DNA from: a virus
Virus record (IMG/VR): IMGVR_UViG_3300033149_001514
Location: 1 to 55,965 of that record
DNA: 55,965 nucleotides
Strand: one strand, 5' to 3'
The notes under the pieces were generated by a model that was not told the origin of the DNA, searched no databases, and saw nothing but the letters and a program-made list of their open reading frames with translations. How positions within the stretch are numbered: position 1 is the stretch's first letter; each line of letters starts with the position of its first letter. Shown here in pieces: positions 1-55,965 of this stretch. The translations under genes and the position numbers were made by a program.

Positions 1-10
1 GGAGGGAGCG

Positions 11-481
11 ATGAGAATCACAGTTGATTATATAATGAGCTTGAATCCTTGTAATCCACCCTATACACGAGAGCATGTAGAGAAGCTTTTTGGGGGAAGG
101 AAATATATTTATCCAAAGACCCTTTTTGAATTAGACATTCCAGTAGAGGATAAGGTGTGGGTGTTTTGTTACTCTGGCATTCTCACCGACCTAGAAAAAC
201 GCTTATTTGCCTGCGCTTGCGAAGAACGTATCCCACAAAGCAAGGAGGCTCTTGCCCTAATTCAAGAGAAAAAAGACTGGCTTGAAAGCAAAATTATTAA
301 CGAGAAACAGGGCGGTTATAGGACGACTTACTACATTTTTTGCTTGCCAGCTTACGAGGTGGCTTACAAAGCAGCTTATAGGGCGGCTGGCTGGGCGGCT
401 TACCTGATGGCTTGCGGGGAGACCTTAGAACGGGAGTGGCAGTTGAATTGGATAAAGGAGTGCTTAGACAGGAGGGAGTGA
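11..481 (+). CDS. hypothetical phage protein with Ala/Tyr repeats
   Basis: Unrecognised 156-residue soluble protein. The ATG follows GGAGGG at the very start of the window. Near residues 115-135 it has a short periodic helix with alanine pairs followed by aromatic residues (AYKAAYRAAGWAAY), a pattern I associate with small phage proteins of unknown role. It is mixed charged with no signal peptide or membrane segment. Its stop overlaps the next ATG by one base, so it heads a tightly coupled series of early genes. No function is assigned. Confidence 0.75.
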   Translation: MRITVDYIMSLNPCNPPYTREHVEKLFGGRKYIYPKTLFELDIPVEDKVWVFCYSGILTDLEKRLFACACEERIPQSKEALALIQEKKDWLESKIINEKQGGYRTTYYIFCLPAYEVAYKAAYRAAGWAAYLMACGETLEREWQLNWIKECLDRRE

Positions 482-543
482 TGGATGATTACGGAGGATA
501 TGAGCTGAGTATGAAGGAGGCGCAGGCGAAGAGGATATTGTAA
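481..543 (+). CDS. 20-residue ORF coupled to preceding gene
   Basis: A very small ORF whose ATG shares a base with the preceding TGA and lies about 4 bases after GGAGGG. The product (MDDYGGYELSMKEAQAKRIL) is charged and has no recognisable domain. The strong ribosome binding site and stop-start overlap argue for translation. The length makes it uncertain; it could be only a coupling or leader peptide. Confidence 0.35.
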   Translation: MDDYGGYELSMKEAQAKRIL

Positions 544-613
544 GAGTTAGACGGGAGGATGAAATGAATAACCACACGATAGATATATAATTGTCTCGCT
601 CGTATTACTAGCG

Positions 614-910
614 ATGGCGTCCAGCATAATATTAAATGAGTCAAGACAATTAAACAAGCTGGAAGCAAGGGTGCTGGAATTAGAAACTAATATGATTGAC
701 CGAGAAGAAGTTGTGTCTGAAATACACGTAAGGACTTTCTGGCAATTTTATGATGTGAAGAACCGTCTGGATACCATTGAAGAACAATTATGGAGAGATT
801 TCTATAACGAAGCTACAGAAGAACAGGATAAGTATAGTCGCATTGAAATGCTAGAGAAACGAGCCAATGAATTAACACACTATGCCAATGTGCGCTCAAT
901 AGGAGGATGA
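614..910 (+). CDS. coiled-coil protein, probably missing its N-terminal membrane anchor
   Basis: The 98 residues visible from the ATG at 614 form a charged coiled coil (about residues 12-80). The ATG has no ribosome binding site. The same frame is open upstream to 572 and encodes a hydrophobic stretch (YIIVSLVLLAMASSIIL) typical of a membrane anchor. A good ribosome binding site (GGGAGG, 553-558) precedes an ATG at 564 that is one base out of frame and stops at 588-590. The native protein is probably an anchored coiled coil like the one at 1382-1891, either frameshifted (ATATATA around 582-589) or affected by a one-base sequence error. Confidence 0.6.
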   Translation: MASSIILNESRQLNKLEARVLELETNMIDREEVVSEIHVRTFWQFYDVKNRLDTIEEQLWRDFYNEATEEQDKYSRIEMLEKRANELTHYANVRSIGG

Positions 911-911
911 A

Positions 912-1130
912 ATGAGAATATATATTCCAAGGACAGTGATAAGTTCAGCGTGGTTAGTATGGTATGTTGTGGCCGTTGACAATGTGAGCATTCTGGAAGC
1001 CAGCTTATGGGTGAAACTGCCGTTCATAATTGTTGTCTATTATAGCTGTTGGCTTGTAATAAAGGGAATAGATGATGATACATCTAAAGTCACCGGAGTG
1101 AAATATTTTGATAAAGGGAGGAAGAAATGA
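912..1130 (+). CDS. small membrane protein
   Basis: A 72-residue protein with two hydrophobic segments (about residues 8-24 and 36-50) and a basic C-terminus (DKGRKK). AGGAGG lies just upstream, inside the end of the previous gene. Its stop overlaps the next ATG (ATGA). It belongs to a run of small membrane proteins from 614 to 1971 that are translationally coupled. The role is unknown; a host inner-membrane target or superinfection exclusion is possible but not shown. Confidence 0.65.
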   Translation: MRIYIPRTVISSAWLVWYVVAVDNVSILEASLWVKLPFIIVVYYSCWLVIKGIDDDTSKVTGVKYFDKGRKK

Positions 1131-1276
1131 ACTATGAATTAGCATACACGATTTTAGCAAAGGTAGTTTTCGGAGCAATAGGATTTGTGCTGTTAATTGG
1201 GTTTGCCATGTCAATTGTATTAAAACTATTCGGAAAGGAGGAAAAATCTGGAAGGCATAATAAGATTCGTAATTGA
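1127..1276 (+). CDS. 49-residue membrane protein
   Basis: The ATG overlaps the stop of the preceding gene (ATGA), with GGGAGG about 5 bases upstream. The product has one long hydrophobic segment (residues 9-33, ending VLLIGFAMSIVLKLF) and a basic C-terminal tail (GRHNKIRN). It overlaps the start of the next short gene. I do not recognise the family. Membrane topology and gene coupling are the main support. Confidence 0.55.
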   Translation: MNYELAYTILAKVVFGAIGFVLLIGFAMSIVLKLFGKEEKSGRHNKIRN

Positions 1277-1385
1277 GTTCGGGTTTGTGTTGATTGCGCT
1301 TGGGATTATCTGGTTGCTTGTATCGTGTGTAGTATATTTGGTCGTGCAAGAGATACAGAAACAAAATGACAGGAGGAGCACATGA
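1248..1385 (+). CDS. 45-residue membrane protein with apparent CTG start
   Basis: This frame has no ATG, GTG or TTG near its beginning. A near-perfect AAAGGAGG (1234-1241) lies 6 bases before a CTG at 1248. From there the frame encodes LEGIIRFVIEFGFVL followed by a strong membrane helix and a charged tail (QEIQKQNDRRST), and it ends by overlapping the next ATG (ATGA). The ribosome binding site, hydrophobic content and stop-start overlap together suggest a real gene using a rare start codon. Confidence 0.45.
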   Translation: MEGIIRFVIEFGFVLIALGIIWLLVSCVVYLVVQEIQKQNDRRST

Positions 1386-1891
1386 GCAACTTCGCACAAA
1401 GGAACAACTTTGTTATTTATAAATGCCTGGTAATACTGCTATTGGTAGTTATTGTGCTAATAGCCTATGTATGGGTAATTATGGACAGGCTTGACTCGCT
1501 AACCGAGCAGATGGAAATACTGGTAACATCAATGGAGCTTGACGCAGAAAACGACAAAGCCATGATGGAGGTTTTAAATACGCACTCCGAAGATATTGCT
1601 GGGTTAGGTGACGCTATTTTGGCCGAAAGTGAAATAATGGACGAAAGATTGATAGCCGAGACCAGCGAAAGAAAGCAAGCCGATGCGCAGATAGAATTGC
1701 AAAGCCTAAGCATAGATACGGATTTGCGGAATTTCAAAGACGAGTTTGATGCAGTCGGGTCAGCGGAGGCGTATTATGCAGTCATGTCGCTGGCTCAGGA
1801 CTTGGCAGATACAATCTGTAAGTGGCATCCCGGTGATTGGTACTGCTATCACGATATCTACCGACCTGAAGAGCGGGAGAGTGCGGAATGA
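1382..1891 (+). CDS. membrane-anchored coiled-coil protein
   Basis: A 169-residue protein with a short basic N-terminus, one membrane helix (about residues 14-34) and a long acidic coiled coil (about 36-135). It ends in a Cys/Trp-rich segment (CKWHPGDWYCYHD). AGGAGG precedes the ATG. The design is that of a type II membrane protein with an extracytoplasmic or periplasmic coiled coil, as in spanins or other envelope proteins. It lies far from the lysis genes, so I do not call it a spanin. Confidence 0.65.
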   Translation: MSNFAQRNNFVIYKCLVILLLVVIVLIAYVWVIMDRLDSLTEQMEILVTSMELDAENDKAMMEVLNTHSEDIAGLGDAILAESEIMDERLIAETSERKQADAQIELQSLSIDTDLRNFKDEFDAVGSAEAYYAVMSLAQDLADTICKWHPGDWYCYHDIYRPEERESAE

Positions 1892-1971
1892 AAGATGAGA
1901 CCTGTTTTATTATTTGTATAGTGTGTATCTTTATATTAGCGAACCTTTGCTGGTTGCTGGGTATTATATAG
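1888..1971 (+). CDS. 27-residue membrane peptide
   Basis: The ATG overlaps the preceding TGA (ATGA). The peptide MKDETCFIICIVCIFILANL continues for 7 more hydrophobic residues, so nearly the whole product is one membrane helix with three cysteines. CGGGAGAG lies about 8 bases upstream. It resembles other phage micro-membrane proteins. Function unknown. Confidence 0.45.
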   Translation: MKDETCFIICIVCIFILANLCWLLGII

Positions 1972-1984
1972 AACGGGAGAACCA

Positions 1985-2119
1985 ATGAAAGAGCTTTATG
2001 ATGAAATACTACGAGAGGTATTTGCAGACCATGTGTTTTCCCAAGCGGAAAAGAGACACTTAAAAGAGGTAATCAAAAAGCATATTGAGAGAGCAAAGAA
2101 TGGCAAAGAGCAGAAATAA
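1985..2119 (+). CDS. 44-residue charged helical protein
   Basis: The ATG follows CGGGAGAACCA. The product is a charged, helical peptide (begins MKELYDEILREVF, ends RAKNGKEQK) with no cysteines or membrane segment. It overlaps the next gene by 20 bases. The family is not recognised. Support comes from the ribosome binding site, helical composition and its place in the coupled cluster. Confidence 0.45.
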   Translation: MKELYDEILREVFADHVFSQAEKRHLKEVIKKHIERAKNGKEQK

Positions 2120-2348
2120 CTTCACAAGAAACGCACCGGATTGTGTCACCATTCAGTGTATTCCAAGTTGCTGGAACTGCAAGAGTTGCGTGTGGAATAA
2201 AAGGTATTGGTATGTCTGTGCAGAACATGGTTTCAGGTTCAGCACACTTGCGCAAGTTCCCGATTGTTATATTTGTCCAGAATGGGAGATGAAAGAGAAG
2301 CTAGAGGGAACGCAGAAAGGAATGGAAATCAGCAAGTTTTTAAGATGA
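2100..2348 (+). CDS. cysteine-rich zinc-binding protein
   Basis: An 82-residue protein from ATG 2100; an in-frame TTG at 2085 is a less likely start. It has eight cysteines in knuckle-like spacing (C..C..C, CWNCKSC, then C...H, CYIC), consistent with one or two structural zinc sites. A GAGAG motif precedes it. Small zinc-knuckle proteins are frequent in this genome. The function is unknown. A promoter follows directly, so this may be the last gene of the first early cluster. Confidence 0.6.
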   Translation: MAKSRNNFTRNAPDCVTIQCIPSCWNCKSCVWNKRYWYVCAEHGFRFSTLAQVPDCYICPEWEMKEKLEGTQKGMEISKFLR

Positions 2349-2371
2349 CACGCCCGAAAAGGTGGTATAAT
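2345..2371 (+). promoter_or_regulatory. extended -10 promoter
   Basis: TGGTATAAT (TATAAT at 2366-2371 with an upstream TGG) forms an extended -10 element. ATGACA at 2345-2350 is a possible -35 with a short 15-base spacer. The core GTGGTATAATA and the following GGGTTGGACA closely match the promoter at 55303-55325 (GTGGTATAATATAGGTTGGACA), which supports a shared early promoter class. It would drive the genes from 2403 into the SbcD/SbcC operon. Confidence 0.65.
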
Positions 2372-2402
2372 ACGGGTTGGACAAAATAGTGAGGAGAACG
2401 GG

Positions 2403-2522
2403 ATGAATATCAACTACCTTTTATCACTAAGCAATCCAAAGTATTACGATAGGTTGATACCCATTTCCGAAAGGGTCGTTCCGCTGGAACTTCCAGAGAT
2501 GGAGACAGAAGCATTCTTTTAG
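2403..2522 (+). CDS. 39-residue hypothetical protein
   Basis: This is the first ORF after the promoter at 2345-2371, with GAGGAG about 7 bases before the ATG. The product begins MNINYLLSLSNPKYYDRLIP and ends in an acidic tail (ELPEMETEAFF). I do not recognise it. Its position directly behind a strong promoter and ribosome binding site supports expression. Confidence 0.45.
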   Translation: MNINYLLSLSNPKYYDRLIPISERVVPLELPEMETEAFF

Positions 2523-2552
2523 ATTTACGGACTAGACGTATAGGAGATTAAA

Positions 2553-2753
2553 ATGCCGAGGGTAAAGTGGTTCTATTGTCATAAATGCAAGAAAACAACT
2601 AGACAAGCAATTTCAACGGAGGTGTACCTTGCCAATTCGGGGCATCGAGTTTATGTAGACGTTCTTTTCATTTGCGAGGATTGTGGGAGAACGCTTTATA
2701 GAGAACGAAAAAAAATTGCAGTCAATGTAGGTGAGAACAGAGGAAGGATATGA
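2553..2753 (+). CDS. zinc-ribbon protein
   Basis: A 66-residue basic protein with two CxxC knuckles (CHKC near residue 9 and CEDC near residue 41) separated by about 30 residues, typical of a zinc ribbon. AGGAG precedes the ATG. Its last codons overlap the sbcD start by 4 bases (ATGA), so it is in the same operon as the SbcD/SbcC nuclease. It may bind nucleic acid or a protein partner; no specific role is evident. Confidence 0.65.
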   Translation: MPRVKWFYCHKCKKTTRQAISTEVYLANSGHRVYVDVLFICEDCGRTLYRERKKIAVNVGENRGRI

Positions 2754-3880
2754 AAATATTACACTACGCAGACGCACATATAGATGCTGTCACAAGCGGA
2801 CAAAGAAACGAAAAAGGCATACCGGGAAGGATTATGGACTTTGTGAAATCCTTGGATATTATTGCCGAGACCGCCATAGATGAAGGTGTAGATGCGGTCA
2901 TATTTGCGGGAGATGCTTTTAAGGACAAGAACCCGTTGCCGCAATATGCCAACCTCTGGAATATACATATAATGAAATTGGCAACCGCCGATATACCTGT
3001 TTTTCTTTTGGTGGGAAACCACGACAAGAGTGTGCGTGGCGGGGTTCATACGCAGACCGCTTTCCAAACTTTTAGCCCGCCGAATGTATATGTAATGGAC
3101 GAGGCTGGCTGGTATTTGAAACCGCTTGGGTTTCCTGCGGTTTTCATTGCCTTGCCTTGGGAACACCGGAAACGGGAGTATAGGGTAGAAGAAGTAATGG
3201 AATGGATTGACATGGCAGAGCGGGAAAATCTACCGATAATCATGGTCGGGCATGTAACCGCTGAAGGTGCTAGCTACGGGTCTGAAATGATTGCTACTCT
3301 TGGTGATGACCTAATCTTGCCGAGACGGGTCTACACAGACCCTCGATTGGATTATGTAGCATTGGGTCATTTACACCGCCACCAAGAATTGAATAATGGA
3401 GACCACCCACCAGTTGTTTACAGCGGGTCAATTGAACGGGTGGATTGGGGTGAAGCGAAAGAACCAAAAGGATTTGTGCTCGCTGAAATAGGGCAAAAAC
3501 AGACGCTATGGGAGTTTGTGGAATTACCTACCCGTAAACACCTTGACATAGAAATAAATTGGCAGGGGCTGGATTTGACACTCTCACTGCCCGCAAAAGA
3601 GGAGTTAGAGGGTGCTATGGTGAGGGTGAAGGTTCATTACGAGGAAGCAGACGAGAAGAAAATAGATTGGGTCGGGCTGGAAAGGTATTTGCAACCAGCC
3701 TTTTCTTATAAGATTGTGAAGGATAAGCAACGAGATACCCGCATGAGATTACCGGAGGGTGTCACTTACCAAGACTATCAGCCGAAACAGCTATTGGAGA
3801 TGTACTTCAAGGCGACTCAAATCGAGAAGAAGGAACGAGAACGGTTGCTGGAAATAGCCACAGATATACTGGAGGGTTAA
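2750..3880 (+). CDS. sbcD: SbcD/Mre11-like DNA exonuclease subunit
   Basis: Nuclease subunit of the SbcCD (T4 gp46/gp47-like) complex, a metal-dependent nuclease that processes DNA ends for recombination, host DNA breakdown or recombination-dependent replication. All metallophosphoesterase motifs are visible: D8-x-H10, GD at 54-55, GNHD at 89-92, GH at 167-168 and GHLH at 206-209. At 376 residues it has the usual length, with a C-terminal capping region and ATPase-binding helices. It overlaps genes on both sides. Its partner SbcC lies about 1 kb downstream, separated by two genes, which is unusual. Confidence 0.92.
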   Translation: MKILHYADAHIDAVTSGQRNEKGIPGRIMDFVKSLDIIAETAIDEGVDAVIFAGDAFKDKNPLPQYANLWNIHIMKLATADIPVFLLVGNHDKSVRGGVHTQTAFQTFSPPNVYVMDEAGWYLKPLGFPAVFIALPWEHRKREYRVEEVMEWIDMAERENLPIIMVGHVTAEGASYGSEMIATLGDDLILPRRVYTDPRLDYVALGHLHRHQELNNGDHPPVVYSGSIERVDWGEAKEPKGFVLAEIGQKQTLWEFVELPTRKHLDIEINWQGLDLTLSLPAKEELEGAMVRVKVHYEEADEKKIDWVGLERYLQPAFSYKIVKDKQRDTRMRLPEGVTYQDYQPKQLLEMYFKATQIEKKERERLLEIATDILEG

Positions 3881-4722
3881 TGGAGACGTTGATAAAAGCA
3901 GTGCCATTAGTGGTGGCGTTATTTTTGTTGGCTTTTTGCGTATCTGCCGAAGCACCAATACCCGCAGAATCGCCCATGCCTACACCAATATCGCCTACAC
4001 TTACACTAGCACCCACATCGACTGCGACACCGACTGCAACACCGACTGTAACACCGACTGCAACACCGAAGCCGACCAAGACGGCAATACCTACGCCAAC
4101 GCCTGACCCTTACCCTTTTCCTGAATATATAACAGTGAGAATAACCGGACGGCATAGTTGTGAAGAAGGGATACCTTTTTATGTAGAAGAAGTGCCATTC
4201 ATGGATTATGTTAAAAGTGTGGTAGCAAGCGAGTTTGGCTGGGAACACTGGCTTTATGGCAGAGGTGGGGAAAGAACAAGGATAGAACCGCACTCCGAGG
4301 ACACCTTGAAGGCTAGTGCGATTGTGGTAAAGAATTATGCTTTATATCAATACTTTCGAGGCGGGAAGTGGGGCGGATACGAAAACGGGATAGTTTACGA
4401 TTGCGATTGGGATATGGTCTACGACCCCTACATTTCCAATCCGAGGGTAGATAAAGCGGTAGAGGACACTTGGGATATTGTTGTTGTGAATATTCACGGG
4501 GAGATAAAATCAACCAACTTTTTAGCCTACCCGATTACATGCGATTGGTATTTTGGAGTAGGGCATTGTCTTGGGGCTTGGCAATACGGCGGGATATTCC
4601 AGCAAGGGGATAGGGGTTGGACATGGCAGGAAATGCTATACGATGCGTATCATGGGATTGAGATTATTGACAAAAACCCCCCGCCTGAAATAGACGAAGA
4701 ACTTTTGGAGAGAGTGAGATGA
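3880..4722 (+). CDS. secreted SpoIID-like protein with Pro/Thr linker
   Basis: The 280-residue protein starts with a hydrophobic signal sequence (residues 5-22), followed by a Pro/Thr linker of TPT repeats (about 28-78) and then a globular domain. The segment MDYVKSVVASEFGW, followed later by DTLKASAIVVKNYALYQY, matches the SpoIID domain pattern (yl..vv..E.. then LKAQAvaaRtYAl). SpoIID proteins process denuded peptidoglycan or stimulate amidases. The linker is typical of Chloroflexota exported proteins. It sits between the SbcD and SbcC genes and overlaps its neighbour by 4 bases. A host-derived cell-wall protein is likely; catalytic activity is not established. Confidence 0.7.
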   Translation: METLIKAVPLVVALFLLAFCVSAEAPIPAESPMPTPISPTLTLAPTSTATPTATPTVTPTATPKPTKTAIPTPTPDPYPFPEYITVRITGRHSCEEGIPFYVEEVPFMDYVKSVVASEFGWEHWLYGRGGERTRIEPHSEDTLKASAIVVKNYALYQYFRGGKWGGYENGIVYDCDWDMVYDPYISNPRVDKAVEDTWDIVVVNIHGEIKSTNFLAYPITCDWYFGVGHCLGAWQYGGIFQQGDRGWTWQEMLYDAYHGIEIIDKNPPPEIDEELLERVR

Positions 4723-4922
4723 TAAAATCTGGAGGATTTGACGGGATAACTTTGGTGGTAAGGCTGGAAGACGGTGTGACGGGTGAGACTACCGAAATGC
4801 GATACCGATATACCAGATTACAACTGGAAAGGTTATTGGGAGTTAGGCACGAGATTGAGCGCAGTTATGGCGTTATGGTTAAAGCGGTCATGGATAGACT
4901 ATTTCCAAGGAGGAAGAAATGA
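4719..4922 (+). CDS. small hypothetical protein in the sbcD-sbcC operon
   Basis: A 67-residue protein with a beta-rich N-half (GITLVVRLEDGVTGETTEMR) and a basic helical C-half (MDRLFPRRKK). It overlaps both neighbours by 4 bases (ATGA), so it is co-translated with the SpoIID-like and SbcC genes. GGAGAG precedes the ATG. No family is recognised. Confidence 0.65.
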   Translation: MIKSGGFDGITLVVRLEDGVTGETTEMRYRYTRLQLERLLGVRHEIERSYGVMVKAVMDRLFPRRKK

Positions 4923-7477
4923 TACCGCAGGTGCTTGATATAGAAGGGTTTTTATCCTATAAGGAACACACTGAAATCTTGTTTTACGATATAGATATTG
5001 CTTGCATAACGGGGGAGAACGGGGCTGGGAAGTCGTCAATACTGGAAGCCATGACTTGGGCGTTGTTTGGTAGGGCAAGGAAGAAAGATGAGTCGATTAT
5101 TAATCTGCACTGTGATAAAGCCAAGGTTGCCTTTTACTTTGAGTACGAGGGAAATGAATACCGAGTAATCCGTGAGAACCCAAGAGGGAAAAGCCAGACA
5201 GTCGAGTTATTTATTGCTGGCAAAAAAGATTGGGTAGACCTTACCGAGCGAACTCTGCGAGAGACCAACGACAAGATTGCAGACATATTAAAGCTGGATT
5301 ACGAGTGCTTTGTAAATGCCATATTCTTTTTACAGGGAGACGCAGACCAGTTTTCTAAACAGACACCTGCCAACCGAAAAAAGATATTGGGAAAAATACT
5401 TGGGCTGGAAGCTTGGGAAGATTATAGGTTAAAGGCAAGAGAACAACGAGCAGAGTTAGAAAAGAAAATAACAGGTGGTGAAGCGGTTGTGGCTCATCAT
5501 AACGAAGTGATAGCAGATGAGGAGCAACGGAAGTGGAGACTGAACGAAGCCAAATTGAAACGGGAGGCCGCACAAGCAAATTACGACCAAGCCCTTGAAG
5601 TATTTGAAGGCGCAAAGGAAAGCCAGCGCAAAATTAAAGAGGGCACGGATTTGGTTAAAAACCTGACGGACGGAGACAGAAAACTGGCTAGAGAAATAAA
5701 CGAACTTGAAACGGACATATTGGGGTTGGAAGATGCTGTGTCCGAATACAATATGGCTTTGTCCAACGAGGAAAGCATAACGCAGGCTTGGGAAGAATAT
5801 AGGGGTTGGGAGCGGGAAGTTAAAGAGTTATCAATAAAACATCGAGAATGGACAGAATTAGAAGTGTCCAAGCAGACCCCTAGCACGGAAATATCCGAAC
5901 AGAAAGGAGCATTGTTAGCAGAGCAACTTGCTTTGAAAGAAGCAGGAGAGCGAGTTAAAAAATTACGGGAGCAACTACCCGAAGAAGAAGCTGAATTTAT
6001 TGCGCTTCAAAATCGGGTCGAAATCCTGAGCGATTCCGCTATCGAGGTGACGAGAATTGAGGAAGCCCTTCATAAGGCAAGAGAGAGGAATGCCAGCCTT
6101 GCTCATAGTATAGAGTGGTACGAAGGAGAGCTTGAAAAATACGCTGAAAGGTTGGCTATGCTGGAAGATGAAACGGTACATGAATGCCCGACCTGTAAAC
6201 AGGAAATTGACGGGGAGCTTTATACCAGATTGCTTACCGAAGCCCATACAGAATACGATAACTGTCGATACCAGCTAACCCAGCTCAAAGAAGGGCAAGT
6301 GGAATCTTTGGGAGATGAAGTAGACTTGGAATTGCAGTTGGAGAACCTTAATGAGATTATAGCGGATATGAAGGGGGTCGAGATACGATGCGAGCGCATG
6401 GGTGAGCGGATTCAGGCTATGCGTATGGATTTAGACCAGTGGGAAACGCATGACCAGCCCCGTTTGAAAGAGATTGAAAGGATGCTAGAGCAGGGCGATT
6501 TTGCACATGAAGCCAGAGACTATTTGAAAGATGTCGAGGATAAGCAAAAAGCACTCGGTTACGACCCGGCAAGGTTCGCCGAGCTGGACGACTTGTTAAC
6601 TGCTAATAAGTACCAGCAACGGGATTGGGAGTTCTTACAGCAAGCTAAAGCAGAGCATGGTTCAACCAAGGCTGAGATGGCGGGGTTAGTGAAAGCAAAG
6701 TATAAGCTGGAACAGGAGCGTGAACAGAACGCAGACGCTATTCTCGAAGCGAGGAAGAAACTGGAAACGGAGTTGGCAAACGCAGTAGATTATGAACATG
6801 CCGAGAAAGCAATGAAACGGTGCGAGACGGAAGTAGTTAACGCACTTAACGAAGAAGGCAAGGCGCAAGCCCTGCTTGACGCTGTTGCCGAATCAAAAGA
6901 TGAGATAAACCGAATAGCAAGCGAGCAGGAAACAATACGGAAAAAGGCAAGAGACTTGAAAGTGCTGGAAGATGCTTTCGGTAAGAACGGAGTGCCAGCC
7001 TTGATGATTGAGCAAACGATACCTGCCATTCAGGACAAGGCGAACGAATTACTTGACCGATTGTCGGGTGGAGAAATGCGGGTCGAATTCATAACCCAAG
7101 CAGAATACAAATCAAAAGACGCAATCAAGGAAACGCTGGACATTGTAATAGAGGACAAAGACGGGGTTAGAGATTATGAGATGTTTTCGGGCGGGGAAGC
7201 ATTTCGGATAAACTTTGCCATTCGGGTTGCCCTGTCAAATTTGCTGGCACAACGAGCGGGAGCAAGGCTTCAGACATTGGTAATTGATGAAGGATTTGGT
7301 AGTCAAGACAGCAATGGTCGAGATAGACTGGTAGAGGCTATTTCTGTGGTAAGAAATGACTTTGCAAAAGTGCTGGTAATTACCCATATTGAAGAATTGA
7401 AAGATTTATTCCCGCACCAGATACAGGTAGTAAAGACTTTGGACGGGTCAAAAGTGGAGGTAAAAAATTGGAATTAA
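4919..7477 (+). CDS. sbcC: SbcC/Rad50-like SMC-family ATPase
   Basis: ATPase subunit partnering SbcD. Visible features are the Walker A loop GENGAGKSS at residues 32-40, a long coiled coil broken by a zinc hook CPTC near residue 422, the ABC signature FSGGEAF near 756 and Walker B LVIDEGFGSQD near 787. At 852 residues it is shorter than E. coli SbcC but longer than T4 gp46. The Rad50 fold tethers and unwinds DNA ends for the nuclease. The ATG overlaps the preceding gene and follows AAGGAGG. The last two bases of the stop fall in the first copy of a 79-bp direct repeat. Confidence 0.93.
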   Translation: MIPQVLDIEGFLSYKEHTEILFYDIDIACITGENGAGKSSILEAMTWALFGRARKKDESIINLHCDKAKVAFYFEYEGNEYRVIRENPRGKSQTVELFIAGKKDWVDLTERTLRETNDKIADILKLDYECFVNAIFFLQGDADQFSKQTPANRKKILGKILGLEAWEDYRLKAREQRAELEKKITGGEAVVAHHNEVIADEEQRKWRLNEAKLKREAAQANYDQALEVFEGAKESQRKIKEGTDLVKNLTDGDRKLAREINELETDILGLEDAVSEYNMALSNEESITQAWEEYRGWEREVKELSIKHREWTELEVSKQTPSTEISEQKGALLAEQLALKEAGERVKKLREQLPEEEAEFIALQNRVEILSDSAIEVTRIEEALHKARERNASLAHSIEWYEGELEKYAERLAMLEDETVHECPTCKQEIDGELYTRLLTEAHTEYDNCRYQLTQLKEGQVESLGDEVDLELQLENLNEIIADMKGVEIRCERMGERIQAMRMDLDQWETHDQPRLKEIERMLEQGDFAHEARDYLKDVEDKQKALGYDPARFAELDDLLTANKYQQRDWEFLQQAKAEHGSTKAEMAGLVKAKYKLEQEREQNADAILEARKKLETELANAVDYEHAEKAMKRCETEVVNALNEEGKAQALLDAVAESKDEINRIASEQETIRKKARDLKVLEDAFGKNGVPALMIEQTIPAIQDKANELLDRLSGGEMRVEFITQAEYKSKDAIKETLDIVIEDKDGVRDYEMFSGGEAFRINFAIRVALSNLLAQRAGARLQTLVIDEGFGSQDSNGRDRLVEAISVVRNDFAKVLVITHIEELKDLFPHQIQVVKTLDGSKVEVKNWN

Positions 7478-7554
7478 AAATCGGGTCGATTTTCCGAGCA
7501 TTCATCTACGCTCTGAACAATCTAAACAACCCCTTTTTAAGGCTTTGACAAGAG
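7476..7554 (+). repeat. 79-bp direct repeat, copy 1
   Basis: This stretch is identical to 7725-7803. It starts at the sbcC stop codon and runs through a TTGACA-like hexamer (7545-7550). The pair brackets 170 bases of non-coding DNA. The sequence contains ACGCTCTGAA, a motif that recurs in the non-coding block. It is not coding beyond the sbcC stop. Confidence 0.9.
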
Positions 7555-7724
7555 CCGAGGGCGGGAATTGCTAGCGAATCCGACTGGTAGTATGGGGAAA
7601 GTCGAAAGATTTAGCAGAGACGCTAAAAACCATGCCAAGAAAGAATTGATAAAAGAATAAGGTCAAAAAAATCGGGTCAAAAGTAGATAAAACTCGGTTT
7701 TCTTGTTCTTAAAAAATCCCCTCG

Positions 7725-7803
7725 AAAAATCGGGTCGATTTTCCGAGCATTCATCTACGCTCTGAACAATCTAAACAACCCCTTTTTAAGGCTTTGACAA
7801 GAG
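7725..7803 (+). repeat. 79-bp direct repeat, copy 2
   Basis: An exact copy of 7476-7554, offset by 249 bases. It lies immediately upstream of the G-run cluster and the iterons. Perfect identity over 79 bases suggests recent duplication or selection as a protein-binding or recombination site. Confidence 0.9.
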
Positions 7804-7913
7804 TGCCGAAAAGCGTTTTACCCCCCCTACTCTCCGATTTTGCGGTAGGGGGATAGATACGAGTAGGGGGGTAGCGTACAGAGTAGGGGGATAGACCCCA
7901 CCCCTCTCACGGC

Positions 7914-8084
7914 AAGCTTAACAAATTAAGATCAAAGCTTAACAAATTAAAGCTTAACAAATTAAAGCTTAACTAATTGGGAGGGGCAACCAAGCTTAAC
8001 AAATTGAAGCTTGTAAAATTAAACCTTAACAAATTGGGCAAGCATCAACCTTAGCAAATTGAGCAACGCTAGCCTTAACAAATT
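7914..8084 (+). repeat. iteron array, nine copies of AAGCTTAACAAATT (likely replication origin)
   Basis: Nine 14-bp direct repeats start at 7914, 7935, 7950, 7965, 7992, 8007, 8022, 8047 and 8071. The first, second, third and fifth copies are exact; the others differ by one to three bases. Several are spaced 15 bases apart. Two further matches lie at 12239 and 12706. Arrays of this kind are binding sites for replication initiators in plasmids and phages. The initiator candidate is the winged-helix protein at 54119-55003. Confidence 0.75.
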
Positions 8085-8196
8085 AGGCAACCACACACGC
8101 CAAAAACCACCACCAACCCACCCAAAAAATGCCCAAAAAATCAGCGTTTTTGGGGGGCAAAAATGCGGAAAATGCCGTTTTCACCCTACGGGTGGG

Positions 8197-8216
8197 GGTA
8201 CAAGTTAAGTACAACC
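8197..8216 (+). repeat. operator-like 20-bp repeat, copy 1
   Basis: GGTACAAGTTAAGTACAACC, which contains GTACAA twice. It matches 8511-8530 with two mismatches. The repeated GTACAA half-sites and flanking G/C suggest a protein-binding site. Confidence 0.55.
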
Positions 8217-8376
8217 ACTCCCCGTAGGGGTCGTAGCGTCCAAAAAAAAGCAAAATTGATGTAACTATCGAGCAGGTTTCATGTTACACGCTGAAAATTG
8301 CCCAAATTTTTAAGCTTCATGAAAAATCCGGCAAAACGTCAAAAATACCCGCTAGGCGGGGGGTGGCGTACCCAGC

Positions 8377-8398
8377 AACCCCCGCAATTGGGGTTTTT
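8377..8398 (+). terminator. terminator-like hairpin
   Basis: AACCCC and GGGGTT flank GCAATT and are followed by TTT, forming a short stem with a U-tract. It would stop plus-strand transcripts reading through from the SbcCD operon. Confidence 0.5.
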
Positions 8399-8510
8399 CG
8401 GCGTTAATTCAACGGTCTTATTCACCTTACAGTTTTGTTAGGTGAGCACATTTTTGGGTATTTTGAGCGGAGCGTTTTTTTACGCTCTGAAAACACCCGT
8501 CTGCGGAGGT

Positions 8511-8530
8511 GGTACAAGTGAGGTACAACC
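8511..8530 (+). repeat. operator-like 20-bp repeat, copy 2
   Basis: GGTACAAGTGAGGTACAACC is the second copy of the element at 8197-8216 (two differences). It lies about 200 bases upstream of the promoter near 8731. Confidence 0.55.
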
Positions 8531-8591
8531 CGCTATATGGGGGTAAAAACGTGTTTTTTTGAGTTTAAAAAAACCGTTTTGGATAAGTATT

Positions 8592-8628
8592 AAAAACCCC
8601 ATAAAAATCCGCATTTTTTGGGGTTTTT
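8592..8628 (+). terminator. A/T-flanked inverted repeat
   Basis: AAAAACCCC (8592-8600) pairs with GGGGTTTTT (8620-8628) across a 19-base loop. The A-tract and T-tract flanks would work as a terminator on either strand. Confidence 0.45.
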
Positions 8629-8730
8629 ACCCTTTGGCAACTACCCCTCAAAAAAACCCAAAAACCCAAAACCCCTAAAACATACCCCCAAAATACCCCG
8701 CACCTCAAAAACTACCCCCCCAAAAAGGTG

Positions 8731-8736
8731 TATACT
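8731..8736 (+). promoter_or_regulatory. candidate -10 (TATACT) of the small-gene operon
   Basis: GGTGTATACTGGTAGTAGG resembles the other early promoters (GGTGGTATAATA). It lies 58 bases upstream of the first ATG of the 8794-12559 gene run. No good -35 is visible. Confidence 0.45.
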
Positions 8737-8793
8737 GGTAGTAGGAAGCACCCACCAACCTAGCACCCCCGGCAACGGGGAAGGAGCAACAGT

Positions 8794-8895
8794 ATGAAAA
8801 CCAATTTTGCCAGCCAAGTTTTAGTAGCCATTTTGTTAGTAGGAGCATTGGCAATTGTGTTTTTACCTGAGCTTATGAAAATGCTTTTTGGGTAA
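8794..8895 (+). CDS. 33-residue membrane peptide
   Basis: The ATG lies 7 bases after AAGGAG. The peptide has a basic N-terminus and one hydrophobic helix (VLVAILLVGALAIVFL) followed by a short amphipathic end (PELMKMLFG). It is the first gene after the promoter near 8731. Small phage membrane peptides of this type can target host envelope functions, but nothing here identifies the target. Confidence 0.5.
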   Translation: MKTNFASQVLVAILLVGALAIVFLPELMKMLFG

Positions 8896-8940
8896 AAACC
8901 AACCAACCACCAACCAACCAAAATTAGCAAGGAGTAAAAA

Positions 8941-9159
8941 ATGAACAAGGCATACCCCACGTACACAAAATTGAGCGCAACCTTTGCCGCCAATAAACGC
9001 AAAGCGGTGGCATACCTCACCAACCGTACCCAATATACCCCCCAGCAAATTAACATTGAGTTTATTTATGCGGACAGCGTGTGGGGATGGGTGGAGAACG
9101 GGGGCAGTTTTGTTGTAAGTTTTGAGCAGAGCAAGGCGGTGGGCGTGGATTGGTTATAG
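8941..9159 (+). CDS. hypothetical early protein
   Basis: A 72-residue basic protein (MNKAYPTYTKLSATFAANKR...) behind a good AAGGAG ribosome binding site. The C-terminal half (WGWVENGGSFVVSFEQS) looks beta-rich. No known family is recognised. It lies second in a run of small genes spaced by AC-rich linkers (CCAACCAACC) of unusual composition. Confidence 0.6.
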   Translation: MNKAYPTYTKLSATFAANKRKAVAYLTNRTQYTPQQINIEFIYADSVWGWVENGGSFVVSFEQSKAVGVDWL

Positions 9160-9260
9160 GTTGAAGCAGGGGGGGGTTTTAAGCACCCCCCCCAAGCACC
9201 AGCCCACCAACCCACCCACCAACCAACCAATCAATTTTTAAGAGCCCTAGGAGGCTAAAA

Positions 9261-9563
9261 ATGTATACTGAGCAAATTACCAACCATACCAAAGCATGCA
9301 AGGACGCTAAATATAGTGTATGCCCTACCTGCGTTATATGCGGCAAGGAAGCAAGCTACGCTATTGTGGAGACCAATGAAAGCGGTAGCCATACCGTTTA
9401 TTATTGCCAGAGCCATGCCCAATTTTTTGACCCTGAGGACGGAGGACTTTGGCGGTGGGCTACCGCACAATGGGAGATCATGGATGGAGCGGTTGGCAAC
9501 CCCATTACCATAACCACCAACCATTGGATGCTTACCTTGCTAGGACTACATTACAGAGCGTAG
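9261..9563 (+). CDS. zinc-binding hypothetical protein
   Basis: A 100-residue protein with CPTCVIC near residues 21-27 and YYCQSH near 48-53, a treble-clef or zinc-finger-like arrangement of cysteines and a histidine. AGGAGG precedes the ATG. The remainder is Trp-rich (LWRWATAQWEIMDG). A strong terminator follows 14 bases after the stop. Function unknown. Confidence 0.6.
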   Translation: MYTEQITNHTKACKDAKYSVCPTCVICGKEASYAIVETNESGSHTVYYCQSHAQFFDPEDGGLWRWATAQWEIMDGAVGNPITITTNHWMLTLLGLHYRA

Positions 9564-9577
9564 AACCCCAGCAACCC

Positions 9578-9613
9578 CCGCTGGGGTATGTATGTTACCC
9601 CAGCGGTTTTTTT
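9578..9613 (+). terminator. rho-independent terminator
   Basis: An 11-bp perfect stem (CCGCTGGGGTA / TACCCCAGCGG) with a 7-base loop is followed by seven T residues. An overlapping alternative stem (CCCCAGC / GCTGGGG, from about 9566) could form first, so an antiterminator-like switch is possible. Confidence 0.8.
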
Positions 9614-9656
9614 ACGGCACAGGACGCTAAAAATCATATTGTAGAGGAGCTAAAAA

Positions 9657-9878
9657 ATGTATAACATTAGGAACCTTGCAGACGCTATAGCAGACTTGGA
9701 GCACGGACAGAGTCCTATGGACGTACAGCACAATTGCCAGCAGGTGCTTGATATTTTGGAGCATATCCAGTTTGAGGTTGAAGAACTGGAAGCCAAGGCG
9801 ATGGAGACCCAAGATATGCTAGAAGAATTATTGGGGGATGCTTATAACCTTGCCAGTGATATTAGTGGCGTATATTAA
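9657..9878 (+). CDS. acidic coiled-coil protein (paralogue pair, member 1)
   Basis: A 73-residue, strongly acidic helical protein (about 16 Asp/Glu against two basic residues) with heptads in VEELEAKAMETQDMLEELL. GAGGAG precedes the ATG. It resembles the 72-residue protein at 10709-10927 in size, N-terminal motif (NxIxxL/NxLxxA) and C-terminal heptads. It could be a DNA-mimic or a dimeric adaptor; function unknown. Confidence 0.6.
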   Translation: MYNIRNLADAIADLEHGQSPMDVQHNCQQVLDILEHIQFEVEELEAKAMETQDMLEELLGDAYNLASDISGVY

Positions 9879-9906
9879 GCCCAGCCTTAAAAAAAAGGAG
9901 TGTAGG

Positions 9907-10131
9907 ATGGACAGCATTAGAAACGCATTAGAGAACTTGGGGTTGAAAGTGGAGCGTGTTACAGAAGCCAGAATAGTAGCAACGGCAATCGAGCGGACTT
10001 TGACAGGACTAGACCAAGCCACAGCCGACACTCTAGACCAGATTCTGGAATATTGGGCTACTGAGAATTGGGGCGAGTACGCAACCTATGCGGTGGTCTC
10101 ACCAACTGTAATCGAAGTGGATTTAGACTAA
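9907..10131 (+). CDS. small hypothetical protein
   Basis: A 74-residue protein from ATG 9907, chosen because AAAAAAGGAG lies 8 bases upstream; a longer reading from 9838 overlaps the previous gene and lacks such a site. The product alternates helix and strand (LENLGLKVERVTEARIVATA, later AVVSPTVIEVDLD). No family recognised. Confidence 0.6.
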   Translation: MDSIRNALENLGLKVERVTEARIVATAIERTLTGLDQATADTLDQILEYWATENWGEYATYAVVSPTVIEVDLD

Positions 10132-10142
10132 AAGGAGTTTAG

Positions 10143-10205
10143 ATGACAATTGCCATATACTACCTACCGCCCCACGCACTAAAAGCGTATTGCGGAATTT
10201 ATTAG
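10143..10205 (+). CDS. 20-residue ORF
   Basis: The ATG follows AAAGGAG by 5 bases, 11 bases after the preceding stop. The peptide is MTIAIYYLPPHALKAYCGIY. The strong ribosome binding site in an operon of small genes is the only support. Confidence 0.35.
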   Translation: MTIAIYYLPPHALKAYCGIY

Positions 10206-10229
10206 AAGAGATTAGACAAGGAGTAAAAA

Positions 10230-10577
10230 ATGAACGAGCGAACCGCAGGTGTAGCAGATACCATTGAACGATTAGACAAGTCGGAGGACATTGTGGAATA
10301 CGCACGATATCGCACGGTAAGCATTTTCGAAACGACAAATAAAGACAAAATGATTATTAGCACAATGCGAAGTTTCTGGACATACACAGACCGCCCGGTT
10401 TCACTAAACGATTGTACGCACAGCCGTTCAAGAATAGGTCGTGTAACGCCCGAAAAAGCCATAGCCATATTAGATTGGCTAGAAAAGAACGGATTCGATA
10501 TACAGCCCAAGATTTCCGCCGATGGTACGGTATGGATAAACGCAGAGGACACAAAAGAATGGAGCGCTACAGTGTAG
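10230..10577 (+). CDS. hypothetical protein, HTH-like C-terminus
   Basis: A 115-residue protein behind AAGGAG. The C-terminal half (VTPEKAIAILDWLEKNGFDI, then ISADGTVWINAED) has the helix-then-strands order of a small winged helix, but I cannot place it in a family. The N-half is charged. It lies mid-operon. Confidence 0.55.
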   Translation: MNERTAGVADTIERLDKSEDIVEYARYRTVSIFETTNKDKMIISTMRSFWTYTDRPVSLNDCTHSRSRIGRVTPEKAIAILDWLEKNGFDIQPKISADGTVWINAEDTKEWSATV

Positions 10578-10594
10578 TAAAAATCGATTCTAAA

Positions 10595-10649
10595 AGGCGG
10601 GCATGGCGCAAGCCTATCAATTATAACCAACGCCGTCTACCGCCCGCCT
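10595..10649 (+). other. inverted repeat and shared CCCGCCTAACACG motif
   Basis: AGGCGGGC (10595-10602) pairs with GCCCGCCT (10642-10649). The right arm continues as CCCGCCTAACACG, which also occurs at 52518-52530 just before the convergent replication genes. There is no T-tract, so it is not a classic terminator. Confidence 0.4.
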
Positions 10650-10708
10650 AACACGTTGTAACATGGTTGTAGAAACGGACAGAATACATTTAGAAAAGGA
10701 GAGCGGAA

Positions 10709-10927
10709 ATGAACCCCATAAACGACCTAATTTTTGCGCTGAAGAAATTCGAAGAATGTAATACGGCGAGCGAGTTATCAGAAGCCGTATTCGATGCTAT
10801 GTGCGCCGCAGATGAGCTTAAGGTAGAGTTAGCCCATATTGAAGAAAGAGCTGACAACCTTGAGCGTGCGGAAGCGGAACTGATAAATGAAGCTCGCGAC
10901 CTGTGCGAATTGGTGCGAGACTTATAG
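10709..10927 (+). CDS. acidic coiled-coil protein (paralogue pair, member 2)
   Basis: A 72-residue acidic helical protein (about 19 Asp/Glu against 7 Lys/Arg) with heptads in VELAHIEERADNLERAEAEL. AAAGGAGAG precedes the ATG. It is similar in length, composition and layout to the protein at 9657-9878, so the two probably arose by duplication. A terminator follows 10 bases after the stop. Confidence 0.6.
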   Translation: MNPINDLIFALKKFEECNTASELSEAVFDAMCAADELKVELAHIEERADNLERAEAELINEARDLCELVRDL

Positions 10928-10937
10928 CCCTACAAAG

Positions 10938-10965
10938 CGGGGGTGCGGTGCTGCCCGCACCCCCG
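10938..10965 (+). terminator. strong G/C hairpin
   Basis: CGGGGGTGCGG pairs with CCGCACCCCCG over 11 bases and is followed by AATTTAAT. The A/T run is weak as a U-tract but the stem is very stable. It is directly followed by the 20-bp palindrome at 10967-10986. Confidence 0.65.
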
Positions 10966-10966
10966 A

Positions 10967-10986
10967 ATTTAATGTGCACATTAAAT
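10967..10986. promoter_or_regulatory. perfect 20-bp palindrome (operator candidate)
   Basis: ATTTAATGTGCACATTAAAT is a perfect dyad. Its 16-bp core TTAATGTGCACATTAA is repeated exactly at 31404-31419. It lies between a terminator and the ribosome binding site of the next gene, where a repressor site would be expected. Confidence 0.6.
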
Positions 10987-11011
10987 CGGGTAGACAAGGA
11001 GCAAAGCGAAT

Positions 11012-11209
11012 ATGGCTAAACGAATAATGGTGGTTAAGACCGAACAGACTTACAGACATCAGATCGAGTGCCGATATTGCGGGTTGCTGTTCTCGGAAGA
11101 GACCAATTGCCCCGTGCCAACAGACAGGCTTTACCGGAGGCGAGACGAGCATGTAAGGTTGAGCCACAGCAGGGAGTACTGGAATACGTGGGTGAAGCTT
11201 AACGACTAG
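11012..11209 (+). CDS. C2H2-like zinc-finger protein
   Basis: A 65-residue basic protein with CRYCG at about residues 20-24, a further Cys (NCPVP), and two histidines in EHVRLSH, a C2-(C)-H2-like arrangement. AAGGAG precedes the ATG. It is probably a small DNA- or RNA-binding protein. It is the first gene after the palindrome, so it could be controlled by it or act at such sites. Confidence 0.6.
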   Translation: MAKRIMVVKTEQTYRHQIECRYCGLLFSEETNCPVPTDRLYRRRDEHVRLSHSREYWNTWVKLND

Positions 11210-11226
11210 ACATAGGAGAGATAAAA

Positions 11227-11550
11227 ATGACAGCGTTTACACCAGAAGATTTTCGGATGAACCTGGAAGTAAAAAATAATATTAGCAAGAAGCAGTTAGC
11301 AGAGAGGATTTACGGCGGGATAACTTACGATACGGCATTGCCCCAGCAGTGGATAACATGGGCAAGCAAGCTGAGCGTGCTGGCAGGAGACTATAAGGAC
11401 ATGGAGTTCTTTTGTCAGCACTTCGTGTGGTTATATCCGCATGGTAATGTAATGGGGCAACCCGCCCCGCTAACGCTGGAAGCGTGCGATGTGCTAGAGC
11501 AAATAATCGAAGAGACCAAAAATAAGGTATTAGGAGGTGTAGCATGGTAA
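11227..11550 (+). CDS. hypothetical protein
   Basis: A 107-residue soluble protein with Trp-rich helices (LPQQWITWASKLSVLAGDYKD). TAGGAGAG precedes the ATG. Its last 7 bases overlap the next gene. No domain is recognised. Confidence 0.6.
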   Translation: MTAFTPEDFRMNLEVKNNISKKQLAERIYGGITYDTALPQQWITWASKLSVLAGDYKDMEFFCQHFVWLYPHGNVMGQPAPLTLEACDVLEQIIEETKNKVLGGVAW

Positions 11551-11756
11551 GCATTGGAAGATACCCGCTACTTCAGGCAATCTATGCAGACCGGGATACG
11601 GGCATAATGCAAGCGTATTTCCAGACCAAGGGAACGGGGCGATGTATCATTAAGGTAGTTATGTACCAAGACCGATATTGCCCCCCGCATGTAGAGTATT
11701 TAACGCAGGAAGAATACTTGGCGGAATGCGGTCACAATACGCTAGAGGAAGCTTAA
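11544..11756 (+). CDS. hypothetical protein
   Basis: A 70-residue protein overlapping its predecessor by 7 bases, with TAGGAGG about 7 bases before the ATG. The sequence reads as a small alpha/beta domain (GTGRCIIKVVMYQDRYCPP) with an acidic C-terminal helix (LTQEEYLAECGHNTLEEA). Not recognised. Confidence 0.6.
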   Translation: MVSIGRYPLLQAIYADRDTGIMQAYFQTKGTGRCIIKVVMYQDRYCPPHVEYLTQEEYLAECGHNTLEEA

Positions 11757-11774
11757 AAAAAGGAGCTAAAGACA

Positions 11775-12209
11775 ATGGCAGATTTTATCCGAGACATGGG
11801 CAATATAAACACCGCCATAGAGGACATGCGAGAAGAGCTTGAAGACTGGCTCATTGCCCTACAACAGCAGAATTATTGGGATATGTACATGCCAACAACG
11901 GGGTGCTACATAGAAGTCCGCCTTCGATATGTGGAGGGCAATATGTACCACCACAGCGGTAGCCCACAATACGACCAAGACCACAGAGGGGCATGGGCGT
12001 ATGGTGTTATAACGCCTGATAATGAGCCAGCGGTTGTGCTGGATGAGATGGTGGAGGAGCTTAAAGAAAACTACCATATATGGCTTATGGAGACCATGAG
12101 CAGGGAAGAGAAAAGCGAGCTGGACAGATTGGAGCATGGAGACCAGCTTGGCGACTTGGAAAGAGAGAATTACCAGTCTACAAAAAACGCTGGTGCGGGA
12201 AGCGTATAA
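11775..12209 (+). CDS. hypothetical acidic protein
   Basis: A 144-residue protein with helical N-terminus (IEDMREELEDWLIALQQQNY), a beta segment (CYIEVRLRYVEGNMYH) and charged C-terminal helices (MSREEKSELDRLEHGDQLGDLE). AAAAGGAG precedes the ATG. No known family recognised. Confidence 0.6.
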   Translation: MADFIRDMGNINTAIEDMREELEDWLIALQQQNYWDMYMPTTGCYIEVRLRYVEGNMYHHSGSPQYDQDHRGAWAYGVITPDNEPAVVLDEMVEELKENYHIWLMETMSREEKSELDRLEHGDQLGDLERENYQSTKNAGAGSV

Positions 12210-12265
12210 TGCCGTATGCTGGGAATATTGGAAACCCCAAGCTTAACAAATTTGGAGGAACCCCT

Positions 12266-12559
12266 ATGGAAGAAATCCATATAACCGACTTGCGAAAATT
12301 CCTTAACGACAAAGAAGAACAGCGTAATGAAGAGGAGAGCACCAACCAAAAACCAAATGCCCGTTATGCCCCACCGCCGCCCACTATACCCATGCTTATC
12401 CGGGATGTTCTGGTCGCTTATTTCTCCAATAAGCAAACCCTATCCCATAAGCACCCCAAGACCATTAACTCCCTCCTATATTTTGCCCTGTGCTACATTA
12501 CCGCCCTGCTACTGGCAATCTTTACCTACCACTTGCTTGTAGCTCTGTTTATAGGATGA
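12266..12559 (+). CDS. C-terminally anchored membrane protein
   Basis: A 97-residue protein from ATG 12266, placed 7 bases after GGAGG; a longer in-frame reading from 12080 overlaps the preceding gene and is not supported. It has a charged N-half, a proline run (APPPPTIPM) and one or two C-terminal hydrophobic segments (LLYFALCYITALLLAIFTYH, then LLVALFIG). Just upstream is a stray iteron (AAGCTTAACAAATT, 12239-12252). Function unknown; it is the last gene before a terminator. Confidence 0.6.
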   Translation: MEEIHITDLRKFLNDKEEQRNEEESTNQKPNARYAPPPPTIPMLIRDVLVAYFSNKQTLSHKHPKTINSLLYFALCYITALLLAIFTYHLLVALFIG

Positions 12560-12610
12560 TTATTACCCCATGAGTAGCCAGTGTACTTCTGGCTACTAAG
12601 CACTTCGTAG

Positions 12611-12650
12611 CCCCGCCGGGCGCAAGAAAGTCAGCCTCCGGCGGGGTTTT
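12611..12650 (+). terminator. rho-independent terminator
   Basis: CCCCGCCGG (12611-12619) pairs with CCGGCGGGG (12638-12646), followed by TTTTAAT. It ends the 8794-12559 operon. A second hairpin (12573-12597) precedes it. Confidence 0.8.
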
Positions 12651-13534
12651 AATATCTCAAAGAGGGAAGCGGGTGAGCAAGGATATACCCCCACCCTAAG
12701 CGGGAAAGCTTAACAAAATCCCCCACCCTGCTCCCACCGGATAGGGGCAAAAAGAGGTTCATCCCCCACCGAGGATGCTTTTTACATGGGCGGGTTGTAG
12801 CTCATCCCCCACCATACCCCCGAGCGGGGTGGCTCAAGAAAATCCCCTCGAAAGAGGGAGCGGAAAAATCCAAAGAAAGGACGCTCTAAAAACGCTCTTA
12901 TATAACTCCCTCTTTACAAAAAAACAACTAGGACTGGACGCTGTTTTAAGAGGATTTGCGGGGGCATAGATACCCCGCCCATATAACCAATAAAAGACCC
13001 CTCATTCCACCGCCTAGGACGCTGTATAGTACCCTACCCCAACTACCAGCATGAGACCCCCTGCCCTACCACATGCAACTACTACCAGCACGCTATCCCC
13101 CATTCGTGACGTACCCCACCCCATACCCCGCCCATGCAATACCCCCCACCCCCTATTCCCCCCACGCCCCACCCCGTGCTCACCCAGCACGGTACGCTGT
13201 ACCGACATATACCCCTAGACGCTCTGTCATCCGATTATTAGCGTGTTACACAAGCGTTTACAGCACAGGCATATTTATTATCGGAGGATAAATAATTCCC
13301 AGCACAGACGCTTGCGTCCAGCCCTAAGCGGTTTGCCATTCTGCTGACGGTATTGCGGGAGCGTGACGGATTTTCGTTGTTGGGAGAACGGACGGACGCT
13401 AAAACCACCGCCCCCCATCAAAATTAGTGGCGGAAAAAATACGAAAAGACAGGTGCGGGTGAGATTTTTTTTAAAAAAAAATTTGGGAAAAAAATATGCA
13501 TGAGAAAAGGGGGACAGGGCAAAAGGGTTGGGTC

Positions 13535-13562
13535 TTGTCAAACGGGGGAACGGTGGTAAAAT
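13535..13562 (+). promoter_or_regulatory. promoter TTGTCA-N16-TAAAAT with extended -10
   Basis: TTGTCA (13535-13540) and TGGTAAAAT (-10 at 13557-13562) are 16 bases apart. GGTGGTAAAATA matches the core of the promoters at 2361 and 55303. It would start the operon that begins at 13662 and may run into the modification island. Confidence 0.65.
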
Positions 13563-13609
13563 AACCAGTAGGGAAGGTGATAAAAAAAATAGGTGAAGGA
13601 GGTCGGGAA

Positions 13610-13645
13610 ATGGCGGGGGGTCTACGCAAGCGGGTATCAGGATAA
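13610..13645 (+). CDS. possible 11-codon leader peptide
   Basis: AAGGAGG (13596-13602) lies 7 bases before an ATG that reads MAGGLRKRVSG and stops 16 bases before the next gene. The best ribosome binding site of the region serves this mini-ORF rather than the larger gene, which suggests a leader or translational coupling. Confidence 0.3.
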   Translation: MAGGLRKRVSG

Positions 13646-13661
13646 ATACGAGGAGGCGGAA

Positions 13662-14054
13662 ATGGGCAGGAAGGGAAGAAAGGGGGTGCGGGTGCGGTAT
13701 GCGGTAAAGCCCACGAGGAATGAGCTGGTGTGGGAAAGAGATGAACTGTGCGATGTGTGTCGTGTGCTGTTCGCCGAAAACAATCATATAACGAATAGCT
13801 GTCATGTCGGGTCGGAGCGTCATCACGGGCTTTTCAAATGTATGAAAGACGTGCCGACACTAGACCTTAAATATAATCTGTTTCTGGTCTGTAAATCCTG
13901 TCACGAGAAAAGAGTGTGGGGAGACCGCATAAAATACCTGCTGTGGGAATTGCAATGCAGAAGGTATGGGCGAGAGGTGATGATGAACTGGTGGGAGAGT
14001 GTGCCTTTTTCAGATAAGCCGAGATTTTGGCTGTTGGGAGGTGGAGATGAGTAA
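13662..14054 (+). CDS. HNH-like zinc-binding protein
   Basis: A 130-residue basic protein from ATG 13662 (AGGAGG 6 bases upstream; an in-frame GTG at 13593 has no site). It has CDVC, a central HVGSERHHG segment and a C-terminal CKSCHEKR. This order of two Cys pairs around histidines fits an HNH/treble-clef fold, but the canonical HNH spacing is imperfect, so nuclease activity is unproven. It is the first gene of the middle operon. Confidence 0.55.
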   Translation: MGRKGRKGVRVRYAVKPTRNELVWERDELCDVCRVLFAENNHITNSCHVGSERHHGLFKCMKDVPTLDLKYNLFLVCKSCHEKRVWGDRIKYLLWELQCRRYGREVMMNWWESVPFSDKPRFWLLGGGDE

Positions 14055-14274
14055 ATTAATTTATCCGGAGTATTACTGCGGTACAGCCGTTCCTATGTCC
14101 GGTGGAACAGGGTGGCATAATTGGGGGCTTGTGTCCTGTGATGCGGTGGTCGAGTATGTGGACGGGCAGGTAAGAGGAGGAGTGAATTGGCGGTGCGGGT
14201 ATTGTAGGCAGGTCAATGAATTTATCCACACTTGCTGCAAGCATTGTGGAGCAGAACAAACGGAGGCAAAATAA
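14047..14274 (+). CDS. zinc-ribbon protein
   Basis: A 75-residue protein starting inside the previous gene (8-base overlap) after GGGAGG. The C-terminal half carries CGYC and CCKHC pairs, a zinc ribbon. The N-half has scattered Gly and Trp. Function unknown. Confidence 0.6.
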   Translation: MSKLIYPEYYCGTAVPMSGGTGWHNWGLVSCDAVVEYVDGQVRGGVNWRCGYCRQVNEFIHTCCKHCGAEQTEAK

Positions 14275-14275
14275 C

Positions 14276-14500
14276 ATGATTGATATTAGCAAGTGGCTGT
14301 TCAGACTGGATAAAGGCTCGCTCCCGATGGGGTATGTGGAACTAGTACTTATAAGGATTGGGGATGGGCTGTATAGGGCTATGGAAGATACTTTTATCAG
14401 CGATGTTGATTTGAAGTTTGACCAAGAGAGCAAAAGATATAAGTTCTGCATTAAAGGGTCTTGTATAAAAATTACAGAATGCGAGGTAGAGCATGAATAA
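14276..14500 (+). CDS. hypothetical protein
   Basis: A 74-residue protein from ATG 14276 with CGGAGG about 9 bases upstream. It reads as a small alpha/beta domain (YVELVLIRIGDGLYRAMED; then YKFCIKGSCIKITECEVEHE). It overlaps the following gene by 8 bases. No family recognised. Confidence 0.55.
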   Translation: MIDISKWLFRLDKGSLPMGYVELVLIRIGDGLYRAMEDTFISDVDLKFDQESKRYKFCIKGSCIKITECEVEHE

Positions 14501-14741
14501 AAGAATGATTGCTGTGGAGTCGATATCACTTGGGGAGCGGCTACTGCTCGCCATGCACAGGAAGAACATTAGTGTGGAAGAGATGATATATAATACAACC
14601 CTGTCCGCTAAAATAGTCGATAAAATATTGAAGGACGATATATGGGATATAAAAATCGGGCGACTGATAGAAGCGTTTCGTGCGCTGGATATGGATTTGG
14701 GGGTAGTCATAAAATTGGAGGACACTAAAGATGCCTGTTGA
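14493..14741 (+). CDS. HTH (XRE-like) regulator
   Basis: An 82-residue protein whose middle (LGERLLLAMHRKNISVEEMI, then LSAKIVDKILKDD) has the helix spacing of a Cro/XRE helix-turn-helix, ending in a short strand region (LGVVIKLED). It overlaps both neighbours. It could regulate the adjacent promoter at 13535 or the palindromic sites, but no target is evident. Confidence 0.5.
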   Translation: MNKRMIAVESISLGERLLLAMHRKNISVEEMIYNTTLSAKIVDKILKDDIWDIKIGRLIEAFRALDMDLGVVIKLEDTKDAC

Positions 14742-15090
14742 TTACAGCAAATACCCGCCTAATTGGAAAACAGAAATTGTGCCCGCCATATTGGCAAGGG
14801 CGGGTGACAGGTGCGAGTTCTGCGGGTTAAAGAACGGCTCCTATGTCTGGTCTTTTAAGGTTGATTTGCAGGAGAATAGCACGGGAAAGAAATATACGAC
14901 CACATTATGGTCGCTGGATAAAAGGCAGTACAATATGTTCAAATCAGCTAGGGGTCTGAAACGGGTGAAGGTGATTCTGACAGTTGCCCATTTAGACCAC
15001 GACCCTGAGAATTGGGAAGTAACAGTAGATAGGTTGAAGGCACTTTGCCAAAGGTGTCATTTTCAGTATGATAGGGAGCATAAGAAGTGA
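14731..15090 (+). CDS. HNH endonuclease-family protein
   Basis: A 119-residue protein with the HNH layout: RCEFCG near residue 27, an intervening insertion, then VAHLDHD near 88 and LKALCQRCHFQYD near 105. Cysteine pairs bind the structural zinc and the AHLDHD/H residues would bind the catalytic metal. Proteins of this kind are common in phages and may nick DNA in packaging, recombination or homing. It overlaps the preceding gene by 11 bases. Confidence 0.75.
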   Translation: MPVDYSKYPPNWKTEIVPAILARAGDRCEFCGLKNGSYVWSFKVDLQENSTGKKYTTTLWSLDKRQYNMFKSARGLKRVKVILTVAHLDHDPENWEVTVDRLKALCQRCHFQYDREHKK

Positions 15091-15182
15091 AATGGAGAAA
15101 GATAATCACATTGATTATTATTGATATTTTTATGTTTATTCTGTTCGTTATCGTAATAATGATGATAAGGCTGGGATATTGA
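15087..15182 (+). CDS. 31-residue membrane peptide with GTG start
   Basis: The GTG overlaps the preceding TGA (GTGA) and lies 8 bases after AGGGAG. It encodes MKWRKIITLIIIDIFMFILF followed by VIVIMMIRLGY, a single hydrophobic helix with a basic N-terminus. The stop lies just before the next ATG. It is one of several coupled micro-membrane proteins in this genome. Confidence 0.5.
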   Translation: MKWRKIITLIIIDIFMFILFVIVIMMIRLGY

Positions 15183-15183
15183 A

Positions 15184-15378
15184 ATGACTGTAATAGGCGG
15201 CGGATGGATTTGCCCGGATTGTAATAATTGGATAAACGAGGGGGAGACCCACACTTGCCCGAAGTATAATACTGTGCATACAGGGTATTATCAGCTTTGT
15301 TCTAATCACGAAAAGCGGGTGGAAGAAAAGCTGGACAGGATAATCGAGTTGCTGGAAAAGGCGATAGGTGAGATATAA
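15184..15378 (+). CDS. zinc-finger protein with C-terminal helix
   Basis: A 64-residue protein with CPDC (residues 10-13) and a later HTC pair, followed by a charged amphipathic helix (EEKLDRIIELLEKAI) likely to oligomerise. It starts one base after the previous stop and overlaps the next ATG. Not recognised beyond the zinc site. Confidence 0.55.
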   Translation: MTVIGGGWICPDCNNWINEGETHTCPKYNTVHTGYYQLCSNHEKRVEEKLDRIIELLEKAIGEI

Positions 15379-15581
15379 TGCTTGCATTTACATTCGAGGA
15401 CGAGGGCAAGACGTGGATTATTACCCCCATAATACGCTGGAAACAGTATCGCAATCCAGAAGACCCTGCGGTACTTGCGTCAGAATGGGGAGTAAAATTA
15501 CAACAATACTGCTATAATGAGAAAGACCCCGAAGATGGACAGTGGTTCGATATAAACACGGAGGGATATAATGAGCCTTAA
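15378..15581 (+). CDS. hypothetical protein
   Basis: A 67-residue beta-rich acidic protein (begins MLAFTFEDEGKTWIITPIIR) overlapping the previous stop by one base (TAATG) and the next gene by 11 bases. No domain recognised. Confidence 0.55.
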   Translation: MLAFTFEDEGKTWIITPIIRWKQYRNPEDPAVLASEWGVKLQQYCYNEKDPEDGQWFDINTEGYNEP

Positions 15582-15870
15582 TAAATATTCCAGGCTGATT
15601 GGCGACGAGGTGGTTCATCATAAAATCATGCCAGAAATTATGTACGAAAAACCAGAACTTCACGAACTGGTCGGAATAGTGCGCAAGCGCAAGGGATTGT
15701 CTCAGGCCGAGCTTGCGGAGAAGTCCGGCGTGAGCCGCAACTCTATTGCCAAGTTCGAGCGGGGAGAGACAGCCCCGCAGTTGGAGACGGTGATAAAAAT
15801 ATTGGAAGCATTGGACTACGAAATGGGCGGTGATGAAATCCTGCTCCTATCCGGTTATTTGAGTAACTAA
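15571..15870 (+). CDS. XRE-family helix-turn-helix regulator
   Basis: A 99-residue protein. Residues 31-85 hold a textbook XRE domain (ELVGIVRKRKGLSQAELAEK, SGVSRNSIAKFERG, then TVIKILEALDYEM). GGAGGG lies upstream. The N-terminal 30 residues resemble HigA-type antitoxin proteins (YEKPELHELV), but no toxin gene is adjacent, so it is more likely a phage transcription regulator. Confidence 0.8.
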   Translation: MSLNKYSRLIGDEVVHHKIMPEIMYEKPELHELVGIVRKRKGLSQAELAEKSGVSRNSIAKFERGETAPQLETVIKILEALDYEMGGDEILLLSGYLSN

Positions 15871-16079
15871 TGGCTATATCAGCTTGGCATATAAAGCTTT
15901 TGGATGATGCCAGCGAGGGAGATAAATGTCCAGAGTGTGGGAGCGAATACACGCACAGCCCCGGACCTTTTAAAAAATTTCCCCTGTTCGATTATGAAAT
16001 GGGCTGGCGATTATGCTATTCGTGTGGAAAAACTACCCAAAGGCTCTATCCACAAAATAACCAGCCTCTAATAGAATAA
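15870..16079 (+). CDS. zinc-ribbon protein
   Basis: A 69-residue protein with CPECG (near residue 20) and CYSCG (near 49), a two-knuckle zinc ribbon. It overlaps the previous stop by one base (TAATG). Function unknown; it may be an adaptor for the neighbouring regulators or resolvase. Confidence 0.6.
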   Translation: MAISAWHIKLLDDASEGDKCPECGSEYTHSPGPFKKFPLFDYEMGWRLCYSCGKTTQRLYPQNNQPLIE

Positions 16080-16093
16080 CTAGGAAGTGGTAA

Positions 16094-16576
16094 ATGTTAG
16101 AGCACTCACAGGGAATAGGACAGGCGTTTGAAGATGCTGTTATGTGGGAAGCGAAAGCGTCTGGTATCTATGTCATAAAACAGCACCCCGAAACCGTTTT
16201 TGTAGCAAAAGGGCAGGGTAGGGTTACGGGGAAAGCATGGGTTGACTTTATTGGCATTTATAAAGGTCTCGCTTTCACATTCGATGCCAAAACCACAATC
16301 AATAAACGAAGCTGGAAACCACCAAAAAAATTTGAACACCAATACTGGAACATGAAAGACGCAAGCCCCCACATGCCTTGCTTTTATTTGATTGAGTGGC
16401 GGTATTACGGGCAGGTGGAATTGTTTCTTGTACGCCCTTATAGCCCCTACCCGTTCTATTGTCGTTATGGACAGGGAAATTATAAAGTAAACTCGCTGAG
16501 CAGTGGCTGGTTTGGAGCAATTATCGAAACGGCATTTAGATTTTATGACGGAGGGTATGATGGAATCTCGGACTAA
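16094..16576 (+). CDS. recU: RecU-like Holliday junction resolvase
   Basis: A 160-residue protein with the RecU/PrfA nuclease core: an early E (GQAFEDAV), then VDFIGIYKGLAFTFDAKTT, in which D, D and K form the D...(D/E)xK active site, and a later FYLIEWR strand. RecU-type enzymes cut four-way junctions, which a phage needs to debranch DNA before packaging. It overlaps the ParB-like gene by 17 bases. Confidence 0.75.
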   Translation: MLEHSQGIGQAFEDAVMWEAKASGIYVIKQHPETVFVAKGQGRVTGKAWVDFIGIYKGLAFTFDAKTTINKRSWKPPKKFEHQYWNMKDASPHMPCFYLIEWRYYGQVELFLVRPYSPYPFYCRYGQGNYKVNSLSSGWFGAIIETAFRFYDGGYDGISD

Positions 16577-17318
16577 TTTGCTGGACAAGGCACAGGAGAT
16601 AGACGGAGAACAATTACGAATTATTTATGTGCGGTTAGACGACCTCACATTTTGGGCTGATAATCCCAAAAAGCACGATATAGATGGGCTGATTGAGAGT
16701 ATGCTTATGCACGGGTTCAGGGATGCTCCAATATTTGACGATAAACTCAATGACGGAAAAGGGGGCATTGCGGGGGGGAATGGCAGGCTGGAAGCTCTTA
16801 TGGTTATGTATGAGGGGGGGCATCACGACCCGCCAAGGGGAATATTATTGGATAAAGACGATGGTATGTGGTGTATGCCAATTCAATTCGGTATCAATGC
16901 CGAATCGGAAGAACTTGCGGAAGCCTTTGCGGTAGACCATAATAACTTAACGCTTGGCGGTTCGGGTCTTGGGGCGGTAGATATAGCCCTGCTGTGGAAT
17001 GACGATTATCCTGTATTGCTGGAAAAGCTGGATACCAAGAATGTGGTTTCCATTACCGATGAAGATATGAAAATTCTACGGCGGTGGCAAAAACCGCCGA
17101 GCCTTAAAGACTTGGAAGGCGAATTGGGCGAAGATGTGGAAGGGGAGGATGACCCAATGCTGTCGTTCAGGGTTAGCAGGGAATTGTACGAATTGTTTTG
17201 GGGAATAATTGGGCGTGGAACAAACGAAGAAATGAGAGAATCCCTTACTCATGTGCTAAAGGTATACGAGGAAGTGAAGGATGATTATCCAAGAAAGACC
17301 AATGAAGATACTGATTAG
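16560..17318 (+). CDS. ParB N-domain (ParB/Srx-like) protein
   Basis: A 252-residue protein. ATG 16560 is chosen because GGAGG lies 5 bases before it. The N-half shows the ParB/sulfiredoxin-like fold: DNPKKHDIDGLIESMLMHGF, PIFDD and the GGNGRLEAL loop, which in ParB binds CTP or supports nuclease activity. The C-half is acidic and helical with no clear HTH. It overlaps the transglycosylase gene by 38 bases, so it probably works with DNA modification or DNA partitioning/nicking. Confidence 0.75.
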   Translation: MESRTNLLDKAQEIDGEQLRIIYVRLDDLTFWADNPKKHDIDGLIESMLMHGFRDAPIFDDKLNDGKGGIAGGNGRLEALMVMYEGGHHDPPRGILLDKDDGMWCMPIQFGINAESEELAEAFAVDHNNLTLGGSGLGAVDIALLWNDDYPVLLEKLDTKNVVSITDEDMKILRRWQKPPSLKDLEGELGEDVEGEDDPMLSFRVSRELYELFWGIIGRGTNEEMRESLTHVLKVYEEVKDDYPRKTNEDTD

Positions 17319-18213
17319 TTATGCGTATTTTCAGAAGGTGGATTTAGAAGCGGTAATACAAAGGGCGTTTGGAGACAACAGACCCATTATTTTTGCGGAC
17401 AGCGGGGCTGTGACCGCTTTTACTAGAGGAAAGAAAATATCGGTACAGGAATATTCGGATTGGCTTTTAAAATGGAAGCACCTGTTCTCGGTGTACGCCA
17501 ATTTGGACGTTCTAACAAATGTGCAAGAAGGATTGGATAATTTGCAGTATATGGAAAGTCGTGGGTTAGACCCCCTGCCTGTATTTCACTCTAGTGAAGA
17601 CTTTGCCATTCTGGAAGCCTTTTTGGATAAGTACGATTATGTCGCTCTTGGAGGCGTGGCTATGAATTACCGCACTTCCGCAGACTTTTTAAAACGGTGG
17701 TTTCTAAAATGTTTCAAGCTGGCGGAAGCTACCAATACCCGCATACATGGTTTTGGAATATCGGCTTGGGATATTCTCAAAATGTTTCCTTGGTTTTCGG
17801 TGGATAGTTCTACTTGGGGCGGCGGTTTCCGTTTCGGAGGAGTGCCTTTATTTAATCCAGACAAAGGCACATTTCAGACTATTCAGTTAGGCAATCGAAA
17901 GAAGGTATATAAGAACGCAGAAATAATTAAGCGGTACGGGTTCGACCCTGAAGAATTTGCAGACAGAGAAAAAAACACCCGCAGTGCCAATGCTTCCCTC
18001 TCCGCTTTGTCTTATATGCTGGCAGAGGAATGGCTGTGGAAATATTGGGGTAAAGAACAGCCGAGATATTATATGGCAGATTCCGCTTCCGGCATGGAAA
18101 ATTTTAGGCTTGCCCAGCAAGGTATTTCTATATTTTTGGTAGAGGTAAGACAGGAAATGGGTGATATAAAATGCTTGGAGGACAGAAAGAGAAATTGCAG
18201 TAATAGCAATTGA
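17281..18213 (+). CDS. dpdA: DpdA-like DNA-guanine transglycosylase
   Basis: Predicted to exchange guanine in phage DNA for a 7-deazaguanine base. It has a TGT-like TIM-barrel pattern: DSGA at residues 40-43 (TGT uses DSGG), a strand with YANLDV near 72, ALGGVAMNYR near 122-131, GFGIS near 157 and a second Asp in VDSSTW at 175, the likely nucleophile. At 310 residues it fits short phage DpdA proteins, without the tRNA-binding parts of bacterial TGT. The ATG at 17281 follows GAGGAAG; a later ATG at 17302 is possible. It sits directly before the queuosine-type genes. Confidence 0.8.
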   Translation: MIIQERPMKILISYAYFQKVDLEAVIQRAFGDNRPIIFADSGAVTAFTRGKKISVQEYSDWLLKWKHLFSVYANLDVLTNVQEGLDNLQYMESRGLDPLPVFHSSEDFAILEAFLDKYDYVALGGVAMNYRTSADFLKRWFLKCFKLAEATNTRIHGFGISAWDILKMFPWFSVDSSTWGGGFRFGGVPLFNPDKGTFQTIQLGNRKKVYKNAEIIKRYGFDPEEFADREKNTRSANASLSALSYMLAEEWLWKYWGKEQPRYYMADSASGMENFRLAQQGISIFLVEVRQEMGDIKCLEDRKRNCSNSN

Positions 18214-18242
18214 CATTTTGAGCTTAGCGAAGGAAGGGATGG

Positions 18243-18524
18243 ATGATTATAGCGGTTGATATTGATGGCATTTTGACTTTAGAAAAGGATGGTCACGATT
18301 ATGAAAACAGAACTCCTAACCCCATTGCCCGAACTTTTTTGTTTCAGGAAATAAAAAAAGGAAATTCGATTTTGTATTACACCGCCCGACCTGAAATGGA
18401 CAGGGCTGTCACTATAAGATGGTTAGAAAAGCATGGCTTTCCTAATGCCCCGTTATTTATGGGTAAGCCACAGGCAGACTTCTACGTAGATGACAAGGCA
18501 GTGAGAGGATTTGATGAAATATGA
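18243..18524 (+). CDS. HAD-like phosphatase
   Basis: A 93-residue HAD domain: DIDGIL near residues 6-11 (D-x-D nucleophile motif), YYTARPE near 45 (motif II Thr) and YVDDKA near 82 (motif IV acidic pair). It is a compact HAD of the kind seen in phage nucleotide or capsule genes. GAAGGAAGG lies upstream and it overlaps the next ATG (ATGA). In this island it may dephosphorylate a modification precursor or nucleotide; this is inference. Confidence 0.7.
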   Translation: MIIAVDIDGILTLEKDGHDYENRTPNPIARTFLFQEIKKGNSILYYTARPEMDRAVTIRWLEKHGFPNAPLFMGKPQADFYVDDKAVRGFDEI

Positions 18525-19171
18525 AAAAAATAGTGCTTCTGTATTCAGGAGGAATGGACAGTCTCATAGCTTATCGCTGGTATCACGAACCCGAAACACT
18601 TTACGTAAATTTAGGCACTCGGTACGCTGGGGCGGAAATAGAAGCTGTCAAGAAAACCCTACCAGATACAACCATCATAAATATCCCCGAGATGGGAAGG
18701 TTTGAACTGGACAATGCTCACTTTCCCGGCAGGAATAGTTTGCTGGCTTGGTGCGGTGCAAGTGTAGGGGGCGTGCGAATTATCTTGGTCACACAGAAAG
18801 GGGAAATGACTGGCACTAAGGATAGGACAAACGCCTTTTTTAAGCAAATCAGCCATCACCTTTCTTATGTATTCGAGAGGGAAATAATTGTAGAGACCCC
18901 GTTTGCCAATATAGATAAGACCGAAATGGTGGAGTGGTATTTAAAATCTGGCGGGGAATTAGACTTATTATATAAGACCATAGGGTGCTACCGAGGAGCA
19001 CAAAGACCATGTGGTAATTGCTCGGCTTGCCTGCGCAGATACGTTGCTTTTATGAATAACGGTCTCGACCCGCAATTTCAACTATCACAGGAGATAAAAA
19101 TCATCTACCGAAAGAAGTTACACACTTATCCAATATATAGACAAAAAAGGATGCTACGATGGCTGACCTGA
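18521..19171 (+). CDS. queC: QueC-like 7-cyano-7-deazaguanine (preQ0) synthase
   Basis: ATP-dependent enzyme that turns 7-carboxy-7-deazaguanine and ammonia into preQ0. The PP-loop SGGMDS is at residues 9-14 and RNSLLAW near 68 matches the QueC core. The zinc site is C then CGNCSAC near 156-170. At 216 residues it is of usual QueC length. It overlaps genes on both sides. A second QueC domain lies in the Gat-QueC fusion at 20680, so the two copies probably act in successive steps. Confidence 0.85.
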   Translation: MKKIVLLYSGGMDSLIAYRWYHEPETLYVNLGTRYAGAEIEAVKKTLPDTTIINIPEMGRFELDNAHFPGRNSLLAWCGASVGGVRIILVTQKGEMTGTKDRTNAFFKQISHHLSYVFEREIIVETPFANIDKTEMVEWYLKSGGELDLLYKTIGCYRGAQRPCGNCSACLRRYVAFMNNGLDPQFQLSQEIKIIYRKKLHTYPIYRQKRMLRWLT

Positions 19172-19716
19172 AATTGTTAAATGTGGGATGCGGAAATGAT
19201 CTAAGAGAGGGATATTTAAATGTAGATATCTTGCCACCGCCTTTGCTTACAGGAAACATGATGTACAAAAGGGCAGACGGCGTTAATTTATTTGAAGCGG
19301 TTGGGGGTGGGTGGGATGGCATATTGTCTATTTATATGGTAGAGCATGTGCCAGTCCGTCATCTTTACACCATGTTTTATAATTGGAACAAGTGTCTAAA
19401 AATGAACGGAACTGTGCGCATTGTTGTGCCCAGTCTTGTTGCTATGATTGACCTTTACCAAGATTCCAGCCCGTTAGACCTATCTGTTTTCAGGCGGTTA
19501 ATTTACGAGGGTATGGGCGGGCCAGAAGAAACAGGGGTAAGCCCTCACACTGCATTATGGACGGTTGAATGGTTGGAACATTTTATGACCGCAGAAGGGT
19601 TTAACCTAACCCAGTATAAAGACAAAGTCGGAAGCCACTGCCTTGGGCTTGTGGCTGAATTTGTTAAGGTTACTGATTCCAATACTACCGAGGACGAAAA
19701 TATATGGGTCTGGTAA
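19159..19716 (+). CDS. SAM-dependent methyltransferase (type 11-like)
   Basis: A 185-residue class I methyltransferase with motif I LNVGCGND at residues 7-14, an acidic residue after strand 2 (NVDIL), an YMVEHV segment (EHV motif) and LKMNGTVRIVVPS, typical of the predicted SAM-dependent methyltransferase family. It overlaps queC and the radical-SAM gene. It is not required for preQ0 or G+, so it may methylate a modified base or precursor. The substrate is unknown. Confidence 0.8.
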   Translation: MADLKLLNVGCGNDLREGYLNVDILPPPLLTGNMMYKRADGVNLFEAVGGGWDGILSIYMVEHVPVRHLYTMFYNWNKCLKMNGTVRIVVPSLVAMIDLYQDSSPLDLSVFRRLIYEGMGGPEETGVSPHTALWTVEWLEHFMTAEGFNLTQYKDKVGSHCLGLVAEFVKVTDSNTTEDENIWVW

Positions 19717-20678
19717 AAGCAGAAATACTATGGACAAGAAAGTGTCCGCTGTCTTGCTCGTATTGTGCCATGCCAAACGACACGGAACGAGCACCTGTCG
19801 CAAGCATGATTGCAGGATTATCCAACCTTAAAGAATTGGGAGTTGGTTTTATAGCCATATATGGGGCTTCTCCGCTTTACGACTTTGAGGGGTTGCCAGA
19901 ATATATCAAGGCTGCTGAAGACATGGATATATTAACTACCGTTATTACAGACGGGGTTCAAGCAGGGCATCGTGGATTACTTGAAGAACTTTATGATAGC
20001 GGATTGCGGTCACTTACCATGTCTTACGACTTTGTTCCTTACGATAATGCTTCACGAATCAAAACAGGCAGGGCTTTTGCTCTTGTGGATTGGTGGCTGG
20101 GGTTGCCTGATATCAGAGATGTCGAAATTGTAGCAACCGTAACGAGCGAAAATTACGACACGATTATAAATGCTCTTCCCCAAATTTTTATGAATTATCC
20201 AAAGTTGTATTTTAGTTTTGATTTTGTCCATTTTGACCGCATGAACCCCGGAACAAAATGCAAGGGGCAGGCAAACGACTTGGCTCTAACCAACCAGATG
20301 GTAGCCGATTTTTGTAATGCCATGTTGGAATTCAAAATAGTAAAGGATTTTAACATTCATGCTTCTCTGGACGTGCTAAGAAAATTTGCTGACAACCCAA
20401 CCATAGTGACCGAGTATTCTTGGTCATGTGCCACCGACAATTTTCCAAGTTGGGTGACCATTGACGCCGATGGAACGGTGTTGCCCTGTGATGATTTTCA
20501 TGTAGACCGCTCTCTTAAAGTATGGGATATTGACGAACTAAAATGGACATTGTGGAAGCACAGAAACAAAAAAGACGTAGAAGATTTTTGCAACGGGTGT
20601 GCTTGGAACACTCATATTGATGCCGACCTTATCAAAGGCGGTCAAGTCTCTTTTTTGGGATACGTTCACAAGGAATAA
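19704..20678 (+). CDS. radical-SAM protein with SPASM/Twitch-like C-terminus
   Basis: A 324-residue protein. CPLSCSYC at residues 14-21 is the CX3CX2C site for a [4Fe-4S] cluster that cleaves SAM. The C-terminal region has SC, then IDADGTVLPC and CNGC, the cysteine pattern of a SPASM/Twitch auxiliary cluster. It is not QueE, which lies at 23252. Archaeosine synthesis in tRNA can use a radical-SAM partner (RaSEA), so a role on a 7-deazaguanine intermediate is plausible, but the family has not been identified. It overlaps the methyltransferase gene. Confidence 0.8.
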   Translation: MGLVKAEILWTRKCPLSCSYCAMPNDTERAPVASMIAGLSNLKELGVGFIAIYGASPLYDFEGLPEYIKAAEDMDILTTVITDGVQAGHRGLLEELYDSGLRSLTMSYDFVPYDNASRIKTGRAFALVDWWLGLPDIRDVEIVATVTSENYDTIINALPQIFMNYPKLYFSFDFVHFDRMNPGTKCKGQANDLALTNQMVADFCNAMLEFKIVKDFNIHASLDVLRKFADNPTIVTEYSWSCATDNFPSWVTIDADGTVLPCDDFHVDRSLKVWDIDELKWTLWKHRNKKDVEDFCNGCAWNTHIDADLIKGGQVSFLGYVHKE

Positions 20679-20679
20679 A

Positions 20680-22026
20680 ATGTGCGGAATTTACGGAGGT
20701 TTTGCCTTTAACAATAGGGGCATGATTATTATTAAATCTTTCAAAAGCAGGTTGGAAGAAACAGCCCGATTGCGGGGCAGGGATGGTCATGGCAGGTTCG
20801 AGTTCAAGAACGGATATATAGGGGTGTCGAGAGCACAACCCTTGCCGGAAGGCGAGGAAATTCCCCTGCCGCTAAAACACGATGGGCTGGTAATGGTTTT
20901 CAATGGAACAATATCAAACGACAAGGAATTAGCGGAAAGGCACGGGTTTGATAGGGAGTCCGTAGATACTTGGACGGCTATTCGGTTGTGGAGCAAAAAA
21001 GGGTTGGATGCGTGTGAGGAGTTCGTTGGTGGTTACGCTTTTGGGGTATACGATGAAGTGACCGAAACGCTTACAGTGGCAAAGAATTTTAAGACACTGT
21101 GGTATGTGCTAACTGATGACTGCTTTTTGTTTGCCAGCGAAAAGGAATTTTTAGAAACAGACGATAGCAAATTCGGGCGATATGTACCAAGTCGTTTCCC
21201 ACAGAATACCGGATTGGTGGTAAATGAGACCTCCCATCGGGAACGGTCTCTGTCTAGAAAATATTGGTCTCATACACCAGATTTAGACAATAACAAGGCA
21301 GTCATCGTAACCAGTGGGGGAATAGATTCTATCACCTCCGCTTATATAGCCAAGTTTGTTCACAAAAAAGAAATTGCGCTGATAAACTTCGATTATGGAC
21401 AGTTAGCCAGCGAGCGTGAATGGGAAGCCGTTAAATATGCAGGGGAGTCAATAGGATGCCCCTGCTTGCAGGTAGACTTATCGCTCCTAGGTGCTTGGGG
21501 AGCAAGCCCGCTAACAGACCCGACCATAGAATTGCCGTTGGGAATGAAGTCGGCAGAAAGCACATTATGTTGGACGCCAGCGAGGAACATGCTGATGATA
21601 GCTTATGCCAGCGCATACGCCGAAGCTCATGGGATAAAATACATTTATTTTGGAAATAACATGGAGGAAGAAGCAACAGGATATTCCGACAACGATTTAG
21701 AATTTATCTACCTGTATAACCAGCTTCTGGACTACGGCACACTCAAAGGAATAAAAATAAAGCGGGCATTGGGTAGGCTTATGAAGCCGGAAATTTTACA
21801 GGTAGGGGCATACTTGGGGGTGGACTACGACAGGACGTGGTCGTGTGATTTAGGCGGAGAAAAACCGTGTGGGGTATGCGGATGTTGTACTACCCGCCAA
21901 TATGCTTTTAAACGGGCTAATTTGCCCGATGGTCAGACTTACGAAAACCCCCTGCAAGATATTTATCCTTGGGAGGGGCATAAGGAATATGACGTGGAGG
22001 AATTACTTGACAGATTACACGATTGA
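20680..22026 (+). CDS. gat-queC: Gat-QueC fusion (glutamine amidotransferase + QueC), archaeosine-type
   Basis: A 448-residue two-domain enzyme. The ATG at 20680 is fixed because class II amidotransferases need Cys2 (MCGIYGG). The amidotransferase domain (about 2-190) has RGRDGHG and FNGTISN. The QueC domain has SGGIDS near 212-217 and zinc ligands in CDLGGEKPCGVCGCC near 389-403. In some archaea and in phage 9g, Gat-QueC turns preQ0 into the archaeosine base by adding ammonia to the nitrile. It starts 2 bases after the radical-SAM stop. Confidence 0.9.
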   Translation: MCGIYGGFAFNNRGMIIIKSFKSRLEETARLRGRDGHGRFEFKNGYIGVSRAQPLPEGEEIPLPLKHDGLVMVFNGTISNDKELAERHGFDRESVDTWTAIRLWSKKGLDACEEFVGGYAFGVYDEVTETLTVAKNFKTLWYVLTDDCFLFASEKEFLETDDSKFGRYVPSRFPQNTGLVVNETSHRERSLSRKYWSHTPDLDNNKAVIVTSGGIDSITSAYIAKFVHKKEIALINFDYGQLASEREWEAVKYAGESIGCPCLQVDLSLLGAWGASPLTDPTIELPLGMKSAESTLCWTPARNMLMIAYASAYAEAHGIKYIYFGNNMEEEATGYSDNDLEFIYLYNQLLDYGTLKGIKIKRALGRLMKPEILQVGAYLGVDYDRTWSCDLGGEKPCGVCGCCTTRQYAFKRANLPDGQTYENPLQDIYPWEGHKEYDVEELLDRLHD

Positions 22027-22888
22027 ATTAGACGGGGATTTCAAGTTTATTGTTCTCACCTTAACAAGGCGTTGCCCGTTGCGGTGTTCTTATTGCAATT
22101 ATGCCAGAAACGATATGCCGGAAATGCCGTTGGAGTTTTGGATAAGCGTGCTTGATAAATTTCCAAATGCAGAATATGTGCTTTTTGGTGGTGACCCTGT
22201 TGAGTATAAACATTTTTGGGATTTGTTGGAAATAATGAATAAAAGAGAGACGGGATATACTGTATCGACAACGGGCATAAATTTACAAGATGAGGATTTT
22301 GACAAAATGGTTTCTGTAAGTGTATCGCTGGATACGCTGGATACAAAAATCACGAAGCCGGAGCACAGGAAAAGCATACGGGGCTGGGAGGTGGTATTGC
22401 TCAGAAAAGAAAATCCAAAGGGTGTAGATTTTGCGGGTATTACCATGACCAAGGACAACATAAACGAGATGCCTTTTTTGGCGGAGAGTTTGCGAGACAC
22501 GACCTTCTTAGGGTGTTTCAATGTGGTTCAAACCAAGACGGAATTAGGCAAAGACACCGACTTAAAACCAACCCGTAAGCAGTTGGAAAAGTTTGTTGAA
22601 TTTGTTAAGGAAACCTATCATTGGGGAGTGTACGCAGACCCGTTAGAGTTCTACGAATTATTGCCTACCAAAGGGATTGCGCAGGACTGGTTTTGTAAGG
22701 GGGAAGTTCTTTTGACCGTAGACAGTGATGGCACGGTAGCCCCGTGCTATCAAGTAAAATCCAACGGGCACACGATGGCAGACTACAAGCACGCCCAGAA
22801 ATGCGAGGGGTGCTTTTTAAATTGTTTTTGGGTGTGGACAGAAATGCCTCAATTTTGTATATGTCAGCAAGGAGAAAAAAATGTTTGA
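21989..22888 (+). CDS. second radical-SAM protein with SPASM-like C-terminus
   Basis: A 299-residue protein from ATG 21989, preceded by AAGG; it overlaps Gat-QueC by 38 bases. CPLRCSYC at residues 29-36 is the CX3CX2C cluster site, VLFGGDPVE follows as the GGE-like SAM-binding segment. The C-terminus has FCKGEVLLTVDSDGTVAPC, KCEGC, NC and FCIC, a rich SPASM-type set of cysteines. It is distinct from QueE. SPASM enzymes modify peptides or small molecules. The substrate is unknown, but the position between Gat-QueC and QueD suggests a 7-deazaguanine. Confidence 0.8.
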   Translation: MTWRNYLTDYTIELDGDFKFIVLTLTRRCPLRCSYCNYARNDMPEMPLEFWISVLDKFPNAEYVLFGGDPVEYKHFWDLLEIMNKRETGYTVSTTGINLQDEDFDKMVSVSVSLDTLDTKITKPEHRKSIRGWEVVLLRKENPKGVDFAGITMTKDNINEMPFLAESLRDTTFLGCFNVVQTKTELGKDTDLKPTRKQLEKFVEFVKETYHWGVYADPLEFYELLPTKGIAQDWFCKGEVLLTVDSDGTVAPCYQVKSNGHTMADYKHAQKCEGCFLNCFWVWTEMPQFCICQQGEKNV

Positions 22889-23255
22889 AATAAAAAAGAC
22901 TTTCCGGTTCGAGGCGGCTCATCGGTTGCGGAATCTGGAAGCCGGACACAAATGTGCCCGTATGCACGGACATAACTACGAGGTTACCCTGACTCTGGCA
23001 GTGGATTCAGTGCGTGAATTAGAGAATGGTTTTGTTTATGACTACGGTAAGTTAAAGCCGTTTGGCGATAAAATAAAAGCATGGTACGACCATCGGGTTT
23101 TGAACGAGGTAAAGCCCTTTGATATATACCAACCGAGTGCTGAATTTATGGCGTATGCCTTTTACAATATTGCCGTCAATTTGTGTTTCATTCCTAATGT
23201 TGTGGCGGTTGGCGTTAGTGAGACCCCCGACACCTATGCGGAGTACCGACCATGA
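22881..23255 (+). CDS. queD: QueD, 6-carboxy-tetrahydropterin synthase
   Basis: Converts 7,8-dihydroneopterin triphosphate to 6-carboxy-tetrahydropterin, the second step to preQ0. Zinc ligands are H14 (EAAHRL), H29 and H31 (MHGHNY), and the catalytic Cys is C25. At 124 residues it has normal QueD length. AAGGAG precedes the ATG. It overlaps the radical-SAM gene by 8 bases and queE by 4. Confidence 0.93.
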   Translation: MFEIKKTFRFEAAHRLRNLEAGHKCARMHGHNYEVTLTLAVDSVRELENGFVYDYGKLKPFGDKIKAWYDHRVLNEVKPFDIYQPSAEFMAYAFYNIAVNLCFIPNVVAVGVSETPDTYAEYRP

Positions 23256-23866
23256 GCGAATATCAAGTTATTGATATGTTTAATAGCATTCAGGGCGAAG
23301 GTACTTACCAGACAGGGCTTTGGTGTACCTTCATCCGGTTGGCTGGCTGTGATATTGGTTGCGAATGGTGTGACACGAAAGAAAGTTGGAGCAAAGCCAA
23401 TGGTATAAAGATGACCGCCAAGGAAATTGCCGAAAAGGTTACCGCAAAGGCAGTTGTTATTACGGGTGGCGAACCGACATTATGGGATTTAGACCCGTTA
23501 TTAAAAGAGCTGTCGAACTTCAACTATTATGTTATGCTGGAAACAAGCGGGTATCACGCTTTGCGAGGCGAAAGGACACCGCAATGGATTACGGTTAGCC
23601 CCAAGTTCGCAGTTGACTATCAAATAAACGCACAATGGTATGATTTAGTTGCAGAGTGGAAATGGGTCGTGGATGAAAATTTTGACCTTAAAAGGGCTGT
23701 TGCATACGAGGACAAGAGTCGCATTATATCCCTTGTCAGTTTAATGCCAGAGGGAAGCCCGCCCAAGCCGGAGAACATAAATCTTGCCCTCGAAATACTG
23801 GAAAGTGTGAATAAATTAAATTGGCATTACTCACCGAGAATTCAATATAGGATAGGTGTCAAATGA
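23252..23866 (+). CDS. queE: QueE, 7-carboxy-7-deazaguanine synthase
   Basis: Radical-SAM enzyme that contracts 6-carboxy-tetrahydropterin to 7-carboxy-7-deazaguanine. The cluster site is CDIGCEWC at residues 33-40 (CX3CX2C), preceded by SIQGEG and followed by ITGGEPTLW, a QueE hallmark. At 204 residues it has the expected length. It overlaps queD and folE by 4 bases each, so the four precursor genes are translationally coupled. Confidence 0.93.
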   Translation: MSEYQVIDMFNSIQGEGTYQTGLWCTFIRLAGCDIGCEWCDTKESWSKANGIKMTAKEIAEKVTAKAVVITGGEPTLWDLDPLLKELSNFNYYVMLETSGYHALRGERTPQWITVSPKFAVDYQINAQWYDLVAEWKWVVDENFDLKRAVAYEDKSRIISLVSLMPEGSPPKPENINLALEILESVNKLNWHYSPRIQYRIGVK

Positions 23867-24432
23867 ACGTAGATAAGACAAAAATCAAAGTAGCAACTGA
23901 AATGCTGTTAGAGGCTTTGGGGGAGGACTTATCCAGAGAAGGTTTGAAAGATACTCCCATGCGAGTAGCAAATGCGTGGGAGGAATTTTTACAGCCGGAC
24001 GAAAAGCTTAATACCACCTTCCAAGAAATAAAAGTAAATTCCATGATAATGGTTCGTGGCATTACTGGCTGGTCTTTTTGCGAGCATCACATTATTCCAT
24101 TTTCGTATGTGGCAACGGTGGGATATATTCCAAAGGAAAAGGTTCTTGGGTTGTCAAAAATTCCAAGGGTGGTTCGTCACGAAGGCAGACGGTTGAGAAC
24201 CCAAGAAACCATGACAAGGGATATTATTGACCATCTTAAAAATTTGACAGAGACGGAAGATATAGCTGTCCGGTTAGAGGGCGTTCATTTGTGTATGGTA
24301 ATGCGGGGAGTAAAGGCTCAGGGGGCGAGCATGGTTACTCAGGAATTATCCGGTGCTTTTATGGATGACGGGGTAGTAAGAAATGAATTTATGATGATGG
24401 CGGATTCTCATGGTTTACTATTGCAACCGTAG
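23863..24432 (+). CDS. folE: GTP cyclohydrolase I
   Basis: Opens GTP to dihydroneopterin triphosphate, the first step of 7-deazaguanine synthesis. CEHHIIPF (C73, H75, H76) and GVHLCMVMRGV (C144) give the zinc site and catalytic region. At 189 residues it is of usual length. It overlaps queE at the start and the packaging gene at the end, so the island joins directly onto the structural operon. Confidence 0.93.
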   Translation: MNVDKTKIKVATEMLLEALGEDLSREGLKDTPMRVANAWEEFLQPDEKLNTTFQEIKVNSMIMVRGITGWSFCEHHIIPFSYVATVGYIPKEKVLGLSKIPRVVRHEGRRLRTQETMTRDIIDHLKNLTETEDIAVRLEGVHLCMVMRGVKAQGASMVTQELSGAFMDDGVVRNEFMMMADSHGLLLQP

Positions 24433-25144
24433 AACAAAGCAGTGTTCCAACTGCGGACACAGATATACCAAGAACGAATACGAATTATGGGAGTGTCCAG
24501 AATGCGGGCACGACCGTCATTGTAAATCTATCGTTTCCAACGAGGGTGATGCTTGTAAGTTTCATGGGGGTATGAGCCTGCGGGGTATTGAGCACCCTCG
24601 ATTTATTCACGGTAGATATTCCCGTTATATTCCTTCCAACTTGGCAGAAAGCTACAAGAAATTTAGAACGGACGAGAACAGAGTCAGCGTAGAAGAAGAA
24701 CTAGACCTTGCCCGCATGTTACTTGCCGACCAGATTGCCGGAATAGGGGATGGAGCAAGCGGAAAGAATTGGGTCAAGGCAAGAGAACTCTTTGAAAAAG
24801 CATTAAGATATAACCGACAGAACAGGTCGGAAGATTTTGTTAGGACGCTAACCGAGTTGGGTGAAGTGTTAGAAAAGGGCAGTAATGAAGTAGGAAGGGC
24901 TAAGGACGCTTTGGACATAATGGAGCAAGTTCGAAGATTGGTAAACACGGAACGACAAATAAAAGTAGACGAAGCCGAATACATTACCAGAGCTTATGCC
25001 TTATTCATGTTCGGCAAAATATTGGATGCTATAGAGCGCAATGTCTTGCCTTTACAGGGTGGCAAAAATGCAGTCGCAAAACTCGCAGATACCGTTGGAG
25101 AAGTGGTTGGGACAATGGGTTCAAAGTCGTTTAGACCAGATTAG
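24410..25144 (+). CDS. small terminase-like DNA packaging protein
   Basis: A 244-residue protein directly before the large terminase gene. The N-terminus is a double zinc knuckle (CSNCGHRY, CPECGHDRHC) with CKFHGG, a pattern frequent in phage small terminase or DNA-binding proteins. The rest is helical and charged. Position and the zinc-HGG motif support the call; there is no independent functional evidence. It overlaps folE and the terminase. Confidence 0.65.
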   Translation: MVYYCNRRTKQCSNCGHRYTKNEYELWECPECGHDRHCKSIVSNEGDACKFHGGMSLRGIEHPRFIHGRYSRYIPSNLAESYKKFRTDENRVSVEEELDLARMLLADQIAGIGDGASGKNWVKARELFEKALRYNRQNRSEDFVRTLTELGEVLEKGSNEVGRAKDALDIMEQVRRLVNTERQIKVDEAEYITRAYALFMFGKILDAIERNVLPLQGGKNAVAKLADTVGEVVGTMGSKSFRPD

Positions 25145-26555
25145 CGGTAGGGAATCTGGTATAGAAAACGTAGCCCTTCCCATTCCGAAAACCGAAGAAG
25201 AATTATACAATTTTGTTCGGGATATCGTTGGAATTACTATTCCCCGTCACCAAGTTTGCCCTCATCACAGCACGCCTTGGGATGCCTTTAAAGATGCTTA
25301 TTTTGCTAAAGACCCCGTAGCCATTTGGAAAGCGTCTCGTGCGTTTGGTGGTAAGTCTGTTCTTTTATCTGCTCTTACCTATACCGAAGCAATTACACTC
25401 GGCGCTAGCGTTAATCTGCTCGGGGGGTCTGGTGAGCAAGCAATACGTGTTCACAACTATATCAGGGGCGAGAGCGACAACTTGCCCGAAACATTATGGG
25501 AGCACCCAAGGGCCCCAAAATACCTGCTAGCAACAGACCCTTCCGGTAAACGCACCACCTTAACAAATGGCGGCAGAATTACCGTTCTTATGGCTTCCCA
25601 AAAATCGGTGCGAGGTCCGCACCCACAACGGTTGAGAGTAGATGAGGCGGACGAAGCCGATATTGCTATTATTGATAGTGCCTTAGGACAACCTTTGCCC
25701 TCCAGAGGAATTTTAGACAATACGGTGCTTAGTTCCACCCACCAATATCCAGACGGCACATTGACCGAGCTATTGGACAGGGCGGAAGAAAAAGGTTGGC
25801 CGATTTATGAATGGTGTTGGCGGGAGACTAGCAATCCGCATTCGGGTTGGCTGTCTCCCCAAGCCATAGAACGGAAACGCATGACGGTTACCGCCTACGA
25901 CTGGAATGTGGAATATGACCTACAAAGTCCCAAATCAGAAGAACTTGCCATTTTCCCAGAGACAATCGAGATGGTATTTCGAGATGAGTTGGGAATATGG
26001 GAAGGGAACAATAACGAAATTATTGTGGTGGAAGAGCCGCAGGTTGGCGGGTTTTACGCCATAGGTATTGACTGGGCAAGGAAAAGTGATTATACAATCA
26101 TATTAGTTCTGAGATACGATTGCTTTCCTGCAAGGCTGGTCTATTTCAGAAGATTGGGTCGTCAGCCTTGGCCTGCCATGATTGCCAAAGCTAAATCTGT
26201 AAAAAAGATGTATGACGAATGGGGGAAGTCGGTAAAGTGGATGCACGATGAAACGGGCTTGGGTGATGTGGTCGCGGGGTATATGCCGCACGACATTCAA
26301 GGATTTATAATGACTGGCGGACAAAAGACAAATGAGTTATTATCAGATTATGTTGTAGGATTAGAGCAGAACATGATTCATTTCCCTAACATCAAGTATA
26401 TGAAAACGGAACACAAACGAGCTTCCGTTGCCGATGTATACAAGGGGTACGGCACAGGACATCTGCCGGACACAATCCAAGCGGGAGCTTTCGCGTTCAG
26501 GCTTACCGGATTGGGAAAGAAACTTAAAAAGATAGGAAGTTGGAGACCATCATGA
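25068..26555 (+). CDS. terL: terminase large subunit
   Basis: ATP-driven DNA packaging motor and headful nuclease. ATG 25068 (AGGGTGG upstream) is preferred to 25041; both overlap the small subunit gene. The Walker A-like loop is RAFGGKS near residues 91-97 and Walker B is RVDEADEAD near 190. The nuclease half has GIDWARKSDYTIILVLR near 325 and HDETGLGDVVAG near 390. At 495 residues it is typical. It abuts the portal gene. Confidence 0.9.
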   Translation: MQSQNSQIPLEKWLGQWVQSRLDQISGRESGIENVALPIPKTEEELYNFVRDIVGITIPRHQVCPHHSTPWDAFKDAYFAKDPVAIWKASRAFGGKSVLLSALTYTEAITLGASVNLLGGSGEQAIRVHNYIRGESDNLPETLWEHPRAPKYLLATDPSGKRTTLTNGGRITVLMASQKSVRGPHPQRLRVDEADEADIAIIDSALGQPLPSRGILDNTVLSSTHQYPDGTLTELLDRAEEKGWPIYEWCWRETSNPHSGWLSPQAIERKRMTVTAYDWNVEYDLQSPKSEELAIFPETIEMVFRDELGIWEGNNNEIIVVEEPQVGGFYAIGIDWARKSDYTIILVLRYDCFPARLVYFRRLGRQPWPAMIAKAKSVKKMYDEWGKSVKWMHDETGLGDVVAGYMPHDIQGFIMTGGQKTNELLSDYVVGLEQNMIHFPNIKYMKTEHKRASVADVYKGYGTGHLPDTIQAGAFAFRLTGLGKKLKKIGSWRPS

Positions 26556-28039
26556 GTATACTCGAAAATTATAGCAGAGAGACTATTGCTCTCGCAGTAC
26601 AAATATCGCAGTCCTACCTTTCTCGGTTTGCACAGGCGCAGACGGCTTTTAGTCTGGACAGGGATTATTATAAGGTTCTTGGATATCCCGAAACGATTAA
26701 TATTGATGATTACATTATCCGGTATAAACGCCAAGACATTGCCAGCCGTATTGTAGACTTGCCTGCGCAGGACACTTGGAAGAAACCCCCTATGGTGTCC
26801 GAGGATGGAAAGAGAGACACCCAATTTTGCCAGGATTGGCAAGCCCTGCTCAATAAGAAAAACTTGGCTATTTGGAATAAGCTTTCCAGAGCTGACAGGC
26901 TGAGCGGAATAGGTAAGTTCGGGGTACTGGTGTTGGGATTCAAAGACGGCGGGCTATTATCCGATGAAGTAAACACTGACCGATTGAAGGCACTTGGAAC
27001 TGATGGGCTTATTTATTTACGCCCGTTGTCGGAAGCCAGTGTTGAAGTTGCAGCCAAAGATGAAGATGTGCAGAGCGAAAGATTTGGACAGCCAACTTTA
27101 TATAAAGTGAATTTGGATAGCAAGACCAAAAATACTAAAATTCACTGGACAAGAATTTTACACCTTGCAGATGGCAAGCTGGACAGTGAAGTCTACGGAA
27201 CACCCCGATTAGAGAAAGTATATAACAGGCTTGACGACCTAACGAAACTAATAGGCGGCGGGTCGGAAGCGTCTTGGCTGAACATGCGCCAAGGCACATT
27301 GATGACACCGAAAGAGGGATACGATGGCGCATCAATGGACAGGGATAAATTGGCGACTGAAATTCAGGAATATGCACATGACCCCTTAAGGATGCTCTTT
27401 TTAGAAGGTGTCGAAACGCAGGAAATTGGGCGAGACAAGGTAATGAATGTCTCTCCCATTTTCAATGTGGCTATTGCTCTTATTTCAGCGGCCAGTGGTA
27501 TTCCCCAAAGAATACTTATTGGCTCCGCACAGGGCGAGTTAGCAAGTGCTTCCGAGGATATGAGACAATGGGCTGGCGAAGTTGCCTACCGCCAGAAGAA
27601 TTACGCCGAGCCTGAAATCCTGCGCACATTTATTGACCGCTTGGTTCAATACGGAGTATTATCTCCGCACGGCGAAAGCGGGTATCATATTGGCAAATTC
27701 AACCCCGAGAATGAGGAATGGGAATGGCCGCCTCTAGTCCAGATGACCGAGAAAGAGAAAGCGGAAATCATGGACTTCAAGGCAAGGGCTTTGAAAAACC
27801 TTGCAGACCCCAGCATGAAATATCCGGCGGAGCAATCCGAAGTCAGGGAATGGCTTGGGTTGTCCAAGGATGTGGTAGTGGAATTTGACGATAGCGAGGA
27901 CGAAATATTGAGACAAATGAACGACATGAAGAAGAAATTCATGCGTGGGGAAATGTCTGGCGAGCAGGTATTAAATTACACGATGAGCCACTGGTTAAAT
28001 GTTCGTGATTTAGTTGCTGGCAACGGGAAAGAAAAATGA
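26552..28039 (+). CDS. portal protein (DUF1073-like)
   Basis: A 495-residue protein with the portal layout. The N-terminal region (YKRQDIASRIVDLPAQDTWK) and RLSGIGKFGVLVLGFKDGG resemble DUF1073-type phage portals, with SASGIPQRILIGSAQGELAS near residues 313-332 and a helical C-terminus. Twelve copies normally form the DNA gate. The ATG is 12 bases after the terminase TTG-like region and the gene overlaps the next by 4 bases. Confidence 0.85.
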   Translation: MSILENYSRETIALAVQISQSYLSRFAQAQTAFSLDRDYYKVLGYPETINIDDYIIRYKRQDIASRIVDLPAQDTWKKPPMVSEDGKRDTQFCQDWQALLNKKNLAIWNKLSRADRLSGIGKFGVLVLGFKDGGLLSDEVNTDRLKALGTDGLIYLRPLSEASVEVAAKDEDVQSERFGQPTLYKVNLDSKTKNTKIHWTRILHLADGKLDSEVYGTPRLEKVYNRLDDLTKLIGGGSEASWLNMRQGTLMTPKEGYDGASMDRDKLATEIQEYAHDPLRMLFLEGVETQEIGRDKVMNVSPIFNVAIALISAASGIPQRILIGSAQGELASASEDMRQWAGEVAYRQKNYAEPEILRTFIDRLVQYGVLSPHGESGYHIGKFNPENEEWEWPPLVQMTEKEKAEIMDFKARALKNLADPSMKYPAEQSEVREWLGLSKDVVVEFDDSEDEILRQMNDMKKKFMRGEMSGEQVLNYTMSHWLNVRDLVAGNGKEK

Positions 28040-28629
28040 GTATTGCTTCCTATCGGCTGGGAATAAGAACAGCAGTTCGCGGGCTTTGGAAAGGATGGAT
28101 GGAATATGACCAAGCCTATGAACAGATGTATTTGACAATAGATATGGGTCTGCGGAACGCATGGTACGAGGGAATGCGTGAGGCCGGACTAGTGCCAGCG
28201 GATATGACCACCAAGGAAGAAATAGCCTTGAAGCGAGAGGTTGTAAAAAATCAGGGATATATTGACGGATTTCTTTCGGCGTGTGAAGAATACAGCCAAG
28301 CGAATGGGTATAAATTATCCCCATTATTTGCTAGGGCTGAAGTTTGGGTGAACAGGTATTTAGAGGTAAGGAATATCGCTCTGACAATGGCAATCAATGA
28401 CCCAAAGTTAGAATGGGTTATGGGTGTAAGGATAGAGCATTGTATTGATTGTATAAGGTTAGACGGGAAGGTAAAGCGGGCATCGGTATGGGAAGCGAAT
28501 GATGTTAGACCACAACACCCCGATTTAGAATGTGGGGGTTGGAAATGCGGTTGCGAATTCATGCCTACCGACAAGCCATGCACGCCGGGCACAATTCACA
28601 CGCTTACGGGAAGGAAGGTTCTTGTATGA
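28036..28629 (+). CDS. MuF-like minor head protein
   Basis: A 197-residue protein after the portal. Its C-terminal part (EHCIDCIRLDGKVKRASVWE, then HPDLECGGWKCGCEF) is the MuF/gp7-type minor head domain with the conserved Cys pairs. The protein is short for a MuF member. These proteins sit at the portal or capsid interior and assist head assembly. Overlaps the portal by 4 bases. Confidence 0.75.
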   Translation: MSIASYRLGIRTAVRGLWKGWMEYDQAYEQMYLTIDMGLRNAWYEGMREAGLVPADMTTKEEIALKREVVKNQGYIDGFLSACEEYSQANGYKLSPLFARAEVWVNRYLEVRNIALTMAINDPKLEWVMGVRIEHCIDCIRLDGKVKRASVWEANDVRPQHPDLECGGWKCGCEFMPTDKPCTPGTIHTLTGRKVLV

Positions 28630-28832
28630 CAGAGATAACTCAAGCTCAAAAAGACATGATGCGTTTTATGCAAGTTCAAGCGGAGAACGAAGAACGGAAA
28701 CGGGCTATGCTGTTGTCATGGGTAGATGAGATTGAAAGACTCATGGGCTACGGCGAAGATGGCAAGCCACCCCGAACTTCACAGATAAGAAGGTATTGGA
28801 GAGAGAATGGCGAGCCAGTTATCAAGGATTGA
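28626..28832 (+). CDS. small helical protein
   Basis: A 68-residue charged helical protein (MTEITQAQKDMMRFMQVQAE...) starting 4 bases before the stop of the preceding gene (ATGA). It overlaps the next gene by 26 bases. Possibly a head accessory protein; not recognised. Confidence 0.6.
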   Translation: MTEITQAQKDMMRFMQVQAENEERKRAMLLSWVDEIERLMGYGEDGKPPRTSQIRRYWRENGEPVIKD

Positions 28833-29115
28833 ACTTCCTAGAATAAAAGGACAGGGATTTAGAATAAACTGGCATGGATGGTGCACAAATTGTGGTGGGT
28901 TCATGTTTCAGGAAGATACAGTTGTAATTTTTGAAGGTTCTAAAGCGGTTATTACCGATATCTTATTTGGCACTCGGTATGGTTTTTTTAAAGATATTTA
29001 CAGATTGACCGAAGATTTGAAATGCGCTTTTTGTGGTAATGAGGTTTCCACTATCATAGGCAAGCGGGGGTACTTCCCAGCCCTCAAATACCCAATAGAT
29101 TTTACTTTGAGTTAG
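28807..29115 (+). CDS. zinc-ribbon head-region protein
   Basis: A 102-residue protein with CTNCGG near residue 26 and CAFCGN near 75, a zinc ribbon. GGAGAGAG lies before the ATG. It overlaps the preceding gene by 26 bases. It could assist head assembly or be a DNA-binding accessory; the role is unknown. Confidence 0.6.
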   Translation: MASQLSRIELPRIKGQGFRINWHGWCTNCGGFMFQEDTVVIFEGSKAVITDILFGTRYGFFKDIYRLTEDLKCAFCGNEVSTIIGKRGYFPALKYPIDFTLS

Positions 29116-29124
29116 GAGGTACTA

Positions 29125-29844
29125 ATGAGCAGTGACCAGTTATTTGGATTGTCGATTGTAAGGGGGGAAGTGCCGGGCATATCTTCTGTCAATAAGTTTG
29201 GTCTTAACACCAACATTGGCACTAGCGGCCTTGAAGATATTTGGGATGCGGGAGGAACTTATGTTTTTCCCGCTTGGGGCAATGCCGACATTGTAAAAAT
29301 AAGGTCGAGCGTGGACACAGATGTTGAGCAGATTGAAATTCATGGATTAAATGTAAAAGGCACGGCTGTTATTTGTCGTCCGACCTTGCAAGGCACGGCT
29401 TTGGTTACATTGGGCACGGCTTTGTGGCGTTGCAACCTAATGACAAATATTGGAACCGCTAATATAGCCGGGAATGTTCAACTTGTTTCTGCTGGCGGTG
29501 GAACTGCTTACGCTCAAATAACCGCAGGGCATAATCATTCCTTGTCGGCTATTTACACGATTCCTGCAGGAAAGAAAGGGTATCTTACGAACTTTGAAGC
29601 CAGCCTTGACGGGCTTACCTTAGACTATACCGTTTCGGGAAGGTTACAGGCACGCTCATTCGGGGGAGTTTTTAAGACCATGCACACTTTTTCCGTAGAT
29701 GCGGTAGGTGGACAGGAAATTCGCAAGTATTGGAATAGACCGGATGAGTTTGACGCAAAAACAGACATTAAAGTTATGGCAGCCAGTTCATCCGATGATG
29801 GGGAACTACATGCCACATTTGATTTAATTTTAGTAGACAACTAA
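29125..29844 (+). CDS. virion structural protein (beta-rich)
   Basis: A 239-residue beta-rich protein behind TAGGAGG. The N-terminus (VNKFGLNTNI, then DIWDAGGTYVFPAWG) resembles conserved phage structural proteins whose start reads FG.N..I and D.WDgGg.Y.FP. Its place before the capsid operon suggests a minor structural or head-decoration protein. Confidence 0.6.
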   Translation: MSSDQLFGLSIVRGEVPGISSVNKFGLNTNIGTSGLEDIWDAGGTYVFPAWGNADIVKIRSSVDTDVEQIEIHGLNVKGTAVICRPTLQGTALVTLGTALWRCNLMTNIGTANIAGNVQLVSAGGGTAYAQITAGHNHSLSAIYTIPAGKKGYLTNFEASLDGLTLDYTVSGRLQARSFGGVFKTMHTFSVDAVGGQEIRKYWNRPDEFDAKTDIKVMAASSSDDGELHATFDLILVDN

Positions 29845-29862
29845 TATAGGGAGAGTGCGACT

Positions 29863-30459
29863 ATGGCACGAGTAATCCTAGTAATAGGTGTTGGTGCTAG
29901 TGGAACATCAGCCACAGCAGGCATCATTCACAAGCTGGGTATTCCTATGGGGAAGAAAAAGTTTTTAGGAAAGCACCCCGCAGGATTTGATTTATACGAA
30001 GATACCCGTTTCTACGGGCGTTTTCATTCTCAACCGAGTTTTGCAATACCCTACTCTTTACACAGACAAGAGCCTATTTTTGGTATAAAGAATACGGTTA
30101 TGGGGCTTCACTTGGCAGACAAGGTTATACCCACGATATTAAACTATCATGATGAACCACGTATTGTCTTATGTCACAGACAGGCTCTTGGCTCTATGAA
30201 GGCTAGAGCGGAAGGCAGATGTCCGCCCGGCAAAAAGTTTTCAAAGGCAGAAGCTATTCAATGGTGGCTTGAAGCCCAGCGAAAACTTATTGAGCAAATA
30301 CAAAAAATAGACTTTCCAATACTTCATTTGCAGTTCGAAGACCTGTTGGAAAATCCTTTATTACGTACCAAGGATTTAGTTGAATTTTGTTTTTGGGGTA
30401 TGGATAAGCCCGATGATGAAATCGTTGTGAAAGCGTCTCAGCACATAAGGCAGAAATGA
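29863..30459 (+). CDS. sulfotransferase-like protein
   Basis: A 198-residue protein with a P-loop-like PAPS 5'-phosphosulfate-binding motif near the N-terminus (VIGVGASGTSATAGIIHKLG), then LYEDTRFYGRF and a helical C-half with HLQFEDLLENP. This matches the general sulfotransferase fold of phage and bacterial sulfotransferase-family proteins. It would transfer sulfate from PAPS to a glycan or other acceptor. It begins a three-enzyme block inserted in the head genes and overlaps the next gene by 4 bases. Confidence 0.65.
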   Translation: MARVILVIGVGASGTSATAGIIHKLGIPMGKKKFLGKHPAGFDLYEDTRFYGRFHSQPSFAIPYSLHRQEPIFGIKNTVMGLHLADKVIPTILNYHDEPRIVLCHRQALGSMKARAEGRCPPGKKFSKAEAIQWWLEAQRKLIEQIQKIDFPILHLQFEDLLENPLLRTKDLVEFCFWGMDKPDDEIVVKASQHIRQK

Positions 30460-31043
30460 ATAAGAAAGGTATCAAGGAAGAAATAAACGCAATAGTAAGA
30501 AAGGATATTGCAAAGGGAACTGGCAAAGTTCCTTTTGGCTGGAACGGAAAAAGGGTTGCCAGAGTTGCGGATATTGCATGTCGAGAACACACAGGAGACA
30601 TTGTTGAAATTGGGGCTTATAAAGGAAGGACAACCGCCGAATTACTGAAAGTGGCTAATAGGTATGACCGCAATGTAATCGTGATAGACCCTTGGAAAAA
30701 GGGAACACAAAATTGCGTAGGCGGGGAATACGAAGAGTTTCTGCACAACACAAGACACTGGCACAATAGGCTTATCGTTCACCGAATGAGGTCTGATGAC
30801 CCACAGCTTAAAAACTGGATACCCGCCATGCGTTTAGCCTTTGCTTTTGTGGACGGGCTTCACACTTTTGAAATGTGCTACCATGACATTATGCTGGTAG
30901 GACAAGCGGGGATAATCTGTGTCGATGATATTAATCGCAAGAAATGGAAGTTGCTGGACGCTCTTGCTAAAGCCGCAATAAATTTAGACCGTTGCGAGGT
31001 GACTAATCTTGCCGTAAACGCAAGGGAAGGCTACATACTCTAG
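30456..31043 (+). CDS. SAM-dependent methyltransferase (Methyltransf_24-like)
   Basis: A 195-residue class I methyltransferase: VEIGAYKGRTTAEL near residue 50 is motif I, VIVIDPW near 72 is motif II, and a later FVDGLHTFEMCYHD has the acidic residue and histidine typical of the sugar/antibiotic Methyltransf_24 group. These often methylate sugars. It lies between a sulfotransferase-like and a glycosyltransferase gene, which suggests a glycan substrate. Confidence 0.75.
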   Translation: MNKKGIKEEINAIVRKDIAKGTGKVPFGWNGKRVARVADIACREHTGDIVEIGAYKGRTTAELLKVANRYDRNVIVIDPWKKGTQNCVGGEYEEFLHNTRHWHNRLIVHRMRSDDPQLKNWIPAMRLAFAFVDGLHTFEMCYHDIMLVGQAGIICVDDINRKKWKLLDALAKAAINLDRCEVTNLAVNAREGYIL

Positions 31044-31066
31044 TAATTGAGGAAGGGATATATTTT

Positions 31067-31813
31067 ATGATTACTCTAGAACAGGTTACAGACAATGTTT
31101 CTTATGCTGTTCGGAAGAATAAGCCATTTTCGTTAATTCGGATTGGAGATGGAGAGGGGCGCATTCTTATGTTTCCTGATGACATTTCAAGGCACATGCT
31201 AAACCGCCATTTGAGGTTTTGGTTTGGGCGTGTAGACTTCTTGAAATCCGACCTATTGGAAATGCGGGAAAGGCTGTTATTGGCTATTCAGGGTGCGGAT
31301 ATTATCGGGTATTCCCCCAAGCCCAAAAATGAATTTTGGCAGTATGCGACAGCCTATTGCGAAACCTTTGTCCGGTCTCGGTCATGGATAAAGGCAACGA
31401 CAATTAATGTGCACATTAATTTATGGAAGGCAGGGCTATTTGACGGTCTACTGGAACATGCCAAGAAAGTATGCCTTATTACTTGTCGGAAGGAAGTAGC
31501 CGAACCATTTTTCAATAGGTTTGACCCTGACAGCAAATGGGAAGAAAGAACCTTGTGGGAAATCCCTGAAGAATATCACACGAGCGAGAAAGAAAACGAC
31601 CATCCAGAACAGTTTGCGGATTATATAAAACAAATTGAAGCCAACGGGGCTGGTTGGCTATATCTGGTCGGGGCTGGAATATTGGGTAAGTCCTACTGCC
31701 ACCAAGCTAAAATGTCCGGCTCGGTTGCCGTTGATATTGGCTCATTATTTGACGCTTGGGCTGGTGTAAAAAGCCGTTCCTTCATGGAAGACTTTTCCGA
31801 ATACGCTTTGTGA
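31067..31813 (+). CDS. GT-D fold (DUF1792-like) glycosyltransferase
   Basis: A 248-residue protein. IRIGDGEG near residues 26-33 is the nucleotide-sugar binding motif of GT-D-fold enzymes and VDIGSLFDAW near 224 is the matching C-terminal motif. GT-D enzymes add glucose to protein-linked glycans, as in serine-rich repeat glycoproteins. The gene carries a 20-bp palindrome (31402-31421) inside it. With its two neighbours it forms a glycan-modifying block. Confidence 0.75.
   Translation: MITLEQVTDNVSYAVRKNKPFSLIRIGDGEGRILMFPDDISRHMLNRHLRFWFGRVDFLKSDLLEMRERLLLAIQGADIIGYSPKPKNEFWQYATAYCETFVRSRSWIKATTINVHINLWKAGLFDGLLEHAKKVCLITCRKEVAEPFFNRFDPDSKWEERTLWEIPEEYHTSEKENDHPEQFADYIKQIEANGAGWLYLVGAGILGKSYCHQAKMSGSVAVDIGSLFDAWAGVKSRSFMEDFSEYAL
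31402..31421. promoter_or_regulatory. perfect palindrome, second copy
   Basis: AATTAATGTGCACATTAATT is a 20-bp perfect dyad inside the GT-D gene. Its core TTAATGTGCACATTAA is identical to 10969-10984. Confidence 0.5.
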
Positions 31814-31819
31814 CAAATC

Positions 31820-31848
31820 TTGCAAAGAAAAATAATATGTGCTATAAA
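31820..31848 (+). promoter_or_regulatory. promoter TTGCAA-N17-TATAAA with extended -10
   Basis: TTGCAA (31820-31825) and TATAAA (31843-31848) are separated by 17 bases with TGC directly before the -10. It lies in a gap between the glycosyltransferase and the protease/capsid genes, so it is a likely late promoter. It is followed by a terminator-like hairpin about 60 bases downstream. Confidence 0.6.
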
Positions 31849-31904
31849 CTCAATAAGCATTCTAGTCCCAATTCAAGGACAATTGAAACAGCCAAGCGAA
31901 ATTG

Positions 31905-31945
31905 ACGCTAGACTCTGCCTTGCGGGTAGGGATTAGCGTTTTTTT
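31905..31945 (+). terminator. hairpin with U-tract before capsid genes
   Basis: ACGCTA (31905-31910) pairs with TAGCGT (31934-31939), with further imperfect pairing inside (CTCTGCC / GGGTAGG), followed by a run of T (31939-31945). It lies between the promoter at 31820 and the protease ATG at 31958, so it could attenuate the leader transcript or end the upstream operon. Confidence 0.65.
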
Positions 31946-31957
31946 GAGAGGTGAACT

Positions 31958-33148
31958 ATGTCTTATATAACATTCGTTCCTAATATTTTGGAGAGTGCGC
32001 TAAGAAAGAAAGTTAAAGGCAGGGAATATGTTGTCGCACCAGTAGTTTTGCAGACCGAGGGGGTTTATAAAAACGAGTTCGTTCCTTTTGAAGAATTGAA
32101 TAACAATCCTGAAAGCTGGAATGGCAGACCAGTTGTAATCGGTCATCCGATGAACGATGCGGGTATGCCCGTTTCCGCAAACGACCCCGACATATTGGCT
32201 AATTACCAGATTGGACATTTATATAATGTTCGAGCTGAGAACAATAAACTGCGGGGCGAGGTGTGGGTAGATGTAAGCATGGCAGAGGGAATCGAAAGGG
32301 GGAAAGATGTAATTACCATGCTGGAAGAAAATATCGGTATGATGGAAGTATCTACCGCTTATTTTAGGGCTATGGAATTTAAGCCCGGAGTGTACGATGG
32401 AGAATACTACGAAGGTATCTCCCGAGACATAAAGCCCGACCATTTGGCGATTTTGCTTGATGCTGTCGGGGAATGTTCTATCAAGGACGGGTGCGGTTTC
32501 CCGAGAGCCAATAGCAAAAAGGAGGTAGAGCCTATGGAAAAAACCGAGCTTGACGAGGGTATATCCCTTTTCAGGCGTGGATTAGTAATGCTTAGTAAAG
32601 CCTTTAATTCAAAAGGAGTAAGTAAAATGGATGAAAAAATTAAGGCTATCAGAGACAGCGGCTTAGTCGCTTTTTCCGAAGAGGAACTGCAAGGTTTCTG
32701 CGAGGATAAAATTGACAGCCTTCTGGCACTGGTTGAAAAAGCCAAGAAGCCAGCCCCTGAACCAGACCCCGCAACCAACGAGGATGAAGAGGACACCGAG
32801 CCGATTGTCGATGATGACGCTGAACCTGTTTCCTTTAAAGAACAGTTGGATGCCGAGTTTGCCGACTTTGGCGGTTTGGAAGGAGTCAAGAAGGTGCTGT
32901 CCGGTATCAAGGCAAACGAAGCTGAAAAGCGAGACCGTTTGCTTAATAGGTTGCTTGCCAATGAGCTTTGCCCGTTGGATGAAGCCACTCTGAAGAGTTT
33001 GCCCGTAGAAGCTCTTGAATCCCTTGACAAGTCATTCGTGCCCGGCGATTACTCTGCTCAAGGCGGCAATGGTTCTTTACAGGCTCAGAAGAATGATGAT
33101 TACGAGCCTTATGAAGCCCCCAAAATCTTCGAAGAAGAAAAGGAGTAA
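31958..33148 (+). CDS. prohead protease (DUF2213-like) fused to scaffold
   Basis: A 396-residue protein. Residues 1-185 hold the DUF2213-type protease pattern: WNGRPVVIGHP near 54-64, IGMMEVSTAY near 128, PDHLAIL near 165-171 and GECSI near 176. The rest is acidic, helical and proline-containing, as in scaffold or delta domains. Two in-frame internal ATGs with strong ribosome binding sites (32534, 32627) could yield a separate scaffold. It cleaves the assembling prohead. Confidence 0.8.
   Translation: MSYITFVPNILESALRKKVKGREYVVAPVVLQTEGVYKNEFVPFEELNNNPESWNGRPVVIGHPMNDAGMPVSANDPDILANYQIGHLYNVRAENNKLRGEVWVDVSMAEGIERGKDVITMLEENIGMMEVSTAYFRAMEFKPGVYDGEYYEGISRDIKPDHLAILLDAVGECSIKDGCGFPRANSKKEVEPMEKTELDEGISLFRRGLVMLSKAFNSKGVSKMDEKIKAIRDSGLVAFSEEELQGFCEDKIDSLLALVEKAKKPAPEPDPATNEDEEDTEPIVDDDAEPVSFKEQLDAEFADFGGLEGVKKVLSGIKANEAEKRDRLLNRLLANELCPLDEATLKSLPVEALESLDKSFVPGDYSAQGGNGSLQAQKNDDYEPYEAPKIFEEEKE
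32534..33148 (+). CDS. nested scaffold protein (internal start)
   Basis: In-frame with the protease gene. AAAAAGGAGG (32516-32525) lies 8 bases before an ATG at 32534 and AAAAGGAG (32611-32618) lies 8 bases before a second ATG at 32627. Products of about 204 or 173 residues would be free scaffold protein, as known for many phages with a nested scaffold gene (for example lambda Nu3). Which start is used cannot be told from sequence. Confidence 0.55.
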   Translation: MEKTELDEGISLFRRGLVMLSKAFNSKGVSKMDEKIKAIRDSGLVAFSEEELQGFCEDKIDSLLALVEKAKKPAPEPDPATNEDEEDTEPIVDDDAEPVSFKEQLDAEFADFGGLEGVKKVLSGIKANEAEKRDRLLNRLLANELCPLDEATLKSLPVEALESLDKSFVPGDYSAQGGNGSLQAQKNDDYEPYEAPKIFEEEKE

Positions 33149-33155
33149 ATAGACT

Positions 33156-33635
33156 ATGGTGTCTTCAACCCCCAAAATTATCGTATTGGAAGCTCACAAT
33201 GGCGCAATCCGGCGTGAAGAAATTTGCGCTGACGAGGTAGTGCCGGGTCAGCTGTTAGAGTACACTTCTGCCGGAAAGGTGGACAAGCACTCCGAAGCAG
33301 ACGGCCCCGCTATTCCTCTCTTTGCCGTTGAAAGCCCAACCCCTAACACAAATACCTATCCCACGACTGACAGCATTGACATTCCTTACACTGCCAACGA
33401 TTCAATTTATATGGTGCAGGGTAAGCCGGGTGATGTCATTTATGCTTGGTTAGCCGATGGCGCAAATGTGAAAAAGGGTCGCAATTTCCTTGGCTCAAAC
33501 GGAACAGGTCATCTGGCCGACCTTGGAACTGGCAATGTAGCAATCGGTACAGCCAACCCCGTTGCCATTGCGTGGGAAACATTGAACAATAGTGCTGGCG
33601 GTACTGCCGTCCGGTGCAAGGTTCTGATTATCTAA
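33156..33635 (+). CDS. head decoration protein
   Basis: A 159-residue beta-rich protein between the protease and the capsid gene, the usual place of the decoration (gpD or head-stabilising) protein. VVPGQLLEYTSAGKV and later WLADGANVKKGRNFLGSN match the barrel-like layout of phage decoration proteins. No ribosome binding site beyond a weak one (AAAGGAG upstream, overlapping the previous stop). Confidence 0.65.
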   Translation: MVSSTPKIIVLEAHNGAIRREEICADEVVPGQLLEYTSAGKVDKHSEADGPAIPLFAVESPTPNTNTYPTTDSIDIPYTANDSIYMVQGKPGDVIYAWLADGANVKKGRNFLGSNGTGHLADLGTGNVAIGTANPVAIAWETLNNSAGGTAVRCKVLII

Positions 33636-33648
33636 AGGAGTATAAAAA

Positions 33649-34650
33649 ATGGAAAAACTATTTTTAGATGTTGCTCAGAACCCCGCTGAACTCACTGATT
33701 TTGTGACCAATACTTGGCGACCTGAAGCCTTTGACAAGAAAACTGGCAAGCCAGTAGTCAACGGCATTCTAAAAGCCAATGCCATGATTGGTCGAGACCA
33801 GTGGGAGAACATTGACCAAGCTGTCGTAAAGATGGCTCGCATTCGTATGAATGCTTGGGCTGATGTTGAGTCAAGGGGTCTCGTATCGGGAACGTCACTC
33901 GCCGAGTGGCTTTCTAGCTGGAACGTCAGTTCCGAAATGACAACCGCCGAAGTGAATATGGACTTCGAGACCCAGACTGGTGAAGACCGGACTGACCGCA
34001 AGCGGTACAGTGTGCCAATCCCCATTATCTCCAAGACCTTTTCCTACGGGCGAAGGGAAATCATAACCGCCGAAAGGTTTGGGGCCGATTTGGAGACCAA
34101 TGAAGCGGAGGAAGCAACTGCCGCAGTTGTGGACATGCTGGAAACCATCTTGATTGATGGATATACCAGTGTGAAACTTGAAGGCAACTCAATCCCCGGA
34201 TATCGAACCTTGACCGCAAGGACAACTGGCTCGGCGACTGGTGACTTTGGCACTTTGTCAAATATCCATCCAACCTTCTTAGCCATGATTAAGGCGGCTG
34301 GAAGCAACCGCTATCATGGGCCTTTTGACTTCTACCTGCATACCGACCAGTACACCGAGATGCTGGAAATTTATTCTGACGGCACTGGCGACAGCGCCCT
34401 CGATAGAGTTCTCCGCATCCCGAAAGTCAATAGTGTGAAAATCAACGACAAATGCACCGCTGGCGAATTGATTGGTGTTCAGCTTGAAAGCAATGTCGTA
34501 GATATTCGTCAGGCTATGGCTCTCGAAGTGCGGCGTTGGGAGAACAGGGATGGAAGTCGAGCATGGTTCAAAGTTATGGTCGCAGCCGCTCCGAGGCTGA
34601 AAACGGATTACAACGGCAAGTCCGGGATAATCCACTATACAGGTGCATAA
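33649..34650 (+). CDS. major capsid protein (HK97-fold)
   Basis: A 333-residue protein placed after protease and decoration genes with AAAGGAG upstream. It has an N-terminal helical region, an E-loop-like segment (WNVSSEMTTAEVNMDFETQT) and a C-terminal domain with EVRRWENRDGSRAWFKVMVA, resembling encapsulin-like HK97-fold capsids. It is the most abundant virion protein by inference. No internal repeats. Confidence 0.8.
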   Translation: MEKLFLDVAQNPAELTDFVTNTWRPEAFDKKTGKPVVNGILKANAMIGRDQWENIDQAVVKMARIRMNAWADVESRGLVSGTSLAEWLSSWNVSSEMTTAEVNMDFETQTGEDRTDRKRYSVPIPIISKTFSYGRREIITAERFGADLETNEAEEATAAVVDMLETILIDGYTSVKLEGNSIPGYRTLTARTTGSATGDFGTLSNIHPTFLAMIKAAGSNRYHGPFDFYLHTDQYTEMLEIYSDGTGDSALDRVLRIPKVNSVKINDKCTAGELIGVQLESNVVDIRQAMALEVRRWENRDGSRAWFKVMVAAAPRLKTDYNGKSGIIHYTGA

Positions 34651-34669
34651 ACTCAAATAGGAGAATGCC

Positions 34670-35065
34670 ATGAAATACAGGGTAAGAATTAAGCCCGGAC
34701 TACATCACGCTGAATTCGTGGGTGGTCAAGAAATCGAAGTCACCGAGCAGGAATTATCTGCATTTGGTGACAAGTTCATCCTCTTGGGAGAAGTTGTATC
34801 AGAACCCGAACCCCCTAGAACGGAAGGGGAGGTGGTCAAAGAGATTGACGAAGATGATTTGCTAGAAACAGATATGGAGAACATTCACATTGAGGATTCG
34901 GCAGAACCCGAATCTAAATTTGACTGGTCGAACTTAGACATATCTAGTTCCGCACTCAAATTCGTTAAGGAAAACGGTCTTGAAGTTGAGGCGTTTATGC
35001 TGTCCGGTAAGGGTTCGGGTCTTGACGGACGTATTCTCGTAAAGGATGTTAAAGGGTTGGTCTAG
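34670..35065 (+). CDS. connector-region protein with E3-binding-like C-terminus
   Basis: A 131-residue acidic protein after the capsid gene. The N-part (MKYRVRIKPGLHHAEFVGGQ) is a small beta domain, the middle is an acidic linker and the C-terminus (LKFVKENGLEVEAFMLSGKG, then DGRILVKDV) matches the peripheral subunit-binding (E3_binding) pattern of 2-oxoacid dehydrogenase complexes, a domain seen in some phage connectors. The role in head completion is inferred from position. Confidence 0.6.
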   Translation: MKYRVRIKPGLHHAEFVGGQEIEVTEQELSAFGDKFILLGEVVSEPEPPRTEGEVVKEIDEDDLLETDMENIHIEDSAEPESKFDWSNLDISSSALKFVKENGLEVEAFMLSGKGSGLDGRILVKDVKGLV

Positions 35066-35068
35066 CCA

Positions 35069-35467
35069 ATGGCTAATTTACATGCTAACGCCCTGAATAC
35101 CAACTCGGATATCACCGAGATTTATTCAACCGACCAAGGCTCGGCGGTAATTACCAGCGCCATTAACATGGCATACTTCCGAGCCACAATCCCCCTGTCC
35201 GGCGAATTGGGCGATTGCGGAGGAGCGGATGCTCTTAAAGAAATCGAAAGATTAGTAGCTATTCATGTACTTACTCTCAATGAACCCGAGACAAAACGGG
35301 AAACCGTTGGGGATGCAGTTTCTGTCACCTTTAGAGGGGATGATGGCATGGGTCTATTGTCCTCTCGTTGGGGGCAGATGGCGGTTGATATGGATTGCTC
35401 TGGCAGGCTGGCAACAGCCGGTAAAGCTAGGGTGGATATCGAGGTGTTTTCACAGGATGACTTCTAA
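35069..35467 (+). CDS. head-tail connector (DUF4054-like)
   Basis: A 132-residue protein next to the capsid genes. DITEIYSTDQGSAVITSAIN at the N-terminus and helices around ALKEIERLVAIHVLTL resemble the gp6/gp15-type connector adaptor family (DUF4054). The C-half has a beta segment (RWGQMAVDMDCSGRLATA). Overlaps the next gene by 11 bases. Confidence 0.6.
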   Translation: MANLHANALNTNSDITEIYSTDQGSAVITSAINMAYFRATIPLSGELGDCGGADALKEIERLVAIHVLTLNEPETKRETVGDAVSVTFRGDDGMGLLSSRWGQMAVDMDCSGRLATAGKARVDIEVFSQDDF

Positions 35468-35837
35468 ACGGTGGCTGAGAAAACGGCTATATCATACTTG
35501 CACGATTGAGAGAGACAACGGTACTGCTCAATCCAATACCGGAATGGTCGGTACAGCTTGGACTAATGTTGGCTCTGGAATCGTTTGCAGGTATTACGAG
35601 CATAACGAATTTATGCCCGATGAGGATTTGGGTCGTATAACAGTAAAGACCCGACATCTTATTCTTGATGAAGCTCAGGACATAGCAGTTAACGATAGGG
35701 TAAACAACCTTGCTGACGAGAATGGCACAGCCATTGTAACGGGTAACTTCCGTGTAGAGCGTCTTGTAACTCCCCGAGATATTTACGCTAAGAAGTATTA
35801 CCGTATAGCCCTCTTAGAGAAGGTGGAGACCAACTAA
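35457..35837 (+). CDS. head-tail closure protein
   Basis: A 126-residue beta-rich protein from ATG 35457, preceded by GAGGTG about 10 bases upstream. It begins with a basic helix (MTSKRWLRKRLYH) and then a barrel-like region (RITVKTRHLILDEAQDIAVN), as in phage head-closure or stopper proteins. It overlaps the next gene by one base. Confidence 0.6.
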   Translation: MTSKRWLRKRLYHTCTIERDNGTAQSNTGMVGTAWTNVGSGIVCRYYEHNEFMPDEDLGRITVKTRHLILDEAQDIAVNDRVNNLADENGTAIVTGNFRVERLVTPRDIYAKKYYRIALLEKVETN

Positions 35838-36412
35838 TGTCATTCAAGGTCAAGGCGATTGGATTTGGAGACCTAAATAAGAATCTGCGTAAGATTGTTG
35901 TCTCGGTAAACTCCGAGCAGTCTGGTATAGCCGAAGCCATTGCGCAAGCGGTGGGGGAAACTATCATACCCGTTGCTAGAAGTAACGTATATGACCGTTT
36001 CGACACCAGCGGGAGATTGGCGGACGCCATTCAGGTAAGAAAGGTGAATCAGTGGCAAGTTAATATAGGTGTTTTTGCCCCGCATGGTGCTGTCCATGAG
36101 TTTGGCGGCACATTCGAGGTTACAGATAAGCAACGAGCTTTCTTCTGGCACATGTTTCGCAAAGAAGGTGACGAGAAGTGGAAGGCGTTGGCTTTATCAA
36201 AGACCTATACTATTCCGGCAAGACCTTACCTTATGCCAGCCATTGACCAAGAAATAGGAAACGCTATGTCTGTGACGGCTGACAACCTGTATAAATACTG
36301 GTTAGGGGCGGTTGGGAAAATTCCTGCTATACCTGTATCAGCCATAAGCACTAAGGTGATAAATCCAAAGGGCGGTTTCTGTGGCGGCAGGAAGATGGGA
36401 GATGGTTGCTAA
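35837..36412 (+). CDS. HK97 gp10-like tail/neck protein
   Basis: A 191-residue protein: FGDLNKNLRKI, AVHEFGGTFEV near 97 and IPARPYLMPAI near 134 match HK97 gp10-type tail-terminator/neck proteins. It overlaps the next gene by one base. Its role is in joining tail to head. Confidence 0.75.
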   Translation: MSFKVKAIGFGDLNKNLRKIVVSVNSEQSGIAEAIAQAVGETIIPVARSNVYDRFDTSGRLADAIQVRKVNQWQVNIGVFAPHGAVHEFGGTFEVTDKQRAFFWHMFRKEGDEKWKALALSKTYTIPARPYLMPAIDQEIGNAMSVTADNLYKYWLGAVGKIPAIPVSAISTKVINPKGGFCGGRKMGDGC

Positions 36413-36798
36413 TGAGTTTGGGTTCTTCAATCTTTGCTAGGGCGACTGTAAGCCATGCTGGTCTAAAAGCCATAATTGGCACTCGTTGCTATCCCAAGCA
36501 AGCCCCCAAGGACGTGAAGTTGCCTTACATGACCTATGAGGTAATAAGCTCCCCTCTAAATAACTACACTGACCATGACGGTTGCTCCCGATGGGTTTAC
36601 AGGGTTCAACTGAATGGGTTTGGGAAAAACAGGGATGAAGCCAGCCAAGTAGGCGACCAGATGTTCGATGCCTTTCACGGTTGGAATAATGGAACTGCCG
36701 TTGGCTATTCCTTTGTTTACAACCGCTTTGAAGCAGACGAATTGCAACTCAACCTTCATCAGGAAATAGTAGCTATTGTAGTAGACCACATAATCTAG
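36412..36798 (+). CDS. tail completion protein (DUF3168-like)
   Basis: A 128-residue protein with an N-terminal helix, RCYPKQAPKDVKLPYMTYEV near 27-46, YRVQLNGFGK near 64 and the late beta region of DUF3168 tail completion/terminator proteins. The ATG overlaps the preceding stop (TAATG). It caps the tail tube. Confidence 0.7.
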   Translation: MSLGSSIFARATVSHAGLKAIIGTRCYPKQAPKDVKLPYMTYEVISSPLNNYTDHDGCSRWVYRVQLNGFGKNRDEASQVGDQMFDAFHGWNNGTAVGYSFVYNRFEADELQLNLHQEIVAIVVDHII

Positions 36799-36806
36799 GA
36801 GAAAAC

Positions 36807-37661
36807 ATGACCCGAAAAACAGAAGCTCAATTACTCGCGGCATGGCATGAGCAAGACCCCTATGATAATTTTGTAGACATGCTGGACTCAATCCCTCGGA
36901 TTGCGGATGAAGGCACGGGCTACGCTTTATGGGTCAGCAAGTCCGGCAACAATACTTCCGGTCTAGGCTCACGCACAATGCCTTATCTAACCATAACTAA
37001 AGCCCTTTCCGAAGTGAGTGCCGACAAAAAACTGGTTGTCGTTGAGCAAGGCACTTATAAGGAAGCAGTAACATGGCCTACCCGAAGCGGTGTCGTTGTG
37101 GTTGGTCTTGGTCGAGTTATCATTGATGACCCGTCAAGCGGCGGCACAGCAACCTTAAAAGTTGCGCCCGGCGACCCCGGCGGTGCATGGACGGGATATT
37201 GCGAAAATATCATCCTTGACCATAACGGCACTGGACTACACATCAGCAACACTGGTGGCACTTCCACGCTCGCTTTCAAGATGGAGGATTGTGAATTTAT
37301 TGCCACTGGCGGTAATTCAATCCAGACCACGAACAACGGTTCGGCGGCCATTAATTTAGAGGTGTCAGGCGAGATGCACGACATCGGCGGCCCCGTAACC
37401 CTGAAAGGAACATTGGTCGCAGCCGATTCGGTTATCTTCAATCAGATGAAGCTAACGGGTGGCTTGGTGTCCGTTAACACTGATGCAGGGATTGAGATTA
37501 CCTTTAACCATTGTGAAGTCAAGCATGAAGGCGTTTCAGGTGGTCACTCTGGACAGAAAATTAACGCTGTTTTCTGCACCAGCAGGACAGGGGAAACCAT
37601 TGCTCTGCTCGACACCAATGACCTTGCCGGAAGTCATACCGAGAATATAATCGGTTCGTAA
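36807..37661 (+). CDS. beta-helix virion protein
   Basis: A 284-residue protein with repeated short beta strands and turn-like Asn/Gly/Thr. LWVSKSGNNTSGLGS and later GTYKEAVTWPT and NIILDHNGTGLHISNT are typical of right-handed parallel beta-helices as in pectate-lyase-like tail spikes. It probably binds or cleaves a host polysaccharide or is a passive spike. It stands between tail-completion genes and the glycosyltransferase block. Confidence 0.7.
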   Translation: MTRKTEAQLLAAWHEQDPYDNFVDMLDSIPRIADEGTGYALWVSKSGNNTSGLGSRTMPYLTITKALSEVSADKKLVVVEQGTYKEAVTWPTRSGVVVVGLGRVIIDDPSSGGTATLKVAPGDPGGAWTGYCENIILDHNGTGLHISNTGGTSTLAFKMEDCEFIATGGNSIQTTNNGSAAINLEVSGEMHDIGGPVTLKGTLVAADSVIFNQMKLTGGLVSVNTDAGIEITFNHCEVKHEGVSGGHSGQKINAVFCTSRTGETIALLDTNDLAGSHTENIIGS

Positions 37662-37694
37662 CCCTAGCATAATGACCTAGCCTTGGAGGGTCAA

Positions 37695-38864
37695 ATGAGA
37701 ATACTTTTTTGGACAAATGCGCCGTTCACTCACACGGGATACGGCAATCAGGTCAAGCAAATTCTGCCTAGAATGCAGAAACTTGGTCACACTGTTGGAG
37801 TCGTGGCTAATTTTGGCTTGGCAGGCAACAGTATAAATTGGCGGGGTATACCAATTTATCCCCTCAAAGAGCAAAGACAGAATAAAGACGTACTTGGTCA
37901 TTATGTCCGGCATTTTGATGCGGATATTGTCATAAGCCTTTATGATATTTGGAGTTTGCCCGCTAATACAAAAAACCTAATAGGCGTGCCTTGGATTGCT
38001 ATGTGTCCGGTGGACGGCGTGCCTGTTTCTAAGCCTATGCTGGACAGGCTAAATCAAGTAGATTATGTGGTTTCGTATTCTAAATTTGCTTACGAAGAAT
38101 TATTGAAAGCAGGCGTATCAAGCACCTATATTCCGCACGGCATAGATGATAGCATTTTCACTACTACCGACACGGACAAATCGTTACTGCGCAGAGCTAT
38201 GGGGATGCCGGAAGATGTTTTCCTTATCACCACTGTTGGGGCAAATAAGGGCTTTCCCCCGAGAAAGAGCTGGCCGGAAATGTTCGCTGGCTACAAAAAA
38301 TTCCTAGAGCAATATCCCGAAAGCTTGTGGTATTTGCACACGACTAAAAGACCGCTTGGTTCTGGCGGGGAAGGAATGTATATGGATGCGCTTGAAAAAG
38401 GCGTTTTGAGAAGCGGGCTACCGCCCTACAAGATTGCCTATCCTGACGACCAAGGCACAGCAGTAGGAGTGCCAGATGAAGCTATGGCTAAGGTTTATCA
38501 GGCGTCCGATGTAATGTTATTGGCGAGCAGGGGTGAAGGTTTTGGACTGCCTGTTCTTGAAGCCCAAGCGTGCGGATGCCCTGTTATTACTACTGATTGC
38601 TCTGCTATGTCGGAGTTAACCGTCAATGGGGTAAAGATACCGCCCCTTCAACCTCAATGGATTGCACAGCTTGGATATTATTGGCAGATACCCCCAATTT
38701 TGGGTATCGCTAATGCGCTGGAAGAAGTATTCAAGTGGACCGAAAAAACCCGAGAGGAAAACCAAGCAAAGGGTCTAGAATTCGCAAAGCAGTATGCGTA
38801 TGATAAAGTCTTTGACGATTACTGGATTCCTTTCCTCGACCACGTGGAGGAAACATTATGGTAA
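37695..38864 (+). CDS. glycosyltransferase (GT4-like, GT-B fold)
   Basis: A 389-residue protein from ATG 37695 with GGAGGG 5 bases upstream. It has two Rossmann domains: an N-terminal donor region (MRILFWTNAPFTHTGYGNQV) and a C-terminal catalytic region with SRGEGFGLPVLEAQACGCPV near 281-300, the E(x7)E and G-rich motifs of family GT4. It would transfer a sugar from a nucleotide donor. It lies inside the tail gene operon with a sulfotransferase and two more glycosyltransferases. Confidence 0.85.
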   Translation: MRILFWTNAPFTHTGYGNQVKQILPRMQKLGHTVGVVANFGLAGNSINWRGIPIYPLKEQRQNKDVLGHYVRHFDADIVISLYDIWSLPANTKNLIGVPWIAMCPVDGVPVSKPMLDRLNQVDYVVSYSKFAYEELLKAGVSSTYIPHGIDDSIFTTTDTDKSLLRRAMGMPEDVFLITTVGANKGFPPRKSWPEMFAGYKKFLEQYPESLWYLHTTKRPLGSGGEGMYMDALEKGVLRSGLPPYKIAYPDDQGTAVGVPDEAMAKVYQASDVMLLASRGEGFGLPVLEAQACGCPVITTDCSAMSELTVNGVKIPPLQPQWIAQLGYYWQIPPILGIANALEEVFKWTEKTREENQAKGLEFAKQYAYDKVFDDYWIPFLDHVEETLW

Positions 38865-39673
38865 AGAAGATTGGCTGGTTACAGCAACAACTTGATATAA
38901 CTGGCGGGGCTGAAATGTCCACTGGTGCTTTGATAAAACACGCACCCGACTGGGCTGAAATTGTTTACTGTCCGCCCAACAAAAGACCCAATACCGAAGA
39001 ACTGGATTGCTTTGTTATTCAAAATTCCACCAATTATAGCAGTTCGTGGATTGAAGAATTAAGCATGAAGCCCGTTATACGTCATGTTAGAGACCCTTGG
39101 CTTGCGGGTTCTGCACTGTTGAGAAGGTGGCTACTACAAAATTCAAAGCTGATGATTTTTTCAAGCCCAACTCAATATAAGCATTTGGGATATGAGGTCA
39201 AAGTGCCTTATAAGTTTATCCCCCCACCTGTTCCTCTTGATGATTTCAAGGCTCATTCAAAACCCGAAGAAGAAAGGCGGGGAACTGTATGTGTAGGTCG
39301 CTTTGATGTTTATAAGGGGGCTATGTATATCATTGATTGGGCTTTGGCTAGCAAAGAACCGCTAACAGTGGTCGGGAACAATAATTACATGAACTTTGGC
39401 AGATTGCCTTCCGGTATAAATTTTGTGGGCGAGGTGGGCTATAAGTTCATGCCTGAAATTTTGGGTAGTCATAAAAACTATATTGCTATGCCTATGTGGG
39501 TAGAAGCCTTTGGGCGTTCCGTAGTAGAAGCATGGGCGGCTGGATGCAATCTAATTCTCGGTGGTCGCATTGGCGCACAGTGGTGGATTGAAAACGAACC
39601 AGAGCGTCTAGGGTACATGAACCCGATAAAAGAGTTCTGGGAAGCGGTTGAAGAAGTCTTAGGGGGTAGTTAG
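38858..39673 (+). CDS. glycosyltransferase (GT4-like)
   Basis: A 271-residue protein overlapping the previous gene by 7 bases. It has CVGRFDVYKGAMYIIDWALA near 145 and MPMWVEAFGRSVVEAWAAGC near 210, the C-terminal donor-binding half of GT-B enzymes. The N-terminal half is shortened. It probably acts with the adjacent GT4 in one glycan pathway. Confidence 0.75.
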   Translation: MVKKIGWLQQQLDITGGAEMSTGALIKHAPDWAEIVYCPPNKRPNTEELDCFVIQNSTNYSSSWIEELSMKPVIRHVRDPWLAGSALLRRWLLQNSKLMIFSSPTQYKHLGYEVKVPYKFIPPPVPLDDFKAHSKPEEERRGTVCVGRFDVYKGAMYIIDWALASKEPLTVVGNNNYMNFGRLPSGINFVGEVGYKFMPEILGSHKNYIAMPMWVEAFGRSVVEAWAAGCNLILGGRIGAQWWIENEPERLGYMNPIKEFWEAVEEVLGGS

Positions 39674-39675
39674 GG

Positions 39676-40362
39676 ATGGTTATAAAACGAAATAGGGCTA
39701 TAGTTATACTTACAATACCCCGAAACGGTAGCTCCGCCCTAGGAGGCTCTTTGCAGGCAATGGGTTGTGACATGGGAAAAGGTTTTTTTCAACCCGCAGA
39801 CGCAAGGAACAAGAAAGGCTATTTTGAGGACATGAGGTTCAGGAAAATAAGCAACGACCTAACTGGACACCGATACAGCCTTTATCCCGTCAGCCATATA
39901 CCAACAGAGCACCAGAAGCTGATTTCCCAATTCCTTTTCAGGAACAAGGATAAGCCAGTATGGGGATTGAAAGATACCCGCATGGTTCTCTTATGGCATT
40001 TGCTGAAAAGGTCATTCGAGGAACTTTACGATGTGCGTCCTATTTTTATGGTCAGGTCGTGGAAAGATGTGGCTGACAGCCTCATGCGCCATTCTTATAC
40101 TGCTTACGGCGGCAGGCTGCGAATGAGCATGGCCGAAGCGACACGCTTGGCTGGAACTTGGAACTCTTACCTCATGGGTTGCTACGACCTATATGAAGGC
40201 GAGAAGTTTATTATCACTCATTACGAATTAATGCATAACACCGAAGAAACCTTGCAGAAGGTTTACGACTACGCCTTTGAGGGTTTTAAAAAACACGGCA
40301 ACGGTATCAAGCGAGCCGTTGAATTTATTGACCCAACCTTAACGAAGGGAGGTAGGGAATGA
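39676..40362 (+). CDS. sulfotransferase-family protein
   Basis: A 228-residue protein with the PAPS-binding loop IPRNGSSALGGSLQAMG near residues 14-30, an YFED motif (GYFEDMRFRKIS) near 48 and IFMVRSWKDVADSL near 117, which looks like the 3'-phosphate binding segment (RxxxDvadSl). This is clearly related to the sulfotransferase family and is the second one in the window. The likely acceptor is the glycan made by the neighbouring transferases. It overlaps the next gene by 4 bases. Confidence 0.8.
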   Translation: MVIKRNRAIVILTIPRNGSSALGGSLQAMGCDMGKGFFQPADARNKKGYFEDMRFRKISNDLTGHRYSLYPVSHIPTEHQKLISQFLFRNKDKPVWGLKDTRMVLLWHLLKRSFEELYDVRPIFMVRSWKDVADSLMRHSYTAYGGRLRMSMAEATRLAGTWNSYLMGCYDLYEGEKFIITHYELMHNTEETLQKVYDYAFEGFKKHGNGIKRAVEFIDPTLTKGGRE

Positions 40363-40952
40363 ATATTGTAATGTGCACTCTGCAAAAATACAGGGAGCAA
40401 GCGGAAGCGTCTGCTCATCGTGCATTGGAGAATTGCGGGATTGATAATGTACGAGTTATAATAGCGGAGAACATGGAAGGGGAAGGATATGTAAAGGGAA
40501 TGAATAAAGCTCTAAGTCAAGTTCCAGAGGGAGAATATTTTGTATGTCTAAATGATGACAGTTTTCCCGAAACTGATAATTGGCTTGATATAATGCTTGC
40601 AGAAATGGAAAAACGGGCTATGATGAAGGTATGGTTCGCTGGACCATCTGGCGGGTGTAGAACTCCACCCCAATCTAATGGCAGAATAGGGGATAAACGC
40701 CGTCCCAAGCTAGTAAAGCATGTTGCAGGGTTTTGTATGCTCTGTCACCCGAATGTACTTGAAAAGGTCGGGCTAATGGACAATACTTTTTTGCATTATG
40801 CAGGAGAGATTGATTGGCAGTGGCGGGCAACAAAACATCACGGGGCTAAAGCCTTGTGGATACCATCGGTTTTCGTACAGCACCAAGTTCATGAACCGCA
40901 CCATGACTGGTGGCAACGAGACCATAGTCTATTAACGCAGAAGTGGAGGTAA
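40359..40952 (+). CDS. glycosyltransferase family 2 (short)
   Basis: A 197-residue GT-A-fold protein. VCLNDDSFPETDNW near 62 contains the DxD-like metal site, and HYAGEIDWQWR near 145 holds the ED/DW catalytic motif of GT2 enzymes, followed by SVFVQHQVHEPHH. It is short but has both key motifs. It overlaps the sulfotransferase gene by 4 bases and is followed by the tail tube gene. Confidence 0.8.
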   Translation: MNIVMCTLQKYREQAEASAHRALENCGIDNVRVIIAENMEGEGYVKGMNKALSQVPEGEYFVCLNDDSFPETDNWLDIMLAEMEKRAMMKVWFAGPSGGCRTPPQSNGRIGDKRRPKLVKHVAGFCMLCHPNVLEKVGLMDNTFLHYAGEIDWQWRATKHHGAKALWIPSVFVQHQVHEPHHDWWQRDHSLLTQKWR

Positions 40953-40956
40953 TACC

Positions 40957-41418
40957 ATGACACGTCATCCAACTTTTGGTGCTACGCTTGGGGTAGATTG
41001 GCAGGGGGGAACGGCATACGTCACCATCGGTCAATGTCGGGATATTGGAGGGCCGAGTGTTTCGAGGAACGAAATCGAAGTGCCGGGCGACCATGACCAG
41101 CCCGACAACTATCTTATGTTTTTTGCAGGGTTGTCAAATGCGGGCGAATTGACTTTCCCCCTCAACCTTGACCCAAGCATGGACGCCCATGTAGGTTCGG
41201 AGGGAACAGGCTTGCTCGGCTCTTTTGAGAAGCAGTTCGATGGAACCGCTTTGCCAAGATGGCAGTATCAAAACGGAGCTATGCAGGGCGGCACTGCCAC
41301 CTTCGTGTTTAGAGGTTATCCGACAGCCTTTGAAATAGACATGGGGGCGGTAGAAGGAAGTATGTCTGCCGAGGTCACTATAAAGATTAGCGGAAAACCA
41401 ACCTTAACAGTCACATAA
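40957..41418 (+). CDS. major tail (tube) protein
   Basis: A 153-residue protein ahead of the tail assembly chaperone and tape measure genes. It is beta-rich with an Ig-like character (VSRNEIEVPGDHDQPDNY and the later FEIDMGAVEGSMSAEVTIKI) and no other domain. Position and composition fit the tail tube. GTGGAGG precedes the ATG. Confidence 0.7.
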   Translation: MTRHPTFGATLGVDWQGGTAYVTIGQCRDIGGPSVSRNEIEVPGDHDQPDNYLMFFAGLSNAGELTFPLNLDPSMDAHVGSEGTGLLGSFEKQFDGTALPRWQYQNGAMQGGTATFVFRGYPTAFEIDMGAVEGSMSAEVTIKISGKPTLTVT

Positions 41419-41453
41419 TGAAAGTTCGGTATTAGAGCCGAAAGGAGTAATAC

Positions 41454-41816
41454 ATGAGCAACTATTTTACTCGTGATGAGTTACTAACCGCAGGATTGAT
41501 TACCAAAGAGGTCAAGTACAAAGGAAAGATGCTTTTAGTTCAGGAAATGCCAGCAGAAGCAGTTAATGAGTTTTTCAGCGAGGGAGTCATTAACATCGAA
41601 GGCGAAGATAATGTCGAGGTGGATTCTTCTCGAATGAATTTCATCAAAATTGCTTCTGTGTGCCTCATTGACCATGAAACTAAAAAGCCGCTCTTTACCG
41701 AGACAGAGTTGGGAAAACTCCCGTTTGCGTTAGTACAACTGGTCGCATCTACGGCTATGGAAATCACGGATTGGGGTTCAGGCGAACTTGACATTGAAGA
41801 AGCAAAAAAAGACTGA
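41454..41816 (+). CDS. tail assembly chaperone, short form (G-like)
   Basis: A 120-residue acidic helical protein between the tube and tape measure genes, ending in IEEAKKD. The gene ends with an A7 slippery tract, and the -1 frame continues for 407 bases, so it also makes a longer GT-type fusion. AAAGGAG precedes the ATG, next to a small hairpin TTCGG/CCGAA (41425-41442). In lambda-like phages the short and long forms chaperone tape measure assembly. Confidence 0.8.
   Translation: MSNYFTRDELLTAGLITKEVKYKGKMLLVQEMPAEAVNEFFSEGVINIEGEDNVEVDSSRMNFIKIASVCLIDHETKKPLFTETELGKLPFALVQLVASTAMEITDWGSGELDIEEAKKD
41804..41810 (+). other. -1 ribosomal frameshift slippery site
   Basis: A AAA AAA in the zero frame (GCA AAA AAA GAC TGA) allows a -1 slip, giving AGA CTG ACC in the new frame. 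The stop (41814-41816) lies 3 bases after the tract. This is the classic arrangement of the tail chaperone gene. Confidence 0.75.
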
Positions 41817-42217
41817 CCCCTTTCCGTAGATTCCTATTCAAGTTGGCTCTGGAATTAGGTGTACCCAATCCTGACTATATTGCTCAAATGCCATTTAGAG
41901 TATACAGGGATTGGCAAGCCTACTTTCTGCTAGAGCCTTTTGGCGTGGAAAGGGGAGAATTAGCCAGAGGGTATGCCTACGCCCAACTAGCCGGACTTTG
42001 GGGAAAGCCCAAAGGAAAGCAAGGTTGGTCTCCCGAAGATTTCATACCGCCTTGGGATGAGATAGTTGCCAAGAAGGACGGGGTTGTAGACCCCGACACG
42101 CAGTTCAAAAAAATATTGGTATTGACCCGTCTGTATGGCGGAGAGGTGATAGACAGGCGTGCCGAAAATAGGAAAGACGATACAGGTCGCGACCTTGCGA
42201 GCGACCTTAATAGGTGA
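41810..42217 (+). CDS. tail assembly chaperone, T-like extension (by -1 frameshift)
   Basis: This frame is reached from 41454 after a -1 slip at 41810 and gives a product of about 254 residues in all. It has no standard start with ribosome binding site near the beginning of the overlap (a TTG at 41843 is possible but lacks one). The sequence RLTPFRRFLFKLALELGVPN, then YIAQMPFRVYRDWQAY is basic and helical, like the T domain of GpG/GpT. It overlaps the tape measure gene. Confidence 0.75.
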   Translation, partial: RLTPFRRFLFKLALELGVPNPDYIAQMPFRVYRDWQAYFLLEPFGVERGELARGYAYAQLAGLWGKPKGKQGWSPEDFIPPWDEIVAKKDGVVDPDTQFKKILVLTRLYGGEVIDRRAENRKDDTGRDLASDLNR

Positions 42218-44645
42218 TACCAAAAATTTCACTCAAAGCATGTCGCAAGCCAGCGGCATAGGTTGCAAGTTTGCCACAGGTCTTAGGAACATTGGCAAGG
42301 CGGCAACATTTGGATATGCTATAGCCGGAGCGGCAGCCGTTGCTTACGGTGCTAAAGCAATCCAGAACGCTATATCTGTTGAGACCGCATGGACTGGTGT
42401 AACCAAGACGGTTGATGGACTTGGCGGTTCTCTTGCGGACATAACCCCCGAAGGCAAGAAAGTGTATGACCAGTTCAGGGCGTTGGCGAAAGTAACGCCA
42501 CTGCCTATCGAAGACCTGATGGAGATAGGCGAACTCGCTGGTCAATTGGGCGTTGGTGCGTCTGAGGTTGTGGGCTTTACTGATATTATTGCCAAACTTG
42601 GTCTGACCACCAATTTGACCACCGATGAGGCGGCGAAACAGATTGCTCGGTTAAATGCTATCTATAAGGTGTTCGGCGAGGACATGGTATCGAATACCGA
42701 AAGCATAGGAAACGCCTTGGTGGCTTTGGGTAACAACTTTGCTACAACCGAAGGTGAAATAATGACCGCCACTCTCCGCATGGCTGGTATGGGGAGAACC
42801 GTAGGGTTGGCACAAGCAGACATTATGGGTCTTGCTACTGGTCTGTCCTCGCTCGGTATTCCGGCTGCTATGGGAACAACTGCTATCGGTAAAATGTTCC
42901 TTGAAATGCAGGGGTCTATTGTTGGTGCTAATACTCATTTGGGTTTATTCGCCCGAACCGCAGGAATGAGTACGAAGGAGTTCAAAGAATCCTTTGAAAA
43001 AAATGCTATGGGGTCAATGCTAAGTTTTATAAAAGGCATTGGCGAAGCCGGAAATAAAGGGGCTGTAATTCTCGAAAAGCTTAAGCTAGGCGGGTCTCGT
43101 ATGGCGCAGACCTTCCTCACCCTTGCGCAGAACCCCGAACAACTGGAACGGGCGATAAAACTGGCTAACGATGAATTTGCTCGTGGTAATGCCCTGCAAG
43201 TAGAAGCCGAAAAACGTTATCAAACGACAGCGGCACAGTGGGGAATGCTGAAAAACCGTATGCGTGATGCAAGTATATTGCTGGGTAATAAACTGCTTCC
43301 GTATCTTAATGATTTGATGGAAGCCTTTGGGGGTGTATGGTCAATTATTGTAGAGGGCGATTTTACTGGCGGGCTGGCTGGATTATTTGGCGAAAAAGCG
43401 GGAGCGGAAGATAGCCCGCTGGTTAATAAGCTATTTGCAATTCGCGAAGGTTTGCTCAACTTAAAAGAAAACATAAAAATATTTATTACGGAAACCCTGC
43501 CGCCACTCATTGAAAAATTCTTAGAGGTCAAGAACGCTATCATGGAATGGCTTTCCCCAATATTTGAGTTCATCGAACAGAACACCAGTTTTAAGGACGG
43601 GCTAATTGCTCTCGGTATAGCCATAGCCACCTTCGTCCTGCCTGCGTTGTGGGGTGTTTTGACTACAATGGGCGGGCTTATATTGATATTTGGTGCGGTA
43701 ATGGCGGTTGTAGCCCTACTCCGCAAGGTATGGGAGGAGCATGGGGATGTAATCAAAGAAAAAGCTATGATTGCTTGGGGCTGGCTACAAGATAATATTC
43801 CTCCCATTATTGAAAATATCAAAGCGAAAATTTTAGAATTCGTAGAAAAGGTCAAGGCGTGGTGGAATAAGCACGGCGAAGAAATCATATCCACAGCGCA
43901 AATGATGTGGGGAAGGATTTGGAGGACTATCAAGCTCTTTGTGAAATATATAGTGACAGTCGTTGAGTGGTTCGTAGATTTAGTGAAAGGGTTATGGGAA
44001 CGGCACGGAGAGAAAATTATTGGGCTGTTTTCTCGCACATGGGAGCGGGTGAAAAGGATTTTTAACTCGGTGATTACTTTTATCCAGAGCATCATAAAGG
44101 CTTTCATAGCAATATTTCAGGGAGATTGGGATGGAATGGCGTTCTACCTGCAAAATGCTTGGGCGGCACTATGGGATACTGTTAGAGAAATCCTTGAAGG
44201 GGCTTGGGATATCATCAAGACGGCTATTGGTGCGCTTATTACAGAGGTCGTTAGGATTTGGGAAGATACCGACTGGAAAGCACTTGGGCAAGGTATCATT
44301 GACGGCATTCTTGGCGGCTTAATAAAGACAGGCTACAAGATTAGCGATTGGCTTAAAGACATGGCTGGCAAGGCAGTTGATGCTGTGAAAGACTTCTTGG
44401 GTATTTCTTCCCCGTCTATGGTCTTTGCAACGGAAGTTGGCAAGCCAATCATGGAGGGTTGGGCTGAAGGGATGAGGCGCATGTCTCACCAACCCTTGCA
44501 GGTAGCCGCTGAGACAGCGGCTGGTTCCGTTGGTATGGCGAGAAACTTTAATGTTACCGTAGATGCTCATTACCAGAACCCACAGAGCGAGAGCAATGTG
44601 GCAAAAGATATAGAAACGATGGCTAGGCTATTAGGATATTTATAA
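42159..44645 (+). CDS. tape measure protein
   Basis: An 828-residue protein with GTG start and GGAGAGG about 14 bases upstream. The N-terminus (TLRATLIGDTKNFTQSMSQA) is the TP901-1-like tape measure motif. There are Ala/Gly-rich helical stretches, hydrophobic segments near 480-520 (LIALGIAIATFVLPALWG) and a C-terminus with ISSPSMVFATEVGKPIMEGW, also typical. By lambda-type scaling the length suggests a tail near 120 nm. It overlaps the distal tail gene by one base. Confidence 0.9.
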   Translation: MPKIGKTIQVATLRATLIGDTKNFTQSMSQASGIGCKFATGLRNIGKAATFGYAIAGAAAVAYGAKAIQNAISVETAWTGVTKTVDGLGGSLADITPEGKKVYDQFRALAKVTPLPIEDLMEIGELAGQLGVGASEVVGFTDIIAKLGLTTNLTTDEAAKQIARLNAIYKVFGEDMVSNTESIGNALVALGNNFATTEGEIMTATLRMAGMGRTVGLAQADIMGLATGLSSLGIPAAMGTTAIGKMFLEMQGSIVGANTHLGLFARTAGMSTKEFKESFEKNAMGSMLSFIKGIGEAGNKGAVILEKLKLGGSRMAQTFLTLAQNPEQLERAIKLANDEFARGNALQVEAEKRYQTTAAQWGMLKNRMRDASILLGNKLLPYLNDLMEAFGGVWSIIVEGDFTGGLAGLFGEKAGAEDSPLVNKLFAIREGLLNLKENIKIFITETLPPLIEKFLEVKNAIMEWLSPIFEFIEQNTSFKDGLIALGIAIATFVLPALWGVLTTMGGLILIFGAVMAVVALLRKVWEEHGDVIKEKAMIAWGWLQDNIPPIIENIKAKILEFVEKVKAWWNKHGEEIISTAQMMWGRIWRTIKLFVKYIVTVVEWFVDLVKGLWERHGEKIIGLFSRTWERVKRIFNSVITFIQSIIKAFIAIFQGDWDGMAFYLQNAWAALWDTVREILEGAWDIIKTAIGALITEVVRIWEDTDWKALGQGIIDGILGGLIKTGYKISDWLKDMAGKAVDAVKDFLGISSPSMVFATEVGKPIMEGWAEGMRRMSHQPLQVAAETAAGSVGMARNFNVTVDAHYQNPQSESNVAKDIETMARLLGYL

Positions 44646-45535
44646 TGGTTCAAGCACAGAAAATTACACTCCGAGTTATCAGGGGCGGTACGTCATACCT
44701 GATGACCGATTATGCTAGGCTCTATCAAGTCATGGGTGCTGGACTTGCTCCCCTTCACCGTATTCAGCAACGAGGCCCTTTACAGCATGGTATCACTGAC
44801 AGGGGTTTTCGGCTGGATGCCAGAAATTTAAGGTTGCTGTTTTACTTCACTCGAAAAGATGAAGCCTTTTTCAATAACCGAGAAATGCTTACCAGAATAT
44901 TTGCCCCTAGCGACAATCCTTTGACCTTGCGGTTTGACCTTGCCAACGGGGAACGAAGGCAGATTGAGGGTCACGCAAGGGCGCTGGATTTGAATACCGA
45001 CCCTTCGAGACCAACCTATCAGAATTTTGCGGTTGATATTATTTGCCCCGACCCAACTTTTTATGACCCAACAGATTTTATCATTACCCTTGAATCATCT
45101 TACTCTGGCACAGCCAACCAAGTTCCTATGCCAGTTCCTATGTTCGTGGGTTCTTCCGAGTTGGGAGCTTCGGAGGTCATATCCTATAACGGGTCATTCA
45201 GAGAGTTCCCTTATTTGATTAGAATTTACGGGCAGATTACAGACCCAATAGTTACCAACAACTCAACTGGCGAAGTGCTGGATTTTACAGGAACAACTAT
45301 TGCGGACGGGGATTATTATGACATTGATTTGCGATATTCATACAAGACGGTTAAGGACAATAACGGCGCAAATAAAATAGCAGACCTGACAGACGCAAGT
45401 GACTTGGCAACTTGGCATTTAGCAACTTCTGATGAAGTAATAGACGGGATTAACTCAATAACAGTCTCTGGAAGTAGCATTAATTCAAATGCCAAAGTTG
45501 TTATCAGGTATTATGAAAGATTTTTAGGTTGGTAA
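44645..45535 (+). CDS. distal tail protein (Dit-like)
   Basis: A 296-residue beta-rich protein after the tape measure gene. It has ITDRGFRLDARNLRLLFYFT near 50, and a C-terminal beta domain (VLDFTGTTIADGDYYDIDLR), fitting the siphovirus distal tail family that forms the hub for the receptor-binding complex. It overlaps the preceding stop by one base. Confidence 0.75.
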   Translation: MVQAQKITLRVIRGGTSYLMTDYARLYQVMGAGLAPLHRIQQRGPLQHGITDRGFRLDARNLRLLFYFTRKDEAFFNNREMLTRIFAPSDNPLTLRFDLANGERRQIEGHARALDLNTDPSRPTYQNFAVDIICPDPTFYDPTDFIITLESSYSGTANQVPMPVPMFVGSSELGASEVISYNGSFREFPYLIRIYGQITDPIVTNNSTGEVLDFTGTTIADGDYYDIDLRYSYKTVKDNNGANKIADLTDASDLATWHLATSDEVIDGINSITVSGSSINSNAKVVIRYYERFLGW

Positions 45536-45545
45536 GGAGTTTATC

Positions 45546-47042
45546 ATGGCGCAAGACTCAATCCTTTGGACTACGAATGGAACGGGAGATGGGGCAAGTG
45601 GTGGGTATACCCAAGACGAGCTAACTCAATGGCAGGAATTACTATTCCAGCAAGGGGATAATCAGGGTGTATTAAAAGGCTTCCTGAACGGGTTGCAAGT
45701 GACCGCTTCGGGCGGGTCTGCCTCTCCTGTTACGATTGATACAGGCGGGGCTATCTGTAAAGGTTTCCCTTATTGGAATGATGCGGCGGGAACGAAAAAT
45801 ATTCCTACCCCCGCAGGCGACACACGCATTGACCGTATTGTTATTCAGGCTGATTGGTCTACGCAGGAAGTACGGTTTGCTCGTATTGCTGGCTCGGAAG
45901 GTGGTGCGGCCCCCGCCTTAACACAGACTGATAACACCAAGTGGGAAATTCCGTTGGCTCAATTAACTGTGACAACGGGTGGTGCTATTACGGTTACGGA
46001 TGAACGAGAGTTCTTGCGTTCAAACTTGGAGATTGGAACTGCTTTGTTGCAGGACAATTTCATTGACGGGCTTGACGGTGATATTCTTCCTATAACATGG
46101 AATCCAACTAATTACACTCCTTCCACAGCCCCCGCACAGGCTTCCGATGTAGACGACTTAACCGCACACCTTTACGGTATTGACCAAGAGCTTGCTACGG
46201 TGCTTGCTTCCGCTGGCACTCATGCGGCAAATCACCTCACTGGTGGCTCTGATGAACTGGACGGGGATAAACTGGATATTGACTGGAATCCATCGAACTA
46301 CACGCCATCTACTACGCCTTCCCAAGCCAATAGCGTAGACAATCTTACCGCTCATCTTTACGGTATTGACCAGAAGCTGGCACGGGGAATTGCTGACAAT
46401 TTGCTTCTGGAAGTAGATGCCTCTGCTGGCGCTCCCAACGATAATGAATGGGCTAGGTTTACAGCCAGTGGCATTGAGGGAAGAACAGACGCAGAATTAA
46501 TTTCAACTCTAACCGAGCGTATTCAAGATTTGGTTGGGGCAATGTTCTCTGGGAACACCGAAACCCGATGTACCGTAACTTATCAAGACGGTGACGGAAC
46601 GATTGATGTGGTCGTGGATTTGCAAGATGTAGTTTCTGATACGTCGCCTGCGCTCGGTGGCAACTTGGATGCGAATGATAAAGACATTCACAACATAAAG
46701 CAAGCCGACTTCAATATATATGACGCTGGCGTAAGCGGTACGGCTAAAGAAATTAACCTGAATAATGGTAATTACCAGAAACTCAAAATCACTGGTAATG
46801 CTTGTGACCTGACGTATGTGGATGCCCCCGATGCTGGCTCGTGGACAATTCGCTTGATTGGGGATGGTACGCAACGGACTAACATTGACGCCGACCATGA
46901 TAGTGACGCCGAATGGGCTGATGCGGGAGAAGCAGACAGCTATGGCTATGCCAATAACCAAGTCATCGGAATTCTTTTCATAGACTTTGACCCCAGCACT
47001 ACTCCAAAATATATCCTGTCTAGTGTATCGGTAGGTGCATAA
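45546..47042 (+). CDS. baseplate/tail fibre protein with duplicated module
   Basis: A 498-residue protein. The N-half is beta-rich with a turn-rich appendage fold (ITVTDEREFLRS). Two adjacent ~41-residue repeats occur near 176-275: DGDILPITWNPTNYTPS...AHLYGIDQELA and DGDKLDIDWNPSNYTPS...AHLYGIDQKLA. It has no clear enzymatic motif. AAGGAG precedes the ATG. It is probably a tail fibre/upper baseplate protein that binds other fibre components. Confidence 0.65.
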   Translation: MAQDSILWTTNGTGDGASGGYTQDELTQWQELLFQQGDNQGVLKGFLNGLQVTASGGSASPVTIDTGGAICKGFPYWNDAAGTKNIPTPAGDTRIDRIVIQADWSTQEVRFARIAGSEGGAAPALTQTDNTKWEIPLAQLTVTTGGAITVTDEREFLRSNLEIGTALLQDNFIDGLDGDILPITWNPTNYTPSTAPAQASDVDDLTAHLYGIDQELATVLASAGTHAANHLTGGSDELDGDKLDIDWNPSNYTPSTTPSQANSVDNLTAHLYGIDQKLARGIADNLLLEVDASAGAPNDNEWARFTASGIEGRTDAELISTLTERIQDLVGAMFSGNTETRCTVTYQDGDGTIDVVVDLQDVVSDTSPALGGNLDANDKDIHNIKQADFNIYDAGVSGTAKEINLNNGNYQKLKITGNACDLTYVDAPDAGSWTIRLIGDGTQRTNIDADHDSDAEWADAGEADSYGYANNQVIGILFIDFDPSTTPKYILSSVSVGA

Positions 47043-47935
47043 TGGCTGGCGTGAAACCATCTAAAAGTAATTTTTTGTTCTGGCTTCCGATGCAAGAAGC
47101 GGGTGGCGGTATTCGTTATGACGCAACGGGAAATGGATATAACGCCATAGACCCGTCATGGGCTGGCTGGGGTCCGCCATTAAGAGCTTCTGGGCATGTT
47201 CAGCAATACTCGGCTGACTTTGAGGAATCCTCACTGCATAATATGTATATACCTGATGCTTCTTGGCAATCCGGGGATAGCGACAAGAGCTTTGGGGGCT
47301 GGTTCTATCTCGAAACTTTTAACGGGATTCTCATGTCCAAAGGCGGGAATGATGCCGAGGTCTGCAACTATATTATCTACAATGCTTCGTCTCGCATTTA
47401 TTTCATGTGCGGTGATGATGGAAGCGAGCCGAGCAGTGATGGAAAAGGGTATAACAGTAATTATCCTATGGTAGATACTAGCTGGTCTCCCTCAACTGGT
47501 ACTTGGTATTATGTTATTTGCCGACACGATGCGTCTGCGAATACCAGTTATATCAATATATGGAATACGGCTGGCTCTCAAATAGCATCTGACAGCACGC
47601 CTTTATATGCTACATGGTCAACCAATAATTCCGGCTACGGGATTTTCTTTGGGTCAAGCGGAAACCAGACTTACAGCACATGGCCGATTAGCGTAAACTC
47701 CGACCCGTTAGATGGACGATTGGAACAGTGGTTTATGTATAACGGTTTTCTTTCAACCGACAATATGACATGGCTCGTTAATGGAGGTATTGGGAGAACA
47801 TGGGCTGAAATAGCGGGAGCGGCAGGTAGAAAATTCCAGATGGGTAAATTGTTCTGGAAGAATTGGGAAAAGATTTTTAGACCAGAAAAGTCAAGAATAC
47901 TCACCTTGCCGGAGAGGGCGGTAGTGCCTATTTAA
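47042..47935 (+). CDS. LamG/concanavalin A-like lectin tail protein
   Basis: A 297-residue protein whose layout (ADFEESSLHNMYIPDASW near 57, FGGWFYLE near 82, TWYYVICRHDASANTSYINI near 155, later LDGRLEQWFMYNGFLSTDNM) matches LamG/ConA-like glycan-binding domains. It probably binds a surface polysaccharide. It overlaps the previous stop by one base (ATAATG). Confidence 0.7.
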   Translation: MAGVKPSKSNFLFWLPMQEAGGGIRYDATGNGYNAIDPSWAGWGPPLRASGHVQQYSADFEESSLHNMYIPDASWQSGDSDKSFGGWFYLETFNGILMSKGGNDAEVCNYIIYNASSRIYFMCGDDGSEPSSDGKGYNSNYPMVDTSWSPSTGTWYYVICRHDASANTSYINIWNTAGSQIASDSTPLYATWSTNNSGYGIFFGSSGNQTYSTWPISVNSDPLDGRLEQWFMYNGFLSTDNMTWLVNGGIGRTWAEIAGAAGRKFQMGKLFWKNWEKIFRPEKSRILTLPERAVVPI

Positions 47936-47936
47936 T

Positions 47937-49100
47937 ATGGCTACACAATATGAGATACGAGTAAGAGATGCAAATGGAGCTATGGTCGGGCGATTGGGGC
48001 TTGGATTAGTTAATCCCAACGGGGATTTAATTCGACCGTTTCATTATGTCAAAGATTTGCAGACGGCGGGTATGCTTCGGTTTCGCTTAAATGGCTCGCA
48101 CCCTATTATTGACGAGTTTGAGAAGAACGGTCAGGTAGAGGTGTGGCGAAACGTAGACGGAGCAGGATGGTATCGAGATTTCATTGGCTTGTTGCTGGAT
48201 GATTATACCTATCTCCAAGATGATGAACTGAAATACGATGCTTACTTGCCCGGACATAAAATCATTCTTTCGTGGGCTATAAATGCATGGAGCGCAAGCA
48301 CCGCTAACAAGACTGTATTCTCTGCGGTTAAAGCAGAAACCATAATGAAAGCCTTGGTCACACACAATCTTACTTCTAGCGCCACGACAGGAAACGGCAG
48401 AAAGGTTACTTTTCAATGCCCTTACACAATACAGGTCGAAGCCGATGGGTCTGGTGGCAATACCCTGAATTGGAGTTGTGCTTGGAAGAATGTACTGACT
48501 GAATTAACTGCGCTTACCCAAGTTGGCGGGGGTGACTATGACCTCATAAGAGACCCCGACAGTGACGGGTCTTATACCAAGTTTGAGTTTCGTTTCTATT
48601 CCGGACAACGGGGAAGCGACCTTACCGATGAAGTTATCTTGGCAGTCTCCCGAGGAAACCTTACCGATGCCAATTACGCCCACAGAGGAAGTCAGGCAAA
48701 GACTTGCGTTATTGTAGGTGGTCAGGGAGAAAAAGATAACCGAGATATCGAGGTAAGAACCAGTGCCGAGGACGGGGCTTCTATGCACAGGGAAGCATTT
48801 CACAACGCAACTAATTATGAAAAAGGCGATACTGCTGGGCTACAGGACAGGGGAGACCAGTTCTTGGAAGACAATTCTGACGCAGAGGAATTTTCTTTTA
48901 AGGTTCTTGATGTGGCTAACGGCCGATACGGCATTGATTATTGCTACGACAGCGGAAGGAACGAAGGCATTTTGGGTGATTTGATAACGGTAATACGTCC
49001 GCACGACCAAGTAAGTGAGACGCATAAAGTGGAAGGCGTGACAGTTAGTGTCAATAATATGGCAGAAGAAAATATCATATTATCTACGGTGAGGCAATGA
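47937..49100 (+). CDS. baseplate hub protein (ReqiPepy6 gp37-like)
   Basis: A 387-residue protein. RLNGSHPIIDEFEKNGQVEV near 52, then WYRDFIGLLLDDYTYLQDDE near 80 and QLGDLI-type motifs (EGILGDLITVIRP near 345) resemble siphovirus hub proteins of the gp37/ReqiPepy6 type (Gp27-like, alpha-beta hub). It forms the tail tip. Overlaps the tail spike gene by 4 bases. Confidence 0.75.
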   Translation: MATQYEIRVRDANGAMVGRLGLGLVNPNGDLIRPFHYVKDLQTAGMLRFRLNGSHPIIDEFEKNGQVEVWRNVDGAGWYRDFIGLLLDDYTYLQDDELKYDAYLPGHKIILSWAINAWSASTANKTVFSAVKAETIMKALVTHNLTSSATTGNGRKVTFQCPYTIQVEADGSGGNTLNWSCAWKNVLTELTALTQVGGGDYDLIRDPDSDGSYTKFEFRFYSGQRGSDLTDEVILAVSRGNLTDANYAHRGSQAKTCVIVGGQGEKDNRDIEVRTSAEDGASMHREAFHNATNYEKGDTAGLQDRGDQFLEDNSDAEEFSFKVLDVANGRYGIDYCYDSGRNEGILGDLITVIRPHDQVSETHKVEGVTVSVNNMAEENIILSTVRQ

Positions 49101-49957
49101 GTACAGATGGAGTAACTAAAAAAACCGATTTGACTGCAAGAATATTGGGTCTTAACGATAGGCTTAGTCATATCGAAGCCTTGGAAAAATGGCCTGTCCT
49201 TGACGAGGATGATTTCGCTTCCGACAGTGACGCTCATCTGGCAACCCAGCAATCTATTAAATCGTATGTGGATAATCACGGGTGGACAGGAGACAAAACT
49301 ACCAACTTTACTTCCTCTGATGATTACGATGACATCAACCCCGCAATAGATGCTCTTGATAAATATATTCCACATGGCTACAAGCGCATTCTGCAGTTTG
49401 GGGATGGGATATATGCTCTTACGGGGCGAATCATAATATCTGGATTTTACGGGCCGGGAACACTAGCAATTTACGGAAATACTGGCGAGAGCGAAACCAC
49501 CTTGCATGCTAATCAGGCGGTAGATATTGATGCAGACGCTCTTTCAACGAACGCAATTTTTATAACTGAATGTGATTGTCCTATTGAAATTCATAATATA
49601 AAAATTAGGCATAATTCTAATTCTGGACATGCTGGCTTGTACGTTAATCATTGCTCAGCGAAAATCAGCGTTCTAGGGTGCTATGTAGATGGTGATGGCA
49701 CAGGGGCTGCGGGCGGCAATGGCTTCGAGTTCTTGTTTTGTCCATGGGTCTATGTCAGGGCTTGCTATGCTCATAATAATCGAACAGGAATTACCGCGGG
49801 GTACGGTACTTATCTCGTTTCTAGGAATAATGATGAATACAGCACAGCCCCTGCTTATGGGCTATATGCCACTGGTGGTGGTATAAAGAGAGTATCAACA
49901 CAGCCATCGGGTTCAACAGCGAACACAACTACTAATAACGGAGGCACGATAGACTAA
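49097..49957 (+). CDS. tail spike-like protein with beta-helix
   Basis: A 286-residue protein. The first 60 residues (LTARILGLNDRLSHIEALEK) form a coiled-coil/attachment region and the rest has a parallel beta-helix look (IEIHNIKIRHNSNSGHAGLY, ISVLGCYVDGDG), as in polysaccharide-binding spikes. No catalytic motif is identifiable. It overlaps the next gene by one base. Confidence 0.65.
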   Translation: MSTDGVTKKTDLTARILGLNDRLSHIEALEKWPVLDEDDFASDSDAHLATQQSIKSYVDNHGWTGDKTTNFTSSDDYDDINPAIDALDKYIPHGYKRILQFGDGIYALTGRIIISGFYGPGTLAIYGNTGESETTLHANQAVDIDADALSTNAIFITECDCPIEIHNIKIRHNSNSGHAGLYVNHCSAKISVLGCYVDGDGTGAAGGNGFEFLFCPWVYVRACYAHNNRTGITAGYGTYLVSRNNDEYSTAPAYGLYATGGGIKRVSTQPSGSTANTTTNNGGTID

Positions 49958-50391
49958 TGAAGGCGACTTTTTTTCTATACGAAAAGGATTCCGGATTAGT
50001 AATTTATTTCAATGCCCTGCCACCCGAGAATGCCGATTATATCCGAACAGGCTTTACTATTCATGCTGACCGCAGAGCCAGTATAGAAAATGCTAACTGG
50101 AAAAAGATAGGGATTTGGGCTAACGAGGATGGAATTGAAGTCGATGAAGAACAGGATTATCTGTATAATGAAATATCAAATACACTAACAGCCAGCAATA
50201 TCACGACAGTTATACCTAATAATACCTATGAGAACATACGGACAAATATAGACTTGCTGAAAGACAGGCTGCGTCCATTAATAGGAATGAAATTTATGGA
50301 CTTAACTGATAAGGATAAGAATTGGTTATTCGCTTATATGATGTATCAGCAAGGCTACTTAGATGATGAAGGACGATTAAAAAATAAATAA
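49957..50391 (+). CDS. tail-associated hypothetical protein
   Basis: A 144-residue protein with a beta N-half (KATFFLYEKDSGLVIYFNAL) and a helical C-half. It overlaps the spike gene. It is probably a tail accessory or chaperone protein of the spike. Not recognised. Confidence 0.6.
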   Translation: MKATFFLYEKDSGLVIYFNALPPENADYIRTGFTIHADRRASIENANWKKIGIWANEDGIEVDEEQDYLYNEISNTLTASNITTVIPNNTYENIRTNIDLLKDRLRPLIGMKFMDLTDKDKNWLFAYMMYQQGYLDDEGRLKNK

Positions 50392-50401
50392 TGGAGGATA
50401 C

Positions 50402-51235
50402 ATGGCTGAAATAGTAACTGGATTTGATAGCAGGTATTGGGATGGCATATTAACCGCAGAGAACCAAAAGACTTTTAAATTCTTTATGGGTAAGTTCTCG
50501 CAGGGCAAATGCTTCACCCCAAAAGAAGGCTGGAACTTGCTGTCTAATAACTGGAAAAGGACTCGTGATGTTTATAAAATACCAAGAGGCCCTTATCATT
50601 ACATGCTGTTTTCTCATCCTTGGTATGACCCCATTACCTACGGAAAGGAAAACGCACAAAATTTCTGGAACACCTGTCAGGAACACTTTGAAGGTGATAT
50701 CGGAGAGATACCACCTACTATTGATGTCGAAAGCCATTGGGCAGGCATGGTAGGAGGGGAGGGTAGGGTGGCAACTTTACGGGCTTGCCTAGAAGAAACC
50801 GAAAAGTTATTCGGGCGTGTTCCTCTAATTTATACCGCTCGATGGTATTGGGATAGATATATTGCCCCGTATACTGGTGATTGGCAATACTGGAAAGAGC
50901 ATGAGCTTTGGGAAGCAGACCCCCCGCCCGACACGCCGATTGCTGGCTGGGGTAATTCTTGTGCGATAAGACAAGTGGCTTTGGGTAAAGCATGGGCTGG
51001 CTTTAATACTACTATTGATGTCGATGAAGTAGAAGATACTTGGCTGGCTCAATACTGGAAACCGACACCGCCGTCCGATTGTACAGAAGCGGTAGAAAAA
51101 GCCCTTGAAGCCCAAGCCATAATATACGAAGCGGAAATTGCAAACCTGAAGGCAGAGAACGAAGCTCTGAAAACCAGTGAATATAATCAGGCTCTCAACG
51201 ATGTGATTGGCTTTTCGGAGAGTGCTAAAAGGTAG
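50402..51235 (+). CDS. GH25 lysozyme (endolysin)
   Basis: A 277-residue N,O-diacetylmuramidase-type enzyme. GFDSRYWDG near residue 7-15 supplies the first acidic residue, PTIDVESHW near 103-111 the catalytic Asp/Glu pair, and CAIRQVALG near 187 the barrel end. The C-terminal 45 residues are a charged coiled coil (AEIANLKAENEAL). It digests peptidoglycan at lysis. AGGATAC (weak) precedes the ATG. It opens the lysis cassette. Confidence 0.85.
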   Translation: MAEIVTGFDSRYWDGILTAENQKTFKFFMGKFSQGKCFTPKEGWNLLSNNWKRTRDVYKIPRGPYHYMLFSHPWYDPITYGKENAQNFWNTCQEHFEGDIGEIPPTIDVESHWAGMVGGEGRVATLRACLEETEKLFGRVPLIYTARWYWDRYIAPYTGDWQYWKEHELWEADPPPDTPIAGWGNSCAIRQVALGKAWAGFNTTIDVDEVEDTWLAQYWKPTPPSDCTEAVEKALEAQAIIYEAEIANLKAENEALKTSEYNQALNDVIGFSESAKR

Positions 51236-51243
51236 AAATAGCA

Positions 51244-51534
51244 ATGAATGTTCCTGTAAGGCTTGTCACGATGTTCTTGTGGATAGGTGTTCTTGTAATG
51301 CTTTTGGCATCCATACATGCTGACCCGATAAAACTACGCAAAGAACGTTTCTGGTATAGGGCTATTCTGGCTTCGTGGGTAATACACATGCTTTTCTTTT
51401 ACGGGGTCACTGTATGCACAAATCCTTCTCCCGGACTGTTTACTACTTGGTCTAACGCCCTTCGAATTCATGGTGGCATAGCGTTACTGCTTAAAGAAGT
51501 ATTAGCCTATCTACGAAACAGGATGGGAGCATAA
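51244..51534 (+). CDS. membrane protein, holin candidate
   Basis: A 96-residue protein with two or three hydrophobic helices (residues 6-24, 43-56 and 76-88) directly after the lysozyme gene. Topology and position fit a holin, but the protein at 51985-52395 is also a candidate. It ends immediately before the next ATG. No conserved family recognised. Confidence 0.6.
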   Translation: MNVPVRLVTMFLWIGVLVMLLASIHADPIKLRKERFWYRAILASWVIHMLFFYGVTVCTNPSPGLFTTWSNALRIHGGIALLLKEVLAYLRNRMGA

Positions 51535-51885
51535 ATGGAAGCAAGTATATCGTTGGCGGTTGGTCTTGGTTCGGCATTTGCCTCTATAATTGCCGCCATT
51601 TTGACTTATCGAGCCACACAGAACAGACTCAAAGAAGAGCGAAAAGAAATAATGGCGGGAGCTGAAAAGGCTCTTGCGGAAGCAACGGAACAGACCCTCA
51701 AAAACTTTAGCCTTGCTCTGGAAAGGCTTGAAAAGGAATATGCCGTTGTATGTGATGAAAATACAGCTATGAAGAAATTCATAAATGCCCTGTATGCCGG
51801 GATAAGAAAATTAATAAAGCAACTTGAAGCCAAGGGAATAGAACCCGATTGGAGACCCCCGCCTATAAATGGGTGGAGACAATAG
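51535..51885 (+). CDS. membrane-anchored coiled-coil lysis protein
   Basis: A 116-residue protein with one N-terminal hydrophobic helix (ISLAVGLGSAFASIIAAILT) and an acidic/basic coiled coil (KEIMAGAEKALAEATEQTLK). The design resembles spanin-like or holin-regulator proteins. It is preceded by GGGAG inside the previous gene. Function inferred only from position and topology. Confidence 0.6.
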   Translation: MEASISLAVGLGSAFASIIAAILTYRATQNRLKEERKEIMAGAEKALAEATEQTLKNFSLALERLEKEYAVVCDENTAMKKFINALYAGIRKLIKQLEAKGIEPDWRPPPINGWRQ

Positions 51886-51984
51886 GCTCTTTCATCTTTG
51901 CCGAGTCTATGGTAATATTATTCTTGCCTAGTCATAGCGTGGGAAATAAGAACCCATATTAGACTGTAAGTAAAGGAGATACCC

Positions 51985-52395
51985 ATGAAAGTTATCAGAA
52001 AGTATTTTGTATTTTTAGTCATAGCGATTCTGCTGTTGTTCTCTCTGGCGTTTCAGGTCGAGGACACCAACCCTTGGCGTGGAATCTTTGAGTGGACAAT
52101 AGGTATCGTGCTTATGCTCTTGGGTGCGCCGATTACTCAATGGCTAAAAAATAAGTTGGGTATACAAGATAAGCTGGCGCTACTGCTAACCGGATTAGTT
52201 GCCGTAGTAATTGCTATTGCGGAATTGTTTCTGGCGAATGTACTTTCCTTTGAGAGCTTTACACTTGAGAACTTTCCGTTGGCTTTCAGTGCGGTTATGA
52301 CAGTTGCCACTTTCTATTATCACCTGTTGAAAAATACCGATACGGTATTAGGAAGTAAATTACTGCTTCCCAAGCCTTCGAAAAGGTCGCAATAA
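51985..52395 (+). CDS. four-helix membrane protein, holin candidate
   Basis: A 136-residue protein with about four hydrophobic segments (residues 8-23, 37-51, 66-88 and 99-114). AAAGGAG precedes the ATG. Membrane protein of this size after lysozyme fits a holin. It is the last plus-strand gene, 22 bases before a strong terminator. Confidence 0.65.
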   Translation: MKVIRKYFVFLVIAILLLFSLAFQVEDTNPWRGIFEWTIGIVLMLLGAPITQWLKNKLGIQDKLALLLTGLVAVVIAIAELFLANVLSFESFTLENFPLAFSAVMTVATFYYHLLKNTDTVLGSKLLLPKPSKRSQ

Positions 52396-52417
52396 GACCT
52401 TTCCGGTTCTTCTCCAC

Positions 52418-52449
52418 ACAAAACCCCCTGCCAGCGCAGGGGGTTTTGT
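52418..52449. terminator. bidirectional terminator
   Basis: A 14-bp perfect stem ACAAAACCCCCTGC / GCAGGGGGTTTTGT with a CAGC loop. It lies between the plus-strand lysis operon and the minus-strand replication operon, with A/T tracts on both sides, so it stops both. Confidence 0.88.
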
Positions 52450-52548
52450 TATCAAATATCGTTTTTGCGGGGTTTTTGGAGATAAAAGGTGTGTTTTATA
52501 GGGTTGTTGCTACAAATCCCGCCTAACACGCTCTAACCATGTTGGTTC

Positions 52549-53148
52549 TTATCCCTTTCGTTCCTTTATAGCCTTATTGAGTTCCTGTAAGGCGTTGTCG
52601 AGGTGCTGTTCTTCTTTCTCGGTAATACCGCCCTGAAACTGGTCTTGGTTCTCAATTACTTTGCGTACAGCGTCACGCAAACGGGAGACCGCTTCTGTAA
52701 AAATTGGGCTTGCTGGCGGGTTTATTTGCCTTCTCAATTCAGCGGCTGTCCACCCGTTGTCAATGGCTTTCTGTTGCCACTTCCGTTGCTCGGCGGGGGG
52801 CAATGGGGCTACGACCTGTAAGTGTGAGAAAGACAAGTCTCCAATGCGGTCTTCATAAGCAACTCGCTTCATGGTGCTGGCGCAGTTGGCAACATGACCA
52901 TATGACTTTTCCCCGAACACGTTCAGGGCTTGTGAATATCTTTCCCCGAATGTGCCTTCCCCAATGTTTACCCAATCCCCAATACATTTAGCAAGGCTCT
53001 CGTCAATAAAAGCCAGTGCATAGCCAAGTTGCTCCCATTCTTCATAAGACGGCGGGGCTTCTATTTTCAACCCTTTCTCGGTGATTTGATACCAGTCGTT
53101 CTTCGTTTTGAGTGTGGGGTGTTCTGACGATACTATTTCCTTTGACAT
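52549..53148 (-). CDS. ParB/KorB-like DNA-binding protein
   Basis: A 199-residue protein starting at 53148 behind AAAGGAAG (reverse complement of 53150-53162). It has RYSQALNVFGEKSYGHVANC, then LSFSHLQVVAPLPPAEQRKW near 121 and GWTAAELRRQI near 148. This arrangement matches ParB/KorB-like regulator domains of plasmids and mobile elements (similar to a 'LSW.HH..V..L' motif). It is followed by a charged coiled coil. It could bind an origin or control the operon. The longer reading to 53259 adds residues that belong to the neighbouring gene in another frame. Confidence 0.6.
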   Translation of the reverse strand: MSKEIVSSEHPTLKTKNDWYQITEKGLKIEAPPSYEEWEQLGYALAFIDESLAKCIGDWVNIGEGTFGERYSQALNVFGEKSYGHVANCASTMKRVAYEDRIGDLSFSHLQVVAPLPPAEQRKWQQKAIDNGWTAAELRRQINPPASPIFTEAVSRLRDAVRKVIENQDQFQGGITEKEEQHLDNALQELNKAIKERKG

Positions 53149-53251
53149 CTTTTTTCTTCCTTTGCGGTATATATCCGCAATATGAACATGGCTGGTCGGG
53201 GTAATATTGCCACCAATACAACCCGCATTGACATTTGATATTACGTAGCAT
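53042..53251 (-). CDS. small zinc-ribbon protein overlapping the next gene
   Basis: Starts at 53251, directly after the stop of the helicase loader gene (TAAATG). The first 30 residues (CQCGLYWWQYYPDQPCSYCG) hold CxC and CxxC pairs of a zinc ribbon. The remaining half overlaps the ParB-like gene by 107 bases in another frame. The zinc site and coupling support it, but the long overlap makes the C-terminus uncertain. Confidence 0.45.
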   Translation of the reverse strand: MLRNIKCQCGLYWWQYYPDQPCSYCGYIPQRKKKDVKGNSIVRTPHTQNEERLVSNHRERVENRSPAVL

Positions 53252-54106
53252 TTAATCATCCTTATAAGGTAACTTTAGTCTTAGGTCTTCACCCAATATA
53301 GGAATAATCTTTCCGGCAGAAAACCGAGATACGATTCCTTTCATGGGTTCTGCAATTTCTACTAACTCATCAGGTGTACGGTTGCTGACTGCAAAGGTGG
53401 TTAGTCCTTTCTGGAATCGGGTGTTTATAATATCGAAAAACTTCTCATCTACCCAACTTGTGAATTTTACCCTGTCCAACTCATCAATAGCCAATACCTT
53501 GACCCCTTCGTATTTCTTTTGAATTTTATGCTGGTCGTCCGTGTCGTAGCTTTCTCTTATGTCTGCTAGCATTTTGGCACTGGTCGTATACAGGGCATGA
53601 ATACCCCTCACCCGATAACCATTCACCAAAGCAAATAAGAGGTGCGTCTTGCCTGTGCCGTTATCCCCAACAAACAGGGCTGTTGCCACCGGAACATTCT
53701 GAATTAATTTATTAGCAAATAGCCATGCCTGTTCTTGTCCTTTTTTGGGTGAACCAAGCGCAACCGTCAATGCTGGTTGCCCGTCTAGTGTTAGCGTGTC
53801 CAAGCCACAGTTATATCGTAGCCAGTTGGATAAAGCGTCTGCGTTGCATACGGGGCATGGGGCTGAGATTAGTCTTGCCTTGGATTTAAAATCATCCCCG
53901 CCAGTGGTGGGGAAATACTTTTCGATTCCCTCTTTATGGTTTATTTCCCATGCAAAAAGCGTACCGCCATCAAGCTTTGTGCTGTTGCAATTCTGACAAG
54001 CTTTCTGTAATGGCTGGTCAAAGATTACTGGTATGAGTTGCCCTTCTCTAGGTGTTCCTTTTTTGTATAGATTGTCTATCCAGTGTGACGGGTATCTAAT
54101 GTCCAT
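53252..54106 (-). CDS. DnaC/IstB-like helicase loader
   Basis: A 284-residue AAA+ ATPase: Walker A GDNGTGKTH near residues 147-155, Walker B VLAIDELDR near 207 and sensor-like FAVSNRTPDEL near 240. N-terminal cysteine pairs (CQNC near 37; CPVC near 84) form zinc knuckles. This matches DnaC/IstB-type loaders that bring the replicative helicase to an origin. It lies next to the replication initiator-like gene. Confidence 0.85.
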   Translation of the reverse strand: MDIRYPSHWIDNLYKKGTPREGQLIPVIFDQPLQKACQNCNSTKLDGGTLFAWEINHKEGIEKYFPTTGGDDFKSKARLISAPCPVCNADALSNWLRYNCGLDTLTLDGQPALTVALGSPKKGQEQAWLFANKLIQNVPVATALFVGDNGTGKTHLLFALVNGYRVRGIHALYTTSAKMLADIRESYDTDDQHKIQKKYEGVKVLAIDELDRVKFTSWVDEKFFDIINTRFQKGLTTFAVSNRTPDELVEIAEPMKGIVSRFSAGKIIPILGEDLRLKLPYKDD

Positions 54107-54118
54107 GCGTCCGTTCTC

Positions 54119-55003
54119 CTATTGATATTTCCGTAGGCTTGCCAAGATTGCTTCCTCTCGTTTCTTTCTGTTAGTCTCCCCCGCCCCATTTCCGTTGCGG
54201 TGGTACGCTAACTCGCTGGTAAAATTATTCAGCAACGATTTGGGGCTTGAAATTGTTAAACGGTCTTTCTTCATACGGTTTATAATTTTCCGGTTCAACT
54301 CCTTTACTAATTCTATGTCCTTTTGCAAAATTGCTGTTGAGGTTGGGTCTGGTTCTTGATTGTTGTCCAGCAGTCTTGCCATTATGGTCTGTTTTAGCAT
54401 TTGCTTAAACGGGTCTCGCCATAAAACATAAACGCCGCTTGGTTTATCGTTCCAATCGGGAGGTAATATATTGGTCTGTTCGCAAAAATGTTCTTCAAGT
54501 GTCTCGGCTACCGCATTGGGTAGTTTGAAGTTTTTCTTTTCAGTGGCGGGCGTAATTTTATTTAAACTTTTTTTAATAATACCATTATCTTTATTTTCTT
54601 TAATACTCCTTTGGTTTGCTAAAGTTTCTTTAGTGGTATTACTAAAATTTCTTGTGTTATCATCCTCGGCTATTACTAAAGATTCTTTAGTTGAAAGGTC
54701 GATAGCCATGTCTCTATTCAAGGAATATACAAAGCCTTTTCCTTTCTTTTTTCTGATAATTATTTCTCTGTCTAGGGCTTGGGCGAGAGCTTTAATAATA
54801 GTGGGCTGGGTGAGACCTGTTAGTTTTTCATATTGCTTTAAGGTTATGTCGGTTTCGTTGCGGTGATAGCCTTTTGTTAATCTTATTGTGACTTGAATCA
54901 CTACCCAAGTTGAGGGGGCTACTGTTGGTAATATGTGGTCTATTGCGTAATTGGAAACCTGCGTGTAGGGTACTTCTCTAAAAGGGTATACAGTGTTGTC
55001 CAT
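54119..55003 (-). CDS. replication initiator-like winged-helix protein
   Basis: A 294-residue protein. The N-terminal 100 residues (VIQVTIRLTKGYHR, then ITLKQYEKLTGLTQPTIIKA, LDREIIIRKKKGKGFVYSLN) form a winged helix as in phage RepO or DnaD-like initiators. The middle is a charged linker and the C-half is helical and basic. It probably binds the iterons at 7914-8084 and recruits the helicase loader. GGAG precedes the start. Only the domain layout supports this. Confidence 0.65.
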   Translation of the reverse strand: MDNTVYPFREVPYTQVSNYAIDHILPTVAPSTWVVIQVTIRLTKGYHRNETDITLKQYEKLTGLTQPTIIKALAQALDREIIIRKKKGKGFVYSLNRDMAIDLSTKESLVIAEDDNTRNFSNTTKETLANQRSIKENKDNGIIKKSLNKITPATEKKNFKLPNAVAETLEEHFCEQTNILPPDWNDKPSGVYVLWRDPFKQMLKQTIMARLLDNNQEPDPTSTAILQKDIELVKELNRKIINRMKKDRLTISSPKSLLNNFTSELAYHRNGNGAGETNRKKREEAILASLRKYQ

Positions 55004-55041
55004 CGTTCTCCATTTAACTAAGATTGGTATGGGTGAAATGT

Positions 55042-55070
55042 ATTGTAATGGAAGGTCGCAGAAAATACAA
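55042..55070 (-). promoter_or_regulatory. minus-strand promoter of the replication operon
   Basis: On the minus strand TTGTAT and TACAAT are 17 bases apart (55065-55070 and 55042-55047 on the plus strand). It lies about 40 bases upstream of the initiator ATG and fits a sigma-70-like promoter. Confidence 0.6.
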
Positions 55071-55091
55071 CAATCCCAACCTTAAAAATTC

Positions 55092-55123
55092 AGAGAACCG
55101 AGCGAGTGAGTTCTCGGTTCTCT
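55092..55123. terminator. hairpin in the divergent control region
   Basis: AGAGAACCGAG pairs with CTCGGTTCTCT over 11 bases with a 10-base loop. Read on the minus strand it is followed by GAATTTTT, so it could end transcripts coming from 55346 on the minus strand or act as an operator. Confidence 0.55.
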
Positions 55124-55133
55124 AAAGGAGGAA

Positions 55134-55184
55134 ATGAAAAGAAAGTTTGGGGCTGTCGCAAGAGAGTGGACGGCTCTCTTATAA
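55134..55184 (+). CDS. 16-residue ORF in leader
   Basis: AAAGGAGG (55124-55131) lies 2 bases before an ATG reading MKRKFGAVAREWTALL and a TAA. It overlaps the first arm of the structured element at 55147-55230. It could be a leader peptide whose translation alters the RNA fold. Confidence 0.3.
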   Translation: MKRKFGAVAREWTALL

Positions 55185-55230
55185 ATCGTTGGAGAACGGG
55201 GGGTTTTAATAAGCCCCTCGACAGCCCCAA
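55147..55230 (+). ncRNA. possible structured RNA (three-way junction)
   Basis: A 12-bp outer stem (TTGGGGCTGTCG at 55147-55158 with CGACAGCCCCAA at 55219-55230) encloses two hairpins: AAGAGAG/CTCTCTT (55160-55180) and GGGG/CCCC (about 55200-55217). The fold looks like a three-way junction of about 84 nucleotides. It lies between the divergent promoters and could act as RNA or as a DNA cruciform. No known family recognised. Confidence 0.5.
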
Positions 55231-55307
55231 CTATTAGAAGTATAGACTAACAGCACCTATTTGGCAAGAGCAAAGCTTAAAATTTTCCGCACCCCCTAAA
55301 AGTGTGG

Positions 55308-55313
55308 TATAAT
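55308..55313 (+). promoter_or_regulatory. extended -10 promoter
   Basis: TGGTATAAT with following ATAGGTTGGACAG matches the promoter at 2361-2383. It lies 33 bases before the first gene of the early operon. No clear -35 is visible. Confidence 0.65.
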
Positions 55314-55345
55314 ATAGGTTGGACAGTATAAAAGGAGAGAACGGT

Positions 55346-55567
55346 ATGGGCATACAGCGTATGAAAGATTTAGCAAGGCGTGAAGCCAAGAGGGCAAAGC
55401 TCATCAAGGCGTGTAACGAAAAGCACTCGCTTGTTGATGAATGCCCCGACCCGATGGACAACCGCCGAACCTTAAGAAAGTACCACGAAGAAGCATTTGG
55501 CAAAGTGCTTTATCCATGCGAGAAGTGTGGGTGCTATGCTTACAGAAAGGATGGTGACAATGAGTAA
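55346..55567 (+). CDS. small zinc-binding protein
   Basis: A 73-residue basic protein from ATG 55346 behind AAAGGAGAG. The C-terminus (YPCEKCGCYAYRKDG) holds a CxxCxC-type site; the N-half is a basic helix (MKDLARREAKRAKLIKACNE). It could bind nucleic acid. It overlaps the next gene by 8 bases. Confidence 0.65.
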   Translation: MGIQRMKDLARREAKRAKLIKACNEKHSLVDECPDPMDNRRTLRKYHEEAFGKVLYPCEKCGCYAYRKDGDNE

Positions 55568-55766
55568 GATGTGGGAAGTGGAAGTGCCAGCCAAAGACCT
55601 AGAATCTAATGACGTATTCTACCGAAACAATTTTAAATTTATAGTACGGGAGGTGAAACCAGACAAGCACTTTATAACAGCAACGTGCATAAGCCCCGCA
55701 TTAGGCAAGGAGGTTAACGTACATATTAATAAAGACGCAACTGTAACTGTTGAACGATTTGCTTAG
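55560..55766 (+). CDS. hypothetical beta-rich protein
   Basis: A 68-residue protein overlapping its predecessor by 8 bases (ATG inside GACAATGAG). It reads as alternating strands (KFIVREVKPDKHFITATCIS, then VTVERFA). Not recognised; early position behind a strong promoter. Confidence 0.6.
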   Translation: MSKMWEVEVPAKDLESNDVFYRNNFKFIVREVKPDKHFITATCISPALGKEVNVHINKDATVTVERFA

Positions 55767-55779
55767 AAAGGAGTGAAAA

Positions 55780-55941
55780 ATGAAAGGATTGAAACCCGCA
55801 GGATATTTTATATTTATGGTGGCATTTGGGTTCTGGACAAAAGCCCAAGCAGAAAGCGTGCTGGTCGCTTTTCTAATTACCCTGACCGTTGGCTTGGTGC
55901 TGGGGTATGCGCTGGTAAAGGATTTAGAATATGGTGGCTAG
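55780..55941 (+). CDS. 53-residue membrane protein
   Basis: AAAGGAG lies about 6 bases before the ATG. The product has two hydrophobic segments (YFIFMVAFGFW and VLVAFLITLTVGLVLGYALV). Small membrane proteins are common in the early region, also at positions 912-1971. Confidence 0.55.
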   Translation: MKGLKPAGYFIFMVAFGFWTKAQAESVLVAFLITLTVGLVLGYALVKDLEYGG

Positions 55942-55965
55942 CAGGCGGTTTAGCATTGTGGTATT
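55931..55965 (+). CDS. possible partial gene running off the window end
   Basis: An ATG at 55931 overlaps the end of the previous gene, 9 bases after AAAGGAT, and stays open to the window end (MVASRRFSIVV). If the ends are joined, this frame continues into the ORF at 11-481. Only 11 codons can be seen, so this is weak. Confidence 0.25.
   Translation, partial: MVASRRFSIVV

Follow-up and report, generated by a model that had tools for sequence, protein, structure and literature searches.

The window analyzed here, a 55,965-nt stretch of viral DNA (IMG/VR record IMGVR_UViG_3300033149_001514, positions 1–55,965), contains a 7-deazaguanine DNA-modification island in which genes for two radical SAM (rSAM) enzymes, a methyltransferase (MT), a remodeled QueC paralog (QueC1), and a small HAD-fold protein lie among the known pathway genes. 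That these genes form a module, tied as a set to 7-deazaguanine islands, is well supported and is visible in gene content, co-occurrence, gene fusions, motif changes, and fold. We consider it fairly likely that the module tailors a 7-deazaguanine destined for DNA and gives a base beyond dPreQ0 and dG+. The most telling partners, absent from an earlier note on this DNA, are the remodeled QueC paralog and the HAD gene, which are fused in several viruses.

According to the ORF coordinates, the genes form a single compact operon on the plus strand. DpdA, a DNA guanine transglycosylase homolog (positions 17302–18213, alternative ATG at 17281), matched phrog_887 (1e-44) and phrog_7068 (6e-36) and was 40% identical to its homolog in Mycobacterium phage Nadezda. 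It is followed by the HAD-fold member of the QueC1 module, a small phosphatase-like protein (18243–18524; LNS2/HAD in Pfam, 9e-8; phrog_1238, 3e-18), and by QueC1 itself (18521–19171; QueC, 2.5e-18), a PF06508 paralog with a remodeled nucleobase pocket. A small class-I SAM methyltransferase with the motif LNVGCGND (19159–19716) precedes rSAM1 (19704–20678; Pfam Radical_SAM, 3e-7), a twitch/SPASM-type enzyme of an island-bound family. Gat-QueC (20680–22026; QueC, 1e-44; GATase_7, 2e-12), which joins a class-II glutamine amidotransferase (Cys2) to QueC, is paired with rSAM2, a second twitch/SPASM-type enzyme (21989–22888; Radical_SAM, 5e-11). Both rSAM proteins exceed the Pfam threshold for Radical_SAM. 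QueD (22881–23255; PTPS, 1e-28; TIGR03367, 2e-24), QueE (23252–23866; TIGR04322, 7e-31; phrog_2076, 6e-30), and the GTP cyclohydrolase I FolE (23863–24432; GTP_cyclohydroI, 9e-56) come next. FolE, QueD, and QueE convert GTP to 7-carboxy-7-deazaguanine (CDG), and profile matches thus place both this precursor pathway and a DpdA-type transglycosylase in the window.

The earlier note had drawn attention to the MT gene at 19159 and to two rSAM genes with SPASM-like C-termini at 19704 and 21989; all three ORFs are open at these coordinates, and each overlaps a neighboring gene. In the first half of the operon, the overlaps are 4 nt (HAD/QueC1), 13 nt (QueC1/MT), and 13 nt (MT/rSAM1), and, after a 1-nt gap between rSAM1 and Gat-QueC, those of the second half are 38 nt (Gat-QueC/rSAM2), 8 nt (rSAM2/QueD), 4 nt (QueD/QueE), and 4 nt (QueE/FolE). 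Purine stretches resembling ribosome-binding sites lie upstream of the starts at 19159, 20680, and 21989. The true start of Gat-QueC is the Met-Cys at 20680 (N-terminus MCGIYGG), and the protein bears the hallmark of the dG+ subtype, a class-II GATase with an N-terminal Cys fused to QueC. The window has two QueC-type genes, stand-alone QueC1 and Gat-QueC, and its operon exceeds the gene set of that subtype by QueC1, HAD, MT, rSAM1, and rSAM2.

The dG+ system of Enterobacteria phage 9g and the Queuovirinae (FolE-QueD-QueE-Gat-QueC-DpdA) shares its precursor enzymes, Gat-QueC, and DpdA with the window, but it was described without an rSAM enzyme beyond QueE and without QueC1-HAD (PMC6884629), whereas the window has both. 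The dPreQ0 islands of the Nadezda and Rosebush type in Mycobacterium phages share the order DpdA-QueD-QueE-FolE-terminase with the window, and the Nadezda order ParB-DpdA-..-QueD-QueE-FolE-terminase matches it; unlike the window, the Nadezda island has no additional rSAM, HAD, or MT annotated. Literature searches on rSAM enzymes together with DpdA found no account of such a module. To our knowledge, the known 7-deazaguanine DNA bases involve no radical chemistry beyond QueE.

Single-sequence scans with rSAM1, rSAM2, and Gat-QueC yielded little (one match for Gat-QueC), and relatives were recovered with alignment queries. The gene order that the earlier note had proposed to search for recurs: the rSAM1-QueC1-HAD-MT-type set was found in approximately 35–40 further, distinct uncultivated-virus contigs, with no cultured example, and rSAM1 was absent from 50,697 isolate-phage records. 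All strong rSAM1 relatives found, from virus contigs and one contig of a Sulfuricurvum MAG, lie in 7-deazaguanine islands and adjoin QueC1; the small HAD gene is usually present, and DpdA occurs in every complete contig. In the virus scan, the 19 strongest rSAM1 loci all lie in islands of the type QueD-QueE-FolE-rSAM1-QueC1-HAD-DpdA, often with overlapping gene ends, and so does the rSAM1 of the single MAG contig. One rSAM1 contig, L105, ends after QueE. When contigs were recovered via QueC1, DpdA was present in 32/32 and an rSAM gene in 26/32; because four of the six rSAM-less contigs end at that side, the latter count becomes 26/28 among those not ending early, against 0/84 other DpdA loci (Fisher 2e-23, relatedness ignored). 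QueC1 islands without HAD or rSAM also exist (L090, L122, L134; L128). Methyltransferase genes showed a similar bias (11/40 QueC1 islands versus 1/68 others), although these counts are not phylogenetically independent. The window MT had no Pfam match of its own, and its AF2 model reached a pLDDT of 40; its identity comes from the relatives L144 9246 (phmmer 1.6e-11) and L073 7916 (the same protein as L096 11939), both of which pass Methyltransf_11. The conserved neighborhoods and the absence from the other DpdA loci support counting the extra genes as functional members of the 7-deazaguanine island.

Across 19 aligned relatives, the invariant Cys residues of rSAM1 were C14-C18-C21 (CxxxCxxC), C242, C262, C296, and C299, with no others. 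These seven residues would leave room for one auxiliary cluster, and the C-termini of both rSAM proteins are twitch/SPASM-like; the CxxxCxxC core together with auxiliary-cluster Cys, which defines this type, was present in rSAM1 across 19 sequences. The AF2 model (pLDDT 93.5, pTM 0.91) had among its nearest folds BlsE (TM 0.68), viperin, and MoaA, whose substrates are nucleosides or nucleotides, and it was equally near to the peptide-modifying SuiB and PqqE. These five enzymes share the fold and the CxxxCxxC core with rSAM1, but their identity to it in the fold alignments was at most 18% and their family cut-offs were not reached. Neither window rSAM protein matched a curated NCBIfam rSAM family at cut-off (PqqE, 42 versus 381 bits), a strong match being what the earlier note had named as evidence against a new base, and no named rSAM family matched the 19 rSAM1 members more strongly than E 1e-16. 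The B12-type C-methylation considered in that note is unlikely, since Pfam found no B12-binding domain in rSAM1 or rSAM2, only Radical_SAM/SPASM and weak unrelated matches. The rSAM cluster of Campylobacter phage CP220 was rejected as a relative (24% identity, DpdA not adjoining).

The window also belongs to a double type, with rSAM1, rSAM2, Gat-QueC, and QueC1, which it shares with L088 and L120; a Gat-QueC alignment scan found no further contig of this type. In the tree, rSAM2 clusters with L088_9030 and L120_9612 (support 97/81), and Gat-QueC is 59% and 64% identical to those of L088 and L120, respectively, and approximately 30–34% to isolate-phage Gat-QueCs. The second-type rSAM occurred in 9/10 Gat-QueC islands versus 5/31 of those compared with them, counts that are not phylogenetically independent.

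QueC1 forms a clade apart from canonical QueC (support 100/100), and the rSAM1-linked QueC1s form one subclade within it (97/83). All 41 QueC1 proteins keep SGGxDS (ATP), the Arg of VPxRN, the Asp that reads the Watson–Crick edge of the base, and the zinc Cys (CxxCxxC); the SGGxDS, PxRN, Asp, zinc, and CY motifs are common to QueC1 and canonical QueC (PF06508 cluster 1). In contrast, Tyr35 (YxQxHxxE), present in 32/32 canonical proteins, is lost in 40/41 QueC1s, and Tyr131 (YPDC), present in 31/32, is lost in 41/41, with no aromatic residue in its place. The base contacts of QueC have been described (PMC13279940), and both Tyr residues are essential to preQ0 formation by E. coli QueC (PMC13329287). 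However, the same pocket change occurs in a broader phage QueC clade without rSAM, some members being the sole QueC beside QueD/QueE/FolE; pocket loss in QueC1 therefore need not mean a new product, which weakens the idea that it proves one. A second idea, that a QueC with such a pocket goes no further than ADG, was not upheld: CP220 belongs to a group reported with dADG (PMC6884629), and its pocket is near-canonical (Tyr35, Phe at 131). HAD and QueC1 are fused in L097, L099, and L107, in reverse order in L020, and also in L136, L146, L151, L178, and L198.

Genes for rSAM enzymes and MTs are frequent phage accessory genes, and the set might have come along from a host and contribute nothing to the pathway; the neighborhood data contradict this extremely improbable reading, as gene order is conserved across divergent contigs and the single rSAM1 relative in 84,980 genomes itself lies in the same phage-type cassette. 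Maturation of a RiPP or another protein, with the SPASM/twitch enzymes acting on a peptide and their location in the island incidental, would suit the presence of PqqE, SuiB, and SkfB among the best sequence and fold neighbors. We regard it as highly improbable given the strict linkage to QueC1 and DpdA, tight cassettes such as L091 that have no precursor gene or space for one, and the unlinked phage rSAMs (L108, L110, L115–L117), which form a clade separate from the island rSAMs.

RaSEA, the archaeosine radical SAM lyase, works on a 7-deazaguanine side chain, as is proposed for rSAM1, and the module may by analogy be another route to a known base (dG+, dADG, or dPreQ1), in which QueC1 adds an amino acid that is then cleaved off by the rSAM, as ArcS/RaSEA do in archaea. 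Most rSAM1 islands, on contigs of 48–104 kb, are without canonical QueC or Gat-QueC, so something must replace those enzymes, and QueC1 retains the catalytic motifs. This route is nonetheless unlikely: Gat-QueC, known to make dG+ (PMC6884629), is already encoded in the window, in L088 and L120, and in six further islands with an rSAM, and the RaSEA kinship raised in the earlier note found no support, RaSEA being absent by name from the NCBIfam matches to the window proteins, a comparison by family name alone. ArcS was likewise not among the named Pfam matches of the island genes. QueC paralogs have also taken on protein modification as a new role (PMC13279940, PMC13329287), and the QueC1 profile matched Cap9 (7e-7) second to QueC; QueC1 could thus place a 7-deazaguanine on a protein N-terminus, for example in counter-defense, and rSAM1 and the MT would then act on the conjugate. 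Such conjugation is very unlikely, since the DNA enzyme DpdA accompanies every QueC1 scoring >180 bits and tight cassettes such as L091 hold no conserved partner protein. Cap9 (CBASS IV) and QatC (Qat) share a repurposed QueC fold with QueC1, but their gene neighbors differ from those of QueC1, and the Asp conserved in QueC1 is replaced in QatC (PMC13279940).

Tailoring of a 7-deazaguanine destined for DNA is the preferred reading. The conserved neighborhoods, the absence from 84 other DpdA loci, and the lack of a curated rSAM family at cut-off make a base beyond dPreQ0 and dG+ a reasonable conclusion; to this extent the reading of the earlier note is supported, but its B12-type and RaSEA-like parts found no support. 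We infer the substrate, the order of steps, and the product as follows, and the specific chemistry for QueC1, rSAM1, HAD, MT, and rSAM2 is rather doubtful. FolE, QueD, and QueE would supply CDG from GTP, and Gat-QueC, by analogy with characterized relatives, would convert it to preQ0/G+. In parallel or in sequence, QueC1-HAD-rSAM1-MT would make a further change at the 7-position: QueC1 may adenylate the 7-carboxylate and couple a small amine-bearing group instead of forming a plain nitrile, a 5′-deoxyadenosyl radical of rSAM1 may take H from the side chain and so bring about bond formation, decarboxylation, or a rearrangement, HAD may strip phosphate off an intermediate, and the MT may cap an exposed group. 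rSAM2 might act in a similar manner on what Gat-QueC makes, and DpdA would swap guanine in phage DNA for the finished base or its precursor. It is a serious possibility that the rSAM makes a previously unknown 7-deazaguanine hypermodification from a repurposed-QueC (QueC1-HAD) intermediate, and that double-type phages run QueC1/rSAM1 and Gat-QueC/rSAM2 arms to give one doubly tailored base or two modified guanines.

Because E. coli supplies the precursors and the 9g Gat-QueC and DpdA function there (PMC6884629), the product could be tested by co-expression. As the second gene set recurs in approximately 35–40 uncultivated viruses and none that is cultured, it probably makes a so far unseen DNA base. 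If so, the rSAM-QueC1-HAD cassette would widen the phage repertoire of guanine alterations, the QueC family would gain, next to QatC and Cap9, a further and unassigned group, and a family of rSAM enzymes whose nucleobase substrate can be tested would be defined. The modification may also be a new means of protecting DNA against restriction.

The phage carries tailed-phage portal, tape-measure, and replication genes (IMG/VR virus record, 55,965 bases), and it is placed far from any isolate by the gene at its terminase position, whose single weak match among isolate phages was to a terminase large subunit. A packed run on the plus strand (17302–24432), in which gene ends mostly overlap, encodes DpdA (a DNA guanine transglycosylase homologue), HAD (small, phosphatase-like; 18243–18524), QueC1 (a stand-alone QueC paralogue; 18521–19171), MT (19159–19716), the radical-SAM protein rSAM1 (19704–20678), Gat-QueC (an amidotransferase-QueC fusion; 20680–22026), a second radical-SAM protein, rSAM2 (21989–22888), QueD, QueE, and FolE. 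Mycobacterium phage Nadezda shares the frame ParB-DpdA-x-QueD-QueE-FolE-x-terminase-portal; unlike Nadezda, the window has six genes in the middle of this frame (HAD, QueC1, MT, rSAM1, Gat-QueC, and rSAM2). Elsewhere in the window, sulfotransferase-, methyltransferase-, and glycosyltransferase-like genes occur amid structural genes (29863–31813 and 37683–40952), and approximately 1.8 kb (7480–9260) contains several short tandem repeats and no convincing ORF.

A tblastn search with the window rSAM1 found no match in 50,697 isolate phage records, and the rSAM1 of locus L098 likewise found no match among isolate phages. An IMG/VR alignment scan returned 29 loci; searching 84,980 species genomes yielded one, a Sulfuricurvum MAG contig with the same cassette. 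The neighborhood search for a shared gene order, proposed in an earlier note that suspected a new hypermodified base, was borne out: besides the Sulfuricurvum contig, all 19 of the strongest IMG/VR loci (L089–L107, E-value 1e−28 or better, including one pair of near-identical contigs and one contig, L105, that ends after QueE) placed rSAM1 in a 7-deazaguanine island. The usual order was QueD-QueE-x-FolE-rSAM1-QueC1-HAD-(MT)-DpdA, flanked by a replicative-helicase-like gene on one side and beta-clamp-like and uracil-DNA glycosylase/polymerase-like genes on the other (named by eye). The presence of rSAM1 in the island is neither chance nor stray.

When QueC1 was the query (>180 bits), 32 distinct contigs were obtained, all with DpdA and 26 with a radical-SAM gene; four of the remaining six end just upstream of QueC1. 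These scans depend on conserved peptide patterns, with E-values relative to candidates, and the contigs compared are uncultivated and some fragmentary. In the pooled QueC1- and rSAM1-fetched set (40 distinct contigs, window excluded), DpdA occurred in 40, HAD in 37, and a radical-SAM gene in 34, whereas a radical-SAM gene besides QueE was found in none of 84 further loci, most of them retrieved through DpdA; Fisher values overstate this evidence because the counts include related contigs and fragments. The sole DpdA-fetched locus with a radical-SAM gene, L073, was also the one with QueC1; its island contains two tandem DpdA-type genes (9024–10954). Cassette members were widely spread in the QueC-domain and radical-SAM trees.

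A phylogeny of 62 QueC domains placed QueC1 within a clade separate from canonical QueC (support 100/100), and rSAM1-linked QueC1 formed one subclade (97/83). The QueC signature comprises SGGxDS, YxQxHxxE, VPxRN, YPDC, and a zinc motif, with Tyr35, Arg99, Tyr131, and Tyr189 essential (PMC13329287); in the QueC/Cap9 pocket, a Tyr stacks on the base and an Asp reads it (PMC13279940). Of 41 QueC1 proteins, 40 had an aliphatic residue or Thr in place of Tyr35, and all 41 had one in place of Tyr131; SGGxDS, Arg99, the Asp, and the zinc cysteines were invariant, and Tyr189 was retained in 40. Tyr35 and Tyr131 were retained in 32 and 31 of 32 canonical QueC proteins of other DpdA islands, and in nine and ten of ten Gat-QueC proteins. 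Because the catalytic motifs are invariant and the two tyrosines replaced, QueC1 probably still binds 7-deazaguanine and ATP, in an altered pocket. A caution is that the identical change marks a broader group of phage QueC proteins that have no accompanying radical-SAM gene, and that the residues were canonical in most isolate phages examined; we thus know of no biochemical assignment for the altered-pocket clade. Several phage QueD-QueE-FolE sets (L149, L152–L154, L159, and similar) have an altered-pocket (xxDKD) protein as their only QueC, with DpdA and radical-SAM genes absent nearby. At least eight contigs encode HAD and QueC1 as one fused protein (L097, L099, L107, L136, L146, L151, L178, and L198); L020 has the fusion in the opposite order and carries a canonical QueC as well. 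A cysteine-rich, zinc-ribbon-like C-terminal extension was seen on HAD in L092 (12601), L095 (11723), and L096 (12385), and in L045 a myo-inositol-1-phosphate synthase gene (8809–9984; 3e−30) has a QueC1-like gene on one side and DpdA on the other.

The window, L088, and L120 each contain rSAM1, rSAM2, Gat-QueC, QueC1, HAD, and DpdA, and their rSAM2 proteins cluster together (97/81) despite very high divergence. A second-type radical-SAM gene occurred in nine of 10 Gat-QueC islands versus five of 31 without Gat-QueC; in rSAM1 contigs of 48–104 kb lacking Gat-QueC, QueC1 was the sole QueC. In L126, an intein-like domain (Intein_splicing, 5.7e−6) splits the QueC part of Gat-QueC (5196–7361). The window MT, a predicted small class-I enzyme, is assigned as a methyltransferase through its relatives, and L144 and L073 share its type. 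MT-like genes (METHYLTRANSFERASES), of several unrelated families and mostly backed by Pfam in QueC1 islands, occurred in 11 of 40 QueC1 islands versus one of 68 others, with seeds drawn from these same islands; by bare motif, the counts were seven of 40 versus one of 68.

The predicted rSAM1 structure (pLDDT 93.5) was closest to SuiB, viperin, MoaA, BlsE, and PqqE among solved folds (12–18% identity), and the fold therefore leaves a nucleobase or a peptide substrate undecided. A peptide target is opposed by tight cassettes such as L091, which have no space for a precursor-peptide gene. Among predicted viral structures, the second match was BFVD A0A8S5QS09 (571 residues, Myoviridae sp. ctgXL3), named 7-cyano-7-deazaguanine synthase, which, judging from its model, may be a radical-SAM-QueC fusion. 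Separately, Campylobacter phage CP220 (8019–15050) has five radical-SAM genes with amidinotransferase and sugar-nucleotide transferase-like genes, and no DpdA annotated nearby. FolE, QueD, and QueE produce 7-carboxy-7-deazaguanine, DpdA performs insertion, and Gat-QueC with DpdA yields the known DNA base dG+ (PMC6884629). In the probable mechanism, QueC1 and HAD would supply, and rSAM1, with MT, would tailor, another 7-substituent.
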